The notes beneath the pieces are model-generated. The model had not been told where the DNA came from. It saw only the letters and a program-made list of their open reading frames with translations, and searched no databases. Below, in pieces: positions 1 to 64,000 of a DNA stretch of 64,000 nucleotides (positions within the stretch are counted from its first letter, which is position 1; the number at the start of each line of letters is the position of its first letter). Both the position numbers and the translations under genes were made by a program. The DNA is taken from the NCBI RefSeq assembly GCF_019393635.1, contig NC_057867.1, positions 61,641,992-61,705,991 of the forward strand, in the 5' to 3' direction. This DNA comes from Dromiciops gliroides. Its lineage: Eukaryota > Chordata > Mammalia > Microbiotheria > Microbiotheriidae.

Positions 1-480
1 CTTATCACATCAGTCAATTAAAATTAGTGTTAGGATGGAAAGGAAAGCTAGAAAAACTCCTAATAGCTAAAGTCCTATAATGGAGTTTTACAAACAGTGG
101 CTCAGTTATACAACACAGGCTCTCTTTCATTATAAGAATATCATAATGTGAGAAGTGAGGCTATAGTGGTGATCACTCTAGATTTTGTCATTTACCTATC
201 TTGCCTCCTTCTACTTCATGAGGAAACAAAGTCAAGTACATGTATTATATATATAAAACACTATGCTATTAAAGTTTTCCTCCAGTACCTCATCATGGCA
301 TGGAGCTGACCCCAAGTTCTCAAAGGCTCTGACAATTTGACACAAGCTCTGGCATGTTCTACCAAGCAGGAAGAGCTTCAAGAATAGACCCAGTAATGGG
401 CAGTCTATGTATTGTCCAAGAACAAGCCTAAATAAGTTAGAGAGGCTGGTCAAGAGGTTGACCATAGAAGGATGAACTTT
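1..480. other. Unassigned non-coding sequence
   Basis: No gene, RNA or recognised repeat is visible. An 85-codon open frame on the minus strand (232-489) has no family resemblance that I recognise and no supporting signals. Confidence 0.4.
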
Positions 481-1330
481 TTTGACCATAGTAACTATTG
501 AAGACCATCAACCAAAGAATTGGGAGAATAGAAAAATTGAATACATGGTGGCAAGCCTCACCAAAAAAAAATACAAAAGAGAGGATAACTTATGGGGAAT
601 GCAAATACAGAGAACTGAAGGACAATATGGACAAAGGGAAATAAAAAAGTAACATCAAAAGAAAGCTGACCTCAATACCTGCAAAATATATTGATCTCAA
701 AGACAGAATACACAGAGTCAATTTAAGGATTATAGTACTGCCAAAAGAACATGGCGAGTCAAAAAACTGAATGTCATAATGAGAGAAATAATACAAGAAA
801 ATGAGACATAACTTCTGAACACAGAAGACAAAGTACCAATTGAAAGAATCCATAGATTGACTCCAGAAAAAAAAATCCTTGTTGCAAACTCCAAGATACA
901 TAGTGGTTAAATTTAACAATTTCAGGGCAGCTAGGTGGCACAGTGGATAGAGCACTGGCCCTGGATTCAGGAGGACCTGAGTTCAAATCCAGCCTCAGAC
1001 ACATAACACTTACTAGCTGTGTGACCCTGGGCAAGTCACTTAACCCCAATTGCCTCACCCCCCCCCCCAAAATAAATAAATAAATAAATAAATAAATTTA
1101 ACAATTTCATTCACAAACAACAAATTCTGTAAGAAACCACAAGAAAAATTTCAAATATAAAGGAAATTTGAAGAACGCAAGACTATTCTGCATCCACTAT
1201 AAACAGCAGGAGGAAATGGAATAATGTGCCTCTAACAGGCAACAACTACTGTCTCAGAGAAGGGGTAAAGCTAAATCTTATTTTATCAGTCAACTACAGG
1301 AAAAAGATGCACAAGATGAGAGGACAGAAG
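481..1330 (+). mobile_element. L1 ORF1-like remnant, split by a SINE
   Basis: A-rich plus-strand sequence with the wording of marsupial L1 ORF1 and its flank: AGAAAGAATCCATAGATTGA, and further on a stretch resembling the RNA-binding part of ORF1. All frames carry stops. The SINE at 925-1093 interrupts it, and the sequence resumes after the duplicated target. Confidence 0.55.
925..1093 (+). mobile_element. tRNA-derived marsupial SINE (short type)
   Basis: Typical head (GGGCAGCTAGGTGGCACAG), body (CTTACTAGCTGTGTGACCCT), a C-run and an (AAAT)n tail. A perfect 16-base target-site duplication, AAATTTAACAATTTCA, lies at 909-924 and 1094-1109. This shows L1-type retroposition into the L1 remnant. 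Confidence 0.92.
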
Positions 1331-1690
1331 TGACTGAATTTGGTAACCTTAGGAATTGTGTTTCATTAGTCAGTTGCTCATTTCTTGGCTGCTTCAGGGG
1401 CTTTGCAAACTGCCCTAGCCTCATAAGCCATATCTAGCAGAAATGACCAATTTTTTATTTGACAATTGCCTGAGAAAACAGAGCTAAATGTATGCATTTG
1501 TGTAAATTATATGTAATACAAATGGTCCTCATTCCCACCCCTCCCATTGTTCGTGTACTAGGAGGTAGGCCTCAGGGAAATCCTGGTAAAAAAAATTAAT
1601 TGTCTATTTACAAGACATTCACATAACAGCTTACAGTGCTAACATACTTCCTATTGAATTAATGACTGAAGGATCTGGATCAATTACTCT
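1331..1690. other. Unassigned non-coding sequence
   Basis: About 360 bases with no open frame of note, no RNA gene and no repeat family that I can name. Confidence 0.4.
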
Positions 1691-1930
1691 AGGAGTCATT
1701 TGAGGTTTCTAAATAGGCATAATTCCCTGATCCCATACTTGTTCAGCTTATTTTTAAAGTCCCAGCATATGACTTTACCTTGGTCTGTATTGATTTTTAT
1801 CTCATCAGATTTGTTCCAGCTTCTCCAGATCTTTTTTAGTTTTCTAGTATGTTAGCAATCCCTCTTCACTTCCTGCCATTTGAAATTCTGAAAAGTGAGC
1901 CATTTATTCCTTACTTTAAGTCATTGATAA
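1691..1930 (-). mobile_element. CR1/L3-like LINE fragment, antisense
   Basis: The phrase AAGTCATTGATAAAAATG and the surrounding sequence match the antisense RT region that is clearer at 18.5-20.2 kb. The same element appears to continue at 3300-3690 after later insertions. Confidence 0.55.
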
Positions 1931-2440
1931 AAATGATAAAGTAGAAAGTACACTGGGATCTGGAGAAAGGGAACCTGGGTTTGAATCCAGCTCTCCTCTT
2001 TCTTACTTACAGCAAGGTACAGTGCGAAGAGATTTAGAATCAGGATTTGGGTTCAAACTCCAGCTTTTTGGGGGCAGCTAGGTGGCACAGTGGATTAAGC
2101 ACCAGCCCTGGATTCAGGAGGACCTAAGCTCAAATCCAGCCTCAAACACTTGACACTTACTAGCTATTTGACCCTGGGCAAGTCACTTAACCCTCATTGC
2201 CCCACAAACAAACAAACAAACAAACAAACAAACAAACAAACAAACTCCAGCTTTTCCATTTACTACTTATGTGACCTTAGACAAGTGACAAACTCATTGG
2301 GCTTCAGTTCCCTCATTTTCAAAAATAAGGAGATTAGATTACATGGCCTCTAATGGCCTTTCTGGTGCTAACTGTGTAATCCTGATACCTGTATAAACTT
2401 GGGCAAGTAGCAATCTGTCTGGGCCTCAGTTTCTTCTATA
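1931..2440 (+). repeat. MIR/CORE-SINE-like repeat interrupted by a SINE
   Basis: Contains MIR-like wording such as ACCTGGGTTTGAATCCAGCT and, after the inserted SINE, GACCTTAGACAAGTGACA and CTCAGTTTCTTC...AAAATGAG. Its 3' end resumes after the L1 insertion at 2455-3242. Confidence 0.55.
2069..2241 (+). mobile_element. tRNA-derived marsupial SINE with (CAAA)n tail
   Basis: Complete short-type SINE ending in about nine CAAA/AAAC units. The 14-base duplication AAACTCCAGCTTTT lies at 2055-2068 and 2242-2255. Confidence 0.92.
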
Positions 2441-2454
2441 AAATGAGGGAGGTT

Positions 2455-3242
2455 TATTCTGGAAAGCAATTTGGAACTATGCCCAAAGGGCTATAAAGCC
2501 ATGCATACATACCCTTTGACCCAGCAATACCGCTTTTGGGTCTTTTTTCCAGAGAGATCATAGAAAGGGGGAAAGGACCCACATGTACAAAAATATTTAT
2601 GGCTGCTCTTTTTGTGGTGGCAAGGAATTGAAAATTGAGGGGTTGCCCATCAACTGGGGAATGGCTGAACAAGATGTGGTATATGAATGTAATGGAATTC
2701 TATTGTGCTGTAAGAAACAATGAGCAGGAAGAGTTCAGAGAAACCTGGAAGGACTTGCATGAACTGATGATGAGTGAGATGAGAAGAACCAGAAGAACAT
2801 TGTAAATAGTATGATCAACATTATGTGTTGATCAACTGTGATAGACTAGATTCTTCTCACCAATACAACGGTACAAGAAAGTTCCAAAGGACACATTATG
2901 GAAAAGGCTCTCCAAATCCAGAAAAAAAAGGAACTGTGGAATATGGATGCTGATTGGACCATACTATTTCTTTTGTTTTTGGTGCTGTTGTTTTTCTTTT
3001 CTGAGGTTTTTTCCTTTTTGTTCTGATTCTTCTCGTATAACATGACTAATGCAGAAATGTGTTTGATGCTATTGTATATATATATAACCCATATCAGATT
3101 ACCTGCTGTCTAGGGGAGGGGGAGAGGGAGGGAAGGGAGGGAGAAAAATTTGAAATCTGAAATCTTATATAAACAAATGTTGAAAACTATTTCTACATGT
3201 AACTAGAAAATAATAAAATATTTTTATTTAAAAAATTTTTTT
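2455..3242 (+). mobile_element. 5'-truncated L1 3' end
   Basis: This 788-base insertion carries the end of ORF2 and the 3' UTR of a marsupial L1 (GCTCTTTTTGTGGTGGCAAG, AATGGCTGAACAAGATGTGG), a G-rich tract near 3113-3145 and an A-rich tail with AATAAA. The host MIR sequence AAATGAGGGAGGTT is duplicated at 2441-2454 and 3243-3256, so both ends of the insertion are known. Confidence 0.88.
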
Positions 3243-3299
3243 AAATGAGGGAGGTTGGACTAAATGATCTCTAAAGACTCTTTATATCCTGGCCTCTAA

Positions 3300-3690
3300 C
3301 TTGTTAGCTATCACAGAGCCAAGTATGTGTGCCTGGGACTCTCCATGAGAGATCTCCTTCTAAGTCAACATAAGAACCATGAATGACATCTAAGTCAACC
3401 ATTCAACCAGTTCAGAACTATACTACTGTCTAGTGGACATCTTTCCCTTTGTCCACAGGAATAAGATGAGGGACTTTACTGAATGCTTTGCTAAAATCTG
3501 GGTAAACTCTTTATATACAGTATTACCCTGAACTACCAGTGTCAAAAAAGGAAATGAGGTTAGTCTGGCATGACCTGTTCTTGATGAAGTCATACTGGTT
3601 CTTTGTGATCACTACTTCCTTTTCTAGGGGATCACTAACTGTCCCTTTAGTACTTTCTAAACTTGCCCTAGGCCACAAAGGTATTTATTA
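3300..3690 (-). mobile_element. CR1/L3-like LINE fragment, antisense
   Basis: Reads TGCTTTGCTAAAATCTGGGT and GGTTAGTCTGGCATGACCTG, the same wording as 19.62-19.91 kb. In this family it encodes part of the reverse transcriptase on the minus strand. Frames are broken. Confidence 0.7.
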
Positions 3691-4143
3691 GAACCATGCT
3701 ATTTTGATTTATAGCTCAGTGCTCTGATACTGAATAGTATGAAATATGAATCATTTTTAATTGGGAAAAGAATAAAGTCATGTTTGAGTTGGTGGTTTAA
3801 ATATCAAACTGTTTTGGAATATGAAATTTGAGTGGGCTTATCACTTTTATTTTCTTGCCAGAATAAGGGAGATAGGTTATGTCCCTTATTAAATTAATTG
3901 GGATGAAAGGCTGGTAAATCTGTGAAAGAATAATAAAAAAAGATATATTCAAGAACTTTGCCATTAAAGTCTTTTTACAGAACTATAGTTTGCAGACTCC
4001 ACTCTCTTTCTTGGTTTGAAAAGCAGAAAAATACCTGCCCTTTTGCAATCAATCATTCAATTAACAAGAATTGATAAAGCTATATGCAAGGCACTGGGGA
4101 TTGAAACAGCAAAGTTCTCTGAGATCTTTCTCTTGAAGGTGGC
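3691..4143. other. Unassigned sequence with a weak dispersed-repeat trace
   Basis: AT-rich sequence with no gene. The stretch 4048-4125 (ATCAATCATTCAATTAACAA, GGCACTGGGGATTGAAACA) is a decayed copy of the dispersed repeat also seen at 8.1, 12.7 and 13.4 kb. Confidence 0.4.
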
Positions 4144-4149
4144 CTAGGC

Positions 4150-4332
4150 CATTTTTCTTTTTTTTTCTTTTCTTTTCTTTTCCTATCTTTTTTTTTTTTT
4201 TGCTGGGCAATGAGGGTTGCGTGATTTGCCTAGGGTCACATAGCTAGTGTCAAGTGTCTGAGGTCGGATTTGAACTCAGGTCCTCCTGAATCCAGGGCCA
4301 GTGCTTTATCCACTGCCCCACCTAGCTGCCCC
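4150..4332 (-). mobile_element. tRNA-derived marsupial SINE, antisense
   Basis: Poly(T)-rich start followed by the reverse complement of the short SINE, ending CACCTAGCTGCCCC. A duplication with one mismatch, CTAGGCCATTTTTCT / CTGGGCCATTTTTCT, flanks it. Confidence 0.88.
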
Positions 4333-4348
4333 CTGGGCCATTTTTCTT

Positions 4349-5045
4349 ATTCTCCATGCTCTTTCAAAGTTCACTGAGAGTGATTTAGTAATCACATTTA
4401 CTTCAACAAATATTTAATTAAACTACCTACTATGCACATATGCAGCAATTCTTTCAATATAGTGCATCTGAGCCTGGTAACTTGAACTCATTGAAGGCCA
4501 CTCTTTGTTCTCTTACTGTATTCCACATTATCTAGATACTGAATACCCTATTAGTCATTTTTATTCTGTCCTTTCTAAACATTCTGCTTGGCAAAGAAAA
4601 CAAACAAATAAGGGTTAGTTATCATTGTCTCTTCCACCTGGAGTAGTACTATCCCTTCTTCATACCTCTTCTTTTCCAAAATATAGCTAAAAATATGGGC
4701 TTTGTTGTTTTTAGCTTTGTTTCAGCATCTTCAAATCATTCTGAATCTTACCCTCCTCATAATAGTATTCTTGCATTACCATAGTAGACTTTGTAGACAT
4801 CGTTCATTACCACCAGCCCTTGCTTCCATCTTCTACAGTTTCTCTGTGATGTCATGTGTATTCTTTCCAACAGGGCAAATTATAACCTATCCATGCCTTC
4901 TCATTATATGCGATTTGTCGTCTTTCTCCTGTTAATCGTAAGGGGGCAGGGGTTGGGATTCACCCAGAGTGGTAGTGTTTTTCCTTTACATCCCTTAACT
5001 GTTTGACGATCAGTGGGGCACAGAGACTCTCCATTTCTTATATGT
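4349..5045. other. Non-coding, possibly decayed CR1-like sequence
   Basis: No gene is seen. Part of 4700-4930 resembles 20.45-20.62 kb, next to the antisense CR1 (the CATTCTGAATCTTA versus CATTCTAAGCTTAA regions). This hints at an old CR1-type fragment on the minus strand. The open frame 4702-4935 lies within it and shows no coding evidence. Confidence 0.3.
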
Positions 5046-5780
5046 GTCTTTTTTAAAGTCTAAGTTGGAACTTTCAGCGAGATGGCTGAATGAGAGGCCG
5101 TGTCTAAATCTAGTACCCTCTCCTCATTTTAAAACAGCATGAAATGTGCCAAGTAAAAAATATCAACTAGAACTAAGGAAGGGAAAGAAAAATCTCACTT
5201 AAAACTATCAGACAGCTCCCCAAATGATTGAAAAGCCCAAATGAGGCCTTACTGCAATGAATAAATGTTGTGGAGCAAAAGGGATGCAGAAATCCCAAAA
5301 GAGAAGAGCAATAATGCAATAATAATGAAACCCACATAGATTATAATGGAACAACTATAAGCATTTCCAGAGGGAGTTGGAAACTCAACAAAAGAATTAG
5401 AACACAGTGCCCTTTGGAGAAAGATCTGCAGGCAAAGCAAGTCTCCGGTGCCTAGCTTCATAGACTACTAGGATGTGTACTCCAGTGTATAAAAGAGTAG
5501 CCTCTTCAGCCTGAGCGTTTTGTGACTTGATGGACATGACTGGGCAGTTAGGCCTCAAATGGCAGCTATAACAATTTGGTCCCTGAGAACAACTTGAAGT
5601 GTATAGTCCAGGACAAGGGACTGGGCATAGAATGTTGCCTTGGCAGTCAGCCTTGGCTCTGCAGAAAAAAAGGAACTTACTTTCGGGAAGTGAAAGACCC
5701 TTTTCCAAGAAGCCAAGTAAGATCAAGTTTTCTCTCTTTCCAATTCTCCCCTCACTCCTAACTGGGCACTACCTGGTATC
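5046..5780 (+). mobile_element. Possible L1 5' UTR remnant
   Basis: Starts with GCGAGATGGCTGAATGAGAG, a phrase of the kind found at L1 5' ends, and continues as moderately GC-rich sequence with short open frames. I assign it by general resemblance only. Confidence 0.35.
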
Positions 5781-6300
5781 TACTTCTGATATATTTCTTC
5801 ACTATGCTTTACATTCTTTTTATTCTGATTTTTTTCTTCTACATAAAATATGTGGTAGACCACGAATTGTTGTGCTTTGCTTGTTAGCACATGTGGAGAA
5901 GTATAGGGGGGGACTTAAGGGGAGATGGCATACCTAATTTAAATTTACACAGGATTTAAGATGAAGCAAAGATCCTGGTCTCTGTCCAGTAGCTGGGAAA
6001 ATCCCTAACTTGGAGACTTAGGCACTCTGTTATATTGTTAATAATTCTATATACTAAAATAATACTTATAATTCTATATACTTTACAAAAGCAGAATTTA
6101 AAATGAAGAAAGACTTTTCTTTAACTCTAGCATAATGAGCTTGCCTGATAAAATCTCCAACCCTGACTTTAGGGTAGAAAATAAGAACTCTCAAAGATTT
6201 CAAAAAGAAAAAAAGTGAATGTCTTGAAAATTTGGTGGGAGTTATGATTCCAGAAGACTTGGCAAAGTAGGTATGCTGTCACTAGGCAGAGAGGTGATAA
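5781..6300. other. Unassigned AT-rich sequence
   Basis: No gene, hairpin or recognisable repeat is visible in this 520-base stretch. Confidence 0.4.
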
Positions 6301-7015
6301 ACTAGAGGTCTGAAATGAGACATACGTTTTTGGTCACAGTCAATGTTTTGATTTATTTTGCTCAATATATTATGTTATTTATTATAGGGGAGAATTCTAA
6401 AATCAGTCAGTGGAGTCAATGATATAAAAATGGCATCAAAATATATTTTAAAAATTCCATTGATCACATTTCAACATGCATTTGGATGGACACCTTACAA
6501 AACCTGTCCAATCATATATATGTGGGACTGGCAGTACAAATGGACAATAAATAGGGGCCAGAGTTGAACATGAGGAGGAGACCAGGATGGATTGTCTTTG
6601 GGAAATTGCAAAGCTCCTTTATTGACCCTAAGCTTCTCATAAAAGTGAAGGTTCATCTTTTTAATATTAATAATCTACCAGTGATGCTATAAGGCAATGA
6701 GACATGGAGTACTGCTGTCTCTGAAGAACTAAAAATGAGTATCACACAGAAGGCAACCAAAAGGAATATGGTGGATGTGAGCAATGAGGAATTCTGAAGA
6801 AGAGAAGTAAAAGGAATTGTATTATAGCAGAAAAGATGAGCTGATAATTTGGCAAGAACAAAAGATAACAGGCAGACAGCCATAGCTGCACTGATACCAT
6901 CACAACATCAGAAAAATGTGAAGAAGGTCACCCTATGTGATGGGCTTATGGGAAGTCATGGACAAAAACAACACAAAATAGGTAGCATGGGTGGATTGCA
7001 ATCTGTATCACTGAA
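6301..7015 (+). mobile_element. RTE/BovB-like LINE remnant (C-terminal RT region)
   Basis: Plus-strand translation across several frameshifts gives wording typical of the C-terminal part of RTE-clade reverse transcriptases: a YGSETW-like motif degraded around 6685-6715, then a stretch like ERNMVDVS and a WQ/AGH-like region. All frames are broken. Confidence 0.45.
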
Positions 7016-7203
7016 GGGAACTCTTGAATTGATGAGATCACAGAATCATTTGTCTATTAGCATAATTAATCATATGACTAACAAAAACATGAGCATATTG
7101 ATATAGAAGAAACCTTCAATGATATTGTATTTTTGTGCTAATTTTTAAAGAAGAACATAGCAATAAAAAGATCTTTCCTTAATATTATCAAACATTTTCA
7201 TCT

Positions 7204-7350
7204 AGGGGGCAGCTAGGTAGCACAGTGGATAAAGCACTGGCCCAGGATTCAGGAAAACCTGAGTTCAAATCCAGCCTCAGACATTTGACACTTACTAGTT
7301 GTGTGACCTTGGGCAAATCACTTAACCCTCATTGCCCCACCAAAAAAAAT
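7204..7350 (+). mobile_element. tRNA-derived marsupial SINE
   Basis: Complete short-type SINE with head GGGGCAGCTAGGTAGCACAG and a short A tail, inserted in the L1 remnant. Confidence 0.9.
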
Positions 7351-8097
7351 TTAATCTAAAACAATAAAGTCTATTATTCGTAATGAAGAAATTCTAGAAG
7401 CTTTACCAATAAGTCTGTGGTGAAGCAAGGATACTCTGTCTCTGCTACTATTTGAAATAGTACCAGAAATGTTTACTAGAGCAATAAGACAGGAAAAAAA
7501 TAAAGGAATAACCATTAGCAAAGACAAAATTATCCATATTTACAGACAATATAGTAATTTACTTAGAAAACCCTAAAGAATCAACAGAGACTAATTAAAC
7601 CAAGTAAAAGTGTCATCCAAATAGGAAAATGTGTTTACATCTATGAAAGTTATCAAAATATCTTTATAGAATTAACAGAAACCATGAGGAAATGACAAAA
7701 AGAGAGATGTCATTTAAAATAACAAAATGAATAAAATATCTAGGAGAAAATCAAAAGGCTTCTATAAATATACGTAAAAATGTTTACAGAAATAGCAGAA
7801 GTCCTAAATAATTGAATAGATATACATTATTCCTAGTTAATAAACACCATTATAATAAAAATGATGCAACCTAAATTAATCTACAGATTTGGACCTATAC
7901 TAAAATCCCATGGGGATACTCTATAGAATTAGACAAAACAATTAAAAAAAACTGAATATGTAGTAACAAAAAAACAATAGTTTGAGAATATAAAAAATAA
8001 ATATGAAAGATGGAAGGCTAGCTTTATCAGATGTCAAATTATATTAGAAAATATTAATTATTAAAACTATTGGTTACTAGTTTAAAAGAGAATAACA

Positions 8098-8215
8098 TAT
8101 AAATCAATAAGCATTTATTAAGTTCCTACTCTACTAGGCACTGTGCTAAGAGGTGGAAATACAAATATAAAAGTAAATAGACCTTGTTCTCAAGGAGCCA
8201 ACATTCTATAAGAAC
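8098..8215 (+). repeat. Dispersed 'GCATTTATTAAG' repeat fragment
   Basis: AATAAGCATTTATTAAGTTC, then GGCACTGTGCTAAG and CTCAAGGAGCCAACATTCTA. The same consensus recurs at 12.73, 13.39, 21.55 and 22.26 kb. It is an abundant family whose name I cannot assign. Confidence 0.65.
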
Positions 8216-8699
8216 TATATCAGTGGAACAGATTGGAGAAAAGCAAGGCCTAGAAGCAAACTCACAGAATAGTCTACTGTTAGATAAACCCAAGAAGACA
8301 GACTACCAGGAGAAATACTATTAATATCACAAGAGCTGGTAGGAAAACTGAAAAGGACTAAAAAAGAAAATAGGCTTGTATCAACAGGTTGCACCATAAC
8401 CCACAATATATTCTAAGTAGATAATCTGTATATAGTCATATTTTTCACAATTGTGATTGAGGAAACTTTATAACTAGAAAAGGGATAGAGGAAATTTTAA
8501 AAAAGATTAAACTGCTCAGAGTCAGGAAAACCTGGTTCTTGTCTAGGACACATTGGCTCAATGACTCTGGGAAGGTCACTTAACTTTCTTAATGCCCCAG
8601 GCAACTAAGACTATAAATTACAAAGAAGGTACATATTGGCCTTCATAGAGGAAGTTCCTCGCCCTGTACCAATAAAATGAGAGTTCTAGTAAAATATAC

Positions 8700-8790
8700 A
8701 CATATATGCATTCATACGGACATGCATGTTTATGTATATAATATATGCATATGTATTACATACATGCATACAGGTGGACACAAAAACACT
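8700..8790. repeat. Degenerate (CATA)n/(TATG)n simple repeat
   Basis: Alternating purine-pyrimidine run (ACACATATATGCATTCATAC and following). It may be the tail of the upstream CORE-SINE-like segment. Confidence 0.6.
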
Positions 8791-9802
8791 TTTGCCTGAA
8801 CAAAATTCAGTGTTAAAAGAGAAAAAAAGCTATGAATTGGGGGAGAAAGGAATCTTTGCATCAAACACCTCTGCTAGAAGTGTAAAGTTCAAATCTATAT
8901 AGAATTGACAGAAATCAGACTAAGACGTTCCTCAACTAAGTAATCAAGATATAAGAATAGTTTTCAAAAGAAGAACTTCAAGTTGTCAACGACCATATAA
9001 AATGTTCTGAATCACTCATAAGAGGTATTATCTTTTCCCTTTCAAATTGGGGGAAATGGATAAAGATGGAGAAAGTCAGTGCTAAACAAAACCAGTGTAG
9101 CTAAAATTACAGGAAATGGGTAAATGGGGGTAAAAAATCTTTGCAGCAGGTTTCTCCAATAAAGGTCTCATTTCTAAGCTATATAGGGAACTAAAATGTA
9201 TAAGACCCATTTCCCAATTCATAAATGGTCAAAGGATATGAACAGGCAGTTTTCTGAGGAAGAAATTGAAGCTTTCAATAGCCATATTAAAAAATGCTCT
9301 AAATTACTAATAACTAGAGAAATACATTTAAGCAACTGTGAAGTACCACCTTACACCCATGAGATTGGCAAAGTTGGCAAAAAAGGAAATGACAAATGGA
9401 AAAGTTGTGGGAAAACAGGTGGAGTGATGCACCGTTCATTGAACTGTAACCTGGTCCAACAAATTTAGAACTATGCCCAAAAAGCTATTAAACTGTGTAT
9501 AACATTTATCTGGAGTGTACTGGAGCCAGCTCAAACTAGCAATTTTTAGGGTGAATATTTACACTGCAGATCAGGGCTTGGTTATCATGGATTGTCTAGA
9601 TGTAAAAAAGTGATGGAGAAAATGTTAATAATGCAGATTAAACTTAAAAGTGTGTAGTGCATGCATTTTTGAGAACCAATTGTTAAATATTTAACAACAT
9701 ATTTCTGCCTTTGACCCATTGACACCATGTCTATATTCCAAAAAAGGTCAAATAAAGAGGAAAAGGACATATAAGTACAAATATAATTCTAGCAGCTCTT
9801 TT

Positions 9803-10497
9803 TTGGGCAGTGTTTTATTTTATTTTCCAATTACATGTAAACATTGTTTTCATCATTCATTTTTGTAAGATTTTGAGTTCCAAATTTTTCTCCCTCCCTT
9901 TCCTTCCCCCTCCTTAACACAGCAAGCAGATAGGTTTATATATATATATATATACACAATCATGTTATACATATTTCCATATTAGTCGTGTTGTAAAAGA
10001 AGAATCAGAACAAAAGGGGAAAACCACAAGAAAGGAAAAAATAACAACAAATAAAGTGAAAATAATATACTTTGATCTTCATTCAGACTCCATAGTTCTT
10101 TTTCTGGATGTGGAGAGTATTTTCCATCATAAGTCTTTTGGAATTGCCATGGATCATTGTATTGAAAAGAGCTAAGTCTTTCACAGTTGATCATCACACA
10201 ATGTTGGTGATAGTGTGTACAATGTTCTCCTGATTCTTCTCACTTCACTCAGTATCAGTTCATGTAAGTCTTTCCAGGTTTTTCCAAAATCCACCTGCTC
10301 ATCATTTCTTATATCACAATAGTATTCCATCACATTCATATACCACAACTTGTTCAGCCATTCCCCAATTGAGGGACATCCCCTCAAGTTCCAATTCTTT
10401 GCCACAACAAAAAGAGCTGCTATAAATATTTTTGTACATATGGATCCTTTTCCCTTTTTATGATCTCTTTGGGATACAGACCTAGTAGTGGTATTGT
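9803..10497 (-). mobile_element. Nested antisense L1 3' end
   Basis: Antisense L1 tail (TTTTATTTTATTTTCCAATT) and 3' UTR running back into ORF2. It is inserted into the plus-strand L1 between CTAGCAGCTCTTTT (9789-9802) and CTGGCAGCTCTTTT (10498-10511), a 14-base duplication with one change. The two L1s therefore form a partial inverted repeat around 10.3-10.6 kb. Confidence 0.85.
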
Positions 10498-11342
10498 CTG
10501 GCAGCTCTTTTGTGGTGGCAAAGAACTGGAAACTGAGGGGGAATGGCTGAACAAGTTGTTGCATATGATTGTGAGAAATAATAAAGGGCATGGTTTCAGA
10601 GAAAACTTGGAAGACACATATCAACTGATTGTGAACAGAACTAGAACAATTTATACTATAACAACAACATTGTAAAGATAATCAACTTTGTAAATCTTAA
10701 GAACTCTGATCAATATGATGGCCAATTATAATTCCAGAGTACTAATGATGAAACAGGCTATCCATCTCCTCACAGAAGGGTGAGAGACTCAGAGAGCAAA
10801 ATGAAACACATATTTTCTGAACATGGCTACTGAGGGAATTTGTGTTGCTTGACTCTACATGTTTGTAAGAAGGGATTTTGTTTTTCTTGCTTCCTTGCTG
10901 GGGGATGGAGGATGGGAGGGAGAGAAGACAGAAATATGTTTGAAAAAAATTATTTAAAAAAGAGAGTAAGTCAGGGCTGGAGGGACTGTGGGAAGATAGG
11001 CACATTAATTCACAAATATTCAATAGCTCCTTTATTTTTTGTTTTTAATTGACAATACCATAGCATCATATACAGTATGTATCAGAAATGAATTTACATT
11101 ATGTGTGAAAAATCACATCTTGTAAATGAAGAACAATAAAGAAAAAATAATTTTCAAAAAGTTATTAAAACATCAGACCCCTTCATGATTTTTGACCCAT
11201 TCTATGGAAATTACTCTAACCATTCAGGATTTGGCAATATAAAAAAAGTTACTAAACTGATCATAACCTTAGAACCAGAGCTTTTACTACTAATAGATCA
11301 ATGGTGGAAAGACCTCATATGTACCAAAATATTGAAAACAGC
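10498..11342 (+). mobile_element. L1 3' ends, two overlapping remnants
   Basis: 10498-10970 continues the L1 interrupted at 9.8 kb (GTGGTGGCAAAGAACTGGAA, AATGGCTGAACAAGTTGTTG, then a G-rich 3' UTR). From about 10970 a second plus-strand L1 segment begins (GGGACTGTGGGAAGATAGGC). It is cut by the LTR at 11343 and resumes at 11864. Confidence 0.7.
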
Positions 11343-11863
11343 TGTGTTGTTTGAAATATTGGGGGGAAGCCTTTCCCTGTTCTAAGTTATTGGGGAACTT
11401 AGCTGGGGTTTCTTAGATATTGCTACTTATAAATTAGACACTATTATACCAGTTTGGGGCTGCAAGCATTTATTATTAATTTGACTTCGTGCATAGAATC
11501 CCAGGAAGGGGGGGGCCCTGGGCAGAGCCAGCCCCAGGGTAAGGTAAGTCAGTATTCAGGAGAGGCACAGCAAGAAGAAGAGAGCGACCGCCCTCTCCCC
11601 AAGGATTTTTATCCTCTCTCAGGTAGAGGCAGGTCACTGCACATTGATCCAAGCTAATTGGCCAGTAACATTCAAGTCCGTTGATTGACATGACTTGGGG
11701 GTTGTCTAGGTAAGTTAACTTCCTTTAGGGAGTCAGGAAGGTCAATCTACATTTCTTTCACATTTTTACTGACTGGGCTGGCTCTGGGAAACCAGCCAGA
11801 GTTCCTGTGGTTGGGGAGGGGTCTCTGCCCCCCCAACCCATTATTAATAATTATTTTCTCACA
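11343..11863 (-). mobile_element. Solo LTR of an endogenous retrovirus
   Basis: A 521-base element with TG...CA ends (TGTGTTGTTTG ... TTATTTTCTCACA) and a 4-base duplication CAGC at 11339-11342 and 11864-11867. Removing it restores an uninterrupted L1 phrase (AAAACAGC + TCTATTTGTGATAGC). AATAAA occurs on the minus strand near 11469-11476, about 130 bases before the minus-strand 3' end, so the LTR is read leftward. No internal viral genes are present. Confidence 0.75.
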
Positions 11864-12115
11864 CAGCTCTATTTGTGATAGCAAAAATTTGGAACCATAT
11901 TACATGTTCAGTACCTGGGGAATGGCTGAACAAATTGTGGTAAATAAATGTAATGAAATAGTGTTGTGTTATAAGGAATGACAAGTATCAAGAATTCCAG
12001 GAAATACAGGAAGACTTGTATGACCTGTTACAGACTGAAGCAGGCAAAATCAAAAGAATATACAACAATGACCACAACAGTGGAAAGGAAGACAATACTA
12101 AAGTATAATAGAATT
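11864..12115 (+). mobile_element. L1 3' region (continuation after the LTR)
   Basis: Continues ORF2/3' UTR wording: GGGGAATGGCTGAACAAATTG, then a run like GGAAGACTTGTATGACCTGT. Degraded and without a long open frame. Confidence 0.65.
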
Positions 12116-12720
12116 AATGAGAAATACAACAGCCAATGTTGATTCTGGATTGCTGAGGTTAACAGATACTTCTAAAAGTGTAAGGAGCCAACTCCTCTCA
12201 CTGGAAGTCTTCAGGTAGAGGCTGGTGATATTGTCAGGATGTCGTGACTGCTCACTGGTGACGTTGGGAAAGAAAATCTGAAATTCTCCTCCCAGTAGGG
12301 TCATTGACCCTTTTTCGTTTTTCTGCTCAGGGATTTAGCCTCAGCAACCCCTTTCACACAGGATATCCCTTTTGACAGAATTCACAAAAGGGAGCATCTG
12401 GTGTGAATGGGGCAACTGGAAGGGAGAGAAGAAAGAGGAGTCTGCTTTCGTTATGCTCATTCTTCTGAGACAATCAATTGTAGCCTTCAGGACCGCTGTG
12501 CATCTGGATAAGGTTGGTTAGAAAATAAACCACAGAATCACAGAATTCAGGAACTTGAAAGGACCCCAGACATTGCCTCAGCCCTTCTTCCACATAGTGT
12601 AAGCGTCCCCTCCACAATGGATAAAGTTACAACTGAAAGTTACCTCAGAAGTTACATAATCCATCTCCATACCTCAAGAATGACTGACTCCCCACCATAA
12701 CATACCCAAGAAATGAATAC
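12116..12720 (+). repeat. Outlying copy of the hairpin repeat unit
   Basis: Full-length relative of the units in the 44-57 kb array. It has a CR1-3'-end-like stretch (GAAGTCTTCAGGTAGAGGCT) before the hairpin at 12348-12412. After it comes TTATGCTCATTCTTCTGAGA...TTGTAGCC and GGTTGGTTAGAAAATAAACC, the same order of phrases as in the array. Lying 32 kb away, it shows that the unit is partly dispersed. Confidence 0.7.
12348..12412 (+). ncRNA. miRNA-like hairpin, outlying divergent copy (H1)
   Basis: The 5' arm CCCCTTTCACACAGGATATC and 3' arm GCATCTGGTGTGAATGGGG pair with small bulges. The upper stem CCCTTTT/AAAAGGG closes a loop of about 14 bases. Relative to array copies, three adjacent stem pairs (12355-12357 with 12403-12405) are changed on both sides and still pair. 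Precursor status is inferred from shape only. Confidence 0.5.
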
Positions 12721-12723
12721 TCA

Positions 12724-12905
12724 GGTCAATCAATTCAACTGAACAACATTTATTAAGAGCCTACCGTGTGTAAGGCTTTGGGGTAGGGGCTAGAGATACC
12801 AAAGCAAAAAATCAAATAGTCTCTGCCCTATAGCAGCTTACATTCTATTGGGCAGAAATTATAAACAGATGTGCAAAATACATATAAAGGAAGAATAAAT
12901 AAATC
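12724..12905 (+). repeat. Dispersed 'GCATTTATTAAG' repeat fragment
   Basis: CAACATTTATTAAGAGCCTA, GGGGTAGGGGCTAGAGATAC and CAGCTTACATTCTATTGGGC match the shared consensus of the family. Confidence 0.65.
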
Positions 12906-12961
12906 ACATAATTGAATTGCTTATATAACTTGGAATTGATAGATATTTATCGAGAACATGA

Positions 12962-13185
12962 GAGGCAGTGTTTCATAGTGGTTAGAGAGCCAGCTTCATT
13001 GTCAGGATACTGTGAATTCAAGTTCCACTTCTTACACATATTGGCTGTGTGACCCTAGGCAAGTCATTTAAATTTTCATTCTCCAGGCAATTTTCTAAGA
13101 GTTTAAGTTTGGAGAACAGTTGCCAATCTGCATTCTGTATTGGTAGAGAGACCTTTTACCCTGGGGAGCTCCCTACCAATGAGAG
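12962..13185 (+). repeat. CORE-SINE/MAR1-like element
   Basis: tRNA-like head (GTTTCATAGTGGTTAGAGAG), then GGCTGTGTGACCCTAGGCAA and a tail with AGACCTTTTACCCTGGGGAGCT, the pattern of marsupial CORE-SINEs. Similar tails occur near 8.66 and 26.57 kb. Confidence 0.6.
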
Positions 13186-13274
13186 AGAGAGAGAGAAATT
13201 AAAGTGTGTGTATGTATGTATGTATGCATGCATGTATGTATGTATATATATATATATACACACACACACATTCT
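13180..13274. repeat. Compound microsatellite (GA)n-(TATG)n-(TA)n-(CA)n
   Basis: Successive runs of GAGAGAGA, TATGTATG, TATATATA and ACACACAC. The 76-codon open frame through it is a low-complexity artefact. Confidence 0.9.
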
Positions 13275-13389
13275 TTTAAGTAAGTTTATATCAAATACTC
13301 ACAAGATAGCTCACATACTAGCCCTGCGAAATTTCAAAAGGGTGGAATTATACAGATCATAATGCAACAAATAGAATTAAATAACTACA

Positions 13390-13985
13390 ACATTTGATTT
13401 GTTAAACATTTATTTAGCACTTCATTAATAAGTGCCTAATACATGGTAGGCACTGGAGGTACAAAAACAAAATAACACAGCCCCTGTGTTCAAGGAGCTT
13501 ACATTATATTGGGTAGAAAAAATGTACACAGCTAAATAATACAACATATTTATAAAGTAAATACAAAGTAATTGGAGTAGGGGAGGGCACTAACAACTAA
13601 GGGATCAGGAGATGACTCCTGTAGGAGGTGGCTCATCAAGTGAACCTTGGAAGGGGCTAGGGATTCTATGGAGAATAAGTGCATTCTGGGCATTGAGTAC
13701 TGTGTAAAAACACAGAAATATGAGGTGGGATGTTGTCTGTAAGAAATTTTCACTAAATAGCTTGAATGCAGAGTACATGAAGAAGACTAATAAATCCAGA
13801 AAGGCAGGTGGAAGCAGACTAGAAAGAGCTTTCAATTAAGTGCCCAAGGGGCAATAAGAAGACACAAGAGCACACTGAGAAAGAAGTGACATGGCCAGAC
13901 AAGGCCTTTAAGCACTGTGGCAGGGATAAGAGGGGAAAACCGAGAGTCTCTGCCCTCAAGCATCTTACATCCTACAAAGCATGAG
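13390..13985 (+). repeat. Dispersed 'GCATTTATTAAG' repeat, long copy
   Basis: Near full-length copy: TTAAACATTTATTTAGCACT, GGTAGGCACTGGAGGTACAA, CAAGGAGCTTACATTATATT, then GGCACTAACAACTAAGGGAT and a downstream segment (AGGGGCTAGGGATTCTATGG, GAAGTGACATGGCCAGACAA). The family has a repeat-like internal order but no recognisable coding region. Confidence 0.65.
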
Positions 13986-13999
13986 TGATAGCTACAAAA

Positions 14000-16640
14000 C
14001 TATATGGAAATTGAAAAATAACATACTAAATAATGATTGGGTTAGAGAAGGAATGAGAAAAAAATCAAAGAATATTAAAAAGATAAGGATAACAATACTA
14101 TATATCGAAACCTTAGGAATCACCTATCAACATTAACAAAGAAAAGGAAAATATTATACATATACATAAATATAATATATATACACACATATAATATATA
14201 TTTGTTCCTAAAGACCTTAAAAAGGAACATTTTTTTAAAAAGGAAATATAAAGGTGAGATAAAAAATATAACAGAGAATGACAATTTAATTGATAACTAA
14301 AACGAAGAACTGTTTTTTAAAAACATCAACAAAATTCACAAAACATAAGAAAACCTAAATAAAAAAGAGAGAGAACATGTATATCTGCAAAATTACAACT
14401 GAAAAAGGAGGAAAGACAACAATACAAATGAAATCAAAAGTACTTTTAGGTATACTATATACAGCTATATTGTGACAAATTTACATCTACCAAGATGAAA
14501 ACTGCCAAAGCTGGCAAAATAGGAAATTAATAATTTAAGAAAACATTTTTTGGATTAAAAAAATAAAGTAAGATATTAAAAAGTTAATTTGCAATGAAAT
14601 GCCCAGACAGATTCACAGCAGAATTCTGTCTAACATTCCAAGGACAAATAATTGCTATGTTATATAACTTATTCAAAAATATAGAGAAAGAACATTATTA
14701 AACTCCTTTATGAGACAAATATAGTATCAGTTTTAAAACCAGGTAAAGATAACATTTAAAAAGACAATGATAGGCCAATTCTCATAATTGATATAGATAT
14801 AAAAATACTGAATAAAATATTAGTCAAGAGACTACAGCAATTCATTAAGCACCCTATTCATCATGAACAAGCAAGTTTATACTAGGCATGGAAGGCTGGC
14901 TCAACCTAAGGAAAAAATAGAACATTTAAAAAATTATAGCAATGGTACTAAAAAGTCTAGCAACTGTAACAAGAGTGGGAAAAGATAACTAGAGGGATTA
15001 ACATTGGAAATGAAAAAGTCAAAATATCATCATGTGCAGATAACATGATAAGGTATCTAGAAAAATCAAATAATCAAACTCCTTCAGCCAAAAAAGTAAT
15101 GGAAACAATAAAAGAACTCCTATAGAAGGGTAACAGTATAACTATAATGACCAAAATAAAGGAGGACCTAAAAAACTAACAGGGTTAGTGATGTTTATAG
15201 ATGGGCCTGATTAAGATAGCAAAAATGATAATACTCCCTAAATGAATTTACACATTTAATGGAACAATAAAAATACCAAAGTGCTTCTTTATAGAACCAG
15301 ACAAAATCAAAAGGAAATTTATATAAATAAGTAGGCGGGAATATTAAGGGTCACTCTGGAGAGAAATGCTGCTAAAATTAATTATCAAAACTTGCATTAC
15401 AGGAAAAATGACAAATATATCAAAGAAATAGAATATATACACCAGACATGCAACTCAGAAGACACACAAAAAAATCAGTGTTTGATAAGCCTATACAAAA
15501 TAAAAACTGAAAAGGATTTGTTATTTAATATATATTCAGGAAAATTAGTTGGCAGTGAGATGGAAAAGGAATTTAGACCCATATGTTACAATGTACAGCT
15601 TAGTAAAATGTTAACTAGATGAAACAAATATAAAAACTATAATAATACGAAAGAAAGCAGAATAAGGTATTTGTAATAATTGTGAAAAGGAGAGTGATTT
15701 GTCTTTCAATTGAAAAACAGAGGGAATTATTACAAAGAAAAGGATTGACAATATGAAATTTAAAATTTTCTCTCCAACCAAAAGCAATATAATTAAAAGG
15801 AAAAATAATCATAGATTGGTAACTATATCTATAGCAAATATGGCAGACAAAAGCTAAAATCTAAAATATATATCAAACTGTTAAAAAGTTATAAGAGTAA
15901 TTCCTAGTCCACAGTGCATAAATGGTCAAAGGATATAAACAAGCAGTTTTGAAAAAGGGCAACACAAATTATTAATAATTACTTGGAAAAATACTCAACC
16001 TGACTAAGAATCAAGGAGATGCAATCTAGAACAACTGTGAATTTCCACTTCAATTTATTTGCCAACAAATTGGCAAAAAGAAAGTGAAGACAACCAAACT
16101 CAAAGCTGGTAGAATTGTGAAGAGATAGATTCATCTGTTGAAACTGCGAAGTTGTAGTAATTTTAGAGAACAATTACACAGTAAATGTTACAAAAATGAT
16201 CTTATCCTTTGACTCAATAATTCTACTGTTGAGTAGAATTAAGTATTGAGAATTAAGTATTAAGAATTAAGAATTGAGCAGGAACAAAAACCCAAATAAC
16301 AAAACAAAATCTACCTGTTCTAATATTTTCACAGGAACATTTTATGTTATTGGGGGGAAAAACAAACTGAAAACTAGATGCTGAATAATAGAGGAATGGT
16401 CAAATAAAATACAGTACATGGATATAATAGAATGATATAATGCCATTAAGACTGCCAAGTATGAGGAATACAAAGAAATCTAGAAAGACTTACATAAAAA
16501 GTGGAAGTGATAAGAACAGACCCAGAAGGATGGAGCACACATTAACTATTAGAGGAAAAGCAAATTAGAAAGAATGTAATAACAATCCTGATAAGGCCTT
16601 AGAGTAACTGAAAATTTCTTATGATACTTCATGTGTTGCA
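14000..16640 (+). mobile_element. L1 ORF2 remnant, heavily decayed
   Basis: AT-rich plus-strand L1. The fingers/palm region of the RT is at about 14590-14900 (CCAGACAGATTCACAGCAGA, AAAACCAGGTAAAGATAACA), and C-terminal ORF2 wording is at 15910-16140 (AATGGTCAAAGGATATAAAC). Many stops in every frame. A short tandem motif (GAATTAAGTATTGA) sits near 16225-16275. Confidence 0.65.
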
Positions 16641-16740
16641 ATGATTAATTTCATCATAGTTATTTAGTCAAGTTTAGTTGCATGTATTCATATTCAATGT
16701 TACACTTTTAATGAAATAGTTAAATTATATACATATATAC

Positions 16741-17090
16741 ACAAAAACCAAAGTAATTGGTGAGAAGACACTAATAACTGAAGAGATCAGTTATTAGGAG
16801 ATAACACTTGAGCTGAACTTTGAAAGAAGCTAGGGATTCCAAGAGGTGGAAATGAGGCAGGAGAGCATTCTGCATACTGGGAACAACTTGTGTGTGAGAT
16901 GAATGTCACATACCTAGAACAATTTAACTGGGATATAAAGTATGTGAAAAAAGTAATGTGCTATAAGTCAGGAAGAATAGGTTAGAGCCATTTTGTGAAG
17001 GGCTTTCAATACCAGTGGAGTTTGTATTTTATCCTAGAGTCAGTAGGGAGCCACTGATACTTCTTGAGCAAAGGTCTAAGTGGTGCAGTC
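16741..17090 (+). repeat. Dispersed repeat, 3' portion
   Basis: Reads like 13.56-13.92 kb (CAAAGTAATTGGTGAGAAGA, GAAGCTAGGGATTCCAAGAG, GGAGAGCATTCTGCATACTG), so it is the downstream half of the same family. 17091-17386 shows nothing further. Confidence 0.6.
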
Positions 17091-17386
17091 TGCTCTTCAT
17101 CAGTTTATAAAAAGGTAGGTAATTTCTTTTTATTCAGAGCTAGTACAAAGTACTTCAGAGTACCCTTCCTTTTTTCCTAATCACTCCTTCTACCAAATGG
17201 GTCTCATTTATCCCTCCTTACTTTTTCCCACTTCTTCCCCAGTTTCCAAAATCTCAAAGTAGTGGGAGTATCAAGAGTTATGAGTGTGATCAGGGTCAAA
17301 GGGAAAACAGAAATAATCAAATTCCCTTCTTCCCCACATCAGTCCCTATACGTCGTTAGTGGAAGACTCCTGTTTCTGTCAATATT

Positions 17387-17638
17387 TGTTGTTATTTCAG
17401 TTGTGTCTGACTCTCCATGACCCCAGTTGGAGTTTTCTTGGCAAAGATACTGGAGTGGTTCACCATTTCTTTTTCCAGCTCATTTTTACAGATGAGGGGA
17501 ATGGGGAAAACAGAATTAAGTGACTTACCCAGGGTCATACAGCTGGTAAGTGTTTGGGGACAGATTTAAACTCAGGAAGATGAATTTTCCTGGCTTCAGG
17601 CCCAGCGCTCTATCTACTGCAGTGCCACCTAGCTGCCC
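17387..17638 (-). mobile_element. Long-type tRNA-derived SINE, antisense
   Basis: Reverse complement of the longer SINE: GTTGTGTCTGACTCTCCATG, TTTTCTTGGCAAAGATACTG and TTTTACAGATGAGG, ending GTGCCACCTAGCTGCCC. It differs from the short type by the extra 3' body with the CACTCCAG/TTTGCCAAGAA motifs. Confidence 0.85.
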
Positions 17639-17744
17639 TTCTCCCAATAGAAATACTTCACAAATAGCATGGGAAATGAACAATAAAAACACAAGCTGAC
17701 ATTTATCCAGCTTTTTATCATTTGCAAAGCTCACATTTGATCAT

Positions 17745-17849
17745 TACAACAGATATTATCCCCATTTTACAGCTGGGGAAAGTGAAGCTCAGAGCAATCA
17801 AGTGACTTTCTAGTAGATCTGGGAGTACACAGTCTAAGTCTTCTGACTC
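17745..17849 (-). repeat. MIR fragment
   Basis: TATCCCCATTTTACAGCTGG and AAGTGAAGCTCAGAGCAATC are standard antisense MIR phrases. Confidence 0.6.
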
Positions 17850-17952
17850 ATCCAGGGTCACACAGCTAGTAAGTGTCTGCGGCAGGATTTGAATTTAGGT
17901 CCTCCTGAATCCAGGGCTGGTGCTTTTTCCACTGCACCACCTAGTTGCCCCC
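17850..17952 (-). mobile_element. Short-type SINE, antisense, truncated
   Basis: Covers the head half of the SINE (GGGTCACACAGCTAGTAAGT to CACCTAGTTGCCCC). Its 3' tail part is missing. Confidence 0.8.
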
Positions 17953-18130
17953 AGTTATGAACTTTTAATGATATAAGTGCCTCAAGTCCTATTACTAGAA
18001 TATTAGTGAAAAGTAGTATGTGAAGTCTTTTAAAAGCTGCCCAGTCAAGAAACATTTATATGTGCCTACCATGTGCCAGGCACAATACTGCTCTTTTGGG
18101 TTCTCTTTTTTGGGTGTACAGTAAATGCTT

Positions 18131-18484
18131 ACTGATAGATAATTAATGGATAATTAAGGAAAATGTATGGAAGTATCCAATATCATAAGAAATATGACTG
18201 TAGTATTTGTGTAATACTTATTTCAAAATATTCAAGTACTTCTTAATATCCTGACAATACTATTTTCATAAAAAGGGAAAAGAAAGTTCAAAAGGAGGTC
18301 AAAAGTAATATTCTATTGTGCCCCTCCCCTACCCCCCCAGTGTAATTAAAGAAATTATAGAAGGTGCCATCACATTTAACTGCTTTCACATTCACAGCCC
18401 AAAGCTCATGACCTAACACCAGCAAACTGACACTCTCTGGCCATCACCCCATTCTACAACTCTCTTCACATAACCACAAATCAA
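18131..18484. other. Unassigned non-coding sequence
   Basis: No gene or recognised repeat. A short piece just upstream (18055-18085) matches the dispersed repeat phrase TGTGCCTACCATGTGCCAGG. Confidence 0.4.
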
Positions 18485-21190
18485 ATTTGAGAGGTAGCAG
18501 GGATTTCAAAAACCATTTAGATCAAACCGCACACAGAAGGAATCCGCAGTGTAATTGACTAGACAAGTGATTGTCCTGCTTCTGCTGAAAAGCCTCTAGA
18601 GAAAGGCTATTCTGCATTTGAACAGTTCTAATGCTGAGGAAGGCTTTTCTGAAGTCAAGCCTCAGCTGGCCTCTTTGTACATTCCCCCATTGCTCCTGGT
18701 TTTGTCCTCTGCAGCCAAACAGAACATGACCTAATCCCTCCCCCACATGACACCCTTTCAAAAATTTGAAGATGGATATTCAGTCCTCCCCTGAGTCTTC
18801 CCTTCTCCAGGCTAAACCTGCCCAGTTCTTTCCAATGATCCTCATATGTCATGGATTCAAAGATCTTCAATCATCCCAGTTGCCCTCCTCTGGACACTCC
18901 AGGTTAGAAATGTCCTTCTTAAACGATGCTGCCTGGAACTGAACACAATCCAGATGAGGACTGATGAAGGCAGAAAAGAGCGGAACTATTACTTCCCCAT
19001 TCCTAGAAGTGTCACCCCTATTACTGCAGCCCAAGATCAGAGTAGGGTTTTAAAAAAAATTCTTTTTGCTGCTCTGTCACAATGATGACTCATTCGGAGC
19101 TTGTAATATAATCTTCCAATCCACACCCCCCTCCGCCCCCGTTTTTTTTTTCCAAAACTGCTATCCATACCTCCTTTTTCTTATAAAGTTGATTTCTTTG
19201 GTCCCCAAGCACAAAAGTTTACATTTACCCTTACTGAATTTCATCACATCAGATTCTTATTGAGTTTAATCATATTGGATTCTCACAAAATACTTTAGCC
19301 TGTCAAGATCTTTTTGGGTCCTGACTCTATTACTCAATGTTGTTAGCTATCCTTCCCAGATTTGTGCCATCCACAAATCTGATGAGCATACAATATATGC
19401 CTTTATAAAAATCAATGATAAAAATGTTAAACAGCACAGAGCCAAGGGCAGATCTCAAGGATACTCCTCTGGAAATCTCTTGCCACATTGACATTGACTC
19501 ATTCACGAGTGTGCTTTGAGTCTGCCCATCCAACCATTCCTGAATCCATTTGCTTATATAATCATATAATCCAAATCTCTTCATTTTTTCTATAAGAATA
19601 TTATGAGATTTTTATCAAAAGCATTGCTAAAATCTAGGTAAACTATAGCCACAGTATTCCCCCATCTACATGTTTAGTCATTTTGTCAAAAAAAAAAAAA
19701 AAGGAAATGAAGTTAGTCTGGCATGATCTGTTCTTTTTTTTTGTGAGGCAATTGGGCCTAAGTGACTTGCCCAGAGTCATACAGCTAGTAAGTGTTAAGT
19801 GTCTGAGCCTGGATTTGAACTCAAGTCCTCCAAACTCCAGGGCCGGTGCTCTATCCACTGCTCCACTTAGCTGCCCCCATGATCTGTTCTTGATGAAGCC
19901 ACTATGCTGGCCCCTTTGTAATGACTGCTTCTTTAATGATTAACTCTTTAATTAATTTTAATAATAATTAACTCTTTAATGCTCCATTTTAGAATATTCC
20001 CAAGAATCAACATTAATCTCACTAGTCTATAGTTTGAAGACTTTGGGGTTTTTTTTTTGGGGGGGGGTTTATTAGGATATTTGCCCTTCTCTGATCTTGT
20101 GGAGCCTTTCCTGTTTTCCATGATCTTTCCACGATCCCTAACAGTGGCCCATCAGTCATATCTGTCAAGTCTTTCAGGACCTCAAGATGGCATTCACCTG
20201 GACTAGGTGGCCTGAATTCATTACAGACAGCTAGGTGCTCTCTTACTATCTCCTCTCCTTACTTAGCTTAAGTATAAACTCTCTGTTAGTCAATTTTATT
20301 CTCCCACTTCTAAGGTAAAGGTCATTCTCCTTTGCAGAGAAAATGGAAACAAAATGAGAATGAAGCAGCTCTGTGCTTTCTGTTGTCAGTTATCAGCATC
20401 CCGTCCACACTAAGCTAAAGTCCTATACCTCCTTTGATCCTTATTTTTCTCCAAATACAAATAAAAGCAAAACTTTTTGTTGTCCTTAACTTCTCTCACA
20501 AGCCTCAGCTCATTCTAAGCTTAATCATCACTGCCAGTATTTTTTATGGTGCTGTGCTGCTCTCTTTAAGTCATCTTCTGTTACTTGACCCTGTTTCCAT
20601 CTTCTGTTCATTTGTTTTATGAAATCTAAGTTGGTTGCTAAGTTCTGTGCATTTCCACATAGACAAATCCTATTTTTCCTCCTCATTAGAATTGTTTACC
20701 TTTGTGTTTTCAGAATTATATTCTTGAGCAATTCCCAATCCTGGGAGATGGCTTTCTCAAGGCATTTTACTCCATGAAATCCTACCTATCTTTCCTCTGA
20801 ACCCTTTATAATCATGTTTTTCAAACTAGGATGCATGATAGATTATTCTCAGTTATCATCTCCTCTATCACGAACTCTAGGATGGAGTTGTTGCTTCCCT
20901 CTAGGGTTACCGTCATTTCCATCCCAGCAACCAGGTCTTCCCCGTTAATGAGAAACAGTCTAGACAAGGAGTGATTTTGAAAGGGTTCTCTCACCTCTTC
21001 ATTTTTGACTGTTGTTTTCCCTTCCTGATTTGTTCCCCTCAAAAAAGAGTTTATGTGGCTCTCTTCCAGTGGTGAGTCAAAGATATCAACAAGATTCTTC
21101 CACATATCCCTCCAGTGGTGTTTCAAAGTCACCACAAAGGACTGGAAAAGAGTGTGATGGGAAGTTTCCATTCTAGGGAAAAAAAGCAAA
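18485..21190 (-). mobile_element. CR1/L3-clade LINE, antisense, interrupted by a SINE
   Basis: The minus strand encodes broken CR1-type reverse transcriptase. In 19330-19584 one can read WIQEWLDGQTQSTLVNESMS, then LGSVLFNIFI and RFVDGTNLG, where active elements carry a FADD-type catalytic motif. The aspartate pair is therefore lost. The 3' UTR side lies at 18.5-19.1 kb (GCCCAGTTCTTTCCAATGAT on the plus strand). 20.2-21.19 kb continues as less certain upstream sequence. This is an old, inactive copy. Confidence 0.8.
19736..19878 (-). mobile_element. Short-type SINE, antisense, inside the CR1 LINE
   Basis: Flanked by the 14-base duplication CATGATCTGTTCTT at 19722-19735 and 19879-19892. That sequence is itself part of the CR1 element. 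Confidence 0.92.
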
Positions 21191-21550
21191 ATACCAACAA
21201 TGCAGCCAAGATTACATTATTTTAGATGATAAATTTTCATATCATGTCCTGCAAAGTCAATGAGAATAGGTAGAAATCCAGGTATAGGAACAATAATCCT
21301 TTACCAAATGCTAACTTTAAGAATATGGATTTCATGAAGGGGGTAGCCAAGGACTTTTGAAACAGACATGGGTTCATTATGATTACCATGAGTAGCAATT
21401 CCCTAGAGGCACTCCAAAGAATGGTTTGAAAGCAACTATACTATAAGAGAGGTAGATGGTAAGTGGACAGGGTACCAGACAAACTTCCTAAGACTTAGCT
21501 ATTAAGTCATAGTCAGGTGCAATCTGCATATTTGGAGTTCTCTACAAATT
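21191..21550. other. Unassigned non-coding sequence
   Basis: No open frame, RNA gene or named repeat is visible. Confidence 0.4.
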
Positions 21551-22030
21551 ACAATCAATCAACAAGCACTTATTAAATACTTACTATATATCAGTCACTG
21601 TGCGAAGTTCTAGAGATACAAAGAAAGGTAAAAAGGACAGGAACTTGCCATCAGGGAGTTTAGATTCTAATGGGGAGACAACATGTAAATAAGTAAGCGT
21701 GTGCAAGGTATCCATAAAGTAGATGCAAGGTAATCTTAGAGGGGAAGGCTGTAGCAGCTGGGAAGGTGGAGGGACAGGAAGAATTGGGAAGAATTAGGGA
21801 TGCCAAAATTGGCATTTAATCTGAGTCTTCAGAGATATGAAGAGGCAGAGGTGAGAGTACAAAAGAGAATATAACCAAGAGAGGGATTATCAGGTGTGAG
21901 GACCAGCAAATAGAACAGTATAACTAGTTTAAGTGCATAGAAAAGTGTATATATGTGCATATGCGTGTGTATGGTCAATCTAACAATTGATAGTCAGCAA
22001 GCTTTTATTATATTTTATGTTTATTGTTTT
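21551..22030 (+). repeat. Dispersed 'GCATTTATTAAG' repeat
   Basis: AATCAACAAGCACTTATTAA, GTCACTGTGCGAAGTTCTAG and GGGAGACAACATGTAAATAA. The later part has AGAGGCAGAGGTGAGAGTAC. Confidence 0.65.
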
Positions 22031-22256
22031 TTATTGCTATGTTCTGGGTCTGGAGTTAGGAAAACCTGAATTCAAATTCCGCCTCAGATACTACTAGCTT
22101 CATGACCTTGGACAAGTCACTTAACCTTATTTGCCTCAGTTTCTTCATCTGTAAAATGGGCTGGAGAAGGAAATGGCAAACCACTCCAGCATCTTTGCCA
22201 GGAAAACTCCAAATGAGGTTGGAAAGAGTCTGACATGACTGAAACAAATTAACAAT
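22031..22256 (+). mobile_element. Long-type tRNA-derived SINE
   Basis: AAACCTGAATTCAAATTCCG, GACAAGTCACTTAACC, CATCTGTAAAATGGGCTGGA, AACCACTCCAGCATCTTTGC and GTCTGACATGACTGAAAC in order. The tRNA-like head is truncated. Confidence 0.85.
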
Positions 22257-22760
22257 GAGCAAAACGAATATGCCAGGCACAATACTAAGTGGTGCAGATA
22301 GAAAGAAAGGCAAAAGCCAGTTCATGTTCTTAAGTATCCCACAGTCTAATGGGGGGACATGAAAACAATTATATACAAACAAGATATACAGGACAAATAC
22401 AAATACAAATAATACAGGACAAACTTAAAATAATCAACAGAGTTAAGTCACTTGAATTAAAAAGGCTTCCTGCAGAAGGTAGGATTTTAGCTGGGACTTG
22501 AGGGCAGCCAGGGAAGCTAGAGGCAGAGATTAGGAGGGAGAGCATTCCAGGCAGGGGAGTTAGCCAGAGAAAATGCCTCAAATCAGGAGATGGAGAATTT
22601 TGTGCAGGGAACAGTGAGGAGGTCAATACCAAGGGATCACAGAGCACATGGGAGGAGTGATGTGTATAGAAGGCTGAAAAGGTAGAAGGTTGTCATACCT
22701 AGGATTTAGGAAAGTCATTTTGATATAGAGGACGAATAGAAGTGGGGAGAGATTGGAGGC
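22257..22760 (+). repeat. Dispersed 'GCATTTATTAAG' repeat, second copy
   Basis: ATGCCAGGCACAATACTAAG, CCCACAGTCTAATGGGGGGA, GGTAGGATTTTAGCTGGGAC, GGGAGAGCATTCCAGGCAGG and GGAAAGTCATTTTGATATAG. This is the best copy of the family's downstream half. Confidence 0.7.
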
Positions 22761-23109
22761 AGGACAAGGGCTAGCAAAGAATCTTGCCAGATCTTCCTGT
22801 CCATTATCTGCTTTCTGACAAGACCCTTTGGACAGATGAGAATCTGTCAGTGTTCCAAATACCTCCAGAGGATATTACATGATCTCCCTTCCCCCAAATC
22901 AACCTGCTTTTTGCACTTCCCTATTTCTGTTATTCTTGGTATCCAGGCTCACAACCAGGGAGATGACAGTCCTGATGTAGCCTGCCCTGTCCGGATCACA
23001 TATGTTCAGTTCTAGGTACCGCATATTAAGAAAATATGGAGAAACCGGAAAGAGGCTAGATGATGGCACCCAGGACGACAGCCAACATCTGTCTCATGCT
23101 TTAATGTCA
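22761..23109. other. Unassigned non-coding sequence
   Basis: Nothing recognised. A 63-codon open frame (23002-23193) runs into the MIR and is not supported. Confidence 0.4.
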
Positions 23110-23440
23110 GAAAGGTATTTTACATGGCCTAGTTACTATGGGTATGATTATCCCCATTTTATAGATGAGGAAACTGAGTCCCAGAGAGGTTGAGTGACTT
23201 GCCTATGATCACAAAGGGAGTAAGTGAATTTTTGTGTGTGTGTGAGGCAGTTGGGGTTAAGTGACTTGCCCAGGGTCACACAGCTAGTAGGTGTCAAGTG
23301 TCTGAGGCTGGATTTGAACTCAGGTCCTCCTGAATCCAGGGCCGGTGCTTTATCCACTGCGCCATCTGGCTGCCCCGGGAGTAAGTGAATTTAAACCAGG
23401 GTCCTCTGACTCCAAATCCAGAGGTTAGAACAATGAACAA
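23110..23440 (-). repeat. MIR, antisense, split by a SINE
   Basis: TATCCCCATTTTATAGATGA, GAGAGGTTGAGTGACTTGCC, then after the SINE GGGTCCTCTGACTCCAAATC. Joining the two halves gives a standard antisense MIR. Confidence 0.8.
23232..23376 (-). mobile_element. Short-type SINE, antisense
   Basis: Flanked by the perfect 16-base duplication GGGAGTAAGTGAATTT (23216-23231 and 23377-23392), itself MIR sequence. The sequence is close to consensus, so the insertion is fairly young. Confidence 0.93.
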
Positions 23441-23640
23441 GGGGCAGAAGTTGAAAACGAGGCAGATTTTGACTTGATGTAAGGAAAAAACACCTCATTC
23501 CTAATCAAGAGAGCCATTTCAAAATGCAATGGGCTTCTTTCAAGAAGTCGCCAGATTTCCTTCACTACATTTGCAAGCAAAGTCTCGGACAACCACTTGT
23601 CGAGTACATGTTGGACTCCTTTGGCCTCTGAGATACTTGT
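23441..23640 (+). mobile_element. CR1/L3 3' end, sense
   Basis: GATTTTGACTTGATGTAAGG, AATGCAATGGGCTTCTTTCA and GGACAACCACTTGTCGAGTA follow the order of a CR1/L3 3' end. It is a useful reference for the related stretch inside every unit of the 44-57 kb array. Confidence 0.6.
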
Positions 23641-23899
23641 AACTGGGGTCATTGGTTCCATGGAACACTTAGAGTCATCTTTGAAACCTCTCTCTCTGCC
23701 CTCAACCCTCCCCCCCCCACACACACATCCAGTGCAATCAATTGGTCCTATTGATTTTAATTCTACAAAATCCTTGTCTTTCTTTTCCTTCCAGAACTCA
23801 CACATACTGAGTTTACAAATGCATTAGATGACTTTAGTAGCAGCAGCAACCAATTTACCTTCAAAAATCTGCAACCTCATCATCAGAAATTCTAACACT

Positions 23900-25200
23900 A
23901 GGTGAGGGTTTTTTTGTTTCTTTGTTTGTTTGTTTTTTGGCCAAAGAGATGCATGAAACTGCATATTATGGAGTGAAGGGATTTAAATCTGCATTGGTGC
24001 ACAGAACACACAGGCTGGTTAAATCACAGCTCTTTTCTAAGCATTTGAATTATAAATGCATCTCACTGGGGCAAAGATTCAAATCAATTTACATTCTCTA
24101 AGCACACGCCCGATGATGGCCAAAGGCAATCCACAAAGTGAGTGATTTGCATGCAGATAATCGAGTTGGCCTTCCAAGGTCAAACAACCACTTGTACACA
24201 CTGTCCCACAGTGGAATGAAGTTTCCTTGTTCAATGTGACAAAACATGACTTCATTCTTCTCAGTGAATGATATCAATTAGGAGGTGAAATGGTTATATA
24301 TTCCATTTCAGGGCAACATAGAGTCTCACAGTTTATTCTGGTGCTATTTTTCTGGTGCTATTCCCTAAATAACCTGGGCTTGGGAAAAAGTGGTAAGGGT
24401 TGGGGGTGGGGGGTGGGGAAGTGTTTCATTAAAGAAACAGTGATACTGTGTGGATAGCTGTCCTGTCTCTTTAAAATAGCAGGATTTTTAAAGAGTCTGC
24501 CTTTCATGTTTGAGGGAAATGCTACAGTCAGTTTGTTTGGGCCAGAATAAAGCTAATTGGGACACATGAGGAGAGACCCTGCTGGGGCCTAATTAGCACC
24601 ATGCTGTAACCAGAGACCTTTCATCTAGCACCTCAAGTTACCCAGGGATTACTATATTACACTTATTAAATTTAGCATGATTTTAGAAAGCCCATTGCAA
24701 TTTCATTAATAAATGTTTTAACAAATCAAGCTGTGTAACTGAATAATGCACTCTATTTTGCTGTTTTACTGAAATATTTAAGGCACTATTGACTCAGATG
24801 AAGGGACAGGGCAGCTTTCTGCTCCCCTCTGGCAAAGTGAGAACCTACAACAGTAACTCACATTTGCAGGGCTGTGATGTAGTTGTGGTCCTGCACCTCA
24901 AGATAACTCTAATTAAGTAGTCAAATGGTGGGGTGGGCAGCCACACGCACAAGCAAGGGTTCTTCTGCTCTGTGCCTAAGGAGGGTGCATCATTGGCACT
25001 CTGTGGAATGTCAAGGAGAGAACTGGGACATCCAGAAACTTCAGCCTCTCACCTTCCTAGGCAGATTTTCTCCTGGGCATATGCATGGTACTTTCTGCTA
25101 GAGATTTTAGAATCTCTTTGCACTTCCTATAGCACCTTTATTAAGAGGATCTCAAAACACTAATCTTTACAACACTCTTGAAATTCAGTTCTGTCCTCTT
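23900..25200. promoter_or_regulatory. Candidate conserved regulatory element (repeat-free)
   Basis: About 1.3 kb without recognisable repeats or coding frames in an otherwise repeat-filled window. It has dense developmental-type motifs: an octamer-like ATTTGCATGCAGAT at about 24147, GCCTAATTAGCACC at about 24587, several ATTAA/TAATAA homeobox cores near 24655-24745 and a GATAATCGAG segment. It lies 3-4 kb downstream, on the minus-strand sense, of the CpG-island microprotein gene. Enhancer function is inferred only. Confidence 0.35.
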
Positions 25201-25254
25201 TCCTAAGTAGACAGTGCTTACTTAAAGTGATGAATTGCGAAAGAGGTAGAAGGG

Positions 25255-25430
25255 CTTCTCAAACTTTTTCCACTAGCGATCCCTTTTTGGCGGAGAAATT
25301 TTTATGTGACCCTAGGGTATATAGGTATATAAAATAGGTATACAGAACCTTTGACTGGTGCCAAATTTTTCACGACCCCCACTTGTCCTCATATGGGGTC
25401 GAGACCCACATTTTAAGAATCTGGGCATTA
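25255..25430. repeat. Dispersed marsupial repeat of unknown class
   Basis: CGATCCCTTTTTGGCGGAGA, a run of AGGTATATAAAATAGGTATA, then CACGACCCCC and ATATGGGGTCGAGACCCACA. I recognise the pattern from marsupial DNA but cannot name the family. A MIR-like stretch follows at 25435-25560. Confidence 0.45.
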
Positions 25431-25904
25431 GTTGATAGAATCCAATCTCACCATTTTAACCAAGGGGAAAGTGAGGTCCAGGGAAAGGAAGGGACTGGGC
25501 CAAGGTCATAACTAATTAGATACTGATCGCCTTCAGCATCATTCTGGGTAGCCTCCAAAAGCTAAGAGGTAGCTCTACCTACCATTCCTTCTGCCCTTGA
25601 ATCCCAGAAAGGATTTCTATACAGAAATAATTCCCCAAAATGAAGAGACATTCTACTAAGAGCCTGACAAACAAACATTTCCAATCATAAATTTGCACTT
25701 TCTCCCTCACCATCATTTCTGAATGGATTTTACTTGATCATCTGCAGGTATGTGTTCTGTTTTTTTTCCTAGCCAGTAGTCTAGCATGTATCTATCCTTC
25801 ATTGACAACATTCAGATGAGCCACCAATGCTCATGATTAGATATACACCATCTTCTATTTCATCAAATGTGACAGAAATGTCAGCAATATTACAAAGTAC
25901 TAGA

Positions 25905-26135
25905 AACAGTTGGCACAGTGCATAGAGCCCTGGGCTCTTCCCAATTTCAAATTTGACCTCAGACAGTTCCTAGCTGTGTGACCCTGGGCAAGTCACCTCA
26001 CCCTGTTTGTCTTAGTTTCCTTATCTGTAAAATGAGCTGGAGAAGAAAATGGCCAACCACTCCAGGATCTTTGCCAAGAAAACCCCAAATGGGGTCACGA
26101 AGTGTCTGACAGGACTGAAATGACTTTCACAACAA
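25905..26135 (+). mobile_element. Long-type tRNA-derived SINE
   Basis: TTGGCACAGTGCATAGAGCC, GCTGTGTGACCCTGGGCAAG, TTATCTGTAAAATGAGCTGG, ACCACTCCAGGATCTTTGCC and ATGGGGTCACGAAGTGTCTG. All modules of the longer family are present. Confidence 0.88.
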
Positions 26136-26429
26136 TGACAACAACTATAAACATTGGAGCTGAGGAAGTACTTACTGGATCAAAATGCTACCCCTCCAGT
26201 GGAAGGATAGGACACAGAAAACAGGAACCTAATCATGGAGAAAAGAAAAGGTCTATGTTGTATTAGATATTTAATCACCAAATTTCTCATTTTCTTCATT
26301 TTATTCCTGACTAGACTAGTAGAATAAGCTTTAAAGAATAAAGTTACAAGTTAGTGTGTGGTTTTGAGATGTCTCTATGTGTCTTGACTTATCTGTACTG
26401 ATAAGGCAAGCAGAGATGGCTACTGCATT

Positions 26430-26600
26430 GAGTTCGGCCCATTAAGAGCTGAGTTCATGTTCTGCCTCTCAGAAATGCTGGCTATGTAATCATGTCAAGT
26501 CTCCTCACTTCTCGATGTCCCAGACAATTCTTTAAGACTAAGTTATAGAGGTATTGTCAATCTTGCCAATTAGTAGAGGGAGTTTCCCATAAAGATGAAA
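26430..26600 (+). repeat. CORE-SINE/MAR1-like element
   Basis: Contains GCTGAGTTCATGTTCTGCCT, a degraded GCTATGTAATCATGTCAAGT and the tail AATTAGTAGAGGGAGTTTCC, parallel to the tails at 8.6 and 13.1 kb. Confidence 0.5.
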
Positions 26601-26666
26601 TCACAGGTTTGGAACATTCCCCCCACCCCCACTCCCCACCCCCGACTCCCACTAAATAAATTAAAC

Positions 26667-26668
<2 letters not shown>

Positions 26669-26727
<59 letters not shown>
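26669..26727. repeat. (CA)n microsatellite
   Basis: About 29 uninterrupted CA units, preceded by a C-rich tract (26619-26650). Likely polymorphic. Confidence 0.97.
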
Positions 26728-26730
<3 letters not shown>

Positions 26731-26964
26731 TTCAGTGCAACCTTCTATCTGAGTTTAAAGGACGCTGAAAAAGGAAAACAATCCAGGCTGGTTATAAAAT
26801 GGACACGGATTACTATTGTATATTCTGTGAAGTGGATGTGCTTGCCCACCATAACACAGGAACAGACTGCTCTAGGGGATCTGTGGGGGAAGGGCGAGGA
26901 AGAAGCCGTATTCAGCTTCCGAGATAAACCCTCCAGTTGCAAGCCGGGGTCAGCGATTTAGAGC

Positions 26965-27110
26965 CGGAAGGGATCTCCCAGATATGATCTAGTCTAATCC
27001 TCTCTTTTTTGCAGAAGAGGAAACTGAGGCCCAGAGAGAAGTGACTTGCCTTCGGTCACAAAGGGAGTAAGTGACAGAGATCGAATTGAGCCCCAATTCC
27101 TGATCGACGA
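26965..27110 (-). repeat. MIR-like element at the edge of the CpG island
   Basis: AAGAGGAAACTGAGGCCCAG, GAGAGAAGTGACTTGCCTTC and GAGTAAGTGACAGAGATCG are MIR phrases in antisense orientation. The long minus-strand open frames through here end inside this repeat. Confidence 0.7.
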
Positions 27111-27530
27111 TGCAGTCCGAGCTCGTCCACCGCACCCCTCCCGCTCTGAGCCACATTGGTCCAGCTTCCAACGCAGTCTCTTTCGGGCCAGCAGCCGAAG
27201 GAATAGCCCACAACCAGGTACCCAAGTCCGGGGAAGGAGAGGTGCAGTTGATGCCTGTGGCCACAGGAAAGCCCTCTCCTCTCGGACTAACAGGAACGAA
27301 TGAGCTGTCAAGTGCCCAACAGTAAACTTGGGGGGGGGGCGGGGAGGAAGAAAAATGGAAAGGGAAGTAGAAGGTGGCAGGTTCAGGGCGTTGTATGGGG
27401 AGAACAGGTGAGAAGCTCTGCTCCAAGGGGAGGGGCACGGCTCGGGGCTGCAGGATGGGGGGCAGGCGTGGGCCAGAGGGCTAGGGGCCAGGGGCTGTGC
27501 TACCATACCTGGATGAGGCGGCAAGCGGTC

Positions 27531-27540
27531 CCCTACCTGT
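27531..27540 (-). other. Candidate splice donor after the microprotein stop
   Basis: On the minus strand the sequence reads AACAG|GTAGGG, a good match to a 5' splice site. The exon would end at 27537, about 40 bases beyond the stop codon, short enough to avoid nonsense-mediated decay. A weaker AG|GTGCGC lies right after the stop. The partner acceptor would be at lower coordinates. Confidence 0.45.
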
Positions 27541-27576
27541 TCGTGCCGGAGACAGCGGCCAGCCAGCCTGCGCACC

Positions 27577-27702
27577 TCAGATGTAGTCGTTGTCCACGTC
27601 TCTGCAGATGTACCAGAGGATCACGTAGAGGATGAGCAGGATGGCAAAGAGGAACAAAGCCACGAAGATGGCCTTGGTCACAGGAGACACTACGGACTGC
27701 AT
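27577..27702 (-). CDS. 41-residue single-pass membrane microprotein (putative)
   Basis: The minus strand encodes 41 residues from ATG (27702-27700) to TGA (27579-27577). The start lies in a favourable context, ACCATGC, with A at -3. Residues 1-10 form a short polar lead (MQSVVSPVTK). Residues 11-32 are an unbroken hydrophobic segment rich in Ile, Leu, Val and Phe (starting AIFVALFLFAILL), long enough for one membrane helix. Residues 33-41 are a charged tail, CRDVDNDYI, with three aspartates. It sits in the middle of the window's only CpG island, with a strong splice donor 40 bases after the stop, as expected for a real exon. The size recalls the sarcolipin/phospholamban-like and SMIM classes of small membrane proteins, but I recognise no sequence match and assign no function. 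A non-coding transcript with a chance frame is the alternative. Confidence 0.6.
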   Translation of the reverse strand: MQSVVSPVTKAIFVALFLFAILLILYVILWYICRDVDNDYI

Positions 27703-27954
27703 GGTCCAGACGAGACGAGGTCACCAGGGATTGGGGAGGAGGAAAAAGGGGAGGTGTGGGTGACACCGACAACCCTCATCCAAGCCCCAACCCCGTCTGC
27801 TTAGACTTGGGGGAAACTTAAATAGTTGCTGGAAAAAGCCCGCCTCCCTTCTCGGGGCGTCTGCGCAGTACCCAGCTCCGCGGGGGTGTCTAAAGCATCC
27901 CCCTCCCCACGGAGCCCCCCCCATCTGCTGCTACTCCCACCCCCCATACACTCA

Positions 27955-28175
27955 GTGTTCTAGCCAAACTGATTTCTCTCGGGCCAGTCCGGAACATGCC
28001 CTTTTGCCTTCCTGCCGCCCCCGTCCTCCAGATCTTTCCCATGCTTGGAATGCAACTCCCCCCTCACCTCCGCCCTTGGAATCTCTCCCTTCCTTCAAGG
28101 CCCTGCTCTGGGGCCATCTCCCACAGAAAGCCCTTCCTGATTTCCCAGTTAATAATGCCTAGATCCTGTCCATAA
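27955..28175 (-). repeat. L2 fragment, antisense
   Basis: TCTAGCCAAACTGATTTCTC, CATGCTTGGAATGCAACTCC, CCTTCAAGGCCCTGCTCTGG and AAAGCCCTTCCTGATTTCCC follow the antisense L2 3' region. Confidence 0.65.
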
Positions 28176-28339
28176 TGAGGTGGGGGTAGTCATCAGATAG
28201 CTTTCTTTTTTTCATCTGCATCTCCTACAGTGGACCTAGAGTCCTAGACTTGGCAGATTCCTCATCGATAAAAATAAGGGGGCCCTATTAGGTCTGTAAG
28301 GCTCCTTCAGACCGTAACATTTTGAGTCAATGAATCTGT

Positions 28340-28575
28340 GAATCAAAAGCCTTGGGTTCAACAGCTAATCCCACCTCCATCAATTAATATCTGTGAAACC
28401 TTGGACTTTTGTTCTCCTGTTCAGTGTCTGAGACTGTTCCCATATTTGTAAAGTAGAGATAAAAATCCTTGCACTACCTGCCTCACAGGGTTGTTGTAGG
28501 ATCAAATAAGAAACAGGGTGTGAAAGCGCTTTGCAATCCAAAAATGTTTTATAAGCTATTCTCCACATGTGTCTC
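28340..28575 (+). repeat. MIR-family element
   Basis: GAAACCTTGGACTTTTGTTC, TGCCTCACAGGGTTGTTGTA, GGATCAAATAAG and AAAGCGCTTTGCAATCC are MIR phrases in order. Confidence 0.7.
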
Positions 28576-28714
28576 ACTATGACTCTCCCCTCTCAGGATA
28601 AAAAGTTGCCATTTGAGCCTTGGGGGACTACATTTCAACAGATACAAAAGCTAATGAAGATTACTTTTTGTTTAACTTATTTGTCTTTGAACCTTAAAAA
28701 AGGGGAATAGAAAG

Positions 28715-28925
28715 AATTTATAGAATTTAGAACTGGAAGAGACCTTAGAGATCAACTAGTCTAAAGTCTTCATTTCATCGAGGAATACATTAAGACTGAG
28801 GAATAAATGAAGAAAAGTGACTTGTCTAAGGTCATACAGATAACATGTATTTAACAGTCTGGTTTGAATCTGGATCCCCAACTCCAGATCTAGGGCTCTT
28901 CCCACTATACCACACTGCCTTCTTT
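28715..28925 (-). repeat. MIR-like element, antisense
   Basis: GAACTGGAAGAGACCTTAGA, AAGTGACTTGTCTAAGGTCA, GGTTTGAATCTGGATCCC and CACTATACCACACTGCCTT in order. Confidence 0.7.
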
Positions 28926-28929
28926 TGGA

Positions 28930-29950
28930 AGTCCTGCTTTCAAACAACTGTTCTGTCACATAATTCCTCTTTTCCTCATCTTGAAAGACAAGCCACGCTT
29001 AATCACAATTTAGAGTAAGGTGGGATTTAGCAAGATCTCATAACTGAACCCGGTAGATGTTTTATTCAGCATTTCCCTAGCCTCCAGTGTGTGTCTCTGT
29101 GTGTCACTATGCTAGTTCTTGTCTAGGAGGGCATTATATATAGGTTCAGATTTTGTTCTTAAGGAGCTCATGGTCAAATAGCTGGGAAAAACCCTTTGCA
29201 AACAGTTGTGACATGAGAATGAGTTACATGTAAAGATCCACAAAAGGTCCTAGGGGAAATGGGACAAAGGAGAGATTTCAATCATCTGAGCTTCCTGGAG
29301 GCTGGGACAGACACCTTAGTTGGGCCTCAAAGAGAAGGAAGAGACCTCAGTGAGCGAAAATGGTGGAGGGGGTGAAGTGTCCTTTGAGGGCCTAGAGGGA
29401 TTGACACAGGATGGGGAGGACTAAATAGGAGAGTCAATCATTTTTTCTGTTAAAAAGTTCTGTTATTGATTTTCTTTTCACTCCTGCTTGGTTCCTCAGC
29501 TGAACAAAGTAGAAAAAGAAATAATGCTCTCTAGCTTTCTAGCTTTCTACGACTACAGTAGCAGCTAATCTGTATTCTTGTGGGAAATGAAAATGGTAAT
29601 TTACAAATAGAAATGTAAAAGAGAATAACTGCCAAATATGAAAATGGGGGCTATATAACCCATATAACTTTTCCCTTTCTGTCTGACAGCTAAAAACATC
29701 TTGCTGGCCAGTGACAAGTTGAGGGGAGGGGAAATGGGGTGTAGATGTTTCTTTTGGATACTTCAGAGTTGTTTCTACTTTGACTAACATAATTTAAAAT
29801 TATGAAATTCTCAAAATGAATATTTGAATATGCTGGGCCATATATACATTTTTTCTTTGTATTTAGCTGTGCTACATTTTGTATTCATCATTTTGACATC
29901 TCATCTGCTTTTGTTTCTTTTTATTTCTTTTGTATAGTACATCCTCTGAG
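28930..29950. other. Mostly unassigned sequence
   Basis: 29060-29440 carries faint phrases of the dispersed 'GCATTTATTAAG' family (TTCTTAAGGAGCTCATGGTC, GAGCTTCCTGGAGGCTGGGA). The rest shows no gene or repeat that I can name. Confidence 0.35.
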
Positions 29951-30210
29951 AGTTGTATGGAAAGACTGGACTTCAAGTCAAGAATCCCAGTTGTACAACT
30001 GACTAGTATGGGACTTTCCACAAATCACTTAAACCATCCAGGCCTCAAAAGTTTCCTCATCTGTAAAATGGTTGATGAGAACTCGAGAAGTTACTAACTG
30101 AACAAATGGAGGGAGGACCCATATGGATGAGATCAGAGAGCAAAGTATAAAATAGTGAACTTGCTATGCCAACCTCCTAGTTACTGTCAGGATCAAATGT
30201 GATCATGTAT
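29950..30210 (+). repeat. MIR-like element
   Basis: GACTGGACTTCAAGTCAAGA, TTTCCTCATCTGTAAAATGG and TAGTTACTGTCAGGATCAAA are standard MIR phrases. Confidence 0.6.
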
Positions 30211-30510
30211 GTCAAGTGGTCTGCGTGTGTATATATACCTACACATAGGCCATATAGAGAGAATTTATTAAGGGTTTATGATAGGCCTAGCACAGACCAA
30301 ATTAATGTACCTAAGATAAGAAGGGAAGCAATTGAATGGGATCAAGTTTCTCTGGCAAGGGATTGGGATCCAAGTAATATAAACAAGAAAAAGTCTCTGT
30401 ATGAGTATATACACATATACCCCCAAAGCCATTCCCCAAAAGGTAATCAAAAAATATGCACAAACAGTTCTCAAAAGAATTGGAAAGTAGAAAGAACCAC
30501 ATGATAGAAT

Positions 30511-30931
30511 GCTTCTAATTTTAAAAAATTTATTTTTTCCAATTACAAAAACAAATTTTAACATTCATTTAAAAAAAAAATGAGTTGCTGATGCAGCTAG
30601 GTGGAGCAGTGGATAAAGCACCCAGCCTGGATTCAGGAGGACCTGAGTTCAAATCCGACCTCAGACACTTGACACTTACTAGCTGTGTAACACTGAGCAA
30701 GTCTAACCCTCATTGCCCTGAAAAAAATAAATATGAATTCCAAATTCTCTCCCTTCCTACCCCCCCTCCCGCCCCCACCACCACACTGAGAAGGCAAGCA
30801 ATTTGATATAAGGTTATACATGTACAGTCGTGTAAAACATATTCGCATATTAGTCATATTGTAAAAGAAAAAGCATTGAAGAAAGTCCAAGAAAATAAAG
30901 TTTTTAAAAAGTGTACTTTGATCTACATTCA
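30511..30931 (-). mobile_element. L1 3' end, antisense, with a SINE inside
   Basis: Antisense L1 3' UTR: AATTTATTTTTTCCAATTAC, TCTCTCCCTTCCTACCCCCC, ATAAGGTTATACATGTACAG and ATTAGTCATATTGTAAAAGA. It is cut at about 30932 by an ERV fragment and resumes at 31358. Confidence 0.75.
30591..30740 (+). mobile_element. Short-type SINE in the L1 tail
   Basis: GCAGCTAGGTGGAGCAGTGG to CTCATTGCCCTGAAAAAAAT. A small deletion removes part of the AAGTCACTTAACC motif. Confidence 0.88.
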
Positions 30932-31357
30932 TCTAGCCTGTCTCCCTACAATTGCCAGGCTCCATGAAGCAGGAGCTGTGGTCCAGGTAGGACCATTAGA
31001 CTTTTCATTGCATAACTTCAACCCAGGACATAAAATATATGTAAAGAATATTCAGAGAACCAGTGGAACCCAACCTGCCTGGGAAGGACCTTTTCAGGTA
31101 TTATTGACAACTCCTACTGCCATTAAAATTGGTGAAAAAGACTCATGGATTCATTGCTCTCATGTAAAGCCTGCACCATTAATAGGTGAAGAGATTTCAA
31201 ATAGAGGATACTGTTCATTTATTACCAATTTTACTTACAGGCAATACTCCCATCCCTCTGGGCAGCTTCTCTGCCTTCCCATTTTAGTGCACAGGCTGCT
31301 GAACTATGTCAGTCTTATAATCAGTATGCTTTTAAGAATTGTAGGATGTGGCTAGAA
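30932..31357 (+). mobile_element. ERV pol fragment (integrase C-terminal region)
   Basis: The plus-strand frame 30876-31355 contains about 80 codons that read as the C-terminal domain of a gammaretrovirus-type integrase. Motifs include a FNPGHKIYVKN basic stretch, a W..PF segment and LLTTPTAIKI followed by WIHCSHVKPAP. No LTR, catalytic core, gag or env is attached. The fragment replaces or interrupts the L1 3' UTR on both sides. It is an incomplete old remnant with no prospect of activity. Confidence 0.75.
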
Positions 31358-32450
31358 GTTTTCAACATAAGTCCTTCAGCATTGCCTTAGATCGTTGTAT
31401 TGCTGAGAATAGCTGAGTCTTTCACATTTGAAAATAGTTACAATATTGCTGTTACTGTGTATAATGATCTCCTGGTTTTACTCATTTCACTTTGCAACAA
31501 ATCATATAGGTTTTCCCAGGTTTTTCTGAAACCATCCCCTTCTCATCATTTCTTGTAGCACAATAGAACCCCATCAATTGATGGGCAACCCCTCAATTTC
31601 CAATTCTTTGTCACTACAAAAAGAGCTGCTATAAATAAGTTTATACATAGAGGTCATTTCCTTTTTTCCCTCTCTTTGGGATAGTCCTAGTGATAATATT
31701 GCTAGGCCAAAGAATATGCAGTTTTATAGTCCTTTGGGCATAATTTGAAACTATTCTCCAGAATAGTTGGATCAGTTCGCAACTCCACCAACAGTACATT
31801 AGTGTACCTATTTTCCCACATCCCCATCAACATTTATCATTTTTCTTTTGTATTAGCAAATCTGATAGGTGAGAGAGATGTTGCCTCAGAGTTGTTTAAT
31901 TTGCATATCTCTAATGAACAATGATTTAGAGCATTCTTTCACATGACTATAGTTTTGTCTTTGTTATATCAACTAGTGTTTTTAGTTGATTCTCTAAGTA
32001 TACTACCATATCATCTGCAAAGATAGTTTTGTTTCCTCATTGCCTATTCTAATTCCTTCAATTTCTTTTTCTTCTCTTATTGCTATAGCTAGCACATCTA
32101 CTAAATTATTGAATAATAGTGGATAATGGGCATTCTTCCTTCAACCCTGATCTTATTGGGAAGGCTTCTACCTTATTCCCATCATGCTTGTTGATGGTTT
32201 TAAACAGATACTACTTATCATCTTAAGGAACGTTCCATTGATTCCTTTCTAGTGTTTTAAACAGGAATGAGTGTTCTATTTTGTCAAAAGCTTTTTCTGC
32301 CTCTGTTGAGATAATCATATGATTTCTGTTGGTTTTATTACTGATATGGTTAATTATGCTGATGGTTTTCCTAATATCGAACCAGTTCTGCATTTCTGAT
32401 ATAAATCCCACCTGGTTATAGTCTATGATTTTTTTGTTTGTTTTATTTAG
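31358..32450 (-). mobile_element. L1 antisense: 3' UTR and ORF2 reverse-transcriptase region
   Basis: 31358-31960 is antisense 3' UTR and ORF2 C-terminus. 31970-32450 is antisense RT. The minus-strand frame 32223-32468 reads NQVGFISEMQNWFDIRKTIS and AEKAFDKIEHSFLFKTL, signature L1 ORF2 wording. Short frames and stops show that it is dead. Confidence 0.82.
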
Positions 32451-33000
32451 AATTTTATTTCCCCCCAATTACATGTAAAAACAATTTTAACATCCATTTT
32501 AAAAACATTGTGTTCCAAATTCTCTTCCTTCATCCCTATCCTCCCCCCTTTAAGAAGGGAAACACCTCAATATAAGTTATACATGTGTAGTCATGCAAAA
32601 CATTTCCATCTGTATTCAGATGCCATCAGTTCTTTCTCTGGGGATGAATAACATTTTTCATCATAAGTCCTTCAGAGTTGTCTTGGATCATTGTATTGCT
32701 GAGAATGTCCACGTTATTCATAGCTGATCATCTTACTATTCTTTTTCTTTTTTAATTTTTTTTTTTTAGTGAGGCAATTGGGGTTAAGTGACTTGCCCAG
32801 GGTCACACAGCTAGTAAGTGTCAAGTGTCTGAGGCCAGATTTGAACTCAGGTACTCCTGAATCCAGGGCCGGTGCTCTATCCACTGTGCCACCTAGCTGC
32901 CCCTCAAATGACTATTTTGAACAAGATTTTAATTGAAACCAATGCATAGCTGCTCCTCTTACTATTCTAAGATGTATTGTTGTTACTTTGTAAAAAGTAC
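32451..33000 (-). mobile_element. Second antisense L1 3' end
   Basis: TTTATTTCCCCCCAATTACA begins a new antisense L1 tail, followed by CTCCCCCCTTTAAGAAGGGA, GTTATACATGTGTAGTCATG and CATAAGTCCTTCAGAGTTGT. It is interrupted by the SINE at 32746-32903. Confidence 0.7.
32746..32903 (-). mobile_element. Short-type SINE, antisense
   Basis: Poly(T) start, AGTGAGGCAATTGGGGTTAA, end ACCTAGCTGCCCC. Near consensus. Confidence 0.92.
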
Positions 33001-33006
33001 ATTACT

Positions 33007-33161
33007 GGGGGCAGCTAGGTGGCGCAGAGGATAGAGCACCAGCCCTGGAGTCAGGAGTACCTGAGTTCAAATCCGGTCTCAGACACTTAACGCTTACTAG
33101 CTGTGTGACCCTGGGCAAGTCACTTAACCCCCATTGCCCCACCAAAAAAAAAAAAAAAAAA
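33007..33161 (+). mobile_element. Short-type SINE (first of a tandem pair)
   Basis: Full SINE with a pure A tail. AAAAAGTACATTACTGGG precedes it and recurs between the two SINEs, and AAAAGTACATTTTA follows the second. The two therefore entered the same target one after the other. Confidence 0.92.
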
Positions 33162-33172
33162 GTACATTACTG

Positions 33173-33326
33173 GGGGGCCAGCTAGGTGGCGCAGTAGATA
33201 AAGCACTGGCCCTGGATTCTGGAGGAGCTGAGTTCAAATATGGCCTCAGACACTTGACACTTACTAGCTGTGTGACTCTGGGCAAGTCACTTAACCCTCA
33301 TTACCCTGCAAAAGAAGAAAAGAAAA
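33173..33326 (+). mobile_element. Short-type SINE (second of a tandem pair)
   Basis: GCCAGCTAGGTGGCGCAGTA to a mixed AAAAGAAGAAAAGAAAAG tail, sharing the target sequence with its neighbour. Confidence 0.92.
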
Positions 33327-34868
33327 GTACATTTTACTTTGTATCAGTTCATATAAGTCTTTCCAGGTTTTTCTGAGAGCTTCCTGCTCATCATTTAAAA
33401 AATTTATTTTATTATTTTCCAGTTACATATTACATATAAGTATAGTTTTCGACATTTGTTTTCACTGGATTTTTAGTTCCAAATTTTTCTTTTCTTCCCT
33501 CCTTCTTTCCCTCCCTCCTCCCCAAGATGGAAAGCAGTCTGATATAGGTTGTATATGTACAATCACATCAAACATATTTCTACATTAGTCATCTTGTAAA
33601 AGAAGAATCAGCTGCTCATCATTTCTTATAGTGTTCCATCATAATCACATACCACAATTTGTTCAGCCATTCCCCAATTGATGGGCAAACCCTTAATTTC
33701 AAATTCTTTGCCACTAGAAAAGAGCTGCTACAAATATTTCTTGTATATATAGGTCCTTTAACTTTGTTTTTTATTTCTTTTTGGATACCAACCTAGTAGT
33801 GATATTGCTAGGTCAAAGAGCATGCATGTTTTATAGCCCTTTGGTCGTAATTCCAAATTGCTCTATAGAATGGTTGAATCAGTTTACAACTCCACCAATA
33901 GCGCATTAATGTCTCATTTTTTCCATATCTCCTACAATATTTATCATTTTCCTCTATTCTATGCTTTTTGTGATATATTGCTATGATCTCCTTGCTAGCA
34001 TTTTATTTAAAATTTTGCATTATTATTCATTGAGGAAATTGGTCTATGTTTTTTTTTTGGTTTTGCTCCTGGTTTATATATCAACATCATATTTGTGTCA
34101 TAAAGGGAATTTGGTAGGACTCCTGCCTATTTTTTCAAGTAATTTAATAAAATTTGGAATTAATTGTTCAATGTTTGGTAGAATACACTTGTGAATCCAT
34201 CTGGCCCTGGGGATTTTTTCTTAGGGTTTTCATTGATGGCTTGTTCAATTTCTTTTTCTAAGCCAGGGTTATTTAAGTATTCTATTTCATCTTCTGTTAA
34301 TCTATGCAATTTATATTTTTGTAAATATTCATCTATTTCATTTAGATTGTTAGCTTTATTGGCATATAATTGGGCAAAATAGCTAATATTAATTGCTTTA
34401 ATTTCATCTTTATTGGTGATGAATTCACTCTCATTTTTGATACTGGTAATTTGTTTTTCTAATAAAAAAAATCAAATTAACCACTGGTTTATTGTTTGTT
34501 TTTTCTTTTCTTCATAAAACCAACTCCTAGTTTTGTTTAGTTCACTGGTTTTCTAACTTTCAATTTTATTAACCTCTCCTTTGGCTTTCAGGCTTTCCAA
34601 TTTGGTATTTAATTGGTGATTTTTAATTTGTTCTTCTAGCTTTTTTAGTTGCAAGCCCAATTCATTGATTTGCTTTTTCTCTATTTTTATTGATATAAGC
34701 ATTTAGAGACATAAAATTTCACCTAAGTACTGCTTTGGCTACATCCCACAAGTTTTGGTATGTTGTCTCATTGTTGTCATTTTCTTTAATGAAAGTATTG
34801 TTTCTATGATTTGTTCTTTGACCCACTCATTCTTTAGGATTAGGTTATATAGTTTCCAATTAATTTTA

Positions 34869-35078
34869 TTCATTCATTTAAAGTTTTGAGTTCCAAATTA
34901 TATCCCTCTCTCATTCTCTCCCTCCCTGCCCTCCCCTTTCCCTGAGGTGTTAAGCAATTCGATATAGGTTATACATATGCAATTATATAAAACATTACCA
35001 TATTAATCATTTTATATAAAAAGACTCAAGTTAAAAAAAGGAAAGCACAAAATAGTATGCTTCAGTCTGTATTCAATC
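34869..35078 (-). mobile_element. Nested antisense L1 3' end (short)
   Basis: About 210 bases of antisense L1 3' UTR (AGTTTTGAGTTCCAAATTAT, GTTATACATATGCAATTATA) between two copies of TCCAATTAATTTT (34856-34868 and 35079-35091). Confidence 0.75.
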
Positions 35079-35091
35079 TCCAATTAATTTT

Positions 35092-35239
35092 TTTTTGGGG
35101 GGTGTGAAACAATTGGGGTTAAGTGATTTGCCTAAGGTCACACAGCTAGTAAGTGTTAAGTGTCTGAGGCCAAATTTGAACTCAGGTCCTCCTGAATCCA
35201 GGGCCGGTGCTCTATCCACTGTGTCACCTAGCTGCCCCC
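35092..35239 (-). mobile_element. Short-type SINE, antisense, at a reused target
   Basis: Lies between TCCAATTAATTTT copies at 35079-35091 and 35240-35252. Confidence 0.92.
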
Positions 35240-35252
35240 TCCAATTAATTTT

Positions 35253-35398
35253 TTTTTTTTAGTGAGGCAATTGGGGTTAAGTGACTTGCCCAGGGTCACA
35301 CAGCTAGTAAGTGTCAAGCGTCTGAGGCCAGATTTGAACTCAGGTCCTCCTGAATCCAGGGCCGGTGCTCTATCCAGTGCGCCACCTAGCTGCCCCCC
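35253..35398 (-). mobile_element. Short-type SINE, antisense, at the same reused target
   Basis: Lies between TCCAATTAATTTT copies at 35240-35252 and 35399-35411. Body AGTGAGGCAATTGGGGTTAA to CACCTAGCTGCCCCCC. Confidence 0.92.
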
Positions 35399-35659
35399 TC
35401 CAATTAATTTTTAATATAGGTTTCCAAGGCCTTTTGTTGAATATAATTTTAATTTTATTATGAGAGAGGAGGCAGCTAGGTGGCGCATTTAATATTTCGA
35501 CCTTTCTGTATTTGATTGTGAGATTTTTATAATCTAATACACAGCCAGTTTCTGTGTATGTGCCATGTACCACTGAGAAAAAGGTATATTCCTTTCTATT
35601 TTCATTTAACTGTCTCCACAGGCCTATTTTATCTAACTTTTATAAAATTCTATTTATCT

Positions 35660-35808
35660 GGGGCAGCTAGGTGGCGCAGTGGATAGAGCACCAGCCCTGG
35701 ATTCAGGAGGACCTGAGTTCAAATCCGGCCTCAGACACTTAACACTTACTAGCTGTGTGACCCTGAGCAAGTCACTTAACCCCAATTGCATCACTAAAAA
35801 AAAAAAAA
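35660..35808 (+). mobile_element. Short-type SINE
   Basis: GGGGCAGCTAGGTGGCGCAG to CATCACTAAAAAAAAAAAA, inserted in antisense L1 ORF2 with TTCTATTT present on both sides. Confidence 0.92.
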
Positions 35809-36822
35809 TTCTATTTCTCTTTAACTTCTTTGATATTGTTTGTTTAGATTTGTCTAGTTCAATGAGGGGAAAGTTGAGGTCCTCTACTAGTATGGTTCTA
35901 CTATTTCCTCCCAGAACTCATTTAACTTTTCCTTTAGGAATTTGGATGCTATTCCATTTGGTGCATAGATGGTTATTATTGATATTACTTCATTTGTCTA
36001 TGATACTGTTTAGCAAAATGTGGTTTCCCTGCTTATCTTTTAATTAGATCTATTTTTGCTTTGTCTAAGATCATGATTGCTCCCCCTGCCTTTTTTTACT
36101 TCAGCTGAAGTATGAGATTTTGTTTCAGCCCCTTATCATTACTGTTTGCCTCTCTGCTTCAAGTATTTCTTGTAAACAATATATTGTACAATTCTGGTTT
36201 TTAATTTGCTCTGTCTGCTTCTGTTTTATAGGTGAGTTCATCCCATTCACATTAATAGTTATGATTATGAAAAAAATAGTTATGATTATGGTGCATTTCC
36301 CTCCAGTTTACTTTCCCCTTGTTTATCTTTCTCTCTTCTCCTTTCATCCTGTCCCTCCTAAAGTGTTTTGCTTCTGACCACTGCCTCCCTACAATCATCC
36401 CTCCCTTCTATCAGTGCTCCCATCTTCTTCCCCTCCAACTTCACTGTAGGGTAAGATTGATTTCTATACCCAACTGAGTATATTATTCTCTCATTGAGCC
36501 AATTTTTATGATTAAGGTTCAGAAGCATTGCTTGACACCCCCCCCAATCTTCTATTACATTGTAAAAGCTCTTTCAAGCATCTTTTATGCAAGATAATTT
36601 ATCCCAGTCTACCTTTTCCTTCCCCAATCTCTGAGCACATCCCTTTCACCCCTTACCTTTATTTTTTGGATATCATCCCATTGACTATGATGACATATGT
36701 AAGGGGCTAAAATTCTAGCTAAACTGTCTAAAATCTAATGAATGGTCACCATAAATTAGAAGCTTTAGCAAGAGTTTAGACATTTAAGGATTTATTAAAG
36801 AGCAATCAGAAGTAAGTGAAGA

Positions 36823-36970
36823 GGGGTAGCTAGGTGGCACAGTGGATGAAGCACCGGCCCTGGATTCAGGAGTACCTGAGTTCAAATCTGGCCTCAGACA
36901 CTTAACACTTACTAGCTGTGTGACCTTGGGCAAGTCACTTAACCCCAACTGCCCCACACACACAAACAAA
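36823..36970 (+). mobile_element. Short-type SINE inside the solo LTR
   Basis: GGGGTAGCTAGGTGGCACAG to a CACACACAAACAAAA tail. It is younger than the LTR it interrupts. Confidence 0.9.
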
Positions 36971-37113
36971 AGTGAGGAGAGAGAGGGGTAATGATCTAAC
37001 TATTTCTAAGAGACCTCATCATCCGACCTCACCAACCTGAGGTCAGGAACCCAAAAGACCCCAGGCTTCCTTCCTCTTCCCAGAAGCCTCCTCTCCAACA
37101 GGAAACAGGGCTG

Positions 37114-37118
37114 TCCAC

Positions 37119-37166
<48 letters not shown>
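37114..37166. repeat. (CA)n microsatellite in the LTR
   Basis: About 26 CA units with one CG interruption near 37122. Confidence 0.95.
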
Positions 37167-37168
<2 letters not shown>

Positions 37169-37783
37169 CTCCAAGCTAATTGGCTGGTAGCTTTCAGTGA
37201 CAGAACTAATAGGTGGCTCTACAGATGAAAGCCGGCCAGCTTCTGGACGTTGAAGAACTGACCTTCCAAGCTCCAGGAAAGGTCACTTCTGGACACTAAA
37301 GCCACATGGCTTGTCCTCATATGGCTTGTCCTCATGGTGGAGCTTCCCTACAGTATCTCTCCAGTAGGGGGCATCATTCCAATTCTCACACATATGACTA
37401 TGTCCTCTATGTAAACTCCTTCAAACTGCCTCAATAATGATAAAGTTCTTAGGAGTTACAAGTGTCATTTTCTCATATAGGAATATAAACAGTTTAAATT
37501 AATTGATTCCCTTAAAGTTTCTTTCATATTTACTTTTTTATGCTTTTCTTGAGTCATATATTTGAAAGTAAAATTTTCTATTCAGCTCTGCTCTTTTCTT
37601 CAGGAATGATTGAAAGTCCTCTTTCATTAAATGCCCATTTCCCCCTGAAAGATTATAGTCAGTTTTGCTGGTAGGTTGTAATCCTAACTCCTTTGCCCTT
37701 CAGGATACCATATTCCAAGCCCTACGATCTTTTAATGTAGAAGCTGCTAAATCTTTATGTTATCCTGACTGACTCCACTATAT

Positions 37784-37952
37784 ATTTGTTTGTTTGTTTG
37801 TTTGGTTGGGTTTTTTGCGGGGCAATGGGGGTTAAGTGACTTGCCCAGGGTCACACAGCTAGTAAGTGTCAAGTGTCTGAGGCCAGATTTAAACTCAGGT
37901 CCTCCTGAATCCAGGGCCAGTGCTTTATTTACTGTGCCACCTAGTTGCCCCC
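37784..37952 (-). mobile_element. Short-type SINE, antisense
   Basis: (TTTG)n tail complement, then the SINE body. GACTCCACTATAT flanks it at about 37771 and 37953. Confidence 0.92.
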
Positions 37953-38209
37953 GACTCCACTATATTTAAATTGTTTCTTTCTGGCTGCTTGCAACATTTC
38001 CTCCTTGATTGGGGAGCTCTAGAATTTGGCTATAATATTCTTGAGTTTTCATCCTGGGAGGGATCTCTTGCAGGAGGTGATCAGTAGATTCTTTCAATTT
38101 CTATTTTACCTCCATTTCTAGATTAGGGCAGTTTTATTTAACAATTTCTTGAAATATGTCTAGGCTCTTCTTTTGATGATGGCTTTCATATAGTCCAATG
38201 ATTCTTAAA

Positions 38210-38434
38210 TTATCTCTTCCAGGTCAGTTGTTTTCCAGTGAAGTATTTCACATTTTCTTCTATTTTTTCATTCTTGTGATTTTGTTTTACTATTTCTTGA
38301 TGGCTCATAGAGGCATTAGCTTCTACTTGCCCAATTCTAATTTTTAAGGAACTATTTTCTTCAGTGAGCTTTTTGTACCTCCTTTTCCATTTTGCCAATT
38401 CTGCTTTTTTTGTTTGTCTTTTCCCATTAGTCAA
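38210..38434 (-). pseudogene. L1 ORF1 coiled-coil remnant
   Basis: A 74-codon minus-strand frame rich in Lys, Glu, Gln and Asn (KRQTKKAELAKWKRRYKKLT, then EENSSLKIRIGQVEA) with heptad-like spacing, typical of the coiled-coil part of L1 ORF1p. The frame is broken on both sides, and a SINE separates it from the N-terminal part at 38666-38968. Confidence 0.7.
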
Positions 38435-38506
38435 CTCTGCTTTCTAAGGAGTTTTTCTCTTCAAAAGATTTTTGTGCCTCTTTTACCACTTGGCCTATTT
38501 TATTTT

Positions 38507-38654
38507 ATTTTATTTTTTAGTGAGGCAATTGGGGTTAAGTGACTTGCCCAGGGTCACACAGCTAGTAAGTATTAAGTGTCTGAGGCCGGATTTGAACTCA
38601 GGTACTCCTGACTCCAGAGCCGGTGCTCTACCGACTGCGCCACCTAGCTGCCCC
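38507..38654 (-). mobile_element. Short-type SINE, antisense, splitting L1 ORF1
   Basis: AGTGAGGCAATTGGGGTTAA to CACCTAGCTGCCCC, flanked by CTATTTTATTTT on both sides. Confidence 0.92.
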
Positions 38655-38665
38655 TATTTTATTTT

Positions 38666-38968
38666 TTAAGGTATTTTCTTTAGCATTTTTTGTGCCTCCT
38701 TTACCAAGCTATTGACTCTTTTTTCATGAGTTTCTTGCATCACTGTCATTTCTTTTCCCAATGTTTTTTCTCTACCTCTATTTTTGACTTTTAAAATCCT
38801 CTTTGAGGTCTTCCAAGAATTTTTTTTTGGGGGGGGGCTTTTTTTCTTTGAGGCTTTGCATGTTGCTGTTTTGACACTGTTGTCTTCTGTGTTTGTGTTT
38901 TTAACTTCCCTGTCACCATAGTAACTTTCTACATTCAGGTTCTTTTGTTGTTGTTGTTGTTTGCTCAT
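38666..38968 (-). pseudogene. L1 ORF1 N-terminal remnant
   Basis: A 100-codon minus-strand frame starting MSKQQQQQKNLNV with a basic stretch KASKKKSPPPKKNSWKTSKR and a helical tail, fitting the N-terminus of marsupial L1 ORF1p. The A-rich run at 38821-38837 (T/G on the plus strand) suggests local slippage. Confidence 0.6.
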
Positions 38969-39654
38969 TTTCCCAGCCTATTTCTTGATTTTTAAACTTT
39001 ATGTTAAAGTTGTGCTTTGCTCCGGAGGTAGAGGGGGCACAGTTCCAATTTTTGAGTTTTTCATGTTGCTGTTTTCAGAGCTCATTCTGGGTGTCTGTAA
39101 GTTTTCGGTTCTTTAAAGGTGGTATGATTTAAGGAGAAGTGCGGTCACTACTCTCCGGGCCTGTGTGCTGGTCTGTGAGTCACCACAACACTGTTTTATA
39201 CCCCGGAACTGGACTAGGGTTCCCGCTCATACTAGTGCTCTGCCTTGCCCTGGGACTGGGACCCTGAAGTATGTATGAGCAATGCAACAGAGTCCTGCTC
39301 CCAGGGCCAGTAAAGGGTCCCCTGTAATTTCCTTCTGACCAATTGTCTAACATAACTGTTACGATCTGTGGGCTAAGAACTCCAAAAGATGCCTGCTAAT
39401 TCAGTTGCCCCCAAGGTCTACAGCTGGCTTACCAGGGAAGAGCCTGTGCTGAACTTCTCTACTCTCACTGCAAGTGAGACAGACCTTTCCTGCCAACATT
39501 CTAAGTTGTGTTGGACTGGAAAAACTGTTTCACCCCATCCTTTTTTTGGTTCTGCTGCTTCAGAATTCATTTTGAGGCATTATTTTAATGTTGTTTGGAG
39601 GGGAATTTGGGAGATCTCAGGCGAGTCCCTGCCTTTACTCCCAATGCTTCTAAT

Positions 39655-40440
39655 TACTAATAAAAATGCAAATCAAAAGAGCTCTGAGGTTTCATTTCAC
39701 ACCCTGCAAACTGGCAAAGATGAGAAAAGATGGCAATAGTTTATGCTGGAGGGATAGTGAGAAGATAGGCACATTGCTGCACTGTCGGTGGAGCTGTGAA
39801 GCAGTATAAACATTTCAAAAAGCAATTTGGAATTATGCAAATAAAGGGACTAAAATGTCCATACCATTTGATGTATAGATTCCATTACTGGGCACATTAT
39901 GCCCCAAGGAAGCCAATGATAAGAAAGTCCCCATACACAACAAAATATTTATAGTAGCACTTTTTGTGACAGCAAAGAATTGGAAACAAAAAATATGTCC
40001 ATCAATTGAGGAATGACTAAACAAATTTTGGTACATGAATGTAATAGAATATCACTGTGCAATAAATTATGAGTGTGACGAATAAAGAGTAGTATGTAAG
40101 ATTCTACATGAACTGATACAGAGGGAAGGAAGCAGAGTCAAAAAATATAAACACAAAGACTATAACAATGTAAGCAGAAAATACAAACAGACAATCTAAA
40201 TTAATGAAAATTATGAAGAACAAACATGTCTGGAAAGAAGAGATATGAGAAAATACTCCCAACTCACCTATTTCCAGAGGCAGGGGGTCCACAAGTGTTA
40301 TACACTTCACATTATTTTTATACTTCTTCAATGTATTCATTAGTTATGCTCATTTTTTTCTCCTCTTCGTCATGAAAAAAGATGGGATGGTTATTTGGGA
40401 GGGGGAAGGGCAAGCATATTGGGGAAAGCTGGTGATTTTT
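39655..40440 (+). mobile_element. L1 3' region, sense
   Basis: AATGCAAATCAAAAGAGCTC, CATTTCACACCCTGCAAACT, GCACTGTCGGTGGAGCTGTG and CCATCAATTGAGGAATGACT follow the ORF2 C-terminus and 3' UTR order. It lies head-to-head with the antisense L1. Confidence 0.75.
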
Positions 40441-40557
40441 TTTTAGAAGACATTAAAAAAAATCTTATGTTAAAGAGATCCCTGGTAACTTTGGAGAGGG
40501 GAGTTTCACTTGAAAGATGAAGTCAGAAGCTAGATTACAGATAATTAAGAATAGAGG

Positions 40558-40703
40558 GGGGGCGGCCAGGTGGCACAGTGGATAAAGCACCGGCCCTGGA
40601 TTCAGGAGTTCCTGAGTTCAAATCTGGCCTCAGACACTTGACACTTACTAGCTGTGTGACCTTGGGCAAGTCACTTAACCCCCATTGCCCCACAAAAAAA
40701 ATA
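40558..40703 (+). mobile_element. Short-type SINE
   Basis: GGGGCGGCCAGGTGGCACAG to a CACAAAAAAAATA tail. AAGAATAGAGG flanks it at 40547-40557 and 40704-40714. Confidence 0.92.
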
Positions 40704-40799
40704 AAGAATAGAGGGAAGGGAAGTAGAAGAATACATTATAGACTACCTTCTCAAGGGGTTTAGCCATGAAAGTGAAGAGAGAGGAACGAATCAAGTGAG

Positions 40800-41480
40800 G
40801 GATTTATGAGTGTCCACAGAATTGTCTTCCCATGATAACCAGGGAAGACAAAATGACCAACTATGATTTTTTTCTTAGATTTCACAACCAGGATTGTCTA
40901 CTGTATTTTTTAGATCTGCTTGGAGTTAGGGAGGATGGGGGAGTTCACCATACTTTTTCCTGCTACTCTTATTTTAACTCCACTCCCACAGAATGGTCTT
41001 TATGACAAAATGCACAAAAGGGAACATCTGATGCAAATGGGAATGTGAGGAGGTGATGATAGGAGGAAGGATAGATTTGAATTAGTAATACCCATTCTTA
41101 TGAGCCAACCAATTTTACCCTGTAGTTCTAGTTTATTCCAGATGAGGTTGCTTAGAAAAACAACAAAGGATAGCAGATCTTTTAAGATCCCTTAGTTTAC
41201 TTTATCCAACCTGTCAGCTATTACAGAAGCTCCCTAAATGGTATAGAATCTTAGTCTAAAATGATCCCAGATTTTTTTTGTCCAACCCCCCCCCAATAAA
41301 GAATGAATCCCCTCTATGACATAACTCAGAAATGGGTGGACAACTGAATTTTATCCACCTCGATATACAATTATTAGAGGCAAATTTGGGCTTTCTTTAA
41401 GGAAAAGCTTTGTAAGAACTAGAGAAGTCAAAGAGGAGAATGGGTTACTCATTTTGGTTTGTATTGTCCCAGTGGGGTAT
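40800..41480 (+). repeat. Outlying copy of the hairpin repeat unit, decayed
   Basis: Follows array phrases in order: CACAAAAGGGAACATCTGAT (3' arm region), TACCCATTCTTATGAGCCAA, CCTGTAGTTCTAG, AAGATCCCTTAGTTTACTTT and ATCCAACCTGTCAGCTATTA. It lies just left of the RTE insertion, which may separate it from the array. Confidence 0.6.
40979..41043 (+). ncRNA. Decayed hairpin (H2)
   Basis: The 3' arm GGGAACATCTGATGCAAATGGG is recognisable. The 5' arm is shortened to CCCACAGAATGGTCTTTATG and no longer pairs along its length. Probably a dead copy. Confidence 0.25.
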
Positions 41481-41599
41481 ATGGGGTGTTGTAGGAGGAC
41501 TAGCAGCTTTGGTCTGAAGGCTTGCTGAGCCCTTTTTAGGGCTGCTCATCCACCTTTAGTATCTATCTGACACCCAACTCTCACCTGTGGCTCCAAGAA

Positions 41600-44175
41600 G
41601 CTGTAGCATGTGTAGCAGCCATACCTCAGTAAAACCATCTCAACAAATTGGATAAACCAGAATGAAGGCAAAAAACGGGCTTCAAACTCCCGGGTGAGTT
41701 AGGGTATGTCTACCCAAAGCATGTGAAGACTTCCCCCAGTGGAACAGGTGGATGAGAGCAATTTGTTGCAATAGACCATTAAGGTGGTGAAAGTGGGTGT
41801 TGTCAAGCACTTAGAGCTTGGTCAGACATCAAAGATGCCAGTCATCCACTGCATCCTGGGCCATCACCAGTTGTCTTCACTTTTATCTTGCCATTGTACT
41901 TTGATGACTCTGGAAGAGTGAAAATAATGACTTCATGCAACTCTGCCTCACTTAAGTACAATTCATTTGCAAGTCAAAATATCACCCATCACCCATCATT
42001 CACTATTTTACAATGTTATCAACCCTGAAGTCCTGTGGCAATGGACAAGTAATGAAGCAGTAGGTGCAGATACACTGGGAGCTGTAGTCATCCCCTGCAC
42101 AGAGGCATCCCAAGCCATAGATAGGGTCATCATCTCACTGAACTGAAGCAGCAGTGGGATTTGGCAGCCCCTTGGGTTTCTAAGCAGCTTTTAAAAAAAG
42201 GACTGCACTGTTCACCTCTCCACTGTTCGTGCTGGAATCTAGCATCCTAAAAATTGTCTGCTTCACCCAATCCTGGCCTACTTACTGTGATGAGTGGGAA
42301 GCCCACCCTGCATCTGAAACAGCAACAAAAAACGTGCATTTTTTGCAAAGATGCATCTACTCACCATTGGTACATGGAATGTGCATATGCTCATGGAAAA
42401 CATGAAATCCAGTAGACCTGAAAGACAAATAGCTCTTGTTGAAAGAGAACTTAGCAGGTATTGAATCCATATTGTCAGCCCTAAGCAAAACAAAGCTGAC
42501 AGATGAAAGCCAACTTAATGAAGCTGGAGCTGGATACACATTTCTCTGGAGTGGCCACTGTGATAAGGAGTGCTATCATAGGTTTTACAATTAGATCTAG
42601 TCAGCAAATCAATGACTGGCTTGACAATTCAACTACCACTTGCAAGAAAGCACCATACCACCACCACCAATGCCTATGTTCCCATCATGATGAATCTTGA
42701 TGAGGTCTAAGAAAAATATTATGAGGACTTGGAAATCCTCATCATCAATGTGCTTAGGACAAGCTTGCAATTCTGGGTGACTTTAATGCCAGAGTAGGCA
42801 CAGACTGTCAGAAATGGCAGTGAGTCATTGGGAGAAACAGAGTCAAAAAAAAAAAAGCAACAGCCATAGTCACTTACTACTTAAGACTTGTGCATCTCAC
42901 AACCTCATCATCAACACTGTCTTCCATTTACCTAAACGCAAGCAAATGTTGTGGATACACTCAGCAAACATTGTCACTTAGTATACCACATCATCATAAG
43001 AGACAGGCAAGATGTGAGTGATGAAGGCAATGTGTGGTGCAGAGTGCCGAACTGAACTTTCACATTCCACAAAAGCAAAGTATGATGCTCTCACGCTTTT
43101 CCAGTCACCAATGGAGTGAAGAAGGACTATGTACTTGCTCATGCTTTTTAGCACGTTTTCTGTGCTGTTGTCAGATGCTGTCAACAAGGATGAAAATGGC
43201 AGCGAGGTCAGCTATGGTGCTGATGGTAAACTGTTTAAAAGGCTACAAGCTATGACTAAAAGGGAGAGCTGGTGCACAATTTTTCTGTTCACAGATGACC
43301 GTGCACTCAATGAAGCCTCTGAGGCTTAGACACCACAGAGTATAGATCGATTCTCTGCCACTTAGTATAATCAGCACCAAGAAAACCCAAGATCTTCACC
43401 AGCGACGATTACACCATCCATATATGGGGTCATTGGCTATAGCAAATGAAGAAATTTTGATACTGTGGATAAGTTCACTTATCTTGACAGTCAGTATACT
43501 TTCCAAGGATGTCCACATAGATGATGAGATTGATATACACTTTGCCAGAGGTAGCTCAGCATTTGGGAGGCTCCAAAAGAAAGTGTGGGAGAGAAGAGTA
43601 GTATTAGGCTGAATACCAAACTGAAGGTCTACAGAGTTGTTGTGCTGACTTCATTGTTGTATGCCTATAAAACCTGAACAGTCTACCAGCACCATGACAG
43701 AAAACTAAACCACTTCCATTCTAAATGTTTTAGGAAGATTGTGAAGATTACCTTGCAAGATTAGGTACCAGACAGAGGCCCTTTCTCGAGCTGCCAAGCA
43801 TTCAGACTCTACTGCCCAACTTGCACAAAGTAAAGGCTCACACAGAGGTCAGAAGAAGCAGAACAAGGACACCCTCAAGGTCTCTCTAAAGAACTTTAGT
43901 ATCTATTGTGAGATATGGGAAACAGTCAAATGATCACCCAGTATGGCATGCCCACATCAAAGAAGCAGTGCTCTATGAGCAAAGCAGAAATGCAGTAGGA
44001 TAAAGGAAACGTGAAATGCACAAACCTAGAGACAATGCCATCACATATGTTCAAATGGACTATTTGTAGCTGACCTGTGGTAGAGCCTTCCAAGATCATA
44101 TTGGACTGATCAGCAAGTCAAACACACTGTACCTTGATGCCATTGATCCTCTTTGAGCATGAAGGACAAACAACA
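41600..44175 (+). mobile_element. RTE-clade LINE, internally deleted
   Basis: The endonuclease region reads LTIGTWNVHMLMEN-like at 42360 and, after frameshifts, a GDFNARVGTDCQ-like stretch at about 42775-42810. The sequence then jumps to the RT C-terminus near 43130 (SDAVNKDENG, FTDDRALNEASEA). There follow TKLKVYRVVVLTSLLYAYKT and AAKHSDST-like wording, and the 3' end carries TTTGAGCATGAAGGACAAACAAC. Most of the RT palm is missing and every frame is broken. It immediately precedes the hairpin array. Confidence 0.72.
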
Positions 44176-44310
44176 ACTGTCCTATCTCCTCACCTAAATT
44201 CTTGAAATAAAGAATTACAAAAGACCCGTTATCAGGAATGCTATAGATTATGGGATCCATGTCCCAACAGGATTTCTTATTCTTAATCTTTCAAGAATGT
44301 TCTGCCCCAA

Positions 44311-44380
44311 CAACTTCATATGAGCAAGGTTATCCCTTTGAAAATATATACAAAATGGAACTCCTGGTACAAATGGGACA
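44311..44380 (+). ncRNA. Decayed miRNA-like hairpin (H3)
   Basis: 5' arm ACTTCATATGAGCAAGGTTA and 3' arm GGAACTCCTGGTACAAATGGG pair only partly. First recognisable unit of the array, directly after the RTE element. Confidence 0.3.
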
Positions 44381-44969
44381 AGTAGATAGGGTAATGGAAA
44401 GATGGACAGGTATTAAGTTAGGATTATTCTTATGAGTCGACCAGTTATTTGTAACCTGTAGTACTGCTAATTCTTGGGTAAGATCCATTTAAACACGACC
44501 TAAAAAATCATAGATCTTAGGACCAGAAAAACTTCAAAGTTTTCCTCACTGAAATTTTCAGAAAGTATAAGACTTTCTCTATACTGTAGGATTTCAATAT
44601 TTAAAAGTGACTTCACAGCACTAATTCATCCCTCTATTTAAAGATGAGAATAGAGCTGAGAAATTGTGTAGTTAATTCAATATGTACTTATTAGTGTAAA
44701 ATTTAGAGTTGGTATAAGGAAAAACTCCCTAACAATTAAAGCTATGCGACAGTTTAGTGGACTTCCGGAGAATCTGATACTTACATGCTTTTAGAAATTG
44801 TGGCAAAGTCTAAAAGACTAATCTTGGGGATGTGGTAGATTATGAAATTCTGATTCTAGTCAAGTCACTTTTAACTAGAGTAGGTGGTGGTAAACTATAA
44901 GATCTTTACCACAGCAAGATCTCAGTCTACTCTGGTATTAACAGGTGGGGATAATCTTCCCACAACCAC

Positions 44970-45040
44970 CACAACAAAGTTGTGCATAGGATGCCATCGT
45001 TGTCATTATCTACAATGTGGAACAACTGGGTAGAGGGCAA
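44970..45040 (+). ncRNA. Decayed miRNA-like hairpin (H3b)
   Basis: Arms ACAAAGTTGTGCATAGGATGC and GGAACAACTGGGTAGAGGGC align with the array consensus at their outer ends. Pairing in the middle is poor. Confidence 0.25.
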
Positions 45041-45568
45041 ATAGAGATAACAGAAGAAAGATGAAGTCATGCTATATTAGTCATGCTAATAGTACTGAGC
45101 CAGCAAATTGGATATGTACCATTTATGCACATCCTAGTGGGTCAACACTGATGTGAGTCCACATGAAACAGGTGGGTAAACCAGCAATACAATTAAGAGA
45201 TTTCAAAGTTATGAAACCCTAGAGAGGATGTCTCATTCAACCTATTACAAAGCACTAACAGTGCATACTATGATGTAGAGTTTCAGAAGTGAATGACATC
45301 ATAGAACAAATATTTCATCCCCATTATCAGAAGAAACTTGCATATGAATAACAAAGTACAGAAATGTAAGGTCAATTAAAATCAATTAAATAGACAATTT
45401 GGGTCAAATGTAAGCTTCTTTTTATAAACAACTTCATAATATTTAAAGCTACTGAAAAGGAAGATAGTCACTGGAAGTCTTTGTGCAGAGTATGGAACAC
45501 TACTCTATTATACCCAGAAGGGTCCCTGACTAGTCTGAATATTTAGGGTGAAATGTTTTGCCCTAGTA

Positions 45569-45633
45569 ACTTCATTTGCACAAGATCCTCTTTTTGACTA
45601 AATTCACAAATGGACTATCTTGTACAAATGGAA
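45569..45633 (+). ncRNA. miRNA-like hairpin (H4)
   Basis: 5' arm CTTCATTTGCACAAGATCCT, 3' arm GGACTATCTTGTACAAATGG. About 17 of 22 positions pair, counting wobbles. Loop about 21 bases containing GACTAAATTCAC. Moderately preserved. Confidence 0.45.
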
Positions 45634-45684
45634 CATTCATCTATAAAGGTGAATATTTCAATTTATCAAACCTAGTTCTGGGAA

Positions 45685-46025
45685 TTGTAAGGGTCTAATT
45701 AAGTTCTGGAATGATTATGTATGAGAATTTTTAGGAGATGGTCTGATGACCCAATAACAAGATACAGCTGGAAGTAGTGTGTAAGGACCACCCATACTCT
45801 GGACCTATAAAAAGCTTCCATACTCAGTTTGCTGGTCAGGTCGTGGTTGAAGCAGGCTCGTGGAGGAGGACTTGAGGAAGAACCAGACCAGGCTGGAACT
45901 CTAGGCTAGATAGGCCTTTTATTAACTCCATGTGTTTTTTTTCTAAAACCTAGTATGCTTTAATAAATGCTTAATGCCCAAAGACTGGTGCTAAAGCTTC
46001 TAATTTAAGGCGACCACACATTTAG
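45685..46025 (+). mobile_element. LTR-like element inside the array
   Basis: Interrupts the unit plan with promoter-like order: a TATA-type CTATAAAAAGCTTCC near 45806, a core with GGTCGTGGTTGAAGCAGG, then TTTTATTAACTCC and the polyadenylation signal TAATAAATGC near 45960, ending around AAGGCGACCACACA or ATCACA. This fits a solo LTR read rightward. Exact borders and target duplication could not be fixed. It is read toward most of the array. Confidence 0.5.
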
Positions 46026-46417
46026 ATTTTAAACATCACAGTTGGCTTACAGACATAAATATAGACTTATGTCTTCCTTTCATGATACACCTAAGTTATC
46101 CATGTCCCTCTGAGAGTACTAATTATAAATTATAGCACCACAGAGTGTGTCTGAATGGGACTGGTGGGAAAACAGTGTATCATTAAAAGATTGTAAACTG
46201 TAAGATCTGTTTCCAATCTATGACAGTGTAAGAGACCACTCTACAACATAGAATCTTGCAGGTGGCAATAACTCATGAGGAAAATGAATCCATCCTAATA
46301 TGTAAATAAAGTCCACCTATAATACAGTAGAATATCTAATTCACATCACTTCAACATGTATTTAGGATTAATGACTTTACATATTATTTAAGGAAAATTT
46401 ACTTAATATTCTTTTTT

Positions 46418-46553
46418 TGGCAGGCGATTGAGGGTTAAGTGACTTGCCCAGGGTCACACAGGTAGTAAGTGTCAAGTGTCTGAGGCCGGATTTGAACTCA
46501 GGTCTTCCTGAATCCAGGGCTGGTGCTTTATTCACTGTGCCACCTAGCTACCC
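46418..46553 (-). mobile_element. Short-type SINE, antisense
   Basis: GGCAGGCGATTGAGGGTTAA to CACCTAGCTACCCC. CTTAATATTCTTTTTT flanks it (about 46402 and 46554). The target is the poly(T) start of the retrocopy to its right. Confidence 0.9.
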
Positions 46554-46554
46554 C

Positions 46555-47430
46555 TTAATATTCTTTTTTTTTCCTTGAAGGGACCTCTTTATTACATTGA
46601 ACCCAGATGCTCCCAAGGCCACAAGGATCAAAGGGAAAGGACCAGAAGTAAAGATTTTCAAACCCATCTATACACAACTCATAAAAATATATATACAGTT
46701 CCCTTACTAAGCAGCAGATAATTTGGGACCTACCTGTGGGCATCCTTGATGAAGACTGCACTGGAGGGGGGGGGGAAACAGCCCATGTATAGGCACAAGG
46801 TGCTATCTCCAAGTACCAACCTTACTGCTTATGTGAGTGCTATGGTAGGGATGCTAAAAGATTCACCTCAAACTGCCTGTTCCTTTCACATGGACAAGAA
46901 ACAAAACAAAAAACCCAAATCCTAAAGCTTCAAGGAAATGGAGTTGCATCTCAGCAGATGGAAAACTCTGGGCTCACACTTTTTCTGCAGGCCTGCAAAG
47001 AGCTATTTGGGGAGGAGAGGAGGAGGGCAGAACAAGAAATGAACCTTTTTTGCTTTTCTCCCAAAGGTTCAGAGCTGCAGATAGTCCCTTATCACCAGTG
47101 ACAGCTGTGCATTCAAGTCCAAGTTCTCCTTCACAAGCCCCTTCACAAGGCAAACAACAGATGTGAGCAGATGGGGCTTGGAGGAACCGTCCTCGGGCAT
47201 GGATGGGGGTGGGGGAGGGGGCAGGGACAGGAATCATTATTTGCGTTAAAGGAAAAAGGAAGAACTAAACCAAGAGGCACAAACACCAAGAAGCCATTAT
47301 GAGTTTCCCGTGGATAAATGCAGGGCCCAGGCTGAGGGGAGACTGACACGCCCTCAGCCTTCAGCTCACGAGCTTTCCTTGGTTTGCTGAGGAGGAATGG
47401 GGCCATGCCAACACACATCATTAGCTACTG
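46555..47430 (-). pseudogene. Probable processed retrocopy (mostly mRNA 3' UTR), source unknown
   Basis: About 870 bases of unique, GC-richer sequence breaks the array plan. On the minus strand it ends with AATAAA (plus TTTATT at 46587-46592), then about 15 bases and an A-rich tail (the T-run at 46561-46570), as in a reverse-transcribed mRNA. The minus-strand frame 47143-47421 starts MMCVGMAPFLLSKPRKAREL, which could be the end of a coding region. I do not recognise the parent gene. Confidence 0.45.
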
Positions 47431-47830
47431 ATCCTGTGGCAGAGATTCGAATTGTGAATCAATTTAATAACCCGAGAAATTTAATAATCATAAGAAACTG
47501 AAAGGGGATTTAAAAAACCCCAATTAACCACCTCACTGCAGCCCCCCACCTCCCCCGAGACTGTAGCAGAAATCCCTAGACAAGTGTCACCCAGGAATGC
47601 TAAGGCTTCTATGTAGGTGCCCCCAACGTCCTACTGCCACTTGAAGCCTTAATAGCTTAAAGCTACTGGATTCCAACTAAGCAGTTGGCTGCCTAGGTAA
47701 GTAGAGAGCTCATCCTCATTAAATGTCACAAGGTATACTCCCAAGGACCAATTATTAGGACTTTCTTCATAGCATATAGTCTCCACCTACTGTTGTACTT
47801 CAGAGTGGGTGGAATGTTTGGCCTCCAAAA

Positions 47831-47895
47831 CACCTTTACACAAGATACTCTTATTTTACAGTATCCACAAAGACAAAAACCTGGTAAAAAGGGAA
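47831..47895 (+). ncRNA. Decayed C-type hairpin (H5)
   Basis: CACCTTTACACAAGATACTC is a good 5' arm. The 3' arm is reduced to ACAAAAACCTGGTAAAAAGGG and lacks the GAGCAT segment. Only about 170 bases from H6, so part of the spacer is deleted. Confidence 0.3.
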
Positions 47896-48001
47896 CAACT
47901 CAACAAACAAGGTTGTTTTACAGTTGAATCAAGTCCTTGACACAGTGGGCTCTCTGCTTACTCTTGGTGGTGCTTCAGCTGTTAGTTTCTGCCCCTACAA
48001 A

Positions 48002-48067
48002 CTCATTTTTTTTAAAAGATGCTGTGTTTGATAGAATCCACAAATGGAGCATCCAGTACAAACAGGG
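48002..48067 (+). ncRNA. A-type hairpin, damaged 5' arm (H6)
   Basis: 3' arm GGAGCATCCAGTACAAACAG is intact. The 5' arm is CTCATTTTTTTTAAAAGATG, where a T-run replaces TTTGTAC. The A-type approach phrase CAGCTGTTAGTTTCTGCCCC precedes it. Confidence 0.35.
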
Positions 48068-48556
48068 CAAGTGTAACATGTGGCAAAAAACCCTAAGTCG
48101 ATATACTAATTAGGCTCATCCTTCTAAGACCACTAGTTTTAGGCACAGACCATTTCTGAATGTGACTCACTGAAAAACAAAATGGCACAAGATTGAAGGG
48201 ACCTTTCACTTATAACATCCTCCAGTTTCTGCAATGTAACCTATTACAAAGAGATGAAGCTATTGATATAGAATATCAGAGGTGATAAGTCATCTTATCA
48301 TGAGTTCATTCCAGTATGTGAAGGAAACATCTACAATATGGTTCAGAAATAATCAATTTCATTTATCCCAACATTCATTAGAAGTGACAAATTTAAACAT
48401 TTTAAAAAGAATTTCTTTTCTTCACTGGACATCTCAATGTAAAGTCTCAGAGACCAATCTGTAGGATGGTTGTGGAGCAGGCCACGGGATGCTTTCTTCA
48501 TAGCAGAGTCTCGGCCTTCTTTTGTGCTTTAAGGCGGAGTATTATACCCCCAACAA

Positions 48557-48621
48557 CTTCCTTTGTACAACATGCTCTATTTGATGGTACTTAAACAACA
48601 GAGCATCTTGTACAAAAGGAG
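48557..48621 (+). ncRNA. B-type miRNA-like hairpin (H7)
   Basis: 5' arm CTTCCTTTGTACAACATGCT, 3' arm AGAGCATCTTGTACAAAAGG. About 20 of 22 positions pair, including one wobble. Loop ATTTGATGGTACTTAAACAAC (21 bases). Approach phrase TTATACCCCCAACAA. Confidence 0.55.
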
Positions 48622-48874
48622 CAAGTGGAGGAAATGGCAGGAGAGTGAAATAGTATATATTAATTGCATTAATCCTTCTGAGTGAAGCATTGTAGCAGAC
48701 TGTACTGGTACATGTCCAGATGACCATGGCTATAAAAACCAACCATACCATCAGGGAATCCCAGGAATTTGAGATCCCTTAGATATCTTATCTAACCTAT
48801 AAGGCAATAAATACAGGAGTCTAATCTACAATATAACATTTAAGAAGAGAAAGTGACCTTAGTGGTGAACAAGT

Positions 48875-48990
48875 ACATACATACATATACATATATATAC
48901 ACACACACACACACATATATACATATGTGTGAGGAGGAATGGGGCCATGCCAACACACATCATTAGGGGTGTGTGTGTGTGTGTGTATAT
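48875..48990. repeat. Microsatellite in a C-type spacer, with foreign filler
   Basis: (CATA)n, (TA)n and (CA)n, then a 37-base copy of 47388-47424 at 48930-48966, then (GT)n. The filler is described in the findings. Confidence 0.9.
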
Positions 48991-49270
48991 CTGAAGATCC
49001 TATCAACCCAAAAGCCCAGAAATGACCAATTCAATTAAACTGACTTGAATGGAGATCTGCCAGGAAGACATGCATTAACTAATATCAAATTCAAGCCTGA
49101 TAGGCAATACAAACTTCCTCATGCTCTGAGCTGTCCAATACTGAGTAATGGCTAAAAAAAAGTGTGATGATCAAGCTGTAAGAATATCACAGAATGGATC
49201 TGGGAACCGTCATCCAAAACAGTCTCTACTTTCCCATTGTTTTTCTTGGTAGGGTGTTCTACTCCCACCA

Positions 49271-49341
49271 ACCGATTTTTTTTTTAATAAAAGATGTTGT
49301 TTGGACGTAAAACACAAATGGAACACCTGGTACGAGCAGGG
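49271..49341 (+). ncRNA. C-type hairpin, damaged 5' arm (H8)
   Basis: 3' arm GGAACACCTGGTACGAGCAG. The 5' arm has a T-run (ACCGATTTTTTTTTAATAAA) in place of TTTGCAC. Pairing is weak except AAGATGTTGTTT with GAACACCT. Confidence 0.3.
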
Positions 49342-49875
49342 CAGATAGCAGATGGTTGGGATATGTTCATCCTTCTAGGAGCAGCAGTTGTAGACTCTAG
49401 CACTTCCCTGAGGGTCTGAATGAGACTGGTAGGAAAAATGAAACATAACATTAAAGGTCTTGTTGCTTATAAGATGCCATTTTTCTCAAACTGTCACACA
49501 GTACAGGGGACTGCTATATTATGTACTGACCCATGAGGTGAGTAAATGCATCCTAATATGTAAAAAATGTAGTCCAACTACAAAATAGTCCCAAAATTAA
49601 TGCTAAATTCATTTAATTCACTTCAACATGCTTTTAGATGTGTTAACAGTGGGAATTATTTAAGGTTAAAAAACCCCTTAGCAATACTTAGAGCTATTCC
49701 AAAGTGGAATTGGCTTCCAAGAGATACAGAAGGCTCCTCAGGACCAGTTACAGCTCAGCAAAGTATGGAGGACCAACTTTCAATCAAGCTGTTTTTGAGT
49801 TCAATATGGGTCTTCACTCCCAGCAAGGTCTCTGCTTACTCTTAGTTATTCAGCTGTTAGCTTCTGCTCCATCAA

Positions 49876-49940
49876 CCTCATCTGTACAAGATGCTCTTTT
49901 TTGACAGAATTCACAAATGGAGCATCTGGTACAAATGGGG
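49876..49940 (+). ncRNA. A-type miRNA-like hairpin (H9)
   Basis: 5' arm CCTCATCTGTACAAGATGCT, 3' arm GGAGCATCTGGTACAAATGG. About 20 of 22 pair, with two U-G wobbles. Loop about 21 bases around TTGACAGAATTCACAAA. Lies in the near-identical block duplicated at 55.26-56.23 kb (twin H18). Confidence 0.6.
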
Positions 49941-50517
49941 CAGGTGGAGTGAATGGCAAGAGGATGGAAGTCCATATACCAGTTAGGCTCTTCCCTCTGA
50001 GAGCACTGGTCTTAGACTATAAGCACCACAGACCATATCTAAGTGTGGCAAACTGTTAAAAAGAACTCTTGTGTATAAGATTCCTGAGAGTATTCTTCAT
50101 CCAACCTATTACACAGAACAAGGGACCACTCTATGACACAGAATGTCAGGGGTGATAGTTGCCTAAGGGGAACATGAGTCCATTTCAGTAGGTGAAGAAG
50201 GAAACCCATCAGAATTCAGACATCAATAATAGTAAAATAATAATTCAGAAATAAATGGCTAACCAATTTAATTGCCTTCAAAATTCATTCAAGAGTACCA
50301 ACCTTAGGCATTATTTGGGGGGAATTTTCCTTATATTTAAAGCTATTCAGAAGTAGAATGGGCTTACTTAGGCACGAAGACTTTACTGGATGTTCTGAAG
50401 TAAAGTCTCAATGATCCCACCTTGGGGTGGTTGTAGAGAAGGTTATGGGACACCTTCTTCCTAGCAGGGTCTCTGCCTTCTCTTGTGCTTCTAGCTATAA
50501 TGTTAAGCTTCCAACAA

Positions 50518-50582
50518 CTTCCTTTGTACGAAATGCTCTATCTGATGATAGTTACACAACAGAGCATCTAGTACAAAGGAGG
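50518..50582 (+). ncRNA. B-type miRNA-like hairpin (H10)
   Basis: 5' arm CTTCCTTTGTACGAAATGCT, 3' arm AGAGCATCTAGTACAAAGGA. 20 of 22 positions pair with one wobble. Loop ATCTGATGATAGTTACACAAC. Twin of H19. Confidence 0.6.
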
Positions 50583-51125
50583 CAAGTGGAGGAGATGGTA
50601 GGATAGTGAAAGAGTACATATTAATTGTGCTAATCCTCCTGAGCAAACTAGTTGTAGCAAATTGTACTTGTATATGTCTGAATGACATTGGCTATAAAAA
50701 GCACCCCATCCAGTGAAGGAGTCTCAGAGAATTGAATTTCCTCAGATATTTTCATCTAATGTATCAGGCATATAAGAGTTTTTTTCCATGATGTAAAATA
50801 TAAGGACAGAGAGCGATCTAGAAGTTAACTATTCCATAGCCATATCTGAAGAAACATCTCATAACCCAAACCATTCAGAAATGAACAGCTAATTCAATAA
50901 AATTTACTTGAACAGGCATTTACCAATATAACATGCGCTATTACAAAATAACATTTGTTTTGCAATATATACTTTCTTGTGTTTAGAGCTGTCCAGTGTT
51001 GAGAAATGACTATACATACTCACGATGACCCACAAAGACGTCACAGAGTAGATTATGTAACTCTCATATTACCAGAGTGTTTATCTCCTCTTGTTCTTCT
51101 AAGTGTGGTATTCTGCCCCCACCAA

Positions 51126-51190
51126 CCTCTTTTGCACAAGATGCTCTTTCTAACACAATACACCAAAAGGAGCATCCGGTACAAATACAG
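51126..51190 (+). ncRNA. C-type miRNA-like hairpin (H11)
   Basis: 5' arm CCTCTTTTGCACAAGATGCT, 3' arm GGAGCATCCGGTACAAATAC. Upper stem (GATGCTCT/GGAGCATC) perfect apart from one wobble. Three mismatches in the middle. Loop about 20 bases. Confidence 0.5.
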
Positions 51191-51718
51191 CAGGTGGAGG
51201 ATGGTTGGATATATACTTGTTATACTCATTCTTCCAGGAGAACCTATATAGCCCATAGCACCTCCAAGCACATATAAATGAGGTCAGTAAGGAAAACAAA
51301 ACAAATTAAACAAAATTAAGAGTTTTCTCATTTATAATAATATCTCTACATTTTTCTCTTCCAAACCATCACATGGCACGAGAGACCATTCTATCACACT
51401 CTTACCTAGGAGACCAATAAGTCCATCTCTATATGTGAAAAATAAAACCAAACTACAAAATAATTCAGAAATGCATGCTTAAGCTGAAGTATCAACTTCA
51501 GGAATTACATAAGATAAAAGAAAACACAACAATATTTAGAGCTGTTCCAAAGTGGAACTGTTGAAAAGGAATGTAGGAGGTACCTCAGGACTAATTATGA
51601 CTCAGGAAAATATGGAAGACCACTCAACCAGCATATTTTCAAGATGAATATGGGTCCTCATGCCAGCAGGATCTCTGCTTACTCTTGGTTATTTAACTGT
51701 TAGCTTCTACTCCAACAA

Positions 51719-51782
51719 CCTCATTTGTACAAGATGCTCTTTTTGACAGAACTCACAAACAGAGCATCTGGTACGAATGGGG
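51719..51782 (+). ncRNA. A-type miRNA-like hairpin (H12)
   Basis: 5' arm CCTCATTTGTACAAGATGCT, 3' arm AGAGCATCTGGTACGAATGG. 21 of 22 positions pair, two as U-G wobbles. Loop around TTGACAGAACTCACAAAC. Confidence 0.6.
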
Positions 51783-52338
51783 CAAGGGTGGAGCATGTGA
51801 CAGGAAGACACAAGTCAATAGTTAAGCACATTGTTCTGAGTCTTAGTCTCAGATATTAGCACTATCAGCCATGTGTGAACAAAGTTCGTTGGACAAGGAA
51901 ATATAATATTGAAGGATCTCTCGCTTATAAGATCCTTCAGTTTCCACAACCTAACCTATTGTAAATACAAAAGACTAAGCTATGATACAGAATGTCAGAA
52001 GTGATAGTCTTCTAAAAGGAATCTAAGTCCATTTCAGTATTGAAAGAGGTCCATTTGTAACATCATCCAAAAATTGTTAAGCAATTTAATTCATTTCGAC
52101 ATTCAATTAGAATTGTAAACTTTAAACATTGTTAAAGAAAAAAAAAACCTTCCTATTTAAAAGCTATTTAAATGTATAATGGGTTGCTCAGGCATGCAGA
52201 CTTCCCCTTCACTGGATGTCCTGAAGTGTCAATGATCAATCCTTAGGGTGGTGGCAGAGGAGGCTATGGGACACCTTCCTCACAGCAAGGTTTCTGCTTT
52301 CTCTTGTACTTCAAGGTGGAGTATTGCACCCCCAACAA

Positions 52339-52403
52339 CCTCCTTTGTACAAAATGCTCTATTTAATGGTATTTACACAACAGAGCATCTTGTACAAAGG
52401 GGG
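52339..52403 (+). ncRNA. B-type miRNA-like hairpin, best example (H13)
   Basis: 5' arm CCTCCTTTGTACAAAATGCT (52339-52360 in full) pairs with AGAGCATCTTGTACAAAGGG (52382-52403). 20 Watson-Crick pairs, one U-G wobble and one A-C mismatch out of 22, with a 21-base loop ATTTAATGGTATTTACACAAC. Flanks CACCCCCAACAA and CAAGTGGAGGAG could extend the stem imperfectly. Arm length of 22 and loop size fit a Drosha/Dicer precursor. Confidence 0.65.
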
Positions 52404-53027
52404 CAAGTGGAGGAGAGAATAGAAGAGTGGAGTAGTATATATTAGTTGTGCTAATCCTTCTGAGTAAACCAGTTGTAGCCAATTGTACTGGTTATCTAAT
52501 AGGAATGTGAATCCATTCTAGTATGTGAAGAAGGAAATCCACCTGTAACACAGTTCAGAAACATACAGTTAATTTAATTCACTTCAACATTCATTTAGGA
52601 GTGTCAATTTTAGGCAATTCTTAAGAAACTGCACTGGTGCGTGTCTAGATGAAGTTAGCTGTAAAAACTAACCATGCTGTCATACCATTGGGGATCTTGG
52701 GGATTTGAGATCCCTCAGATATTTTCTCATCTAGCCTATAAACCAATACAGGAGTCCACTCTATGATTTAACATTTAAGAACAGGAAGTGAACTCAGCAG
52801 CTAACTGATCCACAGTCAGATGAAGAAAGATCCTATCAACCAAACAGCTTAGAAACGAATGGATGTGAACAGGCATTTAGACATTTATATGTAAAAAATA
52901 CATTAAAAATTATATCAAATTTGTTATGCCTGATGTGCAATACAAACTTCCTCGTGTTTAGTGACTAAACCAATGTGGGATGATAAACTATCAAGAATGT
53001 CAAACAGTCTATGAGTACATGTACTCA

Positions 53028-53110
53028 TATGTATGTGTATATATACAAACATGTATATGTATATGTACATGTATGTATGTGTATATATACACACACACAT
53101 ATACATATAA
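53028..53110. repeat. Alternating TG/TA/CA microsatellite in a C-type spacer
   Basis: ATGTATGTGTATATATAC repeated with variation, then ACACACACATATACATATAA. It sits at the same place in its unit as the one at 48.88-48.99 kb, so it probably predates the unit's duplication. Confidence 0.88.
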
Positions 53111-53176
53111 ACTCTCATCCCATCAGGTTATCTGTTTACTTTTGTTCTTACGAGTGTAGTGTTCTGCCCCCACCAG

Positions 53177-53240
53177 CCTCTTTTGCACAAGATGCTCTTT
53201 TGTTCAGAAAACACAAAAGGAGCATCTGGTACAAATACGG
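53177..53240 (+). ncRNA. C-type miRNA-like hairpin (H14)
   Basis: 5' arm CCTCTTTTGCACAAGATGCT, 3' arm GGAGCATCTGGTACAAATAC. About 18 of 22 pair. Loop around TTTGTTCAGAAAACACAAAA. Confidence 0.55.
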
Positions 53241-53780
53241 CAGGTGGAGGATGCTTGGGTTTATTCTTACAGGAGAACTAGTTGTAGCATTTTAGAAAGA
53301 ATCTAAATGAAGATATTAAGGAAATGGTAACGTACCATTAAAGTATCTCTCACTTATAAGATCCCTTCTAGTTGGAGCAGTCCAAACTATCGTACGGTAC
53401 AGGAAGACTGGTTGATAACATACTGATCAAGGAGGTCAGTAAGTCCAAGCTAAGATGTGAGAAGTAAAGCCAAACTACAACATAGTTCAGAAATGAAAGC
53501 TTGATCAATTCAATTTCCTTCCACCTTCATTTAAGAGCAGCAACTTCAAGCATTATTTAAGGTAAAGATCAAACAAACCAATAACTTGCCAATATTTAAA
53601 GTTATTCTAAAAGGGGAACTGGTTGCCAAAGAATCTAAGGGGCTCCCCAGGACCAGTTACAGCTCAGCAAAGTATGGAGGCCCATTCCACCTGGATGTTT
53701 TTGAGTTGAATATGGGTCTTCATCCCAGCAAGATCTCTGCCCATTCTTGGCCATCCAGCTGTTAGCTTCTACTCCAACAA

Positions 53781-53844
53781 CCTCATTTGTACAGGATGCT
53801 CTTTTTGACAGAATTCACAAATGGAGCATCTGGTACAAATGGAG
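53781..53844 (+). ncRNA. A-type miRNA-like hairpin (H15)
   Basis: 5' arm CCTCATTTGTACAGGATGCT, 3' arm GGAGCATCTGGTACAAATGG. Three wobbles and few mismatches. Loop around TTTGACAGAATTCACAAA. Confidence 0.6.
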
Positions 53845-54232
53845 CAGGTGAGTTGTATGGTGGGAAGATGGATGGCTACATCTTAGGTATGCTCATTCTG
53901 GAGAGGGCACTAGTTTCAGGTCACAGCACCACAGACCATGTTTAAATGAAGTTCATTAGAAAACAAAATGCACTATTAAAGGACCTCTCACTTTTAAGAT
54001 TCCTCAGAGTTTCCATCGTCCAATCTATCACACTGTACAAGAGACCACTCTATGACATGAAACCTCCTTATATTTAAAGCTATTCAGAAGTAGAACATGC
54101 TGCTTAGGCATGCGGACTTCTTTTCACTGGATGTCTTGAAGTAAAGGGTGGTGGTGGAGCAAGCTATGGGAAACCTTCTTTAGAGTCTCTGCCTTCTCTT
54201 ATGCTTCAAGATGGAGTATTGCACCCCAACGA

Positions 54233-54297
54233 CCTCCTTTTTACAAGATGCTCTATTTGATGATATCTACACAACAGAGCAGCTGGTGCAAAGTGGG
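54233..54297 (+). ncRNA. B-type miRNA-like hairpin (H16)
   Basis: 5' arm CCTCCTTTTTACAAGATGCT, 3' arm AGAGCAGCTGGTGCAAAGTG. About 18 of 22 pair with two wobbles. Loop ATTTGATGATATCTACACAAC. Confidence 0.5.
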
Positions 54298-54812
54298 GAA
54301 AGTAGAAGAAATAGCAAGAGAGCAAAGGAGTATATATTAGTTCTGTTATTCCTTTGAAGTCAATCAGCAGAATGCATACATGTATATCTGCATGAGATTG
54401 GTTGTAAAAATTGTCTATACTATATAGGATCTCAGATATTATATTACCCCAACTAACCTATTAGGTAATACATTAAGAATCCATTCTACAACTTTACATT
54501 TTACAACAGAAAGTGACTTCAGTGGTTGAGTATTCCATAACCATACCCAAAGAATTATTCCAACAACCAAACAGCTCAGAAATGAACAATTCAATAAAAC
54601 TGACTTAAACAGATATTTACAAATATCAATTTTATACCACATTTCTAATACAAACATCTTCAGCTTAAGAAATGTCCAAAATCAAGAAGTGGTTAAATAA
54701 ATTCAAGAAAGATCCACCATCAAAGATATCACAGAGTAGATTACAGAACTCTCAGTGCATCAGAGTCTTTGCCTCCTCTTGTTCTTCTGGTATGGTATTC
54801 TGCCCTCACTAA

Positions 54813-54879
54813 CCTTTTTTGCATAAGACACTTCTCTTTTGACATAAATGTACAAAGGAAGCAGCTTATACAAATAAGG
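54813..54879 (+). ncRNA. C-type hairpin, partly decayed (H17)
   Basis: 5' arm CCTTTTTTGCATAAGACACT, 3' arm GGAAGCAGCTTATACAAATA. TTTGCATAAG pairs with CTTATACAAA across a larger loop. The GATGCTC segment is altered on both sides. Confidence 0.4.
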
Positions 54880-55450
54880 CAAGTGAAGATTAGTGGGAAT
54901 ATTCTTGTTATGCTCATCCTTCCAGGAGAACCAGTTGTAGGAGCCTACAGTACTTCCAAGTGCACCTGAATGAAGTTGGTACAGAAAACAAAACAAATTA
55001 AACAAAATTAAATTTTCTCTTACAAATAAGATCTCATGGTTTTCACTAACTAAACCATCACATGGTACAGGTCAACAGACTATGACATAGAATTTTAGAG
55101 GTGACAGTCAACCTAGTAGATCAGTAAATCCATCCCAATGTGAAAATGAAGCCCAAACACAACATAATTTAGAAATGAATGCTTAATCTAATTCACTTTG
55201 ATCTGCATTTAGGAATGTCAACTTCAGGCATTTAAGATAAAAAACACACAACTTACCAATACTTAGAGCTATTCCAAAGTGGAATTGGCTTCCAAGAGAT
55301 ACAGAAGGCTCCTCAGGACCAGTTACAGCTCAGCAAAGTATGGAGGACCAACTTTCAATCAAGCTGTTTTTGAGTTCAATATGGGTCTTCACTCCCAGCA
55401 AGGTCTCTGCTTACTCTTAGTTATTCAGCTGTTAGCTTCTGCTCCATCAA

Positions 55451-55515
55451 CCTCATCTGTACAAGATGCTCTTTTTTGACAGAATTCACAAATGGAGCAT
55501 CTGGTACAAATGGGG
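55451..55515 (+). ncRNA. A-type miRNA-like hairpin (H18)
   Basis: Identical in sequence to H9 across the hairpin, as part of the large duplication. Confidence 0.6.
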
Positions 55516-56091
55516 CAGGTGGAGTGAATGGCAAGAGGATGGAAGTCCATATACCAGTTAGGCTCTTCCCTCTGAGAGCACTGGTCTTAGACTATAAGCA
55601 CCACAGACCATATCTAAGTGTGGCAAGCTGTTAAAAGAACTCTTGTGTATAAGATTCCTGAGAGTATTCTTCATCCAACCTATTACACAGAACAAGGGAC
55701 CACTCTATGACACAGAATGTCAGGGGTGATAGTTGCCTAAGGGGAACATGAGTCCATTTCAGTAGGTGAAGAAGGAAACCCATCAGAATTCAGACATCAA
55801 TAATAGTAAAATAATAATTCAGAAATAAATGGCTAACCAATTTAATTGCCTTCAAAATTCATTCAAGAGTACCAACCTTAGGCATTATTTGGGGGGAATT
55901 TTCCTTATATTTAAAGCTATTCAGAAGTAGAATGGGCTTACTTAGGCACGAAGACTTTACTGGATGTTCTGAAGTAAAGTCTCAATGATCCCACCTTGGG
56001 GTGGTTGTGGAGCAGGCTATGGGACACCTTCTTCCTAGCAGGGTCTCTGCCTTCTCTTGTGCTTTAAGGGTTAGGGTTAAGCCTCCAACAA

Positions 56092-56156
56092 CTTCCTTTG
56101 TACGAAATGCTCTATCTGATGATAGTTACACAACAGAGCATCTAGTACAAAGGAGG
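56092..56156 (+). ncRNA. B-type miRNA-like hairpin (H19)
   Basis: Identical to H10 across the hairpin, while the approach sequence differs (GCTTTAAGGGTTAGGGTTAAG here). Confidence 0.6.
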
Positions 56157-56463
56157 CAAGTGGAGGAGATGGTAGGATAGTGAAAGAGTACATATTAATT
56201 GTGCTAATCCTCCTGAGCAAACTAGTTGAAGCACACTACTGGAAGTTATGATGGTATGTTGCATTGGTTTATTGTCTCTGCTCATCCTTGTAGGCCCAAA
56301 CTGGTGTGTTTGTAATAGGTAGGATTTTAAACAAATAACACCCACTAAGGAATCTCAGGGTTTTAAGATGCCACAGAATTTGCCTCATCCTATTATCAAA
56401 TATCATAGTTCATCACGCTATGTAAAATTTTAGAGATCAAAGTGACCTTAGATATAAACGATT

Positions 56464-56615
56464 TGGGGGCAGCTGGGTGGCGCAGTGGATAAAACACCGG
56501 CCCTGGATTCAGGAAGACCTGAGTTCAAATCCGGCCTCAAGCACTTGACACTTACTAGCTGAGTGACCCTGGGCAAGTCACATAACCCTCATTGCCCCAC
56601 CAAAAAAAAAAAAAA
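56464..56615 (+). mobile_element. Short-type SINE in the array
   Basis: GGGGGCAGCTGGGTGGCGCA to a pure A tail, with the 13-base duplication GATATAAACGATT at 56451-56463 and 56616-56628. Confidence 0.93.
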
Positions 56616-56935
56616 GATATAAACGATTCCAGCCCCCTACCAGAACAAGGAAGCCCATGAACAACAATGCTCAGGAGCATAAGGCCAATTAAGTTCAATT
56701 TATTTCAGTATGCAATGCTTTTTTCAAATAAAGTTTGAATGGGAAAAAACTCCCCCAAATTTAGAAATATGGCAATGGGGAATGAACTACCCCAGGAAGT
56801 TATTCAATGGAGGTCTCTACACAAGTTCTGAAGGGCCATTCATTCAGGAGGTCGTGTAGCAGATTATGAGAGCCTTAGCACAGCAGGGTTTCTATTTCCT
56901 CTAGTTATTTTAGGTCAAATGTTCTGCCCCCACAA

Positions 56936-56989
56936 TCTCCTTTACACATGATGCTCTTTTTCTGAAATAAGCATTTGCTACAAATGGGG
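56936..56989 (+). ncRNA. Decayed hairpin, last of the array (H20)
   Basis: 5' arm TCTCCTTTACACATGATGCTC is good. The 3' arm is GCATTTGCTACAAATGGGG with part of the loop and arm deleted. Confidence 0.3.
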
Positions 56990-57346
56990 CAAATGGAAGA
57001 CTTGACAAGTGAATAGAAGGGGATTCACTAGTTATCCTTATTCTTCTGAGGCAATCACATTTTGGCATGTTGACCTGATATGCAAGAGGATAGTTTAAAA
57101 GCGAATTGTATTATCAAGGGACATCAGGGCTATTAATATTCCTCAGAGTTTAGCACATCCAACCTACAACTGAGTATAGTAGTCTACTCTGTGATGCATA
57201 ATTTTGAGTGTGAAATGACCACAGACGTCAAACTAGTCCATTTGCATATCAGAGGAATGGAGCCCATTAAAACACAGCTCAGAAATAAATGGTCAATGGA
57301 ATCAATGAACCTCAACATGCATTTAGCAATTACATTAGGCAGAATT

Positions 57347-57507
57347 CTTTTTCTTTCTTTTTTCTTTTTTTTTTTGCGGGGCAATGGTTAAGTGACTTTC
57401 CCAGGGTCACACAGCTAGTAAGTGTCAAGTGTCTGAGGGCAGATTTGAACTCAGGTACTCCTGGATCCAGGGCCGGTGCTTTATCCACTGCGCCACCTAG
57501 CTGCCCC
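57347..57507 (-). mobile_element. Short-type SINE, antisense, in the array's last unit
   Basis: T-rich start, GCGGGGCAATGGTTAAGTGA, end CACCTAGCTGCCCC. CATTAGGCAGAATT is duplicated at 57333-57346 and 57508-57521. Confidence 0.93.
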
Positions 57508-57764
57508 CATTAGGCAGAATTTAAGAAAAAAAACTCCTAATATCTAGTGGTATTCAAAAGTGGAAGGGACAACTCCCCCTCCCTGGGAAAATGAATGGGT
57601 TATACTAATATTCGTATATGTATGCTCTTTCCTCAGAGCCAATAAGTTCTCAGCTATTTCAGACAGAAATATGTCTTTATGAAGTTGGTTAGAAAAAAGT
57701 ATTGTGCCCTGGACTGAAAGTTGTAACTGAAAAAAGAACCTGGATATCCTTTTCAAGAAATCAT

Positions 57765-59980
57765 AAAAAAGAGGGCAATATGATAATAGAAAGATCTACT
57801 GATCAGCTCCTGAAACAAACTCCAAAATGAAAACCCCAAAGAATGGCATTGCCAAAATCTAGAGCTTCCAGCCCTCTAGTAGAAGTTAATAACTTCATGA
57901 AACAAGATAAAAGATAAAAACAAAAGTTTTAACATTGAAACAACAGAATATAAGGTACTGTGTTGTTTTTTAAATCACCTGGAAAACAAATAAGCAGAGA
58001 TCACTTTAAGAATCAGTGTAATAGGGGCAGCTAGATGGCGCAGTGGATAGAGCACTGGCCTTGGATTCAGGAGTACCTGAGTTCAAATCCGGCCTCAGAC
58101 ACTTAACACTTACTAGCTGTGTGACCCTGGGCAAGTCACTTAACCCCCATTGCCTTACTTTAAAAAAAAAAAATCAGTGTAATACCTGAAAGTCATGACA
58201 AAAAGAGCTTATATATCATACTTTTAGAAATCATAAAAGTAAGCAGCCCATATCTCTTAGAAACCTAGTGCAACATAAAAATTAAAAGAATCCACGGGTC
58301 ACCTCCTGAAAGAAATCCCTGGGAAAAAGCAACAATTAGGCATACAACTAAAAAAAAAAAAAACTAGGAAAAACATCCAACCCCCCTGCCACCACTCCAA
58401 AATAGAAATTCTGAAAACCAAAGATTAACAAAACTGAAAGTAAAATAACCATTGAATTAATAATCTAAAAAAAAGACTAGAGCATTGAAATACATATAAA
58501 GCATTAGTTAATTTAATTTAAAAGAGGAAAACCCAAATTTATCAGTCTCAAAAATGAAAAAGAATTCACAACAAATGAAAAAATAAAGGAAATTATCAGA
58601 AAATATTTCATCCAATTATATGTCCATTTCATTGACATGAAATGATTGAGTGTACGAATGTACATTAAATGAAATGGTTGAACATATGCAAAATTTGAAA
58701 TGCTAAGATTTAATGGAACATGAAATGAGTAATTTAAATAACTCAAGTTTCAGAAAAAGAAATTGAACACGTCCTAGATGAAATCCAAAAGGAAAAAAAG
58801 AAATGCAGGACCAGATGGACTTATGAGTAAATTCCAACACACATTCAAAAAACAAATTAAGTGTAGTATTATATAAACTATACTATAAAATAGGAAAAAA
58901 GGAGTCCTACCAAATTCTTCTAATATGGTCTCATACCTTAATCAGAGACAAAATATAAAGAAAAAATATATAGATCAACATTCCTAATGAGCACTGATGT
59001 AAAAATTTTAAATAAAAAAGCTATGGCAATATATCACAAGGATATCATTATGACCAGTTAGATTTATACCAGAAATTCAGTGTTGGTTCAATATTTAAAA
59101 AATTATCAACATAAAAGACCACATTAATAACACAAACAACAAAAAAACATGTGATTATATCAGGAGATACAGAATATAGCTTTTGACAACATGCAATACC
59201 CATTCCTGTTAAGAATACTGGGGAAAAAAACCCCCAAACACAAGAATAAATAGATCTTTCTTAAACATGTTAAATAGTATCTATCTAAAACCAAGACCCA
59301 GCATTATATGTAACAATAATAAACAATAAAATCAGAGATAAAGCAGGGATGTCCATTATAACTGCTAATATAGGGGCTAGAAATGCAATAAGAAAAAAAA
59401 TAAGAGTAATTATAAAAAGTGACCATAAAACCCCCAGATTAAAAAGTAATTGGGAAATGTTTAATAAATAAATACCAATATAGTACAACATAGATAATGT
59501 TTAATTTGTACTTTTCTGAGCCAATTCAGGACCAGAGATCCATTTCTTTTTCAGTCTGACAGCACTGCCCTAGAGTCAACTAAAAAATTAAAACAATAAC
59601 TTTCGCAAAGTTGCATGGCATTAAATCCACATAATAATCAGCATTTCTATATATTGCCAACAAAACTTAGCAGAAGAGAACCAACAAATTCACTAAAATA
59701 AACTATAGAATATACAAAATATTTGTGAGTTTACCTATCAAGACATACATAAGAACTACAGCTAGGTACTCAATAATGCAAATAATTAATTCCATGAATT
59801 GATTGCATTATTTGTATTTGCACTATTCAAAGTTATAACCATATATGTAATATGCTAAATAGCCAACCCAATGGGAATATGCAATGAAAATTTTGAAAAG
59901 TAAGTTTTAGGGTTTTTTTTGAACATGGCCAAAAAAATGTTGAACAAATTAATGAATGAAATTAACTAGAGGTCATCAAT
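57765..59980 (+). mobile_element. L1 ORF2 remnant, sense, with a SINE
   Basis: RT-region wording at 58740-59230 (GAAATCCAAAAGGAAAAAAA, GGACCAGATGGACTTATGAG, CCAGAAATTCAGTGTTGGTT, TTTTGACAACATGCAATACC) and later ORF2 phrases at 59575-59760. Frames are broken throughout. 57765-58500 is AT-rich and less certain. Confidence 0.65.
58024..58171 (+). mobile_element. Short-type SINE
   Basis: GGGGCAGCTAGATGGCGCAG to TACTTTAAAAAAAAAA. Perfect 13-base duplication AATCAGTGTAATA at 58011-58023 and 58172-58184. Confidence 0.93.
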
Positions 59981-59984
59981 AAGT

Positions 59985-60135
59985 AACCTTTTAAGTTGTT
60001 ATGCAAGGGAGTGACATGTTCAAAGCAGCATTTTAGGAAGATTAATTATGTGAGCAGAAGCATACCGGATGAATTACAAGGGGAGAGAGTAGAGAAAGAA
60101 CAAACCTGTAGGAGGCTACAGCAGTACATTGGCCT
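59985..60135 (+). repeat. Dispersed repeat, 3' fragment
   Basis: GGAGTGACATGTTCAAAGCA and CATTTTAGGAAGATTAATTA correspond to the downstream end of the family at 13.9 and 22.7 kb. Confidence 0.5.
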
Positions 60136-61687
<1,552 letters not shown>

Positions 61688-61940
61688 GGGCCAGCTAAGT
61701 GATGCAATGGATAGAGTGCCAGACCTGGAGTCAGTATGACTCATCTTTGTGAGCTCAAATTCAGCCTCAGACACTTCCTAGCTATGTGACCCTGGGCAAG
61801 GCACTTCACCCTGTTTACCTCAGTTTCCTCACCTGTAGAATGAAGGAAATGGCAAACCACTCCAGTAACTTTGCCAAGAAAAGCCCAAATGGGGTCACAG
61901 AGAGTCAGACATGATTTAAAACAACTGAACAACAAAAAAA
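61688..61940 (+). mobile_element. Long-type tRNA-derived SINE
   Basis: GGGCCAGCTAAGTGATGCAA, CTATGTGACCCTGGGCAAGG, TCACCTGTAGAATGAAGGAA, ACCACTCCAGTAACTTTGCC and ATGGGGTCACAGAGAGTCAG, ending in CAACTGAACAACA. Confidence 0.9.
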
Positions 61941-61949
61941 TCCATTAGT

Positions 61950-62215
61950 AAGTTGTGGTTTCTTGTTGGATGACCCTCCCTCATCCCACAACGCCCCAAA
62001 AAGATCTTGTTTGTGCAGGAAAACATTACCTCCTGAATAGCCTTTTCCACTTTGGACGGTTCTAACTGTTAAGAAGTCTTTCTCCTGAGGAAGCCAAAAT
62101 TTGCCTCTCTGCAATCTACATGTTTGCGTTAGAGCTAGTTCTGCCCTCTGGGACCAAGCAGAACCAATCTAATCCCTCTGCTATGTTTCAGCCTGTCAAA
62201 TACTCAGCCCATACG
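61950..62215 (-). mobile_element. CR1/L3 3' region, antisense
   Basis: CACTTTGGACGGTTCTAACT, TCTTTCTCCTGAGGAAGCCA, GTTCTGCCCTCTGGGACCAA and CAATCTAATCCCTCTGC parallel 18.58-18.75 kb. Confidence 0.6.
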
Positions 62216-62610
62216 ACATCCCTCTCAAATCACTCTCCCTTATTCCATGTATATAAATCAGTTTCCAAATCTCATAATTTCTTTCTCTACAACATTATCT
62301 CCCACAGATCCTCCCCTTCTCCCCATGTATACGGCCACCCACCCACCGGCCTAGCTCAGGCACACACCTGCCAAAACAACTTACTTACATGACCATGTTT
62401 CTCTTCTTCCTCCTCCTCTTCCTTAATAAGCTCCAGCAATTCTCTCTTGGCTTTAGGATTAAATAGAAATTCTAATTTTCATTCAAAGCTTCTCACAGCC
62501 TTCCCCCAAACTACCTTACCAGATTTATTATGTAGAATGTCCCTTCCTGCCTTCTATAGTCCAATCAAACTGGTCTTCCTGCAGGTCCTCCTCCTAACAA
62601 ATCACAACTA
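62216..62610 (-). repeat. L2-like fragment, antisense
   Basis: TAAGCTCCAGCAATTCTCTC, CTTTAGGATTAAATAGAAAT, AAAGCTTCTCACAGCCTTCC and CAATCAAACTGGTCTTCCTG follow the antisense L2 order. Confidence 0.6.
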
Positions 62611-63450
62611 AAATAATCAAACATGAATAGGAAATGATGGCATGATGCCATGAATTAAGCAGAACCACAGAGCAAAAAAGGAATGAATTTATAATGAAAA
62701 TTTTCTGAGTAGAAATCATAATTCACTTTTCCTTGTTTTTACATTTTGTATGGTGAAAAGCCACACACAGAGAAAAATACAACTTCTGAAAAACTGTTCT
62801 GTTTCCTGATTGTTACGGAACACTGGACTGTTGTACTATATGTCATTCAATTAAAAAAAACCCCAAAGCCTTTCAAAATTCACCTGCTTGGTTAGCAATG
62901 CTGATCACCTTAACCAAATAATTAATTACCAGCAAATAAATTTTATTTACAAGTTCTCCCCAACCCCCAGGACATGTACAGGAATTTTCTGAAAAGAATG
63001 AAGCACATTCAATCACAATGCTTTCCCTAAAATATCACTAAAAATAATTAATAATATTTTAGGAAAAGCAAAAAGCGTTTTTGTACTATTAAATAAAATT
63101 TTGAAATATTGTTGATTTTATCTTCATTTCTTTCAAACTCCTTTTTTGTTTATGCAAAATGTATCAATACAGTACATTGGGACAGCTATCTGATACACAG
63201 GAAACCAAAACCAGCAAACTTACAGGATTTTCTAGAGTAATTTTAACATGACCTGCTTTTTAACCCTATATATTGACATCGTCATGTAAAATGTTTCTCC
63301 ACTGACTACCACCTTTTAAAGAACGTTTTACAGGTTGTCTGAAAAACAAGTGTACAGGTTCAGAAAGGACACTATAAAACCTGCATTGTCATGGCCTCAC
63401 ATTAAGCACATTAATGATTTTCCTCCATTTTCTTCATTAAAAATAAGCTT
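62611..63450. other. Unassigned AT-rich, repeat-poor sequence
   Basis: About 840 bases without a recognisable repeat or gene. It includes homeobox-type cores (CAAATAATTAATTACCAGC near 62917), so a regulatory role is possible but unsupported. Confidence 0.35.
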
Positions 63451-63618
63451 AGGGGCAGTTAGGTGGCACAGTGGATAAAGCACCGGCCCTGGATTCAGGA
63501 GGACCTGAGTTCAAATGTGACCTCAGACACTTAACACTTACTAGCTGTGTGACCCTGGGCAAGTCACTTAACCCCAATTGCCTCACTAAAAAAACAAAAC
63601 AAAACAAAAAACAAACAA
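63451..63618 (+). mobile_element. Short-type SINE
   Basis: GGGGCAGTTAGGTGGCACAG to a CTAAAAAAACAAAACAAAAC tail. AAAAATAAGCTTA and AAAAAGCTTAAA flank it. Confidence 0.92.
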
Positions 63619-63744
63619 AAAGCTTAAAAGAGAAACTGTAATCCTAATTCTGAGATGATCAATACAAATCTACAAGAACTATGGTCATCCTATGAAATAG
63701 AACAATTAATGGAAGCAAAGTGGTATTTTGGCTATTAAAAGAGC

Positions 63745-63890
63745 TTCAGATTGAGTAAGAGGACTCAATTAAAATTCCTGGCTCTACCACTTCTTACCTG
63801 AGTGACCGTAGTTCAGTCACCTGTTATATCTGATCCTCAGTTTCTTCTAAGGTCCTTTCCATTTCTCAAGCTGTGATTCCATGAGTAAAA
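63745..63890 (+). repeat. MIR-like element
   Basis: CTGGCTCTACCACTTCTTAC, CTGAGTGACCGTAGTTCAGT and ATCCTCAGTTTCTTCTAAGG in MIR order. 63891-64000 shows nothing further. Confidence 0.55.
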
Positions 63891-64000
63891 GTCACAGTTA
63901 AACTATATACTTTAATACTTCAAAAATGCCAGTGTTCTTCTACTAATGCAGTCCTATGCTCTCAGGGGGGTGTGTTTAGCAGACAGCTTTAAGGAACTAC

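Follow-up and report, generated by a model that had tools for sequence, protein, structure and literature searches.

The hairpin array

Between positions 44200 and 57760 of the window (that is, the whole 64,000-nucleotide stretch analysed here), the same imperfect palindrome recurs in tandem (Table 1). A 17-base arm motif had 28 matches on both strands at no more than three mismatches, whereas 100 shuffles had 0.38 on average and 3 at most, and the match positions fit the sites listed in the original prediction, so that the recurring-hairpin array is real. Of the approximately 19 copies then counted, 18 were recovered at E ≤ 3.3e-5 by a covariance model, R1, that was trained on 11 copies of the array and matches those 11 by construction; the copy at 45.0 kb (approximately 44,965; h01b) was missed at E ≤ 5, and its basis is spacing and weak look-alike sequence only. 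In an R1 scan of the 64 kb, copies outside the array appeared only at 12.3 and 41.0 kb (s12 and s41), the one other match having an E value of 0.67. These two copies had been overlooked, as had the likely minus strand, the order of three subfamilies and an extra lower stem, and with them the total reaches 21 copies (13 intact, 1 borderline and 7 clearly decayed). Pfam found nothing in nine of ten long open frames of the window or in three further frames, and identified the tenth as a retroviral integrase end; a 41-residue frame had only two Pfam matches, both below cut-offs, and a PDB sequence search with one open frame gave no match.

Table 1 Hairpin copies and repeat units in the window (scores in bits; z, folding of the minus-strand core relative to shuffles)
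Feature	Positions	Strand	Evidence
s12, solitary, intact, outside the array	12350..12408	-	R1 67.4; RF03731 46.1, below gathering 62.6; core z -4.9, extended z -6.4, 0/300 shuffles each; compensatory changes keep the stem
s41, decayed, outside the array	40963..41056	-	R1 32.3, E 1.6e-6; core z -0.8
h01, decayed	44316..44374	-	RF03731 30.2; R1 49.7; z -0.8
h01b, putative, very decayed, ends approximate	44965..45025	-	No R1 match at E ≤ 5; z +0.7; spacing; weakly supported place in tree
h02, intact, outside the three subfamilies	45572..45629	-	RF03731 54.3; core z -5.7, extended z -2.3
h03, decayed	47832..47891	-	RF03731 29.5; R1 34.3; z -0.5
h04, decayed, subfamily B	48006..48063	-	RF03731 45.7; z -0.9; tree
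h05, intact, subfamily A	48559..48617	-	RF03731 67.0, above gathering; z -7.0
h06, decayed, subfamily C	49257..49354	-	R1 27.7; z -0.6; tree
h07, intact, subfamily B	49878..49936	-	RF03731 67.2; z -5.8
h08, intact, subfamily A	50520..50578	-	RF03731 67.6; z -7.9
h09, intact, subfamily C	51128..51186	-	RF03731 55.5; z -4.4
h10, intact, subfamily B	51721..51778	-	RF03731 72.6; z -5.7
h11, intact, subfamily A	52341..52399	-	RF03731 74.6; z -9.2; 22/22 5p-arm positions paired
h12, intact, subfamily C	53179..53236	-	RF03731 61.8, just below gathering 62.6; z -5.5
h13, intact, subfamily B	53783..53840	-	RF03731 75.7; z -5.7
h14, borderline, subfamily A	54235..54293	-	RF03731 61.1; z -1.8, 11/300 shuffles equally stable
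h15, intact, subfamily C, divergent arms	54815..54875	-	RF03731 41.5; z -5.0
h16, intact, subfamily B, recently copied from h07 or the reverse	55453..55511	-	RF03731 67.2; z -6.2
h17, intact, subfamily A, recently copied from h08 or the reverse	56094..56152	-	RF03731 67.6; z -6.8
h18, decayed	56922..57002	-	R1 34.5; z -0.6
Three-hairpin unit region (B A C, ~1.9 kb per unit)	48006..56152	-	Self-alignment, tree, order test
Recently copied tract, one copy, with h07 and h08	49677..50654	.	99.3% match to 55252-56228
Recently copied tract, other copy, with h16 and h17	55252..56228	.	Same alignment, 99.3%

Hairpin structure

The minus-strand core of each copy was folded against 300 shuffles, as was an extended version of 95 bases. 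The original expectation that the 19 listed segments would fold better than shuffled sequence held for 12 of them (h02, h05, h07 to h13 and h15 to h17; z -4.4 to -9.2), none of which was equalled in stability by any shuffle, and marginally for h14; the remaining six (h01, h01b, h03, h04, h06 and h18, the last two folded from 49275 and 56938) were indistinguishable from shuffles (z -0.9 to +0.7). The 'about 19 hairpins' are thus 12–13 good-looking hairpins together with decayed copies. One strong folder, h02, is weaker when the lower stem is included (5 of 300 shuffles equally stable over 95 bases).

Published criteria for microRNA genes include arm complementarity of at least 16 bases, a loop of 8 to 40 bases, and at least two reads of 18–25 bases per arm with consistent 5' ends (PMC10552650). 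All 13 intact copies have the arm complementarity: their predicted folds pair 18 to 22 of the 22 bases of the 5p arm with the 3p side, the number being at least 20 in five copies, which bears out the 20–21 of 22 given earlier for the best ones. If the arms end as in the Rfam model, 14–17 bases separate the two 22-base arms in precursors of 58–61 bases, within the loop range above. Across 13 distinct hairpins and 23 pairs, standard pairs make up 92.6% of the 299 cells, and most copies carry a lower stem beyond the arm helix.

Family identity

Eight of the 21 copies, all on the minus strand, score above the gathering score (62.6 bits) of Rfam family RF03731 (mir-7371), at 67.0–75.7 bits. Eight more minus-strand copies match below it at E ≤ 0.1 (40–60 kb), the nearest being h12 and h14, and 5 of the 13 intact copies (h02, h09, h12, h15 and s12) lie under that score. 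The array resembles RF03731 in sequence and structure, and adds to it the lower stem, which extends beyond the 59-base model, and the three ordered subfamilies. Two further families are sub-threshold relatives: RF04072 (mir-7386), with best scores of 36.3 bits (1–44 kb) and 36.2 bits (40–60 kb) against a gathering score of 44, and RF04061 (mir-1420). We take mir-7371, mir-7386 and mir-1420 to be names from the opossum Monodelphis domestica, and the SINEs of the window look, to us, marsupial; the label 'marsupial' given to the cluster fits. A literature search on 'mir-7371' found a match that concerns carp.

Judged by sequence, the repeats are a catalogued microRNA family and would add a rich new case to a kind of gene cluster that is already known. 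The earlier reading of the array as a microRNA cluster is still the best one, given the eight Rfam passes, arms conserved over loop and flanks, and covarying pairs, and we conclude that it is very probably a mir-7371-family microRNA cluster read from the minus strand.

The resemblance originally drawn to the eutherian miR-506 family and primate C19MC stands for organisation but not for sequence kinship. No match to a mir-506 family model occurred among the 60 matches at E ≤ 0.1 in 40–60 kb or the 19 at E ≤ 0.5 in 1–44 kb. We rejected kinship with C19MC: the best match to its model RF00639 (mir-515), at 53,167–53,250, reaches 38.1 bits against a gathering score of 68 (that is, approximately 30 bits short), is nearly equalled by the other strand of that hairpin (35.0 bits) and rests largely on pairing. 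Matches to mir-297, mir-466, mir-3149 and mir-1277 (8.7, 13.2, 48.9 and 53.0 kb) were also rejected, as they fall on simple TG/TA repeats and score below their cut-offs.

Coding strand

The RF03731-passing copies lie on the strand opposite to the arms as first written, and several indirect lines suggest that the minus strand is the coding one. Transcription of the plus strand, or of both strands, might instead give rise to the microRNAs, as most intact copies fold well either way and RF03731 and R1 match the plus strand too, at lower scores; moreover, the hairpins are near-palindromic, so a similar 5p arm is expected from either strand's hairpin. Over 95 bases, the plus strand folds better in 4 of the 12 intact array copies (h07, h10, h13 and h16, all four intact members of subfamily B), and single-sequence folds therefore leave the strand unsettled. 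Against this, RF03731 scores higher on the minus strand in all 12 copies matched both ways (for example, 75.7 versus 49.9 bits). With pairs picked by Watson–Crick fraction alone, G–U exceeds A–C on the minus strand (36 versus 16 in 12 intact copies, 57 versus 14 in 18 copies), an excess that is modest when counted as distinct types per column (18 versus 8 and 23 versus 12). The consensus fold energy also favours the minus strand (-27.0 versus -9.2), although this alignment followed a structure derived from the minus strand, which tilts the comparison that way. All 13 copies examined have a UGU at position 21–25 of the minus strand, about the place of the apical UGU motif in pri-microRNAs, whereas only 1 of 13 has one on the plus strand. 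Nine of 13 copies have a CNNC motif at +19 to +23 relative to the assumed cut, slightly past the textbook 16–18, and the other four have none within 30 bases. Base-composition skew was discarded as a strand sign: in the array, A exceeds T on the plus strand (0.08) with no G/C skew, and other parts of the window vary equally. Overall, we regard plus-strand or two-strand transcription as very unlikely.

Conservation and covariation

Among the 13 intact copies, the pairwise p-distance is 0.20 for the 5p arm, 0.25 for the 3p arm, 0.38 for the loop, 0.34 for the lower stem and 0.49 for the flanks, a comparison of arms and flanks that is somewhat biased by the selection of intact copies by folding. 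Arms approximately half as divergent as flanks, with the loop above the arms, are the pattern of microRNA genes. In the eight decayed or borderline copies, the arms stand at 0.36 and 0.48 and the flanks at 0.52. In h15 and s12, arm divergence comes close to that of the flanks (ratios 0.79 and 0.72), with pairing kept. Both sides have changed in 10 of the 23 pairs (14 hairpins, 13 distinct), against 3.6 in shuffles (0 of 500 reaching this); RNAalifold gives a small consensus covariation term, +0.07 for 18 copies and -0.97 for 11.

These patterns bear on whether the hairpins are microRNA genes at all. They could be palindromic cores of a repeated element (for example, a MITE-like palindrome) or a long-hairpin source of endogenous siRNAs or piRNAs, given that inverted-repeat transposons also look like tandem near-perfect palindromes and that the flanking units are repeats. 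Two conserved 22-base arms around a more variable loop, the frequent lower stem, RNA-type (G–U) substitutions, scores over a curated microRNA cut-off and the near-confinement of R1 copies to the array make such an origin extremely unlikely.

Subfamilies and growth of the array

Fourteen copies fall into three subfamilies (clade support: A, 100/100; B, 99/98; C, 100/99), which follow one another in unbroken B-A-C order in window coordinates; from this order, we infer that a three-hairpin unit of approximately 1.9 kb was duplicated in tandem to build the array. Self-alignment offsets are 1.69–2.05 kb and multiples thereof, and none of 200,000 random orders showed the three-hairpin period. A tract of approximately 1 kb has been copied recently: its two copies are 99.3% identical over 814 + 153 aligned bases (approximately 11 bases between the pieces are unaligned), and each carries two hairpins, both intact.

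The decayed copies (with the borderline one, eight of 21) and the diverged arms of h15 and s12 could also be expected of a former microRNA cluster that lost expression in Dromiciops gliroides, with hairpins that look good only because decay is young. Slower arm than flank divergence, retained both-side pair changes and intact hairpins on the recently copied tract argue against such a loss, which we consider very unlikely.

Proposed model

For a mir-7371-family cluster read from the minus strand, we envision a putative long primary transcript from that strand, yielding separate hairpins of approximately 92 bases each. Drosha/DGCR8 would cut between the arm helix and a lower stem of approximately 13 positions, releasing the precursors; Dicer would then take off the loop and Argonaute load one arm of approximately 22 bases. 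The predicted seeds lie near UUUGUAC (5p) and near AAGAGCA or UAGAGCA (3p), and the loaded arm would repress mRNAs with matching sites. The array itself probably grew in three steps, that is, conversion of a one-hairpin unit of approximately 0.6 kb into a three-hairpin unit (A, B and C), tandem repetition of that unit, and recent recopying of the two-hairpin tract, with part of the copies since decayed.

More speculatively, and with considerable doubt, the window may hold part of a marsupial array similar to MIR-506 and C2MC, running on the minus strand from 12.3 to 57 kb, in which an A-B-C cassette (5p seed mostly shared, 3p seeds differing) is the duplication unit and is kept uniform by repeated copying. 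The outlier 32 kb away would have acquired a new 5p seed, UUCACAC, together with matching compensation on the opposite arm, and cassette turnover would proceed under germ-line or placenta selection.

Among marsupials, Devor et al. (2011, J Hered 102:577) reportedly described a microRNA cluster on the X chromosome of Monodelphis domestica; it resembles the array in being a marsupial microRNA cluster and is possibly orthologous to it. By description, the array is also like the dasyuromorph NOVEL-16, a marsupial microRNA family in multiple copies with subtle sequence variation (PMC10552650). Rodent C2MC, in intron 10 of Sfmbt2, is described as a short unit (MSHORT1) that gave rise to a long unit with three microRNA genes (MLONG1), which was then repeated in tandem (PMC3212979). 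This two-phase growth is the likeness to our array, and it is one of organisation. The units of C2MC contain B1 elements and CA/TG microsatellites, and C2MC is much larger (193 short units; PMC3212979). The eutherian MIR-506 family, which is reported to be X-linked with SLITRK2/FMR1 neighbours, a MER91C origin and testis expression, is likewise a fast-evolving, multi-copy microRNA cluster (PMC11031087), but no mir-506 model was among the Rfam matches of the two intervals given above.

The array is less surprising for belonging to a catalogued family. The A-B-C cassette, the tract with 99.3% identity and the outlier with its compensatory changes allow duplication, copying from one member to another and changes of seed to be read within a single window. 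If expressed, this would be a well-ordered microRNA array with no apparent relation in sequence to the MIR-506 and C19MC arrays of eutherians, and would bear on why fast-growing microRNA clusters arise repeatedly in mammals.

Identification of the family and its copies

When the window was compared with Rfam, eight matches reached the gathering score, every one of them to mir-7371 (RF03731) on the minus strand, and a looser cut-off at 40-60 kb added eight more minus-strand copies of RF03731 (29.5-61.8 bits). The eight copies above the gathering score support the original prediction of a microRNA cluster, which nonetheless needs corrections. The looser search also returned mir-7386, mir-1420 and others below their own cut-offs; we take mir-7371, mir-7386 and mir-1420 to be opossum (Monodelphis domestica) names. 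A match to mir-515 (C19MC) was set aside, as it lay far under its cut-off and the opposite strand was nearly as good.

The repeated palindrome is real, given that a 17-base arm has 28 matches with at most three mismatches on both strands (shuffled-sequence mean, 0.38). A covariance model (R1) made from 11 array copies, which those 11 match by construction, recovered 20 minus-strand loci at E <= 3.3e-5, that is, 18 of the 19 hairpins originally predicted (h01-h18 and h01b) and two unlisted copies, s12 and s41; a minus-strand R1 match at 12,821 (E 0.67) was taken as noise. The array predicted at 44200..57760 thus holds, but the cluster is wider, with copies also at 12.3 and 41.0 kb. The 45.0 kb copy (h01b) had no R1 match and no fold, while its unit spacing does fit.

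Against 300 dinucleotide-preserving shuffles per copy, the minus-strand core (the predicted precursor) was clearly more stable in 12 of the 19 copies (z -4.4 to -9.2; 0/300 shuffles equally stable), borderline in copy 54235 (h14; z -1.8; 11/300) and no better than shuffled sequence in the other six (z -0.9 to +0.7), so that the check proposed with the prediction upholds 12 of its hairpins as intact. Copy s12 folds well (z -4.9 for the core, -6.4 with the lower stem; 0/300 in either), s41 has a core z of -0.8, and h02 is a weak case, its z dropping to -2.3 once the lower stem is included. The window holds 21 copies in total (13 intact, 1 borderline and 7 decayed). Each of the 13 intact copies is predicted to pair 18 to 22 of its 22 5p-arm positions (the arms, 5p and 3p, being assumed mature products of ~22 bases) with the 3p side and to form another 6 to 13 pairs over the 17 bases beneath the arms. 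Drosha expects a lower stem of given length, and that modelled for copy 52341 (h11; CCUCCA / UGGGGG and GCC / GGU flanking a small internal loop) would be about as long.

Features located in the window
Feature	Position	Strand	Detail
Unlisted copy s12	12,333-12,425	minus	R1 67.4 bits
Unlisted copy s41	40,963-41,056	minus	R1 32.3 bits
41-residue open frame, MQSVVSPVTKAIFVALFLFAILLILYVILWYICRDVDNDYI	27580-27702	minus	Within GC-rich 27,001-28,000
Open frame with murine-leukaemia-virus-type integrase C-terminal domain	30807-31352	plus	Pfam MLVIN_C, E 9.7e-16
~150-base SINE, example copies	56464-56615; 57361-57509; 58023-58174		

Probable duplication of a three-hairpin cassette

At 44.3-57 kb the units are arrayed head to tail, as the predicted tandem arrangement had it, with consecutive copies spaced 553-844 bases apart in 15 of 18 cases (174, 452 and 2,260 in the rest). 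The strongest self-alignment matches include offsets of 1.69-2.05 kb and their multiples, with weaker cross-unit matches elsewhere. A tree of the 19 copies, in which 9 of 16 inner branches are weakly supported, contains three subfamilies as clades: A (n=5; 100/100), B (n=5; 99/98) and C (n=4; 100/99). Along 48.0-56.2 kb in window coordinates these follow the order B A C B A C B A C B A C B A with no exception, a periodicity matched by 0 of 200,000 random orderings of those labels. Given this unbroken order, the duplication unit is best read as a cassette of three hairpins, which the original prediction had missed. The tracts 49,677-50,654 and 55,252-56,228 are 99.3% identical (~11 bases unaligned), whereas other within-subfamily pairs reach 48-76% over 320 bases with gaps counted, so the tract must have undergone recent copying or conversion. 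Five copies (h01, h01b, h02, h03 and h18) fall outside the clades, and four of them are decayed.

Strand, processing and seeds

The hairpins are probably encoded on the minus strand, on the basis of Rfam scores (higher on minus in 12/12 copies matching on both strands), stem G-U over A-C on minus (36 versus 16 in 12 intact copies and 57 versus 14 in 18 copies, with pairs picked regardless of strand; as distinct types, 18 versus 8 and 23 versus 12), consensus fold energy (-27.0 versus -9.2 on plus, in an alignment that had been fitted on minus) and UGU at position 21-25 (13/13 copies examined on minus, 1/13 on plus). Counting against this, the plus strand gives the better 95-base fold in four intact subfamily B copies, and the CNNC motif lies somewhat away from its usual place and is absent in 4/13 copies.

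By analogy with established microRNA biogenesis, which proceeds through Drosha/DGCR8, Dicer and Argonaute in that order, we infer that a minus-strand primary transcript would be cropped by Drosha/DGCR8 and passed to Dicer, with one arm entering Argonaute. With mature ends taken from the Rfam model, 10 of 14 hairpins (13 intact and h14) have UUUGUAC as their predicted 5p seed (positions 2-8), with one base different in h10, h14 and h15 and three in s12 (UUCACAC). The predicted 3p seed is UAGAGCA in 5/5 subfamily A copies listed and AAGAGCA in 4/4 intact B and 2/3 intact C copies, and deviates in h02, h15 and s12. Predicted targets would be mRNAs with GUACAAA-type sites.

Conservation and covariation

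Across 12 units aligned over 620 bases, with gaps scored as differences, pairwise identity is 0.83 and 0.80 in the arms, 0.65 in the loop, 0.62 in the lower stems and 0.42 in the rest. On aligned letters only, and with the near-identical pairs h07/h16 and h08/h17 excluded from pair counts, p-distances in the 13 intact copies (a set selected by folding, which somewhat biases the arm-flank comparison) are 0.20 (5p), 0.25 (3p), 0.38 (loop), 0.34 (lower stem) and 0.49 (flanks); those in the 8 decayed or borderline copies are 0.36, 0.48, 0.31, 0.44 and 0.52, respectively. Exceptions are h15 and s12, in which the arms are nearly as diverged as the flanks and pairing is kept.

Among 14 hairpins (13 distinct), standard pairing occupies 92.6% of cells versus 88.8% in shuffles, and 10 of 23 pairs are changed at least once on each side versus 3.6; 0/500 shuffles reach either value, although relatedness alone can beat shuffles (rarely so for pair counts) and slid controls are dependent because the structure was derived from the same sequences. 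In s12, three adjacent pairs are altered jointly on both sides (5p end AUUCACACC, 3p end UGUGUGAAAGG).

On the minus strand, most units have an AAG.ACAAGAG.AGGCAGAGACCCTGCTGGGA-like stretch ~28-60 bases 3' of the 3p arm that is better kept than most other flanking bins and may be a binding site or form a small helper hairpin.

Other features of the window

The 41-residue frame is likely a single-pass membrane microprotein, with 22 relatives 78-95% identical, of which the two named are hypothetical proteins of monkey and vole; the GC-rich kilobase around it has a GC of 0.59 and a CpG o/e of 0.45-0.55 versus 0.14 for the whole window. The integrase-type frame is probably what remains of an endogenous retrovirus. 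A stretch (~42,300-44,000) lying between the main array and the 41.0 kb copy resembles, by eye, an RTE-type LINE fragment. Another (~46,570-47,500), with a T-run at its start, lies between h02 and h03, where copy spacing is 2,260 versus ~600; its appearance suggests a processed transcript that inserted in minus-strand orientation. An exact 36-base repeat occurs at 47389-47424 and 48931-48966, the latter embedded in a TG/CA microsatellite as if it were filler from break repair. One ~150-base SINE, presumably marsupial from its appearance, has many copies in both orientations (83-93% similarity among 40 opposite-strand matches listed).

Relation to known clusters

A microRNA cluster on the X chromosome of a marsupial was reportedly described by Devor et al. 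in 2011. NOVEL-16, a multi-copy dasyuromorph family, is mentioned in PMC10552650. The nearest evolutionary analogue is the MIR-506 family (PMC11031087), and the words 'marsupial' and 'opossum' are absent from the main text of that paper. The nearest architectural precedent is rodent C2MC (Sfmbt2), in which, according to PMC3212979, a short unit became a long one that carries three microRNA genes and was then repeated, comparable to the three-hairpin cassette of the array. The array is a further example of a catalogued microRNA family, in a kind of cluster already known.
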